Positions 1 through 39,695 of a DNA stretch of 39,695 bases are shown piece by piece. Positions within the stretch are counted from its first letter, which is position 1. Every line of letters starts with the position of its first letter. Source of the stretch: Desulfurococcales archaeon. GTDB taxonomy: Archaea; Thermoproteota; Thermoprotei_A; Sulfolobales; Acidilobaceae. Below the pieces are notes generated by a model. The model saw only the letters and a list, made by a program, of their open reading frames with translations, was not told where the DNA came from and did not search any database. A program made the position numbers and the translations under genes. The DNA is taken from positions 1 through 39,695 of the forward strand of contig WAOT01000053.1 in NCBI GenBank assembly GCA_015521115.1, given 5' to 3'.

Positions 1-686
1 ATCTTATACCCGGTGGAGTGTTCGTAATGCTATATATCCTACACGTGCTCCATTTATATGGTACAGGATTGTGGCACGATTTCAGGTCATTATCGATCTT
101 GTTTTCTAATAGGCTGGGTTTGAGATTTATAAATGGGTTGAGTCCGGTGTTTTTGATAGTATATATAATAATGGTAGATAATTTCATTAAAGATATCATT
201 GTGAAAATGTCGGGGACTGGCAGGGATTTCTTTAGGAAGGTCGTGTTCAAGGTTGACATGTCAGACCCGTTGATCCTCGTAGGGAGGATATCTTTAACAT
301 ATTTTATTGCATTGGTTTTGATAGTACCGCTTTTTAAGGATATGTTGGTTAATTCTATTGGATACATGCGTGCGCCGGGAAGTGTTTTCCATTTTGCTAT
401 TACACTATACTCGCTTGTATTAGGATGGGCTGAGGAGTCAAGTTTGTTGTCTCTTATTATAGGGGTTGCCTCGTGGGGGATTGGTTTGTGGAGTTATTTA
501 GGTATGTTATACTACGTGGCTGGGGTTAGGGGACTTGATGTTAATCCTGCCTCTATTGTCAAATCACTAATCATTTTATTTTTAATAGTTTTGATTGAGT
601 CTTTCCTCATAGCGTTCTTTTACCTATCAGCCCTAGTGTCGGGTGCTATGACCTTTTACACGATTAAGTTGGCAGGTGTCTCGTAG
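1..686 (+). CDS. Membrane protein, 5' end outside the window; possible ABC transporter permease
   Basis: The reading frame is open to the left edge of the window (codons before the GTG at 18 have no stop), so the gene very probably starts upstream and is partial here. What is visible is strongly hydrophobic, with about five membrane segments, separated by short charged loops, and no soluble domain. It ends 15 nt before an ABC ATPase gene on the same strand, and the ATPase has its own ribosome binding site, which suggests a two-component ABC transporter in which this is the membrane subunit. I do not recognise a family from sequence, so the substrate is unknown. The gene is more AT-rich than the genes after 1650. 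Confidence 0.6.
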   Translation, partial: LIPGGVFVMLYILHVLHLYGTGLWHDFRSLSILFSNRLGLRFINGLSPVFLIVYIIMVDNFIKDIIVKMSGTGRDFFRKVVFKVDMSDPLILVGRISLTYFIALVLIVPLFKDMLVNSIGYMRAPGSVFHFAITLYSLVLGWAEESSLLSLIIGVASWGIGLWSYLGMLYYVAGVRGLDVNPASIVKSLIILFLIVLIESFLIAFFYLSALVSGAMTFYTIKLAGVS

Positions 687-701
687 GAGGGGTGGAATTC
701 T

Positions 702-1355
702 ATGCAAACGCTTGTGACGGTTGAAGATCTTTATCTGAGCTATCCACTGGCTAGCGGGATTAGAGTTATGGTGTTGAGAGGAGTCTCTTTTACCGCGGGT
801 AGAAGCGGGTTATTGGCCCTCGTCGGGCCTAGCGGGAGCGGTAAGACTAGCCTGATCAGGGTACTATTAGGACTTAAAGAGCCGGACGCGGGGCTCGTAA
901 GGGTTTTGGGCATGATCCCCTGGGAGGAGCATAAGAAGGTTAGACGAAATATCGGGTATCTGAGCCAGGAAGGTCTACTGGTTCCCTGGCTGTCCATTTG
1001 GGAGAATATAATGTTATACTTGGTTGGCCGTGGAAAGAGTGTTGAAGGTAGGAGAGATAGAATCATGGAGTATGCTAGGGTGCTAGATATTGAGAAAGTA
1101 ATACACAAGAAGCCACCGCAGCTTAGTGGTGGTGAGCAGAGAAGGGCTGAACTGCTATTGGCGCTCTCTGACGATAATCCTATATATGTGCTTGATGAGC
1201 CGACAGCAATGGTGGATAGAGAAAGAGCTTCAAGTATAATTAAACTTTTAAAAAGTATCTCGGAGGAGCGATTAGTTATAACGGCGACACATGACCCGTG
1301 GCTCGTCGATGCAGCCGACATAACCGTCGATCTCGGTTCTTACGCTCATAGATAA
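702..1355 (+). CDS. ABC transporter ATP-binding protein
   Basis: A 217-residue ABC ATPase that would energise the membrane protein encoded just upstream. Seen directly: Walker A GPSGSGKTS (about residues 42-50), a Q-loop region around LSQEG, the ABC signature LSGGEQRR (about 141-148), Walker B IYVLDEPT (about 160-167) and a switch histidine in ATHDP. The length is normal for a stand-alone transporter ATPase of the LolD/MacB-like or drug-export type, but the motifs do not fix the substrate. The ATG at 702 is preceded by GGAGGGG about 10 nt upstream. The spacing of 15 nt from the membrane gene indicates an operon. Confidence 0.9.
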   Translation: MQTLVTVEDLYLSYPLASGIRVMVLRGVSFTAGRSGLLALVGPSGSGKTSLIRVLLGLKEPDAGLVRVLGMIPWEEHKKVRRNIGYLSQEGLLVPWLSIWENIMLYLVGRGKSVEGRRDRIMEYARVLDIEKVIHKKPPQLSGGEQRRAELLLALSDDNPIYVLDEPTAMVDRERASSIIKLLKSISEERLVITATHDPWLVDAADITVDLGSYAHR

Positions 1356-1558
1356 TATTGCTCTCGGAGTCCCGTTCAAATACCTTAAGGAGAAAGATAT
1401 ATTCCTATTAAAAAGCGTGTTGTAGTCCACTGGATCTCACCCTCTGCACTTCCTAGTGTACGCGCCATGAGACGGACAACCCTAGACCCCTTCTTCCAGA
1501 CCGTGCGTCATACGGGGCAGAGATATATTATGTGAAGGGGTTGAGCCCCTCTAAGACT

Positions 1559-1571
1559 CTATATAATATAT
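1559..1571 (+). promoter_or_regulatory. Probable TATA box for the top6BA operon
   Basis: CTATATAATATAT is a strong archaeal TATA element. A start of transcription about 25 nt downstream (near 1590) leaves a leader of 50-70 nt before the likely top6B start. Just upstream lies a perfect 5-bp stem, AGGGG (1536-1540) with CCCCT (1546-1550), in the place where the BRE would be; its role is unknown. The position of this box inside the longest possible top6B frame argues against a start at 1532. The rest of the gap 1356-1531 shows no convincing gene. Confidence 0.5.
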
Positions 1572-1657
1572 TTCTCCCGGGGAGCCCCCCACCCTTTTGG
1601 GGTACTAGCTTGGCCAGATCCCTGACGAAGGGTAAAACAGTGGGGAGCACTGTCACA

Positions 1658-3307
1658 GTGGACAGTCAAGAGCAGTATAAGCAGATGAATGTAGCCGAGT
1701 TCTTCGCAAAGAACAGGCAGATAGCCGGGTTCACAAACCCTACGAGGGCGGTCTACCAGACGATTAGGGAGCTCGTCGAGAACTCCCTTGACGCTACTGA
1801 CGTCTACGGGATACTCCCCACGGTCTATATTAAGATTGAGTACGACGAGGAGCTTGAGGAGGCCAACGACTTCCCCCGCAAGTTCCTCTCGATAACAGTG
1901 GAGGACAACGGTGTCGGTGTGCCCCCGACAGTTATAGCGAACGCCTTCGGCAGGGTGCTCTATAGTAGTAAGTACGTGAACAGGCAGACGAGGGGTATGT
2001 ACGGTCTCGGTGTTAAGGCTGCTGTTCTGTACGGGCAGCTCACTACGGGTAGGCCTGTGGAGGTGGTAAGCAGCACTAAGAGCAGCGACTACGTTTACGC
2101 TAAGACCATCTACATAGATATACAGAAGAACGAGCCCAGAGTTGTGGAGGAGGTGCAGTGGAGGAAGAGGAGCGGGTGGCATGGGACTAGGGTCAGGATA
2201 AGGCTTGAAGGGCGCTGGAGCAGTGCTAAGGGGAGGGTTCTAGAGTACATTAGGAGGACGGCGATCATAGCCCCCTACGCTGAGATCTACTTCGAAACAC
2301 CCGAGGGAGAGATCTTCGTGTTCCCCCGGATGACGACTAAGCTGCCGCCACCCCCTAAGGAGGCTAAACCCCACCCTCACGGGGTTGATGTGGAGCAGAT
2401 GAGGATGATCATATCAGCGACCCGGGCTGACCGCCTCTACCAAGTCCTAGTACAGGAGTTCCAGAGCGTCGGTGAGATCACCGCTAAGAGGTTCCTGGAG
2501 GAGGCGGGCTTTGACCCGAACATGAACCCCAAGCTCCTACTCAAGATGAAGAATGAGCTGGTAAGGCTAGTAAATGCTATGAAGAGCTATGGAAAGTTCC
2601 GTGCCCCGAGGAGCGACCACCTAAGCCCGATAGGTGAGGACTTAATCGTATTGGGCCTTAGGAGGATGTTCAACCCCGATTTCGCCGCCGCGGTGACCAG
2701 AACCCCTAAGGCCTACAGCGGGCACAGCTTTATCGTTGAGGCCGGTATAGCGTATGGGGGCGGAATACCGGTAAGGGATGAGCCCCTCCTACTCAGGTAT
2801 GCCAACAAGATCCCACTCTTATACGAGGAGAAGGAGGGCGTGATCTATAAGGTCGTGAGCCAGATAAACTGGGCCCAGTACAACGTCAAGTTCCCAGCAC
2901 CCCTTGTAGTATTAGTCCACATAGCGAGCACGAGAGTCCCCTACAAGGGCGTGGGGAAGGAGAGTATAGGAGACGTGCCCGAGATAGAGAAGGAGATCAA
3001 GATAGCCGTGAGGGAGGTCGCCAGGAAGCTGAGGCTATACCTGAGCAGGAAGAGGAGGGAGGAGGAGGCGAGGAAGAGGATAATCACGATATCGAAGTAC
3101 ATCCCAGAGATAGCCAGGAGCCTAGCAACGATCCTCAAACCACCCGAGAAGTGGGAGCCGCCGAGGCCGGAAGAGGAGGAGGAGCTTAAGAAGGCCCTAG
3201 TAAGACTAGTCGCTAAGCACATCGAGATCCCCAAGGTCGATGGTAGGGAGGAAGAGGAGCCCGAGAAGATCGTTGAGAGCGTGATCGAGGCGGTGAAAGT
3301 GGCCTAA
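1658..3307 (+). CDS. top6B: DNA topoisomerase VI subunit B (GHKL ATPase)
   Basis: ATP-binding subunit of the type IIB topoisomerase VI, which with subunit A passes one duplex through another to relax supercoils and decatenate chromosomes. Numbered from GTG 1658 (549 residues): N-box ENSLDATD at 41-48, DNGVGVP at 83-89, GLGVK at 116-120, and a switch-lysine region VPYKGVGKE in the transducer. The family length is about 530, which fits. The frame is open from 1532, but that stretch would contain the TATA box; starts at GTG 1640 or 1658 place the conserved VAEFF motif the right distance from the N-terminus, and I prefer 1658. The gene ends 24 nt before top6A. The C-terminal tail is Glu/Lys rich. 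Function is certain, start is not. Confidence 0.95.
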
Positions 3308-3331
3308 CTCCCTTTATGGAGGTGGTAAGCC

Positions 3332-5263
3332 GTGGCCGCTCCAATCCCGAGCGATAAGATAGATATGGAGGCTAGGAGGAGGGCGACAAGGATCCTGCAT
3401 GAAAGGTTCATGGAGATAGCCGAGAAGATCATGAGGGGAGAGCCCCCGGAGCTGAAGATCCCCAAGAGGACACTGGCTAACGTCCGCTTCGACCCCGAGA
3501 GGGGCATACTGGTAATGGGGGAGGGCTACATAACTAGAGAGTTCCTAAACATGGCAGAGGCTAGGAGGTTCATGCAGACCCTCCTAATGGCAGCAATAAT
3601 ATACCAGGCGCTCGTGGAGAACGAGTACCCGACAATAAGAGACCTCTACTACAGGGGTAAGCACACAATCGTGTACCGAGACCTGAAGGGCAGGCTAAGG
3701 CAGGAGAACACATGGGATGAGCAGAGCGAGAGCGACGCAGCGATAAGGGATGTTGAGGTCTTCACAGGCCTCCTGAGAGAGGACATGCTCATCCTGAGCA
3801 AGGAGAAGGGTAAAGTAGTGGGGCGCATGAGGATTAGGAGCGGCGACGACGTGATAGACCTCAGCAGGCTGGGCCACGGGGCATACGCGATAGAGAGCAC
3901 CCCCGACCTCATCGAGTTTGTCGATGTGGACGCAGAGTTTGTCCTCGTAGTGGAGAAGGACGCAGTGTTCCAGCAGCTGCATAGGGTAAAGTTCTGGGAC
4001 AAGTACAAGGCAATACTAGTCACAGGCGCAGGCCAGCCTGACAGGGCGACAAGGAGGTTCGTGCGGAGGCTAAACGAGGAGCTAGGCCTCCCAGTATACA
4101 TACTAACAGACTCCATACCAGCAGACGAGCTCGTCATACTAAGAGACCCCAGCCTAGGCACAGTAATGGGTGGTGTCGAGGATCTCCTCTCAACATACTT
4201 TACCGGGGGCGAAAGGGAGTGGGCTGTGGTTGAAGGTCTAGAAGTCCCAGCACTAAACCCAGCAACTGGTAAGATAACGTGGAGCCCGGTAGGCTACATC
4301 TACCGCCACTACATAGAGGACACGATCCTAAAAATGGAGATAGAGAACCGCGGAACCGTTAGAGTAACCAAAGCACACTCCCTCTTCCTTTACAGAAACG
4401 GCCGCATAACAGTCGCACCCGCAAGCAGTATAAAACCAGGAGACTTGATCGTAGTCGCATCAAAACTCCCACCGCTCGGAGACCTAGGAGTAAGCCTCAG
4501 CCGAACACTAGAAAGAATAGAAACCAATGGAGACAGGTACCATCTCGCATTTAACAATACTCTAGAGGCCAAAGCACTCTTCAACAAGCTACTGTCAACA
4601 GGCTTACACCCGACCGTAGATGAAGGTAGTGGGGAGACTCTCATCAGCCTAGACCACCTCCCCCTACAGCTCTCAGCAGCCGCGGGAGGATCGCCCGTTG
4701 GAAGCGGAGTCCGCCTAACCCCTAAGACCCTAGTGTCGGGGCACAGGGGATGGGGGGACATAGAGTTCGCCCGGGTTCTAAGCGTTGAAGAGGAGGACTA
4801 CCAGGGCTACGTTTACGACTTCATGGTGCCAGAGGGCAACTCCTTCGTAGGAGGCTACGGAATAGTCTACCACAACAGTGACCCATACGGGTTCTACATC
4901 TACAGTGTATACAAGGTCGGGAGCATACAGCTAAGCTATGAGAGCGAGAGGCTCGCAACACCAAAAGCACGCTTCCTAGGAGTGAGCATGACCGACATCT
5001 TCGGAGGCCCAGGCAAGAAGCCGTGGCTGAGCGAGAGGGAGAGGAAGAACTTCATAATCCGCGCAACAGACAGGGACATCAAGAGGGCGAGGGAGCTCCT
5101 ATCCTACAGCTGGTTCCAGACCAAGAAGTGGAAGAGAGAGCTCAAAATATTCCTAAAGAAAAAGGCGAAGCTAGAGATAGAGGCCCTAGCCAGCAAAGGA
5201 CTAAAATTCCTCGCCTTCGAGTACATACCTCGGAAAATAGAGACCGGAGATTGGATAGAATAA
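3332..5263 (+). CDS. top6A: DNA topoisomerase VI subunit A precursor with an internal intein
   Basis: Spo11-related cleavage subunit of topoisomerase VI. The 643-residue precursor reads as an N-extein (1-260), a 255-residue intein (261-515) and a C-extein (516-643); the spliced product would be 388 residues, the normal family length. The winged-helix cleavage domain has RDLYYRG at 103-109, with Tyr107 the probable catalytic tyrosine by comparison with Spo11. The Toprim glutamate is in VVEKD (Glu208). The DxD metal motif is TD at 259-260 joined after splicing to SDPYG, so the intein splits it. GTG 3332 follows GGAGGTGG with proper spacing. It is co-transcribed with top6B. Without protein splicing the enzyme should be inactive. 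Confidence 0.95.
   Translation: MAAPIPSDKIDMEARRRATRILHERFMEIAEKIMRGEPPELKIPKRTLANVRFDPERGILVMGEGYITREFLNMAEARRFMQTLLMAAIIYQALVENEYPTIRDLYYRGKHTIVYRDLKGRLRQENTWDEQSESDAAIRDVEVFTGLLREDMLILSKEKGKVVGRMRIRSGDDVIDLSRLGHGAYAIESTPDLIEFVDVDAEFVLVVEKDAVFQQLHRVKFWDKYKAILVTGAGQPDRATRRFVRRLNEELGLPVYILTDSIPADELVILRDPSLGTVMGGVEDLLSTYFTGGEREWAVVEGLEVPALNPATGKITWSPVGYIYRHYIEDTILKMEIENRGTVRVTKAHSLFLYRNGRITVAPASSIKPGDLIVVASKLPPLGDLGVSLSRTLERIETNGDRYHLAFNNTLEAKALFNKLLSTGLHPTVDEGSGETLISLDHLPLQLSAAAGGSPVGSGVRLTPKTLVSGHRGWGDIEFARVLSVEEEDYQGYVYDFMVPEGNSFVGGYGIVYHNSDPYGFYIYSVYKVGSIQLSYESERLATPKARFLGVSMTDIFGGPGKKPWLSERERKNFIIRATDRDIKRARELLSYSWFQTKKWKRELKIFLKKKAKLEIEALASKGLKFLAFEYIPRKIETGDWIE
4112..4876 (+). mobile_element. 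Intein in Top6A, inserted in the Toprim DxD motif
   Basis: An in-frame 255-residue protein-splicing element. The first residue is Ser261 (TCC at 4112), starting SIPADELVILRD, a block-A-like start. Block B is VTKAH with the T-x-x-H signature (Thr346, His349). Block F is VYDFMVPEGNSF, and the element ends with VYHN, that is penultimate His514 and terminal Asn515, followed by Ser as the +1 extein residue. All residues for standard splicing are present, using Ser rather than Cys at both junctions. Between about residues 376 and 475 there is a roughly 100-residue linker without a recognisable LAGLIDADG motif, so the homing endonuclease appears lost or eroded. Exteins on both sides align with uninterrupted Top6A proteins from memory. 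Confidence 0.92.
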
Positions 5264-5275
5264 ATAGGGAGAACC

Positions 5276-5284
5276 CTTAAAAAG
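5276..5284 (+). promoter_or_regulatory. Possible TATA box downstream of top6A
   Basis: CTTAAAAAG has TATA-box character and lies just after the top6A stop at 5263. A transcript beginning about 25 nt later would cover the small open frame at 5361. Evidence is by motif and spacing only. Confidence 0.3.
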
Positions 5285-5360
5285 CCCTGAGAACACTTTC
5301 AAATGACGGGGTCTGTTTGCGTCCTGGTAAGCGTACAGTCCCAGTAAGGGGGGGTCAAGT

Positions 5361-5489
5361 ATGTTCCCAGACATGGGAGGGGCGATCGAGATAAGAATCC
5401 ATAAGGAAAGTAGCAAATACACGAAGGAAGGACACATAGAGATACATTTAGAATTAGATGATAAACCACTATGGGCTGCTGCAGTATAA
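5361..5489 (+). CDS. Possible small protein of 42 residues
   Basis: An ATG at 5361 opens a 42-codon frame that ends with TAA at 5487-5489. The ATG is preceded by a run of seven G about 6 nt upstream, in a string AGGGGGGGTC that would make a strong ribosome binding site, and by a TATA-like element at 5276-5284. The predicted protein is charged, alternating Ile/Glu/His/Lys in its middle (IEIRIHKESSKY), with no membrane segment and no Cys. I recognise no family. It could be a real small protein at the border of the AT-rich insert, a remnant of a longer gene, or chance. It partly fills the 307-nt gap between top6A and the ATPase gene; nothing else is evident there. Confidence 0.35.
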   Translation: MFPDMGGAIEIRIHKESSKYTKEGHIEIHLELDDKPLWAAAV

Positions 5490-5548
5490 GTCAGTTCCTA
5501 TTCTCATATCTAGTCCATTAAATGACCCCCTAAAGAACTCTTTTGGAG

Positions 5549-5557
5549 TATACTATA
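5549..5557 (+). promoter_or_regulatory. Possible TATA box of the ATPase-Toprim pair
   Basis: TATACTATA lies 14-22 nt before the ATG at 5571. The distance from the box centre to the ATG is about 18 nt, slightly short for a leaderless start, so either transcription starts within the first codons or the true start is a little downstream. Confidence 0.35.
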
Positions 5558-5570
5558 ACTACTGAAGTGT

Positions 5571-6686
5571 ATGGGGGTTTTAGGAACCTTGTCTGCTAAT
5601 CATGTAGTAAGTGTTAATCTGGGCGGCGTTCGAGGGTTAGAGGGCGAAGTAAGATTCTCTAATGGACTTAACATAATCCTCGGACCTAACAACTCGGGTA
5701 AAACATCAATTTTAGAAGCTCTTATGATATCTTATATTATGAATTTTGAGAATGTTGGAGTCGGGCTTCAGAAAATCATGGTTCAACAGGCTGCCAGAGG
5801 TAGTATGAAGCATGCCTTGGCTGATATCGTAGGGGACAAGCAAGCTAAACCATGTATTACCCTAAATGATAAAAGAAGAGTTTGTGTCTCTCTATCGAAA
5901 GAGTATAAGCTCGTTCCGGGTGTGTCGGGACTGGGAGAAGCTGTTACACTGGTTTTTCGTTCTGATAGTAGTTGTAATGTTAAGATAGATATCTCTAAAA
6001 CCGGAATAAAAGTAGATATAAAAGGTAAATGCAACGAAAAACCTCAATCCTTAGGATATCTCCCTACAGGGATACTACCTTATAATTTCTTTGACACACT
6101 TATCGGTTACATTAAAAGAACAGATCCTGGCAAACTTGAGGACATTGTACTCGAGCTCGGCAATGACAAGTATATAGTTGACCTTGGGATAGACCCGTGG
6201 CAAGAGGCAGTTGTTATTATGAGGAAATACGGGAATGGTAAGCCCCTAACGTTTTATTCTATAGGAAGAGGAGTACAAAGAGCTTTCATAATAATGACTC
6301 TTCTTAATCTATTCGATATTTCATTAATAGACGAAGTGGAGAGTGCAATGCACCCAGAACTTTTAAGATATCTCGGCTCGTATATTGCTAAAAGACTAAA
6401 AGGGGATAAGCAAATTATAATAACCAGCCAAAGCCTAGAAGCGTCAACAATTCTTGCCTCATCAATTTTAGATCCTTCTGATCCGACAGCGAATCGATCT
6501 ATACTTCTAGAAAGGGCTAGAGAAAAATGTATAGAAAAGCATGAAACTTATGATAACATATTTTCAATAATAATAATCACGAGGAAAGATAATAAAATAA
6601 AAAGTTTAGTGAAAAAAGGTTGTGATGCAATAATATATCTAGCCGGGACAAGAGATCCTAGGCTATCATATAGGTTGATGGAGTAA
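5571..6686 (+). CDS. ABC/OLD-type AAA_21-like ATPase, partner of a Toprim-like protein
   Basis: A 371-residue P-loop ATPase of the RecF/OLD class. Visible: Walker A GPNNSGKTS at 38-46; an ABC signature-like SIGRGVQR at 230-237; Walker B SLIDE at 251-255 with catalytic Glu255; MHPE with His261, as in OLD-type proteins; and TSQSLE at 285-290 in the H-loop position. The region between Walker A and signature is short (about 185 residues), with no long coiled coil, so it is not an SMC/Rad50. No nuclease domain is fused; the Toprim-like protein is encoded 15 nt downstream. In OLD, Gabija and PARIS defence systems such ATPases control a Toprim nuclease, so a defence role is an inference from this context. 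Codon and base use is AT-rich compared with flanking genes, suggesting transfer. Confidence 0.85.
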   Translation: MGVLGTLSANHVVSVNLGGVRGLEGEVRFSNGLNIILGPNNSGKTSILEALMISYIMNFENVGVGLQKIMVQQAARGSMKHALADIVGDKQAKPCITLNDKRRVCVSLSKEYKLVPGVSGLGEAVTLVFRSDSSCNVKIDISKTGIKVDIKGKCNEKPQSLGYLPTGILPYNFFDTLIGYIKRTDPGKLEDIVLELGNDKYIVDLGIDPWQEAVVIMRKYGNGKPLTFYSIGRGVQRAFIIMTLLNLFDISLIDEVESAMHPELLRYLGSYIAKRLKGDKQIIITSQSLEASTILASSILDPSDPTANRSILLERAREKCIEKHETYDNIFSIIIITRKDNKIKSLVKKGCDAIIYLAGTRDPRLSYRLME

Positions 6687-6701
6687 AAGAGGGGAGTATC
6701 T

Positions 6702-7406
6702 ATGGGTAGAAGTGCTCTCCTAATCGGTGAAGGATGTCTTGACATTGCCCTCGGTAAGGCAATTATAAAGAGAACAAAGTGGAGTCTTGTAGACTACATC
6801 ATAGCAGGAGGAGGCTTAGAGCCAATCAAGCAGGCTATAAGTTTAGTCGACCAAATCTCCACGTCTATAACCCCTATAGTTTTTATTGATTCAGATAATA
6901 GAATATTAGAAAAAATAGATAATATTAAAGAAAATTTTAAGAATATAGAAGAAAGATATTATTATGATAAAATTATAGGTTTAGTAATAAAAAAGGGAAG
7001 CTCAAAAATTCTAGTACTCTTTTGGCATGATTACAGTGACACTACATATGATGAGTGCGGAAGAATAGAGTGCCTACTCCATAATGCAATGGTAAAAACA
7101 CTCTTTTGCGGGTCTGATCCAGTGTCAGATGCTCTATTCTCATCATTTAATTGTTATAAATGTCCTTCAAATAAAGTAAAAAGTCAAAAAATATACAGAA
7201 AATTAACCATTATTTCTGTGCTTGCCGCTTGTGCGGGGTACGGAACGTTAGCATCGCTACCCGAGTATTATGGTGGCCATAGCACTTCCCTCCTAAATCC
7301 TCTTTGCGGTTTGCCAGCATATAAAATTATTAATGGTTTAGACAATATATTTAGATATAATGATATAAAAAAATATATTGAATTTCTGTCTTCATGGAAC
7401 GATTAG
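6702..7406 (+). CDS. Toprim-like (DUF3226-type) protein paired with the ATPase
   Basis: A 234-residue protein. The N-terminus ALLIGEGCLDIALGKAI carries a Toprim-like glutamate (Glu10) and Asp14, and PIVFIDSDNRI at 58-68 gives the DxD motif (Asp63, Asp65). LVLFWHDYSD followed by GRIECLLHNAM (about 104-130) resembles the conserved W/PDN plus G-x-(L/I)-E element of DUF3226 proteins. This assignment is by eye. Several Cys residues occur at 136, 151 and 154, possibly structural. The start at 6702 follows GAGGGG with good spacing, and the gene is 15 nt after the ATPase gene, so the two are one operon. Composition is very AT-rich; 6901-6960 has only 8 G/C in 60 bases. Likely an effector nuclease, though metal binding and nuclease activity are inferred. 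The last 4 bases overlap the convergent DUF1641 gene. Confidence 0.65.
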   Translation: MGRSALLIGEGCLDIALGKAIIKRTKWSLVDYIIAGGGLEPIKQAISLVDQISTSITPIVFIDSDNRILEKIDNIKENFKNIEERYYYDKIIGLVIKKGSSKILVLFWHDYSDTTYDECGRIECLLHNAMVKTLFCGSDPVSDALFSSFNCYKCPSNKVKSQKIYRKLTIISVLAACAGYGTLASLPEYYGGHSTSLLNPLCGLPAYKIINGLDNIFRYNDIKKYIEFLSSWND

Positions 7407-7774
7407 CTTCTCCCTAAAGCTTCCAGTATCATTATGAGCCTTGCTAGTCCTCTCGCTACTGTTGGATCCTTGAGCTTCGCTAGTGCTTGTGTGAGCGTTA
7501 TTGGTTCAGCAGGTTCCGTTAGGGCTTGGCTTATGTTTCCAATGGTATCCATTAGGGTGTCGAGCTTGTCGGCGAGCCTCATTGTGCCGGGCTGTATTAG
7601 TATGGCCATTAGCCTGTCTATTACGTCCTTGTCGGTTACTGCTATGAGTAGGTCTAGTAGGCCGCTCTCCTCGAGGTTCCCGAGGAGCTGGATCAGCTTC
7701 TCTACGGTCTCCTGTCCCTTCTCAGTGCTTAGGAACTCTAGGAGCCTCTCAACTGTCTCCACGTCCCTGCTCAT
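7403..7774 (-). CDS. DUF1641 family protein
   Basis: A 123-residue helical, soluble protein starting MSRDVETVERLL. Alternating helices with ESGLLDLLIAVTDKDVIDRL and later DPTVARGLARLI match the DUF1641 pattern, a small family repeatedly found beside sulfide:quinone oxidoreductases and formate dehydrogenases, probably as an accessory subunit or membrane-surface partner. ATG 7774 has GGGGTGG about 8 nt upstream and lies 2 nt after the stop of the oxidoreductase, so the two are translationally coupled. A longer frame runs up to 7846 but would lie inside the upstream gene. It is the last gene of the sulfur operon; its TAA overlaps the stop of the convergent Toprim-like gene. Confidence 0.8.
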   Translation of the reverse strand: MSRDVETVERLLEFLSTEKGQETVEKLIQLLGNLEESGLLDLLIAVTDKDVIDRLMAILIQPGTMRLADKLDTLMDTIGNISQALTEPAEPITLTQALAKLKDPTVARGLARLIMILEALGRS

Positions 7775-7776
7775 GC

Positions 7777-8964
7777 CTACCACCCCCTCTCTCCTAGGAC
7801 TGCGGGGCTTGTTGCCTCGAAGTATGCTCGGAACACGGCCTGCCACTTCTCCGGGTATTTGAGGCTGCTCCAGTATGCTGCTATGAAGAGGTCTTCCATT
7901 AGCCTCTTCATCTTTGAGAACCTTACAGGGACTGGTGGGTGCTCGTAGTCGCTTATTACGAACGCCGCTTCACCATCAGCTACTACTGGGCAGTTGGTTC
8001 TCCCCGTAAACCTAGCTTCGAACCCCATGATCCTGTCCACGACCACCTCCGCTCCGAGGTGTGCCGTTACTCCCGTCTTGCTTGTGGGCGCGTTTGTGCA
8101 GTCTCCTATTGCGTAAGCGTCATCGTAGCCTTCTACCTGTAGGGTGTACTTGTTGACCTTGATGTAGCCGTCCTCGTCCACAGCGTTGGGGGGGTTAACC
8201 TCTATCCTTGGGCCGCCATGTACTGGTATGACTGTTGCGAGAGTGTACTCTATGCTCTCACCCTCAAGGCTGTTTATCACCTTATTCTCAACGTCTATGC
8301 TGTCAACGGTGAACATCGTCTTGACCTCAATGCCTGCCTCCCGCAGCTTGGGGCCTATGATCTTAGCCATAGTCTCACTAGCGTACTCGTGGATGAAGGG
8401 GAGGGCTAGCACTACCTTAACCTTCCCAAGCAGGCCCTTGCGGCGCAGGGTGTCAGCGGCTAGGAATGCCGCCTTGTGGGGCGCCGGGGGGCACTTGTAT
8501 AGTGGATCTGCTGCAGCAACCACTAGTGTACCCTCAGTGAGCTTGCTGAAGTGGCTCCAGAACTTTGCTGCGGCATCAGCTCCCCCGAAGTAGTCTCCAA
8601 TGGACTCGAACAGTTGCCTATGCCCTGGGACTGCGTCGTAGTCTAGGGATGCTCCGAGGGCCACGATTATCTTATCATAACTCAGGCTCCTCCCGTCACC
8701 TAATGTGACCTTCCTCTCCGCAAAGTCGACCTTCTCCACCACACCTTTGACCAGCTCGACGCCAGGCCTGACGAGATCCTCTACAGGTCTTAGATACCTC
8801 TCCGGCCTGTGCCCCTTGAACGCTATCCACAGCATCCCAGGCTGGAAGAGGTGGAAGTCGCTTTTCTCGACGATTGTTACCTTATAGCCGTGGTAGGCTA
8901 GCAGGTTAGCCGCCACTAGCCCTCCAGTCCCGGCCCCGAGCACCAGCACTCTCTCCTCTGGCAT
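7777..8964 (-). CDS. Sulfide:quinone oxidoreductase-type flavoprotein
   Basis: A 395-residue FAD-dependent oxidoreductase that probably oxidises sulfide (or a related reduced sulfur compound) and passes electrons to membrane quinone. The N-terminal FAD-binding motif is VLVLGAGTGGLVAA (residues 6-19), a second nucleotide-binding signature is IIVALGAS (99-106), and the C-terminal FAD contact is YAIGDC (284-289). Cys158 in YKCPP, Cys289 and Cys325 are present; SQRs use two or three redox cysteines, and Cys158 matches the conserved one. A hydrophobic and basic C-terminus (LFIAAYWSSLKYPEKW) fits monotopic membrane attachment. ATG 8964 follows GGAGGTG; an in-frame GTG at 8973 overlaps that site and is rejected. 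NADH dehydrogenase type II is a less likely alternative because of the cysteines and neighbours. Confidence 0.88.
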   Translation of the reverse strand: MPEERVLVLGAGTGGLVAANLLAYHGYKVTIVEKSDFHLFQPGMLWIAFKGHRPERYLRPVEDLVRPGVELVKGVVEKVDFAERKVTLGDGRSLSYDKIIVALGASLDYDAVPGHRQLFESIGDYFGGADAAAKFWSHFSKLTEGTLVVAAADPLYKCPPAPHKAAFLAADTLRRKGLLGKVKVVLALPFIHEYASETMAKIIGPKLREAGIEVKTMFTVDSIDVENKVINSLEGESIEYTLATVIPVHGGPRIEVNPPNAVDEDGYIKVNKYTLQVEGYDDAYAIGDCTNAPTSKTGVTAHLGAEVVVDRIMGFEARFTGRTNCPVVADGEAAFVISDYEHPPVPVRFSKMKRLMEDLFIAAYWSSLKYPEKWQAVFRAYFEATSPAVLGERGW

Positions 8965-9000
8965 GAGGTACACCTCCAGACTATACTCTCATTACTAACA

Positions 9001-9008
9001 ATAATATG
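9001..9008 (-). promoter_or_regulatory. Probable TATA box for the SQR-DUF1641 genes
   Basis: On the minus strand CATATTAT lies about 40 nt before the SQR start codon, giving a predicted transcript start near 8978 and a short leader containing GGAGGTG. It follows a T-run, so SQR and DUF1641 can be transcribed separately from dsrE-tusA. Confidence 0.4.
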
Positions 9009-9011
9009 GAG

Positions 9012-9017
9012 AAAAAA
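9012..9017 (-). terminator. T-run, possible terminator after tusA
   Basis: Six T residues on the minus strand, 52 nt after the tusA stop codon, with C/T-rich flanks. Archaeal termination often occurs at such T-rich sites without a strong hairpin. It separates dsrE-tusA from the SQR promoter. Confidence 0.35.
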
Positions 9018-9068
9018 GTGGGCTCCCATGAATTGGGGTCTTCTCTCGGGTTTTAGACCTTAGTTGGT

Positions 9069-9302
9069 CTACTTGGCTGTTACCTCTATGACGGCCTTTA
9101 TGACGTCGCCCTCCTTCTTGAGCTCTACTATCTTGTTACCTGTCCTCTCGGCCCAGGCCTTAACGTCGGGCTCGAAGCCCGGGTCTGTTGCGAGCACCTC
9201 TATTATGTCTCCCTTCTTAGCCTTCCTGTAGGCCCTTACTAGCTTCGTTATGGGGCCTGGGCATGCCATGCCCCTGGCGTCGACCACGATCTTCTCCGGC
9301 AT
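9069..9302 (-). CDS. tusA: TusA-type sulfurtransferase
   Basis: A 77-residue sulfur carrier. The hallmark CPxP motif is in GMACPGPITK with the active-site Cys14, followed by a typical two-layer alpha/beta pattern with KKGDIIEVLATDPG. TusA proteins hold sulfane sulfur as a cysteine persulfide; in sulfur-metabolising archaea they work with DsrE-type proteins and heterodisulfide reductase-like complexes, while elsewhere they serve tRNA thiolation or molybdenum cofactor synthesis. The neighbours DsrE and SQR support the sulfur-oxidation or sulfur-relay role. ATG 9302 follows GGGGGT and lies 12 nt after the dsrE-like gene, so the two share an mRNA. Confidence 0.92.
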   Translation of the reverse strand: MPEKIVVDARGMACPGPITKLVRAYRKAKKGDIIEVLATDPGFEPDVKAWAERTGNKIVELKKEGDVIKAVIEVTAK

Positions 9303-9314
9303 GCTCCTACCCCC

Positions 9315-9722
9315 TTAGATGAATATCACCTGGTAGTCAGCAGTCTGAGTCATGAAGTAGGTGGCGCCGACCATGTCGTCTACTATTGGGTCGAGATCCT
9401 CCTTCTTCACACCGGCGACCTCGGCCATCAGGCTGCAGACGTAGACCTTGACATCGCCAGCCTCCTTAGCCTCCTTAATTATCTCATACCAGCTGGGCAT
9501 ATTCAGCCTCTTCATGCCCTCCAAGATCTTGGGTGCGATGTCCTCGAACTCCTTAGTGAACCTGGGCTCAGGCTTCTGCTTTAGGAAGTAGAGCATTGCG
9601 TATCCGGTAACGAAGATCCTGACAGGTACGCCAAGGTTGGCCGCTGTCTGGGTAAGTACCGCGAGGGGGATGAACTTCTCCGCCTCCCCGCTGAACATCA
9701 CGATCGCGAGTCCCTTTGCCAT
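9315..9722 (-). CDS. DsrE/DsrF-like sulfur relay protein
   Basis: A 135-residue protein starting MAKGLAIVMFSGEAEK. The Rossmann-like pattern and YVCSLMAEVAGV near residue 95 fit the DsrE/F family, in which a cysteine at about this place carries persulfide sulfur. It is encoded directly before tusA, a common archaeal pair that relays sulfur. The start at 9722 is chosen because GGAGG precedes this ATG by about 8 nt; an in-frame start at 9803 would add 27 poorly conserved-looking residues and lacks a clear binding site. Upstream on the minus strand several TATA-like strings (for example near 9830) could drive it. Confidence 0.85.
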   Translation of the reverse strand: MAKGLAIVMFSGEAEKFIPLAVLTQTAANLGVPVRIFVTGYAMLYFLKQKPEPRFTKEFEDIAPKILEGMKRLNMPSWYEIIKEAKEAGDVKVYVCSLMAEVAGVKKEDLDPIVDDMVGATYFMTQTADYQVIFI

Positions 9723-9974
9723 TCCAGATCCTCCGGCCCGCACTCCACGGGCCGTGAAGTCATAGAGTTTGACGACGATGATATCTGTCAAATGTGCACA
9801 CATATAGACAAGAAAATATACTGGATATATCGAGATGGAGTAATACTTTACACTTCAAAAACTTAAATATGGGGGCTTTGAATCTAGGGGATGCCAATAT
9901 ATGTTCTACCTCGAAGAAAGTTTATGTTTACAAGCACTATACCATAATAAAATTGAACCTCGGAGGTGGGAGAA

Positions 9975-10280
9975 ATGCCGCTGTTCGTAGTCCTTTCAAA
10001 GCTAACCGATAAGGGGGCCGAGACCCTCTTCAAGAAGCCTGACCGCGTAAAGGAGGTCAACAAGGAGCTCGAGGACATGGGGGTAAAAGTCCTAGAACAG
10101 TACGTCATGCTGGGAGACTGGGACTTCCTAAACATTGTAGAGGCCGTAGATGAGAAGACCCTCCTAGCAGCCCTCACGAACCTAAACATGAGGGGCACCA
10201 TCAGGACGACCACATACAGGATAGTGCCTGTAGACGAGTTCATCAGTATATTGAAGGAGAAGAAAGTTGGTGAAGCCTAA
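9975..10280 (+). CDS. GYD domain-containing protein
   Basis: A 101-residue protein with a ferredoxin-like alpha/beta pattern. It opens MPLFVVLSKLTDKG, has VKVLEQYVMLGDWDFLNIVEA in the middle (GDWD in place of the family's GxYD), and ends VPVDEFISILKE; these are typical of the GYD family (PF08734), small proteins of unknown function. ATG 9975 follows GGAGGTG (9962-9968); the in-frame GTG at 9966 lies within that site and is rejected. Possible TATA elements lie at 9862-9869. It is transcribed away from the sulfur operon and converges with the phosphoribosyltransferase gene, with 14 nt between stops. Confidence 0.85.
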   Translation: MPLFVVLSKLTDKGAETLFKKPDRVKEVNKELEDMGVKVLEQYVMLGDWDFLNIVEAVDEKTLLAALTNLNMRGTIRTTTYRIVPVDEFISILKEKKVGEA

Positions 10281-10294
10281 CCTACCCAATGATA

Positions 10295-10954
10295 TCATAC
10301 TATTTTTACATTCGTTTTCCCTGAAACCCTCCTCAACGCCTCCTCCCAGTACCATCCAAGCTCTTCGGGCCTTATCCCGTACCACTCCTCAAAGGCGTTT
10401 TCCAGGTCAGACCGGGCTATCTCCTTCTTGCCCTTGAAGCGTTCATCCTCCCTTAGGATCCGCTGTATGAACTGCTGGGTGTCTTCAAGCCTCGTCCAGG
10501 GGTATTGGAACCATGTCCAGTCCTTCACTTCAATGTGGTAGTAGTCTGGTTTGAATTTCGCTACAGGGCTTATCCATTGTAGTACTGCTATCCTCACCTC
10601 ATCGGGCTCCCAGGCCTTCTTAATGTAATCCCTCGCGAGGAGAAGGGTCTCCCCCGTGTCTACAATATCGTCCACAATGAGGAGGCGTTTGCCCTTCATG
10701 TCAACCTTGTACGGGTATTTCAAGATGGCCCTCTCAGCAGCCTTAGCGGCCTCAACCCAGTGCTGGCTCTGTATGCTTAGGAGGTCGTTTATGTCTAGGA
10801 AGTCGCAAAGGAGCCTAGCAGGCACGTACCCGCCCCTGGCGACCGCCACTATTGCATCGGGCTTATAGCCGCTCTCCATGATCTTCTTGGCAAGCCCCCA
10901 GCTCCACTCTACAATCTCATCCCAGCTCACAAGTTTAACAGGAACCCTGGGCAT
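10295..10954 (-). CDS. Purine-type phosphoribosyltransferase
   Basis: A 219-residue type I phosphoribosyltransferase. The PRPP-binding loop is LLIVDDIVDTGETL (91-104), with VAVARGGYVPARLL (36-49) as the conserved N-terminal ARGG region. DYYHIEVKDWTWFQYPW further on resembles the C-terminal aromatic base-binding end of archaeal hypoxanthine/xanthine-guanine phosphoribosyltransferases. It would therefore convert a purine base plus PRPP to the nucleotide in salvage. It carries about 60 extra C-terminal residues beyond the W-x-x-FPW element. ATG 10954 is preferred to GTG 10960 because GGGGTG lies at a good distance from the former only. The base specificity cannot be read from sequence. Confidence 0.85.
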   Translation of the reverse strand: MPRVPVKLVSWDEIVEWSWGLAKKIMESGYKPDAIVAVARGGYVPARLLCDFLDINDLLSIQSQHWVEAAKAAERAILKYPYKVDMKGKRLLIVDDIVDTGETLLLARDYIKKAWEPDEVRIAVLQWISPVAKFKPDYYHIEVKDWTWFQYPWTRLEDTQQFIQRILREDERFKGKKEIARSDLENAFEEWYGIRPEELGWYWEEALRRVSGKTNVKIV

Positions 10955-11015
10955 CCCCACGACACCCCGCCCCCATAGGGCCGAGTGGAAGCTTGTGGGG
11001 TTCCTCCCCTTATAG

Positions 11016-12299
11016 TTATGGGGTTAACCAGGGGAGCTTATAGCCACGGGGTTGCCTGAGGAGGAATACTGTTACTTTGTCGCCCTTCTTCAACGGCCTG
11101 TCACCCGTCAGCGCTAGGCCGTCAGCCATTAGGAAGCCAACGTTAGCGCTGCTCTTCTGGTACCTCTTATCCAGGGGTATTGCTATGATCTTATCGTTCC
11201 TATACTCGAGCCTCACCTTTATAGGCCTAGGCCTCTTAGGCGTAATCTCTCCCTCAAGCTCTGCCTCGACAAGTGGGAGGGGTGGTGAAGGCCTCCTGAC
11301 ATTACCCATGTACTGGAGGAGCGGGTATACTAGCCTTATCATGGCGTGTAGCGCGCTTATGGGGTAGCCGCTAAGGCCTACTACAGGCTTGCCCTCCACT
11401 ACATAGGCGCTTGTAGGCTTCCCCCCTATCACGTATAACCCCCTGAAGACAAGCTCTCCCCCGAGCCTGTCCTGGAGCTGGTAGAAGAGGTCTATCCTGC
11501 TAGGCCCTGTCCCGCCAGTCACGAGCACAACATCGACTAGGGGTAGAACCCTCTCAATATGCCAGGCCACCGCCTCACGGTCGTCGGGGAGTAGCGTCTG
11601 CCCTATGACCTCCACCCATGGGGTATACCTCCTCATAAACCCCTCTATCACGTCCCCCGTGGTGGCGACAACCTTACCCTCAAGTATCTCCTTAGCGGTA
11701 AGGGCCGGCATGGAGGGGTAGATGAGCTCGTTGCCCGTGCTGACGATGGCGACCCTCACACTCCTGTACACGGGAACCTCCGTGACGGCCACCTCAAGGA
11801 GTCCCGCGACATCCTCCCATGTGAGCACGGTACCACTCTTGAGGAGAGTCATACCCTTCCTAACAATAGAGCCTGCACTGTCGAGGTAGCTACCGGGCGG
11901 GTAGTGTTCCTCCACAAGTATATGGTTATCGTCCAACCGCTTAACCTTCTCCTCGGGGACGACTGTATCAGCACCCTCAGGGATGTAACTCCCAGTTGTA
12001 ACATACGCGGCCTCCCCAGGCCCTATCCGAAGCCTAGGAGCACCGCCAATAAGCTCCTCGCCAACAACCCTCAACCTGCCAGGCGTGTCCTCACTCCTCA
12101 CAGCATAACCGTCATAGGCACTCCTAGCATAAGGCGGCCAGTCTACAGGGGCCCGCACATCCCTGGCCACAACAAGCCCAACAGCATCCCATACCGGTAC
12201 CTCGAACCACTCCCCCACAGGACGCACTCGGCCCTTGAGCTCCTCCAAGGCGATACTAACAGGGGTAAGCTCCTCTATGTACCTCGCACCCGACAACAC
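11016..12299 (-). CDS. moeA: Molybdopterin molybdenumtransferase MoeA
   Basis: A 427-residue MoeA, which inserts molybdate or tungstate into adenylylated molybdopterin, the last step of Mo/W cofactor synthesis. Seen: SAYDGYA at 60-66, TGSYIPEGADTVVPEE at 102-117, VSTGNE at 186-191, TGGTGPS at 261-267 (cofactor-binding) and GLSGYPISA at 308-316 in place of the usual GLPGNPVSA. The C-terminal beta-barrel domain IV is complete. The start is GTG 12299, with an adjacent in-frame TTG at 12296; no strong ribosome binding site is seen, and a leaderless start is possible. No mobA/moaA neighbours lie in the window. Hyperthermophilic archaea commonly use tungsten, so the metal may be W. Confidence 0.95.
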   Translation of the reverse strand: MLSGARYIEELTPVSIALEELKGRVRPVGEWFEVPVWDAVGLVVARDVRAPVDWPPYARSAYDGYAVRSEDTPGRLRVVGEELIGGAPRLRIGPGEAAYVTTGSYIPEGADTVVPEEKVKRLDDNHILVEEHYPPGSYLDSAGSIVRKGMTLLKSGTVLTWEDVAGLLEVAVTEVPVYRSVRVAIVSTGNELIYPSMPALTAKEILEGKVVATTGDVIEGFMRRYTPWVEVIGQTLLPDDREAVAWHIERVLPLVDVVLVTGGTGPSRIDLFYQLQDRLGGELVFRGLYVIGGKPTSAYVVEGKPVVGLSGYPISALHAMIRLVYPLLQYMGNVRRPSPPLPLVEAELEGEITPKRPRPIKVRLEYRNDKIIAIPLDKRYQKSSANVGFLMADGLALTGDRPLKKGDKVTVFLLRQPRGYKLPWLTP

Positions 12300-12364
12300 T
12301 GTTCACCGATCCAGACCGTGCACGTGGCAGTGCAATAAAAGCTGGGACACCCAACTATCTGCTA

Positions 12365-13192
12365 TTACTCCCTGTTTTCCATAACGGTGTAGATCAGCTC
12401 TGTCAACCATATTGGCGTGCCGCTCTCTATTCCTGTGGAGGCTACATCAACCTGCGACTTCTGCCCCGTATACTCGGCTAAGAGGTGGGCGAGCTCGTCG
12501 GCTACACCATGGGCTTTAGCGTCCCCAGGTTTGGTTAGAAGTGTTATGCTCAGAACCTCACCATCCTCTACTAGAATTGCTGGCCTACCCTCCACTACTC
12601 CTACAGTTACTGCGGCGCGATCCTTCAGGTGGGGTATAGTGTGGTTTACTATGTGTAGTATGATTGACGCTGTTACCGCATCAATTATCTTATCCACAGC
12701 CTTCAAGCCGCTATCAATTCTATCAATAATGACCTTATGACTCTCCTCCATAGTAGTGGAAAGGCTCCCAAGCTGCCGCTCAACCTTTTCGCTAACCTCG
12801 TCCCTTGTCTTGACAACCTCCTCACGTAGGACGCTCACGCCACTAGCTATCTCAGCCCTAGCCCTCTCGACCCTCTTAGAGAGATCCTGTATATCCCCCC
12901 TGAACTCCTCCAGCCAGCTCTCCTGCCTCTTAGCGGTAGCAGTTATCTCTTCGACAGCCTCTCTAACGGTCTTCCCCGTCTTGTGTAGTTCTCTTTCCAG
13001 GTCTCTTATAGCAGAGCTTATGGAACGGGTCAGGTCGGCTGTTGATAGCTGCTTCTCATAGACTTGGTTAAGCCTCTCCTGTAACGTGCTTATCTGCTTC
13101 CTAGCCTCCTCGAGGCCCCGCTCCACCTGGGCAATCCTATTATCAAGTTTTCTGACGAGTTGAAGTATCTCCTCAATCACAGGGTCAGCCAA
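12365..13192 (-). CDS. Coiled-coil protein of unknown function
   Basis: A 275-residue protein that I do not recognise. Residues 1 to about 170 are heptad-like, rich in Glu, Lys, Arg, Gln and Leu (for example VERGLEEARKQISTLQERL), and predict a long coiled coil. The remaining 100 residues form a mixed domain: a hydrophobic helix (DAVTASIILHIVNHTIPHL), beta strands VTVGVVEGRPAILVEDGE and a final WLTELIYTVMENRE. No signal peptide or clear membrane helix. The start is TTG 13192, preceded by GGTGTGGGGG. The domain plan (coiled coil plus small alpha/beta end) recalls archaeal DUF3782-like proteins, but no nuclease residues can be assigned. Confidence 0.75.
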   Translation of the reverse strand: MADPVIEEILQLVRKLDNRIAQVERGLEEARKQISTLQERLNQVYEKQLSTADLTRSISSAIRDLERELHKTGKTVREAVEEITATAKRQESWLEEFRGDIQDLSKRVERARAEIASGVSVLREEVVKTRDEVSEKVERQLGSLSTTMEESHKVIIDRIDSGLKAVDKIIDAVTASIILHIVNHTIPHLKDRAAVTVGVVEGRPAILVEDGEVLSITLLTKPGDAKAHGVADELAHLLAEYTGQKSQVDVASTGIESGTPIWLTELIYTVMENRE

Positions 13193-13319
13193 GCCCCCAC
13201 ACCACCATAAGCATGTGGTAGTCCTGGGAAGATAGGTAACGTCGTGGGCGGTAAAGAATTATCTGCTCCCTCCAATCGGTGGGCACTTCAGCTTGCCCCA
13301 CAAGTACTATTAAATTTTT

Positions 13320-13331
13320 AATTTTAAAAAG
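13320..13331 (+). promoter_or_regulatory. AT-rich TATA-like tract
   Basis: The tract around 13308-13331 (AATTTTTAATTTTAAAAAG) is the most AT-rich part of the 258-nt gap between two minus-strand genes. Read on the plus strand it lies 32-43 nt before a cloverleaf-like palindromic element (13363-13435) and could drive a small RNA. Read on the minus strand it gives GGCTTTTTAAAA, which could terminate the SCP2-type gene or serve as a distal promoter for the coiled-coil gene. Confidence 0.35.
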
Positions 13332-13362
13332 CCTTCACGGCCGGTTCTATAAGGGGGTTACT

Positions 13363-13435
13363 GGGAGTGCCTAGTTAATTGAAACTACTAAGACTGTGGA
13401 TACAGGCGGACGTTAACCCCCCGGTTAACACTCCC
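13363..13435 (+). other. Cloverleaf-like palindromic element; possible structured RNA
   Basis: A 73-nt stretch closed by GGGAGTG (13363-13369) and CACTCCC (13429-13435). Inside are three successive inverted repeats: TAGTT/AACTA (13372-13376 and 13383-13387), CTGT/ACAG (13394-13397 and 13402-13405) and GTTAACC/GGTTAAC (13412-13418 and 13423-13429, 4-nt loop). The layout mimics a tRNA cloverleaf, but there is no T-loop consensus, no GG in the D-loop position and the middle arm is too short, so it is not a standard tRNA. It may be a transcribed RNA, a 3' UTR structure of the SCP2-type gene, or coincidence. Confidence 0.35.
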
Positions 13436-13450
13436 TACGTGTTTCACCAT

Positions 13451-13846
13451 TTAGCCTATGGGGACGCGCTGGGCTGCTTTGACCATTTCTAAGGCTGCCA
13501 CGGGGAAGCGCATGAGGGTTGAGTAATTGCCCTTGGCTAGCACGAGCTTCCTCCTCATGATAGCCATTAGTGGGTTGACCTTCCCGCTGATCACATCCAG
13601 CCAGTCATCTAGTGTGGCCTCGAGGACGTAGGGGGCATCTGCTTTGGACGCATCATCATACCATTCGACACCCTTACACTCTCCATTCTCCAGTTTGAGT
13701 ATGAATCCCTGTTTCCTACCGTCCGGGTATTTTACTACGAAGAGGATGGGCCAGAGCCACCCCTTACCACTCCTCCTATAGCCGGGGCTCGAGTTTAACT
13801 CCCTACAGTATGCCTCAGCCCACTCCTTGCTCGGGAACTTCACCAT
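13451..13846 (-). CDS. SCP2 sterol-binding domain-like protein
   Basis: A 131-residue soluble protein beginning MVKFPSKEWAEAYCRELNSSP. The order of a short N-terminal helix, WLWPILFVVKYPDG, a charged strand pair, APYVLEATLDDWLDVISGKVNP and a C-terminal GNYSTLMRF is typical of archaeal SCP2-like proteins, which bind a hydrophobic ligand in a tunnel; the natural ligand in archaea is not known. ATG 13846 follows GAGGTGA 5 nt upstream. It stands alone between the palindromic element and the decayed gene at 13960-14568. Confidence 0.75.
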   Translation of the reverse strand: MVKFPSKEWAEAYCRELNSSPGYRRSGKGWLWPILFVVKYPDGRKQGFILKLENGECKGVEWYDDASKADAPYVLEATLDDWLDVISGKVNPLMAIMRRKLVLAKGNYSTLMRFPVAALEMVKAAQRVPIG

Positions 13847-13959
13847 GGAATCACCTCTATCAGAGGCAAAATGCTCACATAGCCACTCTGAAATATAGAG
13901 GTCTCCGTGGATAAAAATAGCGGCTGACAGGGGAGCTGTGTGGGTTTCCTTATCTCTCC

Positions 13960-14568
13960 TCAGCTTCCAACTATGGGGATTGTAACAGGTATTGTTAGGC
14001 TTCCATTATCCGACCGCAGCCGGATCCTTAGACTGAGGCTTCCCTGGAAGTCCCCACTCACCACTATGACGTACTGGGTGGTAATTGACGATCCCGTGGG
14101 TATTACATAGGAGACCTGAGCGTAGCATATGAAGGGCATGGGAAATAGTGCGGTGCCTCTCTCCACGTTCAAGCGGGGGGTGGGAGTCGAGGAACGCTAC
14201 CCCTGTACTCCTAGCGAAACCGACCGGGGCTGCCGAGGTTATGGTGTAGTTCTTGGTATCATTGTATCGTTATTGTAGAGTGTGACGTCCACCACGAGAA
14301 TAGACCAGTTAACCCCGAGCTCTTCTAGGATCTTAGCTATTCTCTCCGGGTTTATCCTGTTGAGCCAATCACTCACTAAATCCTTAGGCAACCCATCATC
14401 CGCCTTCTATACTTTATACTTCACCTCGAGGCCTCGCTCAGGAACTTCTTCCAGGAGGGGCTCGCGAGAAGAGGGCATGGTCTTATATGTCATACGTGAG
14501 GCTACTACACCCAGAGACCCCGCCAATATTACGGTGAGAAGGACTAAGGTGAGAGAGGTCTCCCGCAC
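13960..14568 (-). pseudogene. Decayed gene for a secreted or membrane-anchored protein
   Basis: Reading the minus strand from GTG 14568 gives a hydrophobic N-terminus (RETSLTLVLLTVILAGSLGV), then a polar segment, then an in-frame TAG at 14407-14409 after 53 codons. The same frame goes on with DLVSDWLNRINPERIAKILE to about 14265, where it must change to another frame to read NYTITSAAPVGFARSTGV, and returns to the first frame at a run of six G (14175-14180 on the plus strand) to read the final 70 residues, ending PVTIPIVGS at 13960. The three pieces join into one sensible polypeptide of about 200 residues. A near-repeat TACAAT-TACAAT sits at the first frame change. Three lesions point to a pseudogene; sequencing error is the alternative. 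The family is not recognised. Confidence 0.7.
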
Positions 14569-14586
14569 TATTATTCACTAATTTCC

Positions 14587-14596
14587 TATAATTTAA
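14587..14596 (-). promoter_or_regulatory. TATA box of the decayed gene
   Basis: On the minus strand TTAAATTATA is centred about 24 nt before GTG 14568, as for a leaderless archaeal gene. It supports both the start chosen and the idea that the gene was once expressed. Confidence 0.4.
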
Positions 14597-14652
14597 GGTA
14601 AAAAGCAAATCTTAAAAGTTGAGCTCATAGCTTGTAAGTACCCATTCAACCG

Positions 14653-16770
14653 CTAGGTCAGAGTCACAGCCCGGCCGCATAGCTTCCTTAGTAAACTTCG
14701 GGCCCTCCGCCCATCTAGACCGGAGACTTTGAGTGCCTCTCCATCCGGTTTGCCCTGTAAAATCCGGGAAACGATATAGACGCCTTCCGCTCCACTAGGT
14801 AGGTCTTCTTTTGCGAATCGATTAGCCACCGCTAGGTATATGGCTTCCCACGCCTGCTCCGCCTCTAGTACTCCTTGGGCACACCTCTGTAGCCTGTCTA
14901 GCATTTCCTTTGTGGGGGCTAGGGTTGGTGTCTCTCCGGGTTTAGAGGTGGCTCTGAGGATCTCTGCGATCTTCTCCGCCTCTACATCTCTGTATATAGT
15001 GTGGGAGGCTAGGAGGAGTCTGACCCGGAAAACTCCGCTTGCCTCTGATACGGTACGTCTACCTTCCTTGTCTAAACCTTTCGCTGCGACAAGGTTCTTC
15101 TCTCCAGTGACCCTGTTTTGACGTGGGCTCATGTATGTGTAGAGGTAGCCGTTCTTAGACCAGAAGCGTATAACATCGTGTCTGCTGAAGATGGTTGTAA
15201 CCATGTTGAAGCCCTCATCAGAGGCCCACCTCTCAATATGTCTTAGAAGAGTTGAGCCTAGCCCCCTCCTCTGGAGCCATGGTAAGACCGCTATCCTCGA
15301 TATCCTAACACTCCTAAGCCCTCTAGCCCTCGAAGCGTATAGTGCGAGCCTCTCAAGCGCCAGCCTCGCCTGCGGATCCCCCTCCCACTCCTCAACAACT
15401 AGGAGGGAGGCGGCTACAGGGCCTTCTGGGCTGTTTAGTACTGCAACATGGTGGTGTGGGCTTTCAAGTACTGCGAGGAGATCGTCCGGAGTATTCCGGT
15501 AATGTGCAAGGACGAGGACAGCCATTATCCACCTGAGAAGATCTGGACTCCTTAACTCACCTCTCGAGGGCCATTCAACGTTTAACTGAGAGGGGTCTAC
15601 AGATCTTGGGCCGATAGGCTCTATATCGAGGAGGAAATACTTGTAGAGCCACCTCTCAAGAGGGTCTCCCGGCAGGTATCTTACCGGGTGGGACAGCTCG
15701 ACCTCTAACCGGGGGCGGGGGAGGATCCTATCTACCATGTGGGCGAAGACCCTCCCGCTCCCCTCATACCCATGTATAGTTGTCGACACGATGCTCCTAC
15801 CACTAGACCATGTTATCCTCCTAACACGGTGAACCCCCACCGCCGCCGCCTCGTCGACCACAACCAGCGCTGCACCACCAGCCGCATGCGGGGCTTCATA
15901 GGAGACCCTAAACCACGGCCCCGTAACCCTCACAACCCTCCCGTTACCGTCGGCCTTGACCTTAACGCCGGGCCTCTTTAACACGCCGCTAGCCCTCAAA
16001 CCTTCAATGAGCCCCTTAAACACTTGCTGTGCTTGCAGGAGGGTGGGGGCGACGACTTGAGCGGTACCGATCGAGTGGAATGCGACCGCTTGTGCTACGA
16101 TGAGGCCCGTCAGGAAGCTCTTCCCCCTCCCTCTATCCCCTACGATGTATAAGCTCCTAGCCCTCCCCCTGACAAGTCTAGCCCCCAGCTCAATCCCACG
16201 GGCCTGGTCGGGTGTCCTGGCGAGCCTGTAGATAGCACCGTGAGCCCCTGGTGGTGCCTTGCCAGGTTTCCACTTCACAGGGTTGAGTTTTGGGGGTGGC
16301 CTGCGGGTGATAATGTTGCACTTGTCGAGATCGATCCACATGTGGGTCTCGGCTTGTGGTATGATCTCCTCGAGGTACCTCTTATACTCTCCCGTTCCAC
16401 TACTAGGCCCAGGGTTCCAAACACTCCAAGGAGGGCCTGCGAGTGCTAAGAACCCTCCGGCCCTGACAGTCTCGCCAGCGCTGGCTATCAGACCCGGCCT
16501 CAGTAGGCCCGTGCTCGCGACTATGGCAGCGCCGACCTCGAGCCCCAGGTACTCTTCTATGTCCATAGGGCTCTTCTCATACCTACAGCCCGCCCCTCTG
16601 AGACCCTTCTCGGCAACCAGCAGGCAATCATTTCCGACAGTCTCAGCTAGCATTGAGGAAGCCCTTCTCGGGTCATGCGAGTTTACCACGAGTAGCCCCC
16701 TACTCCCTGAGTCCTTGAGGCTCTCAATGTAATCTTTGACGGGCTGGCACAACCCCAAACCTATGTGCAC
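14653..16770 (-). CDS. tmcA: tRNA(Met) cytidine acetyltransferase TmcA
   Basis: A 705-residue RNA acetyltransferase that makes N4-acetylcytidine with acetyl-CoA and ATP; in hyperthermophilic archaea the family (TmcA/Nat10) acetylates tRNA and rRNA widely and helps growth at high temperature. Domains in order: an N-terminal DUF1726-like region (1-170); a helicase-like ATPase with Walker A GDRGRGKS (211-218), VVVDEAAAV (303-311) and STTIHGYEGSGR (329-340); a GNAT domain with the acetyl-CoA loop RRGLGS (501-506); and a C-terminal tRNA-binding part. The start is GTG 16770. It is divergent from the propeller-kinase gene, with about 100 nt of shared promoter DNA. Confidence 0.95.
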   Translation of the reverse strand: MHIGLGLCQPVKDYIESLKDSGSRGLLVVNSHDPRRASSMLAETVGNDCLLVAEKGLRGAGCRYEKSPMDIEEYLGLEVGAAIVASTGLLRPGLIASAGETVRAGGFLALAGPPWSVWNPGPSSGTGEYKRYLEEIIPQAETHMWIDLDKCNIITRRPPPKLNPVKWKPGKAPPGAHGAIYRLARTPDQARGIELGARLVRGRARSLYIVGDRGRGKSFLTGLIVAQAVAFHSIGTAQVVAPTLLQAQQVFKGLIEGLRASGVLKRPGVKVKADGNGRVVRVTGPWFRVSYEAPHAAGGAALVVVDEAAAVGVHRVRRITWSSGRSIVSTTIHGYEGSGRVFAHMVDRILPRPRLEVELSHPVRYLPGDPLERWLYKYFLLDIEPIGPRSVDPSQLNVEWPSRGELRSPDLLRWIMAVLVLAHYRNTPDDLLAVLESPHHHVAVLNSPEGPVAASLLVVEEWEGDPQARLALERLALYASRARGLRSVRISRIAVLPWLQRRGLGSTLLRHIERWASDEGFNMVTTIFSRHDVIRFWSKNGYLYTYMSPRQNRVTGEKNLVAAKGLDKEGRRTVSEASGVFRVRLLLASHTIYRDVEAEKIAEILRATSKPGETPTLAPTKEMLDRLQRCAQGVLEAEQAWEAIYLAVANRFAKEDLPSGAEGVYIVSRILQGKPDGEALKVSGLDGRRARSLLRKLCGRAVTLT

Positions 16771-16817
16771 CCCGCATTATGGGATACTGGGAGACCCTGT
16801 GTTCGAAGATCTGCATA

Positions 16818-16831
16818 TACAATATAATACC
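16818..16831. promoter_or_regulatory. Shared TATA region between tmcA and the propeller-kinase gene
   Basis: CATATACAATATAA and its surroundings form the only AT-rich stretch in the 103-nt divergent gap. It could act as TATA box for both strands: about 45-55 nt from either start codon, leaving short leaders. The plus-strand gene has a GAGAGG ribosome site before its TTG. Confidence 0.4.
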
Positions 16832-16873
16832 ACTCCGCGGGGGGCCCGACCAAGTAGAGTGAGAGGATAAACG

Positions 16874-19537
16874 TTGAAAGAAGTAGGAGAGGCACTAAAA
16901 ACCCTTGTAAGGGTAGCACGGGAACTTACACTCGGAGACGTAACTAGCATCTCCTGGGATCCGAGCAGTTCCCGCTTCGCCGCCACAGGGACCTCAGGCC
17001 TAATAGCACTAATGGACAGGAGCGGGCTGCAAAAGCTTGTAGGGAAGGTCGGGCACGGGCCCACGTACAGCGTGTCATGGTCCCCCAGGGGCGACTTAGT
17101 GGCGGTAAGCACCGGGTGGGAAGGCAGAGTTGAAGCTGTGACCCTTGACGGGGAGGTGGCGTGGAGCAAAGCCTCCCTCGGAGGCAATGCGTCTAGCCTC
17201 GACTGGAATAATGACGGCTCCAGGCTTGTAGTAGCATTATCCTGGGGCTCATCCACGCAGACGCACGGGAGAGTTGTGATACTCGACAGTGATGGAGAGA
17301 CTATATGGGAGAGTGGTGACCTGGGGGAGAGGGGTAGGATAGCGAAATGGAGCCCTGACGGGGAACTAATAGCAGTTGGCACGTTGAAAGGGCTTAGCAG
17401 GGGGTCGCTGATTGTATTTGACAGGCGGGGTAGGGTAAAGGCATGGACGACCCTTAAAGGCCAGGCGATGGACATAGAGTGGTCTCCTGACTCCAGCACA
17501 ATATATGTTGCACAGGCTTGGGAGGATAGAGAGGGCGTTAGAGGAGGCCGGATAACCCTTCACAAGCCCACGGGAGAACAGATCTCCCCCACAAGGGAAA
17601 CCAGTGGGTGGTCCCTTAGCCTCTCATTCAACCGTCAAAAAGGCATTCTAGCAGTTGGCATGGACGAAGGACTCCGACTCTACACCCCTGACCTCAGATA
17701 CCACATACCTGCAGGCAGTACCGGCATTGTACACTCTCTCTCTTGGTCGCCGGATGGAGAATACCTAGCGGTAGGTGAGGGCGTCGAAGTGGCAGTCTAC
17801 AAGGCCTCCGGCACTACCGAGGTTAAGTTTAAGTCGGGGATTATGAAGTCGGAGAGAGTGACCTTCCCACTCATCGAGAAAGCATGGGGTTGGAGCGGTT
17901 TAAGGGCGTGCGGGGAATACGATATCATATGGCCCACCATCAGGGGGAGCACCCCGATCTCGACCCTTAACAGGGCAGTGAGGCAATGGTCGGAGGGCGT
18001 CTGCCGCGATATAGCCCTGACACTCCTCGGAAGAGAGCCCAAGGAGGACTACTGGGGTATACTAGAGCTCGTGAAGAAAGCACTCTGGATTAACGCTATC
18101 TCCAAGCTCGGAGAGCTAGCGGAAGGCTGGAACCCTAAAGAGCCCCTCGAGTTACAAGCACTCTCAAGGCTCCTCACATTCGGTCTCTGGGATGATATGA
18201 GAGCGCTAGAGTCGAAAGTCTCAGACCTCGGAGCCGCCCCAGAGCTATACTATGCCTGGCTGGCCACCGAGATCTCAGCGCTAAACGGCCTTGGCCTGAC
18301 AGCCGTGTCGGGGGCGCTGCAACAGGTTCTTGCATCGCTAGAGAGGAAAATCTACACAATAATAGATAAGGGATATCAGAAGATCGCAAGGTCGATCCTC
18401 TCAAGGCTCTCCACAGAGCATGCACATCTATTAGCGAAGGTATTCCAGGACATAGCTGATAGCATACCACAACCCATCGTCCAGTGGGGAGAGAAAGGGA
18501 TATGTAATGAGAAGCCGTATCCTGTTGATGTCATAGTCGACGGGGACAAGCTCACCCTACAGCCCGGCTCATGCACCCACGCCCGGGAGGAGGTGACGAT
18601 GTTAGACCCTCTAAGAGGTCAGCGGCCCCTCACAAACCCCCACACAATTGACAAGACGGAGCATAGGTCGTGGTGGGACGACCTACGCCCCATAGAGTAT
18701 CGAGGCCCCGCGTTCAGGCCTCCTCAGGGAATACCCTCGCTTGGAGAAGCCTGTGTACCGTTGGGTTGTGGTAGTTGGAGCTGCTCCTACAGGTGTGGGA
18801 CGACTGTCGCCCGGGTGCCCCGCCATATATCGGAACATTTCGAGGAGGGGGATCTGGTTAGTGCGTCACCGATTGTGATGAGTAAGCTTATCGAAGAGGT
18901 TGAGAGGTATAGGGCCGTGGAGAGCAGCCACCTAATGGCAATAATAGACCTACACTATTCCACTCCGATAATAGTATACAAGTTCGCCCCCCACGGGAGC
19001 CTCGCCTACCAGTTAGAGACGGGGTGGGCTCCAGGATGGAGAGTAATAGCCGAGGTCGCACTACACGTAGCGAGAGCTCTTAAAGCACTACATTCCCATA
19101 GTTTAGTGCACGGGGATGTTAGGCCTAGCAATATCCTCTTACTTGACCGGAGGGCGGTTCTCGCAGACCCTGCCCCAATCGTCGAGTTAGCGCTGCTAGC
19201 GTCTAGGGGGCAGATGCAGCCTCTCCCCGGCTGGAGGGCCCCCGAGCAGGTCTATAGCGATCTAAGGCGGGAGACTATTAGGAAAGCTGTAGAGGACAGG
19301 GCTGACATGTACATGTTAGGCAACACCATCCTCTACGCGCTAACGGGAGACCTTGTTGACGGTGAGGAGGCGGTCAGCAGGTCACTCGTTGCAGAGGCTA
19401 CCAGTAGGATTGAGGAGCCACGCCTTGTCGCTCTGGTAGAGGCCCTGTTAAGGCCTAAGCCTTGGGAGAGGCCTTCAGCCTCCCAGGCGATCTTGGCCCT
19501 TGAAAGGCTCCTCACCCCTGGGGAGACCGTGGAGTGA
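16874..19537 (+). CDS. Seven-bladed beta-propeller protein with C-terminal degenerate Ser/Thr kinase domain
   Basis: An 887-residue soluble protein. Residues 20-320 contain seven WD40-like repeats with the WSPDG signature (SWDPSSS, SWSPRGD, DWNNDGS, KWSPDGE, EWSPDSS, SFNRQKG, SWSPDGE), which predicts one complete propeller. A helical region follows. The C-terminal third is kinase-like: a loop GCGSWSCSY at 631-639, Arg647 in place of the ATP-binding Lys, VHGDVRPSN at 745-753 as the catalytic loop (HGD for HRD, with Asp748 and Asn753 kept), DPA at 765-767 for DFG, and WRAPE at 787-791. Loss of Lys suggests a pseudokinase or an unusual kinase. TTG 16874 follows GAGAGG. It stands next to pyr genes but fits better with the MoxR/DUF58 locus further on. 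The last 63 nt overlap a convergent gene. Confidence 0.85.
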   Translation: MKEVGEALKTLVRVARELTLGDVTSISWDPSSSRFAATGTSGLIALMDRSGLQKLVGKVGHGPTYSVSWSPRGDLVAVSTGWEGRVEAVTLDGEVAWSKASLGGNASSLDWNNDGSRLVVALSWGSSTQTHGRVVILDSDGETIWESGDLGERGRIAKWSPDGELIAVGTLKGLSRGSLIVFDRRGRVKAWTTLKGQAMDIEWSPDSSTIYVAQAWEDREGVRGGRITLHKPTGEQISPTRETSGWSLSLSFNRQKGILAVGMDEGLRLYTPDLRYHIPAGSTGIVHSLSWSPDGEYLAVGEGVEVAVYKASGTTEVKFKSGIMKSERVTFPLIEKAWGWSGLRACGEYDIIWPTIRGSTPISTLNRAVRQWSEGVCRDIALTLLGREPKEDYWGILELVKKALWINAISKLGELAEGWNPKEPLELQALSRLLTFGLWDDMRALESKVSDLGAAPELYYAWLATEISALNGLGLTAVSGALQQVLASLERKIYTIIDKGYQKIARSILSRLSTEHAHLLAKVFQDIADSIPQPIVQWGEKGICNEKPYPVDVIVDGDKLTLQPGSCTHAREEVTMLDPLRGQRPLTNPHTIDKTEHRSWWDDLRPIEYRGPAFRPPQGIPSLGEACVPLGCGSWSCSYRCGTTVARVPRHISEHFEEGDLVSASPIVMSKLIEEVERYRAVESSHLMAIIDLHYSTPIIVYKFAPHGSLAYQLETGWAPGWRVIAEVALHVARALKALHSHSLVHGDVRPSNILLLDRRAVLADPAPIVELALLASRGQMQPLPGWRAPEQVYSDLRRETIRKAVEDRADMYMLGNTILYALTGDLVDGEEAVSRSLVAEATSRIEEPRLVALVEALLRPKPWERPSASQAILALERLLTPGETVE

Positions 19538-20038
19538 GAGTAGTATTGCGGCGGCACCCACTACCGGGGGTATAGGAGTCCCCAGCAACCATATGGCTCC
19601 AAGCCTTTGAAGACCGGGGTCTGTGCGTGAGAGGCCTAGGAGGGCGAAGCCTATCTGAAGGTGCCCGCCAAGCCAGGTGACCGCTCCCGCAGCCATTATG
19701 AATAGCCCGTAGAAGAGTGTTGCTGCCCCATAGCCTACTAAGTACATGTAGACCAGCGTGATCGCGGGTACCATAACAAGTAGACCGGCCGCACAGAGGG
19801 TCGCCCCCTTAGAGGTCTCAACGAGGCCTGCAAACATGAGCCCTTGCCGGAGTATGAGCATACCCACGCCTCCTAGTAACAGCGTTGATAGGAGGAGTAG
19901 AAGCTTCCACCACTGGAGCCCCCCGCTTAAGAAGTGGTGTCCGCCGTAGAGTGGCACTAACCCTAGCGAGATATATGAGATCCCGACTAGGAGGAGTCCT
20001 ACTCTGTACCTGGATTCAGCGGAAGCCTTGAGGCCCAA
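19475..20038 (-). CDS. Membrane protein of unknown function
   Basis: A 187-residue protein with about six predicted membrane helices (for example LLLVGISYISLGLVPL, LLLLLSTLLLGGVGMLIL, AAAILLSL) and short Gly-rich turns. No family recognised. The frame is open to GTG 20119, but that would leave only 6 nt to the divergent pyrB start; TTG 20038 has GGGGTGGG 8 nt upstream and a TATA box at 20081-20087, so it is preferred. The final 21 codons run antisense to the end of the propeller-kinase gene. Confidence 0.65.
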   Translation of the reverse strand: MGLKASAESRYRVGLLLVGISYISLGLVPLYGGHHFLSGGLQWWKLLLLLSTLLLGGVGMLILRQGLMFAGLVETSKGATLCAAGLLVMVPAITLVYMYLVGYGAATLFYGLFIMAAGAVTWLGGHLQIGFALLGLSRTDPGLQRLGAIWLLGTPIPPVVGAAAILLSLHGLPRGEEPFKGQDRLGG

Positions 20039-20080
20039 ACGCTGCCCACCCCGAACTTTTGCTGTGGGAGGCGGACTCTT

Positions 20081-20087
20081 CTTATAC
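20081..20087. promoter_or_regulatory. Bidirectional TATA box between pyrB and the divergent membrane gene
   Basis: CTTATAC reads as GTATAAG on the other strand, so either orientation is a usable TATA box. On the plus strand it predicts transcription from about 20108 and an 18-nt leader for pyrB; on the minus strand it predicts a start near 20058 and a leader with GGGGTGGG before TTG 20038. Confidence 0.4.
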
Positions 20088-20125
20088 CCCCCGGTGGGGA
20101 CGCGGTCTAATGTGGGCACGCCGGG

Positions 20126-21064
20126 ATGAGCGCATGGAAGGGTAGGGATGTTATTAACATACTAGACTTTTCCCGTGACGATCTCGACGAGCTCTACACC
20201 TGTGCAAACTACATGGAGAGGACGGGGCTGGGCTCCCACTACAGGCCCCTCGAGGGTAAAATTATAGGGCTGGCGTTCTTCGAGCCGAGCACGAGGACTA
20301 GGATGAGCTTTGAGGCGGCAGCCAAGAGACTTGGTGCGAAGACTGCTGGTTTCACCAGCGAGCTGGGCACTAGCGTTGAGAAGGGGGAGAGCCTGGCAGA
20401 TACCATACGTATGCTGGACGCCTATGTGGACTTGATCGTGATCAGGCACAAGTACGAGGGTGCAGCACTGTATGCGGGCGAGATAGCAGAGGTGCCGGTT
20501 ATAAACGGTGGTGACGGGAAACAGCACCACCCGACCCAGGCAATGATAGACTTATACACGATACACAGGCTTAAAGGCGGTGTGGACGGCCTCCAGGTAG
20601 GAGTACTGGGAGACCTCCGATACGGGAGGGCAGCCAATAGCTTCATACTAGGCCTAAGCATTTACATGCCGAAGACAATATACCTCATAAGCCCGCCCCA
20701 GCTGAGGGCCAGGGAGGAGACAAGGCTGATACTAGACTATAAGGGGATACACTATGTCGAGACGACCAGCCTTGAGGAGGTTCTAGACAGCCTCGACGTC
20801 CTATACGTCACAAGGATCCAGAAGGAGAGGTTCCCGGATCCCGGGGAGTACGAGAAGGTCAAAGGAACATACAGGGTGACGCGGAGGCTCCTCGAGGCCA
20901 GGGCTAAGCCGGATCTAATAGTAATGCACCCCCTCCCCAGGGTGGGGGAGATAAGCTATGATGTGGATAACACCAAGTACCAAGCATACTTCATCCAGGC
21001 CAGAATGGGCGTCCCAGTTAGAATGGCCCTACTAAAGCTCGTCCTCCAGGGTGAGTGCCCGTAG
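20126..21064 (+). CDS. pyrB: Aspartate carbamoyltransferase catalytic subunit
   Basis: A 312-residue catalytic chain that condenses carbamoyl phosphate with aspartate, the first committed step of pyrimidine synthesis. Diagnostic residues: [12 protein letters not shown] at 52-63 (carbamoyl-phosphate site), SVEKGES at 83-89 (mobile loop Ser and Lys), HPTQ at 135-138, and HPLPR near residue 271 (aspartate side). The partner pyrI follows after 14 nt, which settles the choice against ornithine carbamoyltransferase. An ATG at 20126 is used; another in-frame-independent ATG 6 nt later is out of frame. First gene of a pyrB-pyrI-pyrC operon. Confidence 0.97.
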
Positions 21065-21078
21065 CTGGGGTGTCCGGG

Positions 21079-21576
21079 ATGGTGTCGGGTGGGGATGAGA
21101 GGCACCTTGTTGTCTCTAGGATACGGAGGGGGACTGTTATAGACCATATTCCAGCGGGCAGGGCGCTGAGTGTTCTAAGGATACTGGGGTTGACGGGCAG
21201 GGAGGGCTATAGGATAGCTATCGTGATGAACGTTGAGAGTAGGAGGCTCGGGAGGAAGGATATTGTCAAGATCGAGGACGTCTTCGTTGACCAGGAGATG
21301 GCCAGGAGGATCGCCCTAATAGCACCCCAAGCCACACTAAACGTGGTAGAAAACTATGAGGTCGTCGAGAAGAGGAAGCTCCAACCCCCGGAGGAGATCG
21401 TCGGAATCCTGAGATGCACCAACCCAACATGCATAACCAGAAAGCCCAGGGAGCCTATAAGGTCGAGGTTCAGGAGGCTCCCCGGTGGGAAACTCCGCTA
21501 CCAATGCGTGTACTGCGGTACAATACTGGAGGAGGAAGATATTATCACACAGCTCACAGGACACGACCACCATTAA
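21079..21576 (+). CDS. pyrI: Aspartate carbamoyltransferase regulatory subunit
   Basis: A 165-residue regulatory chain that binds nucleotide effectors and assembles the PyrB trimers. The N-terminal allosteric domain has SRIRRGTVIDHIPAGRAL (13-30), the family hallmark. The C-terminal zinc domain has four cysteines, at 113, 118, 143 and 146 (CTNPTC and CVYC), to hold the metal that contacts PyrB. ATG 21079 follows GGGGTGTCCGGG; in-frame starts from 21055 overlap pyrB and are less likely. Confidence 0.96.
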   Translation: MVSGGDERHLVVSRIRRGTVIDHIPAGRALSVLRILGLTGREGYRIAIVMNVESRRLGRKDIVKIEDVFVDQEMARRIALIAPQATLNVVENYEVVEKRKLQPPEEIVGILRCTNPTCITRKPREPIRSRFRRLPGGKLRYQCVYCGTILEEEDIITQLTGHDHH

Positions 21577-21595
21577 CCAAGGGGGTGCCCAGGGG

Positions 21596-22831
21596 CTGAG
21601 ACGCCTCGAGTACATCTGTGCAGATCACCTGATAAACGGGAGCGTCGAGCAGTCGTGCCACAAGATCTCATCTAGAGGTACTGTTGAGAAAGCAACATCA
21701 AACCCGCCACATGGGCTTAAAGGGATAGACCTTAGGGGGACAGGACTCATAGCCCTACCGGGGCTCATTGACATGCACGTCCACCTTAGAGGCCTCAAAC
21801 TCTCTTACAAGGAGACCGTTGCCACAGGGACAAAGGCCGCAGCAGTGGGAGGGCTCACGGTGGTTGTTGACATGCCGAATACTGTGCCTAGGCTGAACAC
21901 GCCACGGGCACTAGAAGCTAGGCTCCGGGAGATCGAGGAGGAGGCTGTCGTGGATGTCTACATGTATGCGGGCATACCGGAGGCCCCGGAGGAGGCGGCG
22001 AAACTAGCCCGTTACCGGAGGGTTGTCGGATTCAAGGTGTACCCAAAAGATCTCGAGAGAGAAGAAGCGTTAAGAGCAGCGGCGAACCAGGGCCTCCCAA
22101 TAATTCTACACCCAGAGCTACCCGAGGCTGAGAGGGTCGTGGAGGTTGAGGAGCCTAGGGCTAGGGACGCCTTACGCGGATGCCCATTGGAGGCGGCTGC
22201 ACCATACTACCTTGCACATATATTAGACGGAGTAGAGCCCCGCCTCCACATTACACATGCGAGTTGCCCGCACACTGTAAAGGCTGCCAAGGATTTGGGG
22301 GCGAGTGTTGATATCACCCCACACCACCTAATCTACGACACGTCCACCACAATGCCACAATGCTACTGGAAGGTGAACCCACCCCTCAGAGGAAGGGAGG
22401 TCAGGACGGCACTGTTAAACTTGTTAGTGGAGGGGTCTATTGATGCAGTCGGGAGCGACCACGCACCCCACGCCCCATGGGAGAAGAGTGAACCCCTAAA
22501 CTGCAGGCCGGGCATATCATGGCTCGAGCTCTGGCCTTCACTAGTCTACTCGCTCCTGAGACCTGCCTATGGCAGTCTCGGCGCTCTTAAGGGGCTTGCA
22601 AGGTTGGCCTATGAAGCACCCAGGAGGATCTTAGGCCTGCCTCCACACGCTGTAGAGGGCGGCGTGGCTAACTATACGGTTCTGTCCCTGGAGAGGACGC
22701 GTTTCATAGGCTTTAGGGCTAGCAAGGCCCCTAAAGATTACCACTTGATGCTCCCGTTAAGCGCAGAAACCGTGCTAACGGTTGTGAGGGGTAAGATAGT
22801 ATTTAGTGGCTTCAACCCGAGGGGTACTTGA
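21596..22831 (+). CDS. pyrC: Dihydroorotase
   Basis: A cyclic amidohydrolase that closes carbamoyl aspartate to dihydroorotate. Metal-binding DMHVHLRG lies at about 59-66; HPELPE and HITHAS provide further His ligands, GFKVYPKD a lysine region for a carbamylated bridging residue, and GSDHAPHAPWEK the catalytic aspartate. The start is uncertain: no ATG, GTG or TTG occurs in frame between the pyrI stop (21576) and the conserved region. CTG 21596, preceded by GGGGGTG and AGGGG, gives a protein of 411 residues with a normal N-terminal strand (YICADHLINGS). The only standard start is GTG 21485, inside pyrI, which would add 37 unlikely residues. Third gene of the pyr operon. Confidence 0.93.
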   Translation: MRRLEYICADHLINGSVEQSCHKISSRGTVEKATSNPPHGLKGIDLRGTGLIALPGLIDMHVHLRGLKLSYKETVATGTKAAAVGGLTVVVDMPNTVPRLNTPRALEARLREIEEEAVVDVYMYAGIPEAPEEAAKLARYRRVVGFKVYPKDLEREEALRAAANQGLPIILHPELPEAERVVEVEEPRARDALRGCPLEAAAPYYLAHILDGVEPRLHITHASCPHTVKAAKDLGASVDITPHHLIYDTSTTMPQCYWKVNPPLRGREVRTALLNLLVEGSIDAVGSDHAPHAPWEKSEPLNCRPGISWLELWPSLVYSLLRPAYGSLGALKGLARLAYEAPRRILGLPPHAVEGGVANYTVLSLERTRFIGFRASKAPKDYHLMLPLSAETVLTVVRGKIVFSGFNPRGT

Positions 22832-22876
22832 TTTTATCTTCCCACCGGTATCACCCTCTAAACGGTGTAGGATGTA

Positions 22877-25800
22877 TTGTCTGAGCCCCTAGAGATCCGC
22901 GTTCAACCTGACCTGAGAGAGGAGGTGATCCTAGACAAGAGTACTGTCGAAGCAGACTTGGGAAACGTGGGGCTGAGACTACTATACAACTGTGGGAAGA
23001 GGCTCGGGAAATGCGCCCGAGACTTCATCCTGGAAGCAAGCATGGAGGCCCCCCACGGTGAGCCGGTAATATATGCTGAAGTTAAGAGGGCTGAGGGGAA
23101 GCTGAAGGCCTCCGCTAAGGACGCCTTCGTCACCGTATCGGTGGCAGGGGGCAAGGGTAAGGGTGTCGCAGACATCGTTTTCCGCTTTGCAGTGGACATA
23201 GAACCGGGTAGGGAGGGAGACTGGACGTACACCCTCAGGATAGAGCGCAAGGATCCAAGGAGCGGGGCGAGGTGGACGATAGCAGGCCCCTACACGGTGA
23301 GGCTCCGCAGACTCGAGCTAGTACGTGGGCTCAAAATGAAGGTATACCCCTCGACAAGACTGTACGTGGGGGACAACTTCAAGGTTATAACGGTATTCGA
23401 CCTGGCCGTTAAAACAAAGTATAGGGCCTCACTCAGCTACTCAGACCACAGGAAAGTTTGGGAGGGTGAGGGTAAGGGTACAATCGAGCTTGAAGAAGAG
23501 CTAGTGGCGGAGAAAACAGGCAAACTGATCTTTACTGTAGAAATCCCAGAGTTTGGCTATAGGAAGACTGTTGTAGAGGAGATCGAAGTCCTACAGCCAC
23601 CAAGACTCAAGGCAACCCTCGGAGACTTAGAGGGGGAGGCCAGACTCGGGGAGGAGCCAGTCCTACCCCTAACCCTTGAAAACAATAGCCCCTCCACGAC
23701 CGTCAAAGCCAAGGTTGAGGGCACGATCTACTCCTACCCCATAAAATCCGGTATAGAAGTCCCCCCAGGAAAGAGCGTGAGCCACGACCTAACTCCAGGC
23801 CCTCTAGGAGTAGAGGCATTAGAGAACCCAAAGGCCCTGATCGTGATCGTTGAAGAGCCCGGCGGTTTTGAGCAGAAGATCGAGAAACCCCTGCCGAAGC
23901 CTGGAGCCCCGAAGGTCGAGATCAGTTTAGAGCCTAAGAAAGCCAATATAAGGTCTGACGGTGAAGCATCGTTCAGCATAGTCCTCCTCAACAAGACTGG
24001 GAGACAGCTGACCCTCAGCCTTAAGGAGGCGTCCGCTACGAGGGGGAGTGTGGAGCCACTGCTAAAGCAGGCCAAAGCGCCGCCGGGTGGGGAGGCTAAA
24101 GTTAAGCTCCACTATAAACCGAGGGAGGTAGGCTCTGACAGGCTGAGGGTGTACGCCGAAGTCTTCGCACCCCCGGATAGGAGAGTGTTAGAGTTCGAGG
24201 ATTACGCCGAAATAGAGGTAACACCCTCGTTCCACGTGAAGGGATACGAGGTCTCGGGCCTGAAAGAGCCCTACATCCTGCCCGGGGAGAGCGTGACAAT
24301 AGCCCTAGAACTAGATGCATATGGCGAATCCCCCATACAGCTCGAGCTAAGAAGCCCCCACCTCATCCTGGAGAAGAACAAGCACACTATATACCCCGGG
24401 AGGAACAGGCTAGAGCTCAAGGTCACCGCAGGCCCTGTGGAGACCGACGTTGAGGGTGTCGTATTAGAGGTTACGGATAGAGTCCATAGCGAGAGAGTGG
24501 AGCTACCACTAATCCTCGGCCCACCGAAGCTTGAGGCCATGGCCAGGCCTGTCAAAGCGTATGGGGGCCTACTAACAGGAGTTCCCATAACGGTTCGGAG
24601 CCACAACGCTAGCCCTCTAAAAGCCGTCGTAAAGGCACGGGCAACAGAGAAGGTTAGACCGGCAGAAGGGAGTGTCTCCGTCGAGATCCCGCCCTATGGA
24701 GAGTCTAGCGCAGTCATCCACATCATTGGACTGCGGGAGGGCAGAGAGGATCTTGAGGTCTACGTGGAAGCAGCCCACGGTTCTAGCAGGAGGGCTCAAA
24801 AGGTAATTGTACCGGTCGAGATCCGAAACCCACTAGAGGTCTCCGTGACAAAGGCCCCCGAAATCATATACCTACCACACCCTATGACACCCCTCTTAGA
24901 GAAGGAATCAAACCTCTATACTATTAAAATGACTCTAAGGAATGCTAGCGACAAGGAGATACCCAGGGTCGAGGTGAACGTCATCCCAATCCAAGGCCCA
25001 CCTATTAATTGTAGGCCCAGGGTAATTGAGAAACTACCCTCAAAGGCCTCTCGGGAAATTGAGTGCCGCCTAGAGATCCCGCACACCTATGAGAAGATGC
25101 TCGTAGAAGAGGAGTACCAGTTCACAATAAACGGGTTCCAAGTTAGGGGCCACCTAGTTAGGGCGCCGGTAGAGAGGGTTAACTATATCATAGCATTCTA
25201 TAACCCCCCAGGCCTAAGGGGGGACTGCCCATACCCTGCTAGGAGCAAACCCCCCACAGCAGCCCTCATACCGGTCACAGTAGATCCACGCATATGCGGG
25301 CCAAACCCGACAAAGTGGAGCCTTAACCTGCACAGGCTACTCGACACGATCTCGGGCGTGATTATGAAGAGCAGTAGCAGCCACTGGCAGGCTGCCCTGG
25401 CCCGCTACCTCCTGGTGAGTGCTAGGACGGGGAGTAGCTGGGAAGCCTCGAAAGCTAGGGAGGAGCTCCTCGATGCTCTGAAGGGTATGAAGACTAGGGT
25501 CGGAGACGCAATAGTGGTGCCTGGGGAGATATGGAAAGCCGCAATCCTAAAGGTGTTAGGAGCAGGATATGGAGAGCACCTGTCCAAGGTCAGAGAGCTG
25601 GGGGCGAGACTATTCTCATCCCCGGCCAGTCCGAGCCGCCTCGTGTCAAAGGGTGTAAACGAAATAATAATAGCAGCAGTAATAGGTGAAGAGAACCGTC
25701 TCGAGACCACAGTAAAAGAGAGGCCTAGTGAGTCAATGAGACCCCTCCTACTCGCACACCATATGATACATGGGTGGGAGGCACCATACAAGGGTGGAAT

Positions 25801-26050
25801 CGCCCACCAGCTCATGCACGACAGGCTCAAGAACCTCATATATCACGCAGTATCCAAAACAGACTGGATACGCGACGAGGAGAGCCTCGCAGCACTAGCA
25901 GGGCTAGCAGAAACGCTGAAGGTAGGGGCACTAGGCTACGAGCTAGTGGCCGCCGCTATAATTTACTCGAAGACGGTCAGCGCCGTCCTCAGAATAATAG
26001 AGTCCCTTCATAGCGAAACACCAGAACAAGCGGGTCTAAACGGCCCCTAA
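22877..26050 (+). CDS. Very large multi-beta-sandwich protein without signal peptide
   Basis: A 1057-residue protein. Residues 1 to about 790 are a chain of beta-rich domains of 90-130 residues with the look of Ig-like/CARDB folds: strand pairs ending in ...VEEIEVLQPPRL, ...DYAEIEVTPSF, ...QKVIVPVEIRNPLEV, and linkers with Pro and Gly (VPPGKSVSH, APPGGEAKV). About five to seven such domains can be counted. The last 250 residues are helical (HWQAALARYLLVSARTG, ESLAALAGLAETLKVG). There is no signal peptide and no membrane helix, so it is probably cytoplasmic, unusual for this fold. TTG 22877 follows GGTGTAGGA. It opens the envelope/MoxR locus, 45 nt after pyrC; family not recognised. Confidence 0.75.
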   Translation: MSEPLEIRVQPDLREEVILDKSTVEADLGNVGLRLLYNCGKRLGKCARDFILEASMEAPHGEPVIYAEVKRAEGKLKASAKDAFVTVSVAGGKGKGVADIVFRFAVDIEPGREGDWTYTLRIERKDPRSGARWTIAGPYTVRLRRLELVRGLKMKVYPSTRLYVGDNFKVITVFDLAVKTKYRASLSYSDHRKVWEGEGKGTIELEEELVAEKTGKLIFTVEIPEFGYRKTVVEEIEVLQPPRLKATLGDLEGEARLGEEPVLPLTLENNSPSTTVKAKVEGTIYSYPIKSGIEVPPGKSVSHDLTPGPLGVEALENPKALIVIVEEPGGFEQKIEKPLPKPGAPKVEISLEPKKANIRSDGEASFSIVLLNKTGRQLTLSLKEASATRGSVEPLLKQAKAPPGGEAKVKLHYKPREVGSDRLRVYAEVFAPPDRRVLEFEDYAEIEVTPSFHVKGYEVSGLKEPYILPGESVTIALELDAYGESPIQLELRSPHLILEKNKHTIYPGRNRLELKVTAGPVETDVEGVVLEVTDRVHSERVELPLILGPPKLEAMARPVKAYGGLLTGVPITVRSHNASPLKAVVKARATEKVRPAEGSVSVEIPPYGESSAVIHIIGLREGREDLEVYVEAAHGSSRRAQKVIVPVEIRNPLEVSVTKAPEIIYLPHPMTPLLEKESNLYTIKMTLRNASDKEIPRVEVNVIPIQGPPINCRPRVIEKLPSKASREIECRLEIPHTYEKMLVEEEYQFTINGFQVRGHLVRAPVERVNYIIAFYNPPGLRGDCPYPARSKPPTAALIPVTVDPRICGPNPTKWSLNLHRLLDTISGVIMKSSSSHWQAALARYLLVSARTGSSWEASKAREELLDALKGMKTRVGDAIVVPGEIWKAAILKVLGAGYGEHLSKVRELGARLFSSPASPSRLVSKGVNEIIIAAVIGEENRLETTVKERPSESMRPLLLAHHMIHGWEAPYKGGIAHQLMHDRLKNLIYHAVSKTDWIRDEESLAALAGLAETLKVGALGYELVAAAIIYSKTVSAVLRIIESLHSETPEQAGLNGP

Positions 26051-26065
26051 CATCCCGTGAGCAAA

Positions 26066-26096
26066 TTTTTTCTGTACCCGAGTCTCATTTTCTTTT
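26066..26096 (+). terminator. T-rich terminator region
   Basis: A run of six T (26066-26071) and a second T-rich string TTTTCTTTT (26088-26096) lie between the stop at 26050 and the next start at 26117. Such tracts are enough for archaeal termination, so the genes on either side may be separate transcripts. Confidence 0.4.
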
Positions 26097-26116
26097 CAGG
26101 GTAAAGGGCGGAAAAC

Positions 26117-28867
26117 ATGAGGACATCTAGATTACACGGGAGGCTAGTTGTAATAGCTGTCCTAGCCCTCATAGCTCTTCAACCGCTAGCCGCGACCCCA
26201 TCCTCTGCAGACTTGGCTGGAAGGCTTTACATGCTACTGCAACGGTATGCTAGTACAACTGCTCTATTATCGTTCGAGGACGTGGCCTCAGTCTACTCCG
26301 AGATCTCTGCATGTGCAGGCTCTAATCTAAGCACAACAGCTACAGTGATCTCGACCCGACTAACTGAGCTCTCAAATGGTATAGACATTGACATCGTAAG
26401 TTTAAACAACGAGTTGAGGATATTCTTAATACAAGCGGCTAGGCACCCCCAGATATTGTCGCAGTGCGACCCTGAAACAGTACATACCGCCTTAATTCTG
26501 TCAGCATATGGCCGTGTCATTCCGGAGGGGGTCGCGCTAGCGCTGCAGCCAAACTGGAGTGAGGGGGCAGTTTTCTCGGCATACGCTAGAGGCCTCTACG
26601 AATACCTCCACTATGGTCACGGTCTGACGCTCCCGACAGGGTTCAACACTATCATTATGAACTATTCCGCCCAGCTAGCCTCAATAAGCCCGAACGCCTT
26701 CCTAGCGCTAATAATATTGACCGGAAACCCTTCCGCACTAGAAGGGCTAAACCTCACCACGCAAGACCTGTTGCCCTCTCTATCATACCTAGCTAGAGAC
26801 CAGTTCTACACGGCGCTGAACCTCTCAGGGCTTACACGGGAGCTCTTCAGCCCCGCAAATATAACAGCCCTAATGATAGGGGGCCACACAATACTTGACA
26901 GGGCAGTAGGCTTCAACGCATTCCGAAACCTATACCCGGAGAGGTACATTCTCTGGGAAACACTATACAAGTCGAGGCACCAGACCAGTGGAAACTGTGA
27001 CATTGAAGTGGGGGGCGTGGATCTCTCCCCTCCACTACGTGAAGGCCAGATAAACTACCTACACCCGGATTGTCCGGTTCCCGGTGTTAGAGACGAGTTG
27101 AAGGAAATCCCGGCCCTCGTGGTAGAAATAGAGCAGTCAGTATATATCGACTATAGGCTGAAGAATGCCCTAGACTACTATCTCGGACTACTCATCAGGG
27201 TTCCCGGCGACTACGCGGCATGGCGAATCGTTGCAGGCCTTTCACAGGCTTTAGCCTGGGAGGTAGTGAACAACCAGAGTGCACCTCCCGAGGTGAAAGG
27301 ATCCGCTATCGACCTGCTCTACACCATAATGGAGGTCAACCCCCTAGCCCCCATAAACCCACAGCTTCTCCTCCAGTCCATGGAGGCTGTAAACGTCTCG
27401 CTACCCCCTGACCTGCAAGCCCTAATCGAGGAGGGCAACTACTCAGCGGCACTCAATGAGGCCTTAACTGAAGCTGTGGGCGGGGGTGCAGGCGCCCTCC
27501 AAGCGGCTGCCCTCGCCCTCTCCATATTTAATAGCAGGGACAGTCTACTCCCCCAGGAGGGTGCGACACTGCCTCCAGGCCAAGTAGACTTTACAGAGGC
27601 CCTTGCCAACGCGACCAGCCTACTCCCTCAGAACGCTACAGCCGCGGCCCAGATACTCAGAGGGGCCAGCCTGACGGTCGGTGAAGGCGGTATACCGGCA
27701 GTGGATACAAACATGCTTGAGGCCCTCTCAGCCGCAGCAGCCTATAACGCAGTCTACTCTGGCCAAGCAACATCCTCGCAGGTCTCTGAACTCTACCAGA
27801 ACCTCCCTGAACTCGCTCAGAGGTCGGCCCCATCAGGTGTGATGCCCTCCCCTGTGGTCTTACAGAATTTAATTAATAATATTACAAGCAACAGCGGCTG
27901 GACAACTGATACTCCGGCGGCGAGGATCATGCAGGCCTACATAGACTCCGGAGGAAACAACCCTGCCCTCGGCGACCTTGCGAGATTAATGCTGGAGAGC
28001 TACACCACAGGCCCAGAAGGCCAGCCGTCCTTTATAGGAGGCGAGATCTCTAAGAGTGTAACCCCGACTACACTGGAAGGCTTCATCAACAGGATCACGG
28101 GCCCGCAGACACTGCCCGGGGCACCTTCGGCCTCACCCTCTTCCCCTCCAGTATCCATAAACGTGAGCGGGGGAGTCGAAGACCTGGCCAAGCTAATAGA
28201 GGACTTAGCTTCACAGAATGAGAGTGGAGCCCTGAAGGCTGCCGAGATATTGAAGAACATGGACGAGGACACAAGGGAGAAGATCCTTGAAACCATCTCA
28301 AAAGACGACCCAGAGCTAGCAAACAGCTTAGAGAACACGCTAAAAGAAATAACTGGAAAGACGGGTGCCAACCCACCCAAAATTGCTAGCCCGTCAATCC
28401 ACCTAGGCAGCCCAAAGCTTAGCGCACCTGAACTGGGAGGCACCACCATCAATAGCGGTAGTGTCCTCCCGTTGGCGGCCCTCCTCGGGCTTGTGGCCGT
28501 CGCAGCCTTCCTAATGCTTGGAGGCGGGGGCGTGAATAGGGTAAAGCTTAGCTCGAGGAGGAGGAAGCTAGAGGCCCAGCTCCAAGCGTTGAAGGGTAGA
28601 GGGTTAGACCTTGAGGCCTCAGACGTTGTCGCTCTCTATGAGAGAATGCTCGCCCTTCTAGCGGTTCTTAGGAGGCCTAAGATGCCCAGCGAGACACACC
28701 GGGAGTATCAGAGGGCGCTGGAAGGTGTGGAGGCCGAGATCCACGGGCGTGCAATGATTATATATGAGAAGGCTAAATTCAGTAGAATTAAGCCTACAAG
28801 AGAGGAGGCGGAGCTAATGCTTAACCTGGCCAAGAGGCTACTGGAACTCTCAAGGAGGGGGGCATAG
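26117..28867 (+). CDS. Secreted, membrane-anchored protein with cytoplasmic DUF4129-like tail
   Basis: A 916-residue protein. The N-terminus has an Arg-rich start, a hydrophobic stretch LVVIAVLALIALQPLAATPSSA, and so a signal peptide. The large outer region (about 30-780) is rich in Ala, Leu, Asn and Ser, with many N-x-S/T sites, and ends in a Pro/Ser/Gly-rich linker. One membrane helix lies at about 784-806 (LPLAALLGLVAVAAFLML), followed by basic residues and a helical cytoplasmic tail with MPSETHREYQRAL and a final LMLNLAKRLLELSRRGA, resembling the DUF4129 end of proteins found with MoxR and DUF58 genes. ATG 26117 has AAGGGCGG upstream. The next gene starts 4 nt after its stop. Confidence 0.8.
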   Translation: MRTSRLHGRLVVIAVLALIALQPLAATPSSADLAGRLYMLLQRYASTTALLSFEDVASVYSEISACAGSNLSTTATVISTRLTELSNGIDIDIVSLNNELRIFLIQAARHPQILSQCDPETVHTALILSAYGRVIPEGVALALQPNWSEGAVFSAYARGLYEYLHYGHGLTLPTGFNTIIMNYSAQLASISPNAFLALIILTGNPSALEGLNLTTQDLLPSLSYLARDQFYTALNLSGLTRELFSPANITALMIGGHTILDRAVGFNAFRNLYPERYILWETLYKSRHQTSGNCDIEVGGVDLSPPLREGQINYLHPDCPVPGVRDELKEIPALVVEIEQSVYIDYRLKNALDYYLGLLIRVPGDYAAWRIVAGLSQALAWEVVNNQSAPPEVKGSAIDLLYTIMEVNPLAPINPQLLLQSMEAVNVSLPPDLQALIEEGNYSAALNEALTEAVGGGAGALQAAALALSIFNSRDSLLPQEGATLPPGQVDFTEALANATSLLPQNATAAAQILRGASLTVGEGGIPAVDTNMLEALSAAAAYNAVYSGQATSSQVSELYQNLPELAQRSAPSGVMPSPVVLQNLINNITSNSGWTTDTPAARIMQAYIDSGGNNPALGDLARLMLESYTTGPEGQPSFIGGEISKSVTPTTLEGFINRITGPQTLPGAPSASPSSPPVSINVSGGVEDLAKLIEDLASQNESGALKAAEILKNMDEDTREKILETISKDDPELANSLENTLKEITGKTGANPPKIASPSIHLGSPKLSAPELGGTTINSGSVLPLAALLGLVAVAAFLMLGGGGVNRVKLSSRRRKLEAQLQALKGRGLDLEASDVVALYERMLALLAVLRRPKMPSETHREYQRALEGVEAEIHGRAMIIYEKAKFSRIKPTREEAELMLNLAKRLLELSRRGA

Positions 28868-28871
28868 CGAA

Positions 28872-30251
28872 GTGAAGTCTGAGCTACTCCTATTCACCGT
28901 CGTTGCAATACTAGTGGTACTATTGAGCCTCCTATCAAGCCCGCCAATCGAGATCAAGGCTAGCGTCGGATCCCAGTACTACACATATGTGATGGGCCCA
29001 TACGATAACAGCTCTCTCGGACATAGTACCGTCTACAGCCTGGTCGAGTCTATGGGTTACAATATCACAACCGACCCCACAGATAGTTACGACGGAGTCC
29101 TAATACTCTACACGCCGAGGACAGACTACGAGGCGGCATCACAAATAGTCAGTTTAACCTTGAAGTCGAGGAAACACTATGTGATCCTTGCAGGACACGG
29201 CGCCCTTATCAGCGCAGTAGAATACGGCCTTGGCATACCGATAGCCCGTGCCCCTTATATCCCAGCAGGGACTTACCTCGTCGTAGACAACAAGGGGGTC
29301 TCATGGTTTGACGTCTTGAACATGTCAGAAAAGCTACCCCGCCCCGGCGGAGGGGGATACGAAGTTTTGGCCTACACCTACCCAGGATATGAACCGATAG
29401 CAATAGCGATGACCAGCCGCGATGGAGTGAGGCTTGTTGCCTTCCTAGAAGGCTATGACAAGCGCGGGGGAGTGTTTAGCAATTATGCGCTTCATGAGGC
29501 TCTAAAGCTTAACATGACCCCTACCAGGTTCCTCCAGACCCTCCTAGATGCGGCGGGGGCAGAGAAGGGTGATACACTGCTAGTGCCTGGGGACGGGATA
29601 GCCTTCAAGAGGGTGCCTGTACGCGGGGCGGAGCCTGTAACGCTCGCGAGGATCGATGTTAGGCATGAAGCGGCCGACTTTGTAGAGAGGCTCCTGGGCT
29701 GGGAAAAGGGTGTTACAAGGTATGCGGGGCCGGGTACCCTTCTAGCGCTCGCCCTCTTCTCACCCCTCATAGCGTATGCATCAATAAAGAGCGCGCAAAA
29801 GGCACTCGCCAGCCGGAGGGGCTCTGACGAGCCATTGGAGTCCCATGAGGCCCAGCCCGTCCTCGGGTTCAGCCACCTATACCTTGAGGTGCGTGATATT
29901 GTAGAGGAGGGGGGCAAGCTTACAAAGGAAAAGGCTAAGCAGTTGATAAGAAGCCTCTACCTCGTAACCTCAGACCTGCTAGAGAGGGAGCTGGGCCTTA
30001 GTATAGAGCAGGTCTTGGCTAGGAGGGACGAGCTCGAGTCCCTCTCAACGATCTCTGGCATACCCGTGGATAGGCTTGAGTGGCTCCTGCGGAGGCTCCT
30101 CCTAGTCTACAGGAGGAAGGTCGAGGCAGGCAAGGTCTTTCCCCTAGTGAACCTGAGGAAAGAGGCCCTCCGCCTCTATGAGGGGCTCACACCCCTAGTG
30201 GAGGCCCTAGGGTTTAAGGTCGTAGGTAGGAGGGGAGCGGAGTATGTCTAG
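28872..30251 (+). CDS. DUF4350-like membrane protein
   Basis: A 459-residue protein with an N-terminal membrane helix ([17 protein letters not shown]), an outer alpha/beta domain (about 25-280, with [31 protein letters not shown], like the N-terminal glutamine-amidotransferase-like fold of DUF4350 proteins), a second helix at about 284-305, and a cytoplasmic helical tail. DUF4350 genes typically sit beside MoxR and DUF58 genes, as here. The GTG start at 28872 follows the previous stop by 4 nt, and the end overlaps the MoxR gene by 8 nt, so it is in one operon. It has no enzyme motif I can name. Confidence 0.7.
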
Positions 30252-31191
30252 CACGGTAGAGAATGTGAGGAGGCTAGCCCAGTCCGTGATAGGGGAGGTA
30301 ACGAAAGTCGTTTACGGGCTCGAGAGGGAGTTGAAGATCATACTTGCTAGCATGATCGTCGGAGGCCACGTCCTCCTCGAGGGCATACCCGGCGTCGCTA
30401 AGACCACTATGGCTAAGGCTATTGCGAGCAGCCTGCAACTGTCCTTCTCAAGGATACAGTTCACACCGGATCTCCTGCCTAGCGACATTATCGGGACAAT
30501 GGTCTTCGACCAGAAGAGTGCAGAGTTCCGGTTGAGGAAGGGGCCGATCTTCGCTAACATTATACTGGCGGATGAGATCAACAGGGCGAGCCCAAGGACT
30601 CAGAGCGCGCTCCTCGAGGCCATGCAGGAGAGGCAGGTAACAATTGAGGGTAACACGCTCCGCCTACCAGAACCCTTCCTAGTCATAGCCACGATGAACC
30701 CGATAGAGATGGAGGGGACATTCCCACTACCAGAGGCCCAGCTCGACAGGTTCCTAGTAAAGGTCGTGATCGAGATGCCGGGCAAGGAGACACTATCAAC
30801 AGTCCTAGACAACCTGAGGAGAATATACGAGTGGCCGGTTCAGAAGGCCGCAACCGGTGAGGACATACTCGCCGCGAGAGAGGCGATATGGGACGTGGAG
30901 GTGAAGCCCGAGGTTAAAGACTACATCATAGACCTTGTACTCACAAGCCACAAAATGGAGGGCGTCAGGCTGGGAGGAAGCCCCAGAGCCGCCATAGCAC
31001 TGCTACAGCTCTCAAGGGCCTTAGCTGCTATAGACGGGAGGGACTACGTTATACCCGATGACGTTAAAGAAGCCGCCCGCTATGTCCTCCCACACAGGAT
31101 CATCCTATCACCGGAGGCTGAGGCGGAAGGGTTAAACCCCCACAGTATAGTGGAGAAGCTACTCCAGCGGGTCAAAGTCCCAGTACCATAA
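30244..31191 (+). CDS. MoxR-type AAA+ ATPase
   Basis: A 315-residue AAA+ protein of the MoxR family, chaperone-like ATPases that act with vWA/DUF58 proteins on other proteins or complexes. Motifs: Walker [11 protein letters not shown] (46-55), [13 protein letters not shown] (72-84, MoxR-specific), Walker [24 protein letters not shown] (107-129), sensor 1 ATMNP (149-153), [10 protein letters not shown] (161-170) and an alpha-helical lid with [10 protein letters not shown]. The length is normal. ATG 30244 overlaps the end of the upstream gene by 8 nt, and the DUF58 gene follows after 28 nt. Confidence 0.95.
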
Positions 31192-31219
31192 TGACAGGGC
31201 TTCCGGGGGGAGAACCGAG

Positions 31220-32587
31220 TTGGCCATAACCGGAGGGGCCCTCCTCAAGGCCCCTAAGCTGACGACTAGGGGAGGGATACTAGCAGTTCTCGGAGTAATA
31301 CTACTAATCGTGAGCCCCTTCGCAGGTGAGAGAGGCCTAGAGGCTGTGGCTTCTGGGGTAGTGCTACTAATTCTCTTAATGGGCCTCTCAATGTACAGTG
31401 CGGTCAAGCACGCCACAATAATGAGGCTAAGGGTCAGACGTATCCTACCCGAGGCTATCAGAGAGGGTAGAGAGTACAGGGTGAGGGTGGTCATAGAAAA
31501 CCCGACCCCCGTACCCCTGGAGCTCGTCGAGGTAAGCGACAACCTCCCCCCAACGTGGAGGAGCCAAGGTGAGACCACGGTATTGACGGTGCCACCTCAC
31601 GGTAGCGTGTGGTACGAATACACCGTCATACCGACACCCGGGAAACACGCCATAGGCCCCCTTACCATGGTATACCGCGACCCCCTGGGAGTCTCAGAGG
31701 CTAGGGCCACCATACCCCTGCAGGTGGAGGTCGGAGTACAGCCCCGCCTACTAGACGTGCCCCGGCGCCTAGTAGGGGTCGCAGGACACAGCCCCGCCGG
31801 GAGTGTAAGGAGTAGGAGGAGGGGTCTAGGCCTACTCTTCATGGAGGTGAGGGAGTACCACCCAGAGGACGACTACCGGTTCATCGACTGGAAAAGCACC
31901 GCCAGGAGGGGTATGCCGATGGTGAAAGTGTTCGAGCACGAGGCCGTGTCCAACGTGATAGTAGCGCTAGATATTACTAGAACCCTCTTCCACGGGAGGG
32001 TTGGGAGGACGAAGTTCGAGTACACCCTAAGACTCGCCTCAAGCCTGGTCGAGTACATGGCGAGGAGGGGTTACACGTATAAGCTGATAATCATACCGCC
32101 CAACGGCCAAACAGTTAGCACGCCATGGCTACGTGGGAGGATGTCGACTGGGAGGGGTAAGAAGTTCATAGCCGAGAATAGTCCATGGCCGCGCAACCCG
32201 GGGGAGACAGTATTCGCCTTCTCTGAGAGGAGGGCCGCAGCCCTTGAGAGGGAGATCTTAAAGAGCCTGGGCAGGAGCAGGACTTTCATACTACTGATCT
32301 CAGACTTCTTCGAGGACGCATACTCAGCTGAGAAGTATGCTGAGGCTCTCTCCAGGCTCAAGGCCTTGGGGAACGACGTCTACGCTATAACCCCTCTTAC
32401 AGCCGTCTTCGAAGCGCAGGAGCTGGGTGAGGCGGCAGGCTATTACAGGCTGCTAGCCTATAACGAGATCAAAAAGTATGACATTATTAAGAGTGCCCTG
32501 ACAAGGCGCGGCATAAGGATGGTGGTGACCGGCCCGAGAGACCTCCTCGCCCTCATCATCGGGAAGATCGAGGTGCTGAGCGCATGA
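31220..32587 (+). CDS. DUF58 domain protein, partner of MoxR
   Basis: A 455-residue protein with two N-terminal membrane helices (GGILAVLGVILLIVSPF, GVVLLILLMGLSMYSAV), an Ig-like region (YRVRVVIENPTPVPLELVEV) and the DUF58 signature EYHPEDDYRFIDWKSTARRG (212-231), followed by a vWA-like domain (NVIVALDITRTLF and TFILLISDFFED) that may bind a metal ion. DUF58 proteins are the usual partners of MoxR ATPases; together they are thought to assemble or activate target proteins. The TTG start at 31220 follows GGGGGGAG. The stop overlaps the next ATG (ATGA), so translation is coupled. Confidence 0.92.
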   Translation: MAITGGALLKAPKLTTRGGILAVLGVILLIVSPFAGERGLEAVASGVVLLILLMGLSMYSAVKHATIMRLRVRRILPEAIREGREYRVRVVIENPTPVPLELVEVSDNLPPTWRSQGETTVLTVPPHGSVWYEYTVIPTPGKHAIGPLTMVYRDPLGVSEARATIPLQVEVGVQPRLLDVPRRLVGVAGHSPAGSVRSRRRGLGLLFMEVREYHPEDDYRFIDWKSTARRGMPMVKVFEHEAVSNVIVALDITRTLFHGRVGRTKFEYTLRLASSLVEYMARRGYTYKLIIIPPNGQTVSTPWLRGRMSTGRGKKFIAENSPWPRNPGETVFAFSERRAAALEREILKSLGRSRTFILLISDFFEDAYSAEKYAEALSRLKALGNDVYAITPLTAVFEAQELGEAAGYYRLLAYNEIKKYDIIKSALTRRGIRMVVTGPRDLLALIIGKIEVLSA

Positions 32588-33732
32588 CCAGGGCGGGGGG
32601 CTGCACACGTCTAAGAGTGATTTCAAGACTAGCTTATGCATCCCTAATCGCGGCTGCGGCCTACATAGCGTTCAACCCCCTAGCAATAGACTACCCCGAG
32701 CTCGCCGGCCTGGCAGCAACATTATTCCCCACAGGCGCATGGATCCTCATAGAGAACCTCCCACTTGTAACCGCAATGTTTGTAGCCGGGATCTCGGCCC
32801 TACTAGGCTCACTCCGCTTACCCGTCATTATCATAGTGCTAGGCCTCCTACTATCCCTGAGGGGGCCGGAGGTCTCGCCGCCACTACAGATATCAATACT
32901 AACTGCGACAGCACTCCTCACTCACAGGCTCATGATCTCATGTGAGGGTAAGAAGCTCAACCCTGTGGGCCACGGGGTAAAGTGCGGTGGGAAGTGCGTC
33001 ATTTCATGGATCCTCTATGAGCTCACGGGGCTAGGCCTCGTATTGGGTCTCGCTATCGGGTCAGCCCTTATGCTCCGGAGACTGGGAGACGCTATAGAGA
33101 GGCTCTCCGCTGCAGTACCCCCGGACACCCGCGGGGCTCTACTCCTCCTATCCCACTCCCCCACTGTCAGGGTGGTGGCGGCCCTCATACTTCTAGCGGT
33201 TTCCTGGCTCCTCCTCACCAGCATCTATCCCGTCCTCTACACGGTTTCCGCTGCCACACCGCGGGGCGTGAGAGGTATAGTGGCGAGGTACGTGTCTGAG
33301 ACGATGGAGAAGATCAGGAAGGGGAAGGAGTGGCATATCAGGGTCTACATTATAACAGCGACGTCTATAGCGGGCTACGCGTTCGGGCTGGCCACAGTAT
33401 CCACATGGTTCTTCATGACCAAGAAGACACTAAGTACTGCATCGCTAGCAGGGACATTTATCGTCACCCTGGCCGGGAGCGCCCTCTTCTACATATTCCT
33501 AAAGAGGTTCCTAGTCTTGAACAGGACAAAATACCTCCTAGGAGCCCTCACGATACTCATACTATTCTTCGCAGCCCCAGCACTCCTAACAGACCCAGCC
33601 ATAATATGGGAGACAACCAAAGCCGTGCTCACCGGAGGGCAGCCGGCGTACTCACCTTTAGACGATAAGCTAATGGAAATGGAGACCTTCCAGAGAGCAC
33701 TAGAGGAGGCCCTAAGGGTGATCGTCAGATGA
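32584..33732 (+). CDS. Polytopic membrane protein of the MoxR locus
   Basis: A 382-residue protein with about seven to nine membrane helices, e.g. ISRLAYASLIAAAAYIAF, VTAMFVAGISALLG, VVAALILLAVSWLLLTS, ITATSIAGYAFGLATV, SLAGTFIVTLAGSALFYI and LGALTILILFFAAPALL. A basic cytoplasmic loop lies around ETMEKIRKGKEWHI. Not recognised as a known family. ATG 32584 overlaps the DUF58 stop (ATGA), so the gene is translationally coupled and is probably the membrane component of the MoxR/DUF58 system. It closes the operon. Confidence 0.75.
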   Translation: MTRAGGCTRLRVISRLAYASLIAAAAYIAFNPLAIDYPELAGLAATLFPTGAWILIENLPLVTAMFVAGISALLGSLRLPVIIIVLGLLLSLRGPEVSPPLQISILTATALLTHRLMISCEGKKLNPVGHGVKCGGKCVISWILYELTGLGLVLGLAIGSALMLRRLGDAIERLSAAVPPDTRGALLLLSHSPTVRVVAALILLAVSWLLLTSIYPVLYTVSAATPRGVRGIVARYVSETMEKIRKGKEWHIRVYIITATSIAGYAFGLATVSTWFFMTKKTLSTASLAGTFIVTLAGSALFYIFLKRFLVLNRTKYLLGALTILILFFAAPALLTDPAIIWETTKAVLTGGQPAYSPLDDKLMEMETFQRALEEALRVIVR

Positions 33733-33790
33733 GGGGGAGCACGATTCCCGTGGAACCGTACCTCACTTCCTGTGTACCCCGATATTCTCC

Positions 33791-33798
33791 ATATTTAT
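33791..33798 (+). promoter_or_regulatory. Probable TATA box of the small membrane protein gene
   Basis: ATATTTAT is centred 26 nt before GTG 33820, the spacing of a leaderless start. It overlaps the left half of the 25-nt palindrome at 33795-33819. Confidence 0.45.
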
Positions 33799-33819
33799 CA
33801 GTGTTTCAAACCCTGATAA
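33795..33819. promoter_or_regulatory. 25-nt palindrome, candidate operator
   Basis: TTATCAG-T-GTTT-C-AAAC-C-CTGATAA, where the left and right arms are perfect complements apart from one mismatched pair (33802 with 33812) and the central base. It covers the end of the TATA box and the predicted transcription start of the gene at 33820. A dimeric helix-turn-helix repressor could bind here. As a terminator for the operon ending at 33732 it would be atypical, since no T-run follows. Confidence 0.45.
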
Positions 33820-34122
33820 GTGGGGGTGCATAGAATAGTGGCTGGAGACAGTAGAAGGTTAAGGGGTCCAAACCTCATACGGGATATTGGGGCAGTAGCT
33901 ATTGCATTCACACTGATCTTCATAGCGTACAGGTTCTTCATGTTCAGCATATCAGCACTGGCACGGGAAGTCCCATACGTGTCAGCGGGGATAATGTCCG
34001 CCCTAATAGGGCTCCTCAGCCTAACAGGTGCAGTAGCAGTAGTCAGGGACTGGCTCCTAGCGAGGAAGGCACAGGAAGGAACAGAAACAGGGGGCATAGA
34101 GGTGCAGGACGCGAAGGGTTAG
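33820..34122 (+). CDS. Small membrane protein of unknown function
   Basis: A protein of at most 100 residues with two membrane helices (AVAIAFTLIFIAYRFFMF and SAGIMSALIGLLSLTGAVAVV) and a polar C-terminal tail ending EVQDAKG. No family recognised. GTG 33820 is the leaderless choice with the TATA box at 33791-33798; GTG 33838, with GGGGTG 10 nt upstream, is the alternative and would give 94 residues. The palindrome just upstream suggests regulation. Confidence 0.6.
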   Translation: MGVHRIVAGDSRRLRGPNLIRDIGAVAIAFTLIFIAYRFFMFSISALAREVPYVSAGIMSALIGLLSLTGAVAVVRDWLLARKAQEGTETGGIEVQDAKG

Positions 34123-34151
34123 ATGGTCTTAACGCTATAGATTACCTATTT

Positions 34152-36302
34152 ATGTTGTCCCCCATTGTTAAACTATTAGTCGGTCGAGGCCTCAAGGTGC
34201 AAAACGTGGGGGTGGGCTTCTCGTTGGGGAGTCACACCAGTAAAATAGTGGTTGCTATCGCACTAATTATGGTTGTCATAGTATATTCAACTCTAAACCA
34301 AAACGCCACGGCCACCCCTACACCCCCAATACAAGGGTATGCACCCTACTGGGCCTCATCCTGGAGCGACATGAAGCTCGTAAAAGTATTGCCCATAAGC
34401 AAAGAAAGCGCTTTAGTCGTCCTCTACAACATGTCGGGAGGCCTTTACAACGGCAACTTCACTGTAGCAGTCATAGGAGAAGGCTTCGAGAACACTCTAA
34501 AAGTCCCGGGTATAACAGGGCTGAACAACTTCCTCGGCGCCTATATATCTGGAAATGCTGGTTACGCTGTGATACTATTCTATAACCCGCAGTCTGGTGC
34601 CCCATACGCGGTTAAGTTCTATTACAATAACCAGTCATGGAGCTATATAGACATGTCCACCGTGACGGGGGGATGGGATCAACGCTACGTTTACAGCGTG
34701 GATATTGAGAACGAGTCTATGGCCCTGTTACAGTACCAACCCGACGGTGCGAACGCCACTATAAAAATAGTATCCACGAGAAATTTCGGACTAACAAATT
34801 CTTTCAGCATAAACTACACGATATACCAGCCGGTCACGCTCTCCCTATGCGGCGATACCTTAACAGTATTTACTAGTGGGGGAGGCGGTTCACCAGGAGT
34901 GATGGCGAGATACACCTCCAGCGGAGAACTAGTTGCGAGGGTGGAGGTTGCAGCTTCCGGTTATGCAACAATATTTGATAATTGCTGGAAGGCTGTAGTT
35001 ATTGATAATGAGAAGGGAGTATTTATTATAGACTTGAAAAATGGGACTGTATATAATAATACTGAAGTCAAAATCGGTTCAGGGGTCAAGTTCGAGACGT
35101 ACGTCTCACCACAGGGGGATAAAGTACTGTTAATCGTCGAAAACCCCGGGAACACGACACTATACCTTATAGGACTACACGGCGAACTACTTTACGAGAA
35201 CACCTCCCAGTACACCCTTAGTGTAACGGGTGACCCGTGGAGGCCGGACGGAGATGAATTCTACTACATTAAAACTCTTACGGGATTTATGCAGGAGGAG
35301 CACTTGGTCGTCTACAATGTGACTGGAAGGAATACCGAGGAAGTACTGAAGGCTAACTTTATAGGAGCCGCCGCTTGGCTCAACAACACGGATCTCCTGG
35401 TCACAGCAAAGTCAGTATATAGTGGCCCGTTCCTGGTGGTTCTTCGGGACGGTGTGGAGGTGTATAACCAGAGCCTCCCCTACCAGCCCCTTCCAACAGA
35501 GATCTACATAGAGGACGGTTCGCTCATTCTAGGCTACACACTTTATGATATTTACACGGGCAACTATTCGGCCACGGTCTATAGCCTAGTCAGGGCTACT
35601 GGAGTAGTCCTCCAGCAGACTTCGACAGCGACAACAATACTATACCCCACGCCTGAGGTAAGAGGCAGGCTCGGGAACGAGACAATTATAGGCTCCTCAG
35701 GTTCCATGAACTATACGGTCACCCTCATACCAGGAGTGTTAGCTACGTATACGGAGATAGGAGGGTCTTTATACAGGTCTTACAAATACGGGATAGTAGC
35801 CCTCATAAACGCCAGTGCGAAGTTTAACGGGGAGGCAGTCATAGAAGTAGAGCCAAACATGCCTCATTGCAGCTTCTCTAGTATCATATCGGAGGGAGAG
35901 GCCGTCAACTCCACGATCCACACTAAACAGGGCGGAGGGGTCTACATCGAGCTTAACCCCAACGGTGGTACGGCATACTTAGAAGGGGCAGCCGTATTTT
36001 GCCAGATACAGCCCTTCATTGGGGAGCTCCCAGACCTCAACCGACTTATTACTATAAATATTAACACGACATACCAACAAACAACGACTGGCGGCCAGCA
36101 GGGTTCCACCCAGACTTCCAATACTGGCTCCCTTAATACGGGCACTTCACAGGAGGGGCTCACATCTAGTCCGCAGGGGTCAGGCTATCAGCAGGGCACC
36201 CCTTCAGGCGGGGGTAAGCGGTCTGGCCTGAAGACGTGGATATCTATAATAGTAGTATTAATCATAATCTTATTAATAATAGTTTACCTAAAGGCTAGAT
36301 AG
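34152..36302 (+). CDS. Surface protein with Thr/Gln/Ser-rich stalk and C-terminal membrane anchor
   Basis: A 716-residue protein. A hydrophobic segment at about 31-46 (KIVVAIALIMVVIVYST) acts as signal or anchor, followed by Thr/Pro linker TPTPPIQGY. The outer part (60-620) is beta-rich with short repeats such as SGELVARVEV and HGELLYENTS that suggest a propeller-like or S-layer-type fold, and has many N-x-S/T glycosylation sites. Residues about 635-690 are a low-complexity Thr/Gln/Ser/Gly stalk, and the C-terminus is a membrane helix ISIIVVLIIILLIIVYL with KAR at the end. The start is not certain: ATG 34152 gives an unusual 30-residue head before the hydrophobic part; GTG 34197 (GAGG upstream) is an alternative. 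Composition is slightly more AT-rich than the MoxR operon. Confidence 0.7.
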   Translation: MLSPIVKLLVGRGLKVQNVGVGFSLGSHTSKIVVAIALIMVVIVYSTLNQNATATPTPPIQGYAPYWASSWSDMKLVKVLPISKESALVVLYNMSGGLYNGNFTVAVIGEGFENTLKVPGITGLNNFLGAYISGNAGYAVILFYNPQSGAPYAVKFYYNNQSWSYIDMSTVTGGWDQRYVYSVDIENESMALLQYQPDGANATIKIVSTRNFGLTNSFSINYTIYQPVTLSLCGDTLTVFTSGGGGSPGVMARYTSSGELVARVEVAASGYATIFDNCWKAVVIDNEKGVFIIDLKNGTVYNNTEVKIGSGVKFETYVSPQGDKVLLIVENPGNTTLYLIGLHGELLYENTSQYTLSVTGDPWRPDGDEFYYIKTLTGFMQEEHLVVYNVTGRNTEEVLKANFIGAAAWLNNTDLLVTAKSVYSGPFLVVLRDGVEVYNQSLPYQPLPTEIYIEDGSLILGYTLYDIYTGNYSATVYSLVRATGVVLQQTSTATTILYPTPEVRGRLGNETIIGSSGSMNYTVTLIPGVLATYTEIGGSLYRSYKYGIVALINASAKFNGEAVIEVEPNMPHCSFSSIISEGEAVNSTIHTKQGGGVYIELNPNGGTAYLEGAAVFCQIQPFIGELPDLNRLITININTTYQQTTTGGQQGSTQTSNTGSLNTGTSQEGLTSSPQGSGYQQGTPSGGGKRSGLKTWISIIVVLIIILLIIVYLKAR

Positions 36303-36364
36303 TGACTAGCCCTAGAGGGGGGCCTTCAAAGGGCCCGTAAAACCCGTTTTCCTCTCAGTCCCAA

Positions 36365-37423
36365 TTAGGCTCTAGCAACATAGATGTTGTCTTTATCCCT
36401 TACAATGCGGGCCCTCACCCTGACCCCCGGGCTACACCTCTTATCCCCGTTACAGTATAATGCCATGACCCTGTCCCCCCTAGCTGTAACTGCTAGGAGC
36501 TCGCCCTTATGCCACCCCTCAGACACGACCCGAAGTATCACTTCTTCACCCCTCCTATAGGGTGCCGGTAGCTTCGGGGCCTTTCGAAAGCCCAGCTCCT
36601 CCATGCCCGGCTTGAGCCTGTAGCCTGTCTCCTCCTCCAGCTCGCGGAGCCACTTATAGAACCTGGCCCAGCTCCACGCCTTTACCCCTCTCACCTTCCT
36701 GCCGTACCTGTGCTCCTCGTACTTCTGTATCAGCACTCCTGTCGGCCACCCGCTCTTCTCCCCGAGTCTCAGGCTCTTGGCGAGGTCTATCAGGTCTCTC
36801 ATGTCATCCTCGTTAATACCTGGAACTACGACTGGAGTAAGGACGACATCGATGCTAGTCTCTTTAACGGCATACTCGACCACTCTAACTACCCTCTCGA
36901 CATCATACCAGGGTACTCCGCTCAGCAGCCTCGCCTTTTCCGGGTCTAGCGTGTCGAGGCTGAGGTTGATCCTGTCTAGCCCAGCCTCCGCGAGCTTCCT
37001 AACCAGGTGTCTGCTTAGAAAGCCCCCGTGAGTCTCTAAGGCGATGCGCCCTACTAGGGGCGTCTTTCTGAGCAGCCTGATGATCTCGAGTATTTGGGGA
37101 TGGGCTAGCGGCTCCCCGACACCGTCTATGAGGGCCTCAACACTGACGCCCTTAAACTGGGCGATGACACCGACCCACCTCGCAATATACTCTGGCTCGA
37201 CTAGGAACTCAGCTCTACGAGTCCTACTAGAGGGGCCAGCATCAACGCTACAGTAGATACAGTTATGGGGGCAGAGGGTGCTAGGGCGGACTTGGAGGAC
37301 ATTAGTACCCCTATCAATTACCCCGAAAGCAATATGCCCGACGAGCGGCAGGGGAGGGCCGACCATGTAAACCCTCCTCCCATGGATGACACCCCAAACC
37401 CTAACCCCTGAATCCCCCGTCAT
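36365..37423 (-). CDS. Radical SAM enzyme with C-terminal TRAM-like domain
   Basis: A 352-residue radical S-adenosylmethionine protein. The CX3CX2C iron-sulfur motif is CPHNCIYC (Cys51, Cys55, Cys58). GVGEPLAHP is the expected GGE-like SAM-contact region, and LETHGG and INLSLDTL follow in order, as in MoaA-type enzymes. The last 60 residues (GEEVILRVVSEG to RDKDNIYVARA) look like a TRAM RNA-binding domain. This combination is found in archaeal radical SAM proteins of uncharacterised function (COG2100-like, by memory); a role in RNA modification is plausible but unproven. ATG 37423 (GGATGGTG upstream) is preferred to GTG 37447. Confidence 0.85.
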   Translation of the reverse strand: MTGDSGVRVWGVIHGRRVYMVGPPLPLVGHIAFGVIDRGTNVLQVRPSTLCPHNCIYCSVDAGPSSRTRRAEFLVEPEYIARWVGVIAQFKGVSVEALIDGVGEPLAHPQILEIIRLLRKTPLVGRIALETHGGFLSRHLVRKLAEAGLDRINLSLDTLDPEKARLLSGVPWYDVERVVRVVEYAVKETSIDVVLTPVVVPGINEDDMRDLIDLAKSLRLGEKSGWPTGVLIQKYEEHRYGRKVRGVKAWSWARFYKWLRELEEETGYRLKPGMEELGFRKAPKLPAPYRRGEEVILRVVSEGWHKGELLAVTARGDRVMALYCNGDKRCSPGVRVRARIVRDKDNIYVARA

Positions 37424-37575
37424 ACACCATCCCGTAGGTGAGGTCACCTACTGGGGCCCCTAAACATTTCCCGTCACCAGGGAGGAATTCGTTATCACTA
37501 GCCCCCAGATCAGGATGTTTTGTCTTTCCCTATCTCACACTACTCCCACTAAAAGCTAATGGAACCACCGTTTCC

Positions 37576-38187
37576 TCAGGGGGTATACGGTTTGAGGGTC
37601 ATCACGACTAAGGTACCGAATGGGGTATGCCGTATTGTAGTGTGGTATGTCGTCCCCCTTATCCTCACAATCGTTGTACACCTCTTGGAGCTACACTCCC
37701 TGACAGCACCTAACGCCCCGAGAATGACCTCCTTAATGACCTCCCTCTGCGGGGACGGTAGGGGCCTCACTACCCCACGGAGGATCCCTCTTTTACACTT
37801 CTCAAGCCCAGCATAAGTTGCCAGCCTGTATAGTACCAATGCTGCCGTGACTGTCCCGAAGAGAATGCCGATAGACTTGATCCGCTCGGGCAGGAATGGT
37901 ATTGAGAAGAGTAGTCCAAGTATGGATAGGAGTACGCCTTCCACGAGTATTCTGGCGGAGGTGACCCTCCTCGAGCAGCACAGGATCATGTCGGTCACTA
38001 TATCGATGTCCCTATTTATAGAGGCGTTCTCAGGCAGGCTTATGGAAACGTCTAGAACCTTCCCCCGCCAACCGTGACTCTCACTGGCGTCCTTAACGTT
38101 GGGGGGCCCCGGCGAGATCCGCACTCTTATCATCCTATATGGCGGGCCGAAAGGTTCAATAGTAAGGGGGGACTCACATATTCTCAT
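37576..38187 (-). CDS. Membrane protein of unknown function
   Basis: A 203-residue protein with two adjacent membrane helices (ILVEGVLLSILGLLFSIPFL and IGILFGTVTAALVLYRLATY) between an N-terminal polar domain of about 85 residues and a C-terminal soluble part with several Cys and Arg (VRECSSKRCTTIVRIRG). No family recognised. ATG 38187 follows GAGGT 8 nt upstream. The 152-nt gap to the radical SAM gene holds no clear feature. Confidence 0.55.
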   Translation of the reverse strand: MRICESPLTIEPFGPPYRMIRVRISPGPPNVKDASESHGWRGKVLDVSISLPENASINRDIDIVTDMILCCSRRVTSARILVEGVLLSILGLLFSIPFLPERIKSIGILFGTVTAALVLYRLATYAGLEKCKRGILRGVVRPLPSPQREVIKEVILGALGAVRECSSKRCTTIVRIRGTTYHTTIRHTPFGTLVVMTLKPYTP

Positions 38188-38305
38188 CGCTTCTAACCTC
38201 TACCGTGTCCATGAACGATTGACTTATTATTTTACTGTGCGTTTTAGAGGAGAGCTTTCAAGGGTTTTAAGAATTGGTGTTAAACCATAATCATTATTGC
38301 CTTAC

Positions 38306-38314
38306 ATATTAAAA
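38306..38314 (+). promoter_or_regulatory. TATA box for the membrane protein at 38338
   Basis: ATATTAAAA is centred about 28 nt before ATG 38338, which fits a leaderless transcript. The rest of the 150-nt divergent gap (38188-38337) is AT-rich and has no other obvious element. Confidence 0.4.
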
Positions 38315-38337
38315 TCGGAAACCTAAAGAACTGTATA

Positions 38338-39021
38338 ATGTGGGACGTGGGGGTGCTATTATTGGAGGTACCGGTGAGGGAGCTTAGAAAGGACGTCATT
38401 TATACTTTAGCTAGTGAGGCGTGGAAGAGGGCGAGGGACGGCTTCTGGCTGTGGGCTCTCTCATACTTGACCCTGATACCGATCGACATTTCTAGTAGGT
38501 TTGGGGGGAAGCTACGGGGTGCCCCTGTATTGGAGGCGATCGGTATCATAATATTCATCGTTGGCCTCCTCTGGATCTACGGTGCATCTGAGGAGGCAGT
38601 AAAGTTCACCCCTTACCCGGGGAGTACTCTCAATAAGCTGGCAAAGACGCTTGGCACGGCACTGCTCCTAGCGGGACTTGCATTACTAATGGGGCCATTC
38701 ATGGGAGTTTTATCCCTTCTACTGATATTATTCGCAGTTATCCTCGCGTTAGCCGGCTTAGTATACTTAATCCGGTTATCAGGGGAGCTCGGAGACACGA
38801 TTAGGTGGAGGTGGCTTCGCCCCCTGGTAATACTGTTATTCCTTACTTCAATAATATTGAAGATTATACCGGATCCACTGGCACTTCTCGTTAGCGATCT
38901 CGCGGGGGTTCTTACATATGCACTCCTAGCGTGGGCCTCCGGAGAGTATGCACACTACCTCGAGATGAGGGCTAAACAGGTCTTAGTGGGCCCGGGCACC
39001 CACACGGGTGCTGGGATATAG
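38338..39021 (+). CDS. Polytopic membrane protein of unknown function
   Basis: A 227-residue protein with about five membrane helices (FWLWALSYLTLIPIDI, AIGIIIFIVGLLWIY, LGTALLLAGLALLMGPF, LLLILFAVILALAGLVYLI, PLVILLFLTSIILKII) and an amphipathic N-terminus RELRKDVIYTLASEAWKRARDG. Resembles crenarchaeal DUF973-like membrane proteins in layout, but I cannot confirm it. The start is taken as the leaderless ATG 38338; a TTG at 38362 is an alternative. Confidence 0.6.
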   Translation: MWDVGVLLLEVPVRELRKDVIYTLASEAWKRARDGFWLWALSYLTLIPIDISSRFGGKLRGAPVLEAIGIIIFIVGLLWIYGASEEAVKFTPYPGSTLNKLAKTLGTALLLAGLALLMGPFMGVLSLLLILFAVILALAGLVYLIRLSGELGDTIRWRWLRPLVILLFLTSIILKIIPDPLALLVSDLAGVLTYALLAWASGEYAHYLEMRAKQVLVGPGTHTGAGI

Positions 39022-39083
39022 TATGGGGGCCTTCTAGGTCTTGTCATAGAACTGTGACGCGTCAGGCCGTCTACATACCATAT

Positions 39084-39695
39084 ATGCCCTACTCTCCTGT
39101 CCTAGGCCTCCTGGTGGCGCTGTTGAGGGTAGTTGGCTGGAGTAAGAGGGCTAACACTCCATGGCTTGGTGTGCCCCGCGGGTTCAAGTTGAGGAGGGAC
39201 TTCTGGGCTGCTGGGAGGGCTGAGAGGGCTTGGTATCTGGAGGCGTTGGAGGGGGCCTTAGCTGGAGCAAAAGAGCTCGTGGGGGAGAGGTTCATACTCT
39301 TCCACAGGGCCTTCTCACCTGATGGAGGCTTTGGTGTTGAGGTGTTTCATGATGGTGTGAGGGCGGGCTTATTGGCATGGGAGGGTGGGGAGTGGAAGCT
39401 CTACCCTAGCGGTGCGCTAGCTAGCCTCCTAGAATCCGCTGGCCACCCCGTCTATCCGGTGGGTGCCCGTGGGAGGCTGAAGGGGAAGAAGGTCATAGTG
39501 AGGGGCTGTAGGGCAGATATTGGCGGGTACATCCTAGTTGCAACCCGGAGGCATGTGGGCCCAGCCAAGGTATTGGAGTCCGGGGGCGGGGCCTGTAGGG
39601 TTCGTGTTAAGGACATGGCCCCCAGGGGGTTCAGGCTCTTAAACCCGTCGTCGATGAGTGAGGCGGTAACAGTTAATAGGGCATATATTGAGAGG
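39084..39695 (+). CDS. 5' part of a PUA-containing, probably PAPS-reductase-family protein
   Basis: A frame of 204 codons that runs off the right edge of the window with no stop. The N-terminal 110 residues are mixed; then VYPVGARGRLKGKKVIVRGC and the following strands RADIGGYILVATRRHVGPAKVLES look like a PUA-type domain, and VKDMAPRGFRLLNPSSMSE with VNRAYIER at the edge resembles the linker just before the ATP-pyrophosphatase (SGGKDS) domain of archaeal phosphoadenylylsulfate-reductase-like proteins. That catalytic domain would lie outside the window. The start is ATG 39084; GTG 39054 is also in frame. The family call is from memory of the pattern. Confidence 0.5.
   Translation, partial: MPYSPVLGLLVALLRVVGWSKRANTPWLGVPRGFKLRRDFWAAGRAERAWYLEALEGALAGAKELVGERFILFHRAFSPDGGFGVEVFHDGVRAGLLAWEGGEWKLYPSGALASLLESAGHPVYPVGARGRLKGKKVIVRGCRADIGGYILVATRRHVGPAKVLESGGGACRVRVKDMAPRGFRLLNPSSMSEAVTVNRAYIER

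Follow-up and report, generated by a model that had tools for sequence, protein, structure and literature searches.

The window, by which we mean the whole 39,695-nucleotide stretch analysed here (contig WAOT01000053.1 of a Desulfurococcales archaeon), carries, between a divergent tmcA and pyrBI, a gene whose product joins a β-propeller, a helical linker and a kinase fold (Table 1). That this 887-residue frame is a real gene is borne out by its coding-like composition: log-odds per codon are +0.12 in frame against −0.35 in the other frames, and codon usage resembles that of tmcA and pyrC. An opposite-strand open reading frame at 16777-17499 has codon usage that is not coding-like. The pyrB of the contig is 74% identical to pyrB of same-genus genomes, which makes mis-binning unlikely. 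In the six relatives whose pyrB surroundings were examined, no such propeller-kinase gene lies beside pyrB, so that the context gives neither function nor partner for the protein. About 10 kb away, behind pyrBIC, stands a run of MoxR, DUF58 and DUF4129 genes (22877-33732), which also encodes large proteins of 1057, 459 and 382 residues without Pfam matches.

Table 1 Features of the propeller-kinase gene and its product (positions in the window)
Feature	Positions	Strand	Basis or remark
TATA-like AT-rich stretch 5' of the start	16814-16831	+	By eye; putative promoter element, weak
Whole gene: propeller, helical linker, kinase fold	16874-19537	+	887 aa, TTG start
Seven-bladed WD40-type β-propeller, residues 17-320	16922-17833	+	AlphaFold strands, Foldseek, Pfam WD40-type models
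Helical linker, residues 321-535	17834-18478	+	AlphaFold helices, low confidence; alignment to the C29 paralogue
Short Cys-containing β unit, residues about 536-585 (ICNEKPYPVDVIVDGDKLTLQPGSC)	18479-18628	+	C29 alignment; hairpin in model
Kinase fold, residues 625-881	18746-19516	+	AlphaFold model, Foldseek, Pfam
Glycine loop GCGSWSC (631-637): Gly634 and Gly636 to Ser; Cys632 and Cys637 kept	18764-18784	+	Family alignment
Arg647 replacing the β3 (VAIK) lysine	18812-18814	+	Family alignment
Catalytic loop HGDVRPSN (746-753): Asp748 and Asn753 kept; Arg750 against family Lys	19109-19132	+	
DPA (765-767) against family DFS; metal-binding Asp765 kept	19166-19174	+	
Leu784 against the P+1-loop Thr of the family (TPGWRAPE)	19223-19225	+	

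Domain architecture of the protein

The N-terminal region is a propeller of seven four-stranded WD40-type blades, modelled by AlphaFold in the full-length protein as a confident all-β fold (residues 23-320), covered by WD40-type propeller models of Pfam (residues 19-315) and matched by Foldseek to seven-bladed WD40 structures (7bie, E 3e-17; PkwA 5yzv, E 9e-15). Its blade-motif aromatics (Trp28, Trp69, Trp111, Trp159, Trp203, Phe251 and Trp291) are spaced 40-48 residues apart. Of the seven WSPDG-type repeats initially described, the seven blades stand, whereas the literal motif occurs in only two, the others reading WDPSS, WSPRG, WNNDG, WSPDS and FNRQK. WD40-type propellers are typically protein-binding modules. 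The helical linker that had been proposed is present in the model as low-confidence helices to about residue 535; together with the small Cys-containing β unit it aligns only to a paralogue encoded on contig C29 of this genome (here called C29), and neither element was found beyond that protein when 48 genomes of the same family were searched.

The kinase fold on which the initial annotation had staked its reading is recovered by structure prediction: the model of the kinase alone, calculated with 28 family members as input, has a pLDDT of 94.5, and Foldseek returns PDB kinases including STK10, PknB and BRAF (E about 1e-11 to 2e-11). With the Pfam Pkinase match to residues 670-872 (E 1.8e-11, above its cut-off), these results identify a eukaryotic-like (Hanks-type) protein kinase fold. 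The residue-level motif calls were also correct (Arg647, HGD at 746-748, Asn753, Asp765-Pro-Ala), and all three members of the suggested metal-nucleotide set, Asp748, Asn753 and Asp765, are kept, as are α-C Glu675, APE Glu791, Asp811 and Arg866. With Arg647 in place of lysine, the protein does not have the full set of β3 Lys, catalytic Asp and metal-binding Asp of an active kinase; on the β3 lysine alone, it is predicted to be a pseudokinase under the definition of these as lacking at least one of the β3 Lys, HRD Asp and DFG Asp (PMC12599244). The only lysines of its N-lobe are residues 671 (helix C) and 703 (hinge), so that no WNK-type substitute is visible on β2. The largest Kyte-Doolittle mean over 19 residues is 1.15, with no hydrophobic segment anywhere in the chain; the protein is thus not a membrane receptor kinase, with signal peptide and a transmembrane segment between sensor and kinase, and should be soluble.

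A Thermoproteota kinase family and its receptor-like members

Searches of related genomes and GTDB contigs recovered about 40 members of what is here called the LGCGGWGC kinase family, in MAGs labelled Acidilobaceae, Aeropyrum, Pyrodictiaceae, Staphylothermus, Thermosphaera and Desulfurococcales; other parts of the phylum hold further, more remote members. We define the family by a profile match, the P-loop cysteines 632 and 637, and the motifs PEQVYSDLR and D-x-Y-x-LGN; its consensus runs through LGCGGWGCAY, VVFKVPRG, HGDVKPGNIF, KLGDFSSL, TPGWRAPEQVYSDLR and ENRIDVYQLGN. The protein, itself one of the sequences behind the family profile, scores 341 bits on it and keeps Cys632, Cys637, Asp811, Leu815, Gly816 and Asn817. 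Because HGD, like a third DFG position other than Gly, is normal in this family, neither is in itself a sign of degeneracy, as both had initially been taken to be; within the DFG motif, only Phe-to-Pro and Ser-to-Ala are particular to this protein.

Cys632 and Cys637 are retained in nearly all members having that glycine loop, and persist here although two glycines of the same loop are gone. A second pair, Cys627 and Cys641 (window 18752-18796), predicted to lie opposite each other across the β1-β2 hairpin, tends to co-occur or be jointly absent (Fisher test, p 1e-5); since the non-Cys members belong mostly to one clade, representing few independent events, and some alignment rows are mis-registered or truncated, this covariation is kept as a lead only. 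A structural or redox role for the cysteines is possible. Two family kinases in relatives (L075 5746-6797, in G016:C18, and G024:C85:62023-62805) carry an in-frame stop and are apparent pseudogenes.

Propeller-kinase fusions, at first considered rare in archaea, are common in this lineage: propellers occur in four of this genome's six Pkinase-domain proteins and in about ten relatives. In several relatives an N-terminal hydrophobic segment precedes an ectodomain (propeller, PKD or PEGA) and a second hydrophobic segment lies just before the kinase; by a simple hydropathy scan, this topology reads as that of single-pass receptor kinases. Receptor-like kinases such as those of L053, L056, L057 and L067 share the kinase family and, in most cases, the propeller with the protein studied here, from which they differ in having two hydrophobic segments and, in some, PKD or PEGA domains, whereas it has no transmembrane segment. 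A Staphylothermus MAG (L053) encodes two receptor-like family kinases (2905-6822 and 8692-10917), both with PKD, which in one of them is joined by propeller and PEGA domains, and in L033 a 1255-residue peptidase of the C25 (gingipain-type) family (9292-13059) adjoins the propeller-kinase paralogue C58. Sulfolobus kinases with transmembrane domains (PMC5682000) and bacterial WD40-kinase fusions (PMC5587647) are known; a literature search for archaeal WD40-kinase fusions gave no direct match. Defence-system profiles matched the protein through generic kinase similarity only (mad6, for example, at 53 bits), and none of 119 pattern matches in viral contigs encodes a relative.

Probable divergence from an intact paralogue

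The closest full-length relative is C29, a protein of 1008 aa that matches residues 9-881 with E 3e-60. It shares the propeller-linker-kinase order and a linker found nowhere else, but has an intact set of kinase motifs (GCGGWGC, VVKVP, HGDVKAGN and GDFS). A kinase-only tree fails to place the protein, which has a long branch, and does not group it with C29, a grouping that is nevertheless not rejected (AU p 0.27). We infer a lineage-specific duplication followed by fast divergence of one copy; the ancestor that was copied would have had propeller, linker and kinase in one chain, with the intact C29 paralogue as the likeliest candidate.

Conservation among the other 27 aligned members reaches 90% or more at 58 positions; the protein departs at 18 of these, compared with 0-8 for each of those relatives scored against the rest and three each for the own-genome paralogues C29 and C58, which lie outside the 27-member alignment. 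The departures (G634S, G636S, K647R, P662V, L682V, H684S, S694H, E703K, R737K, Y738A, R742H, G743S, K750R, K762V, G764A, S767A, T784L and G805A) take in the β3 lysine, two P-loop glycines, the hinge Glu, the catalytic-loop Lys and the P+1 Thr, and turn DFS into DPA. Judged by this alignment, the degeneracy that is specific to the protein consists of Arg647, the Ser-substituted P-loop, Arg750, Pro766/Ala767, Leu784 and Lys703. Its terminal branch measures 2.8-3.2 substitutions per site, about seven times the median of 0.40-0.46, with the reading frame intact. No orthologue carrying Arg647 and DPA was found among 214 genomes of the order, 229 of the class and 398 sampled from the phylum, where the motifs of the most distant matches were read for a few only; conservation of the losses can thus not be shown.

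Possible function and alternative readings

Because key catalytic residues lost here are kept in sister proteins of the same genome, its role is probably to regulate or scaffold signalling, not to phosphorylate, which would resemble what "dead" kinases do in animals and plants. With little more than even confidence, we read it as a soluble archaeal pseudokinase, a non-catalytic and possibly nucleotide-binding regulator or scaffold, and infer its inactivity, nucleotide binding, partner and direction of regulation as follows. Having lost the β3 lysine and other residues that support catalysis, it should have little or no phosphorylating activity, as had been anticipated; its kinase domain keeps the fold and the metal and nucleotide residues Asp748, Asn753, Asp765 and α-C Glu675, with Asp765 and Asn753 possibly binding a nucleotide. 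The propeller would be the docking surface for a protein, and the kinase fold, responsive to nucleotide, would bind and regulate an active relative, as scaffold or allosteric partner. C29 would be the first candidate for that relative, a partnership that is possible but has the odds against it.

Several known systems bear comparison. Human STRADα, which has Arg100 at the β3 lysine site, binds ATP, is inactive and activates LKB1; like the archaeal protein, it combines Arg for the VAIK lysine and a lost P-loop glycine with a retained kinase fold (PMC2686265), but it lacks a propeller and is also without the HRD Asp, Asn and DFG, whereas Asp748, Asn753 and Asp765 are kept here. The same Lys-to-Arg change is found in KSR1, EphB6 and the bacterial ActPs2 and DYD families (PMC12599244), of which the latter two resemble our protein in bearing it on a prokaryotic Ser/Thr-kinase fold and differ in being bacterial, with other motif losses. 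PkwA of Thermomonospora curvata, also bacterial, likewise combines a kinase domain and a seven-bladed WD40 propeller in a single polypeptide, and its propeller ranks with the best structural matches. The order of its domains is the reverse, with the kinase first. Animal and plant pseudokinases have been studied in depth and bacterial ones have recently been catalogued; a literature search found no worked archaeal example.

The pseudokinase reading is favoured by the kinase fold, the 18 departures from 58 conserved positions, a long branch with an unbroken frame, the linker shared with C29 and the β3 Lys-to-Arg precedents. Against it stand the lack of an orthologue among the genomes searched, a kinase-only tree without C29 pairing, a gene neighbourhood that indicates no partner, and the retention of Asp748, Asn753 and Asp765 together, which with 40 of 58 positions kept has about a one-in-three chance and is not by itself significant. 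Many pseudokinases do not retain the whole Asp/Asn/Asp trio.

That retention speaks for the chief rival, in which the protein is active and its active site has been rebuilt: Arg647 and Arg750 would replace the two phosphate-contacting lysines while Asp748 and Asp765 catalyse as usual. Both lysine changes are conservative, Asn753, Glu675 and APE Glu791 are kept as well, and Arg can fill the role of PKA Lys168 in tyrosine kinases, from a position two residues downstream (PMC4718504). We nonetheless hold this rival to be unlikely: the P-loop glycines, hinge Glu703, P+1 Thr784 and the DFx Phe have changed too, β2 offers no visible WNK-type lysine, and an intact Gly-rich loop with VAIK is described as the best predictor of activity to date (PMC4718504).

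The loss of two P-loop glycines, the β3 Lys and the hinge Glu, beside a WD40-type propeller, would also suit a scaffold that binds no nucleotide, its kinase fold being only a protein-binding module next to the propeller. We think this quite unlikely, given that metal-binding Asp765, Asn753 and Asp748 remain and that some β3 Lys-to-Arg pseudokinases still bind ATP (PMC12599244). Very improbable is a duplicate that is decaying into a pseudogene, for which the very long branch, the lost catalytic residues and the in-frame stops of other family members in relatives might speak: some 3 substitutions per site have left no stop or frameshift, codon usage is like that of neighbouring genes, and the kinase and propeller folds are confident, with fold-determining residues kept. 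Partnership with the downstream MoxR-DUF58 system, raised in the initial annotation, is hardly credible, even though that system lies in the same window and its MoxR also scores against bpMoxR (far below AAA_3), as pyrBI and an amidohydrolase gene intervene, synteny is not conserved in the six relatives, and the propeller gene is not in an operon with MoxR and vWA genes as in the MoxR-vWA-propeller ternary system.

An apparently dead member together with intact paralogues of the same architecture in one genome makes the use of kinase/pseudokinase pairs by archaea directly testable. The family context points to Thermoproteota receptor-like kinases with exchangeable ectodomains. A fuller picture, of receptor-like kinases with exchangeable propeller, PKD or PEGA sensors and a Cys-bearing glycine loop, plus a lineage-specific pseudokinase that allosterically partners an active twin, as pseudokinases pair with active kinases in animals, is conjectural and rather doubtful.

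Elsewhere in the window, a topoisomerase VI subunit A gene (3332-5263) encodes an intein-type splicing domain (residues 302-515) within its Toprim domain, and an AAA_21 ATPase (5571-6686) resembles AriA/AbiLi-type defence ATPases. A same-genus genome encodes an RtcB with an intein bearing a LAGLIDADG domain (L036 233-3133).
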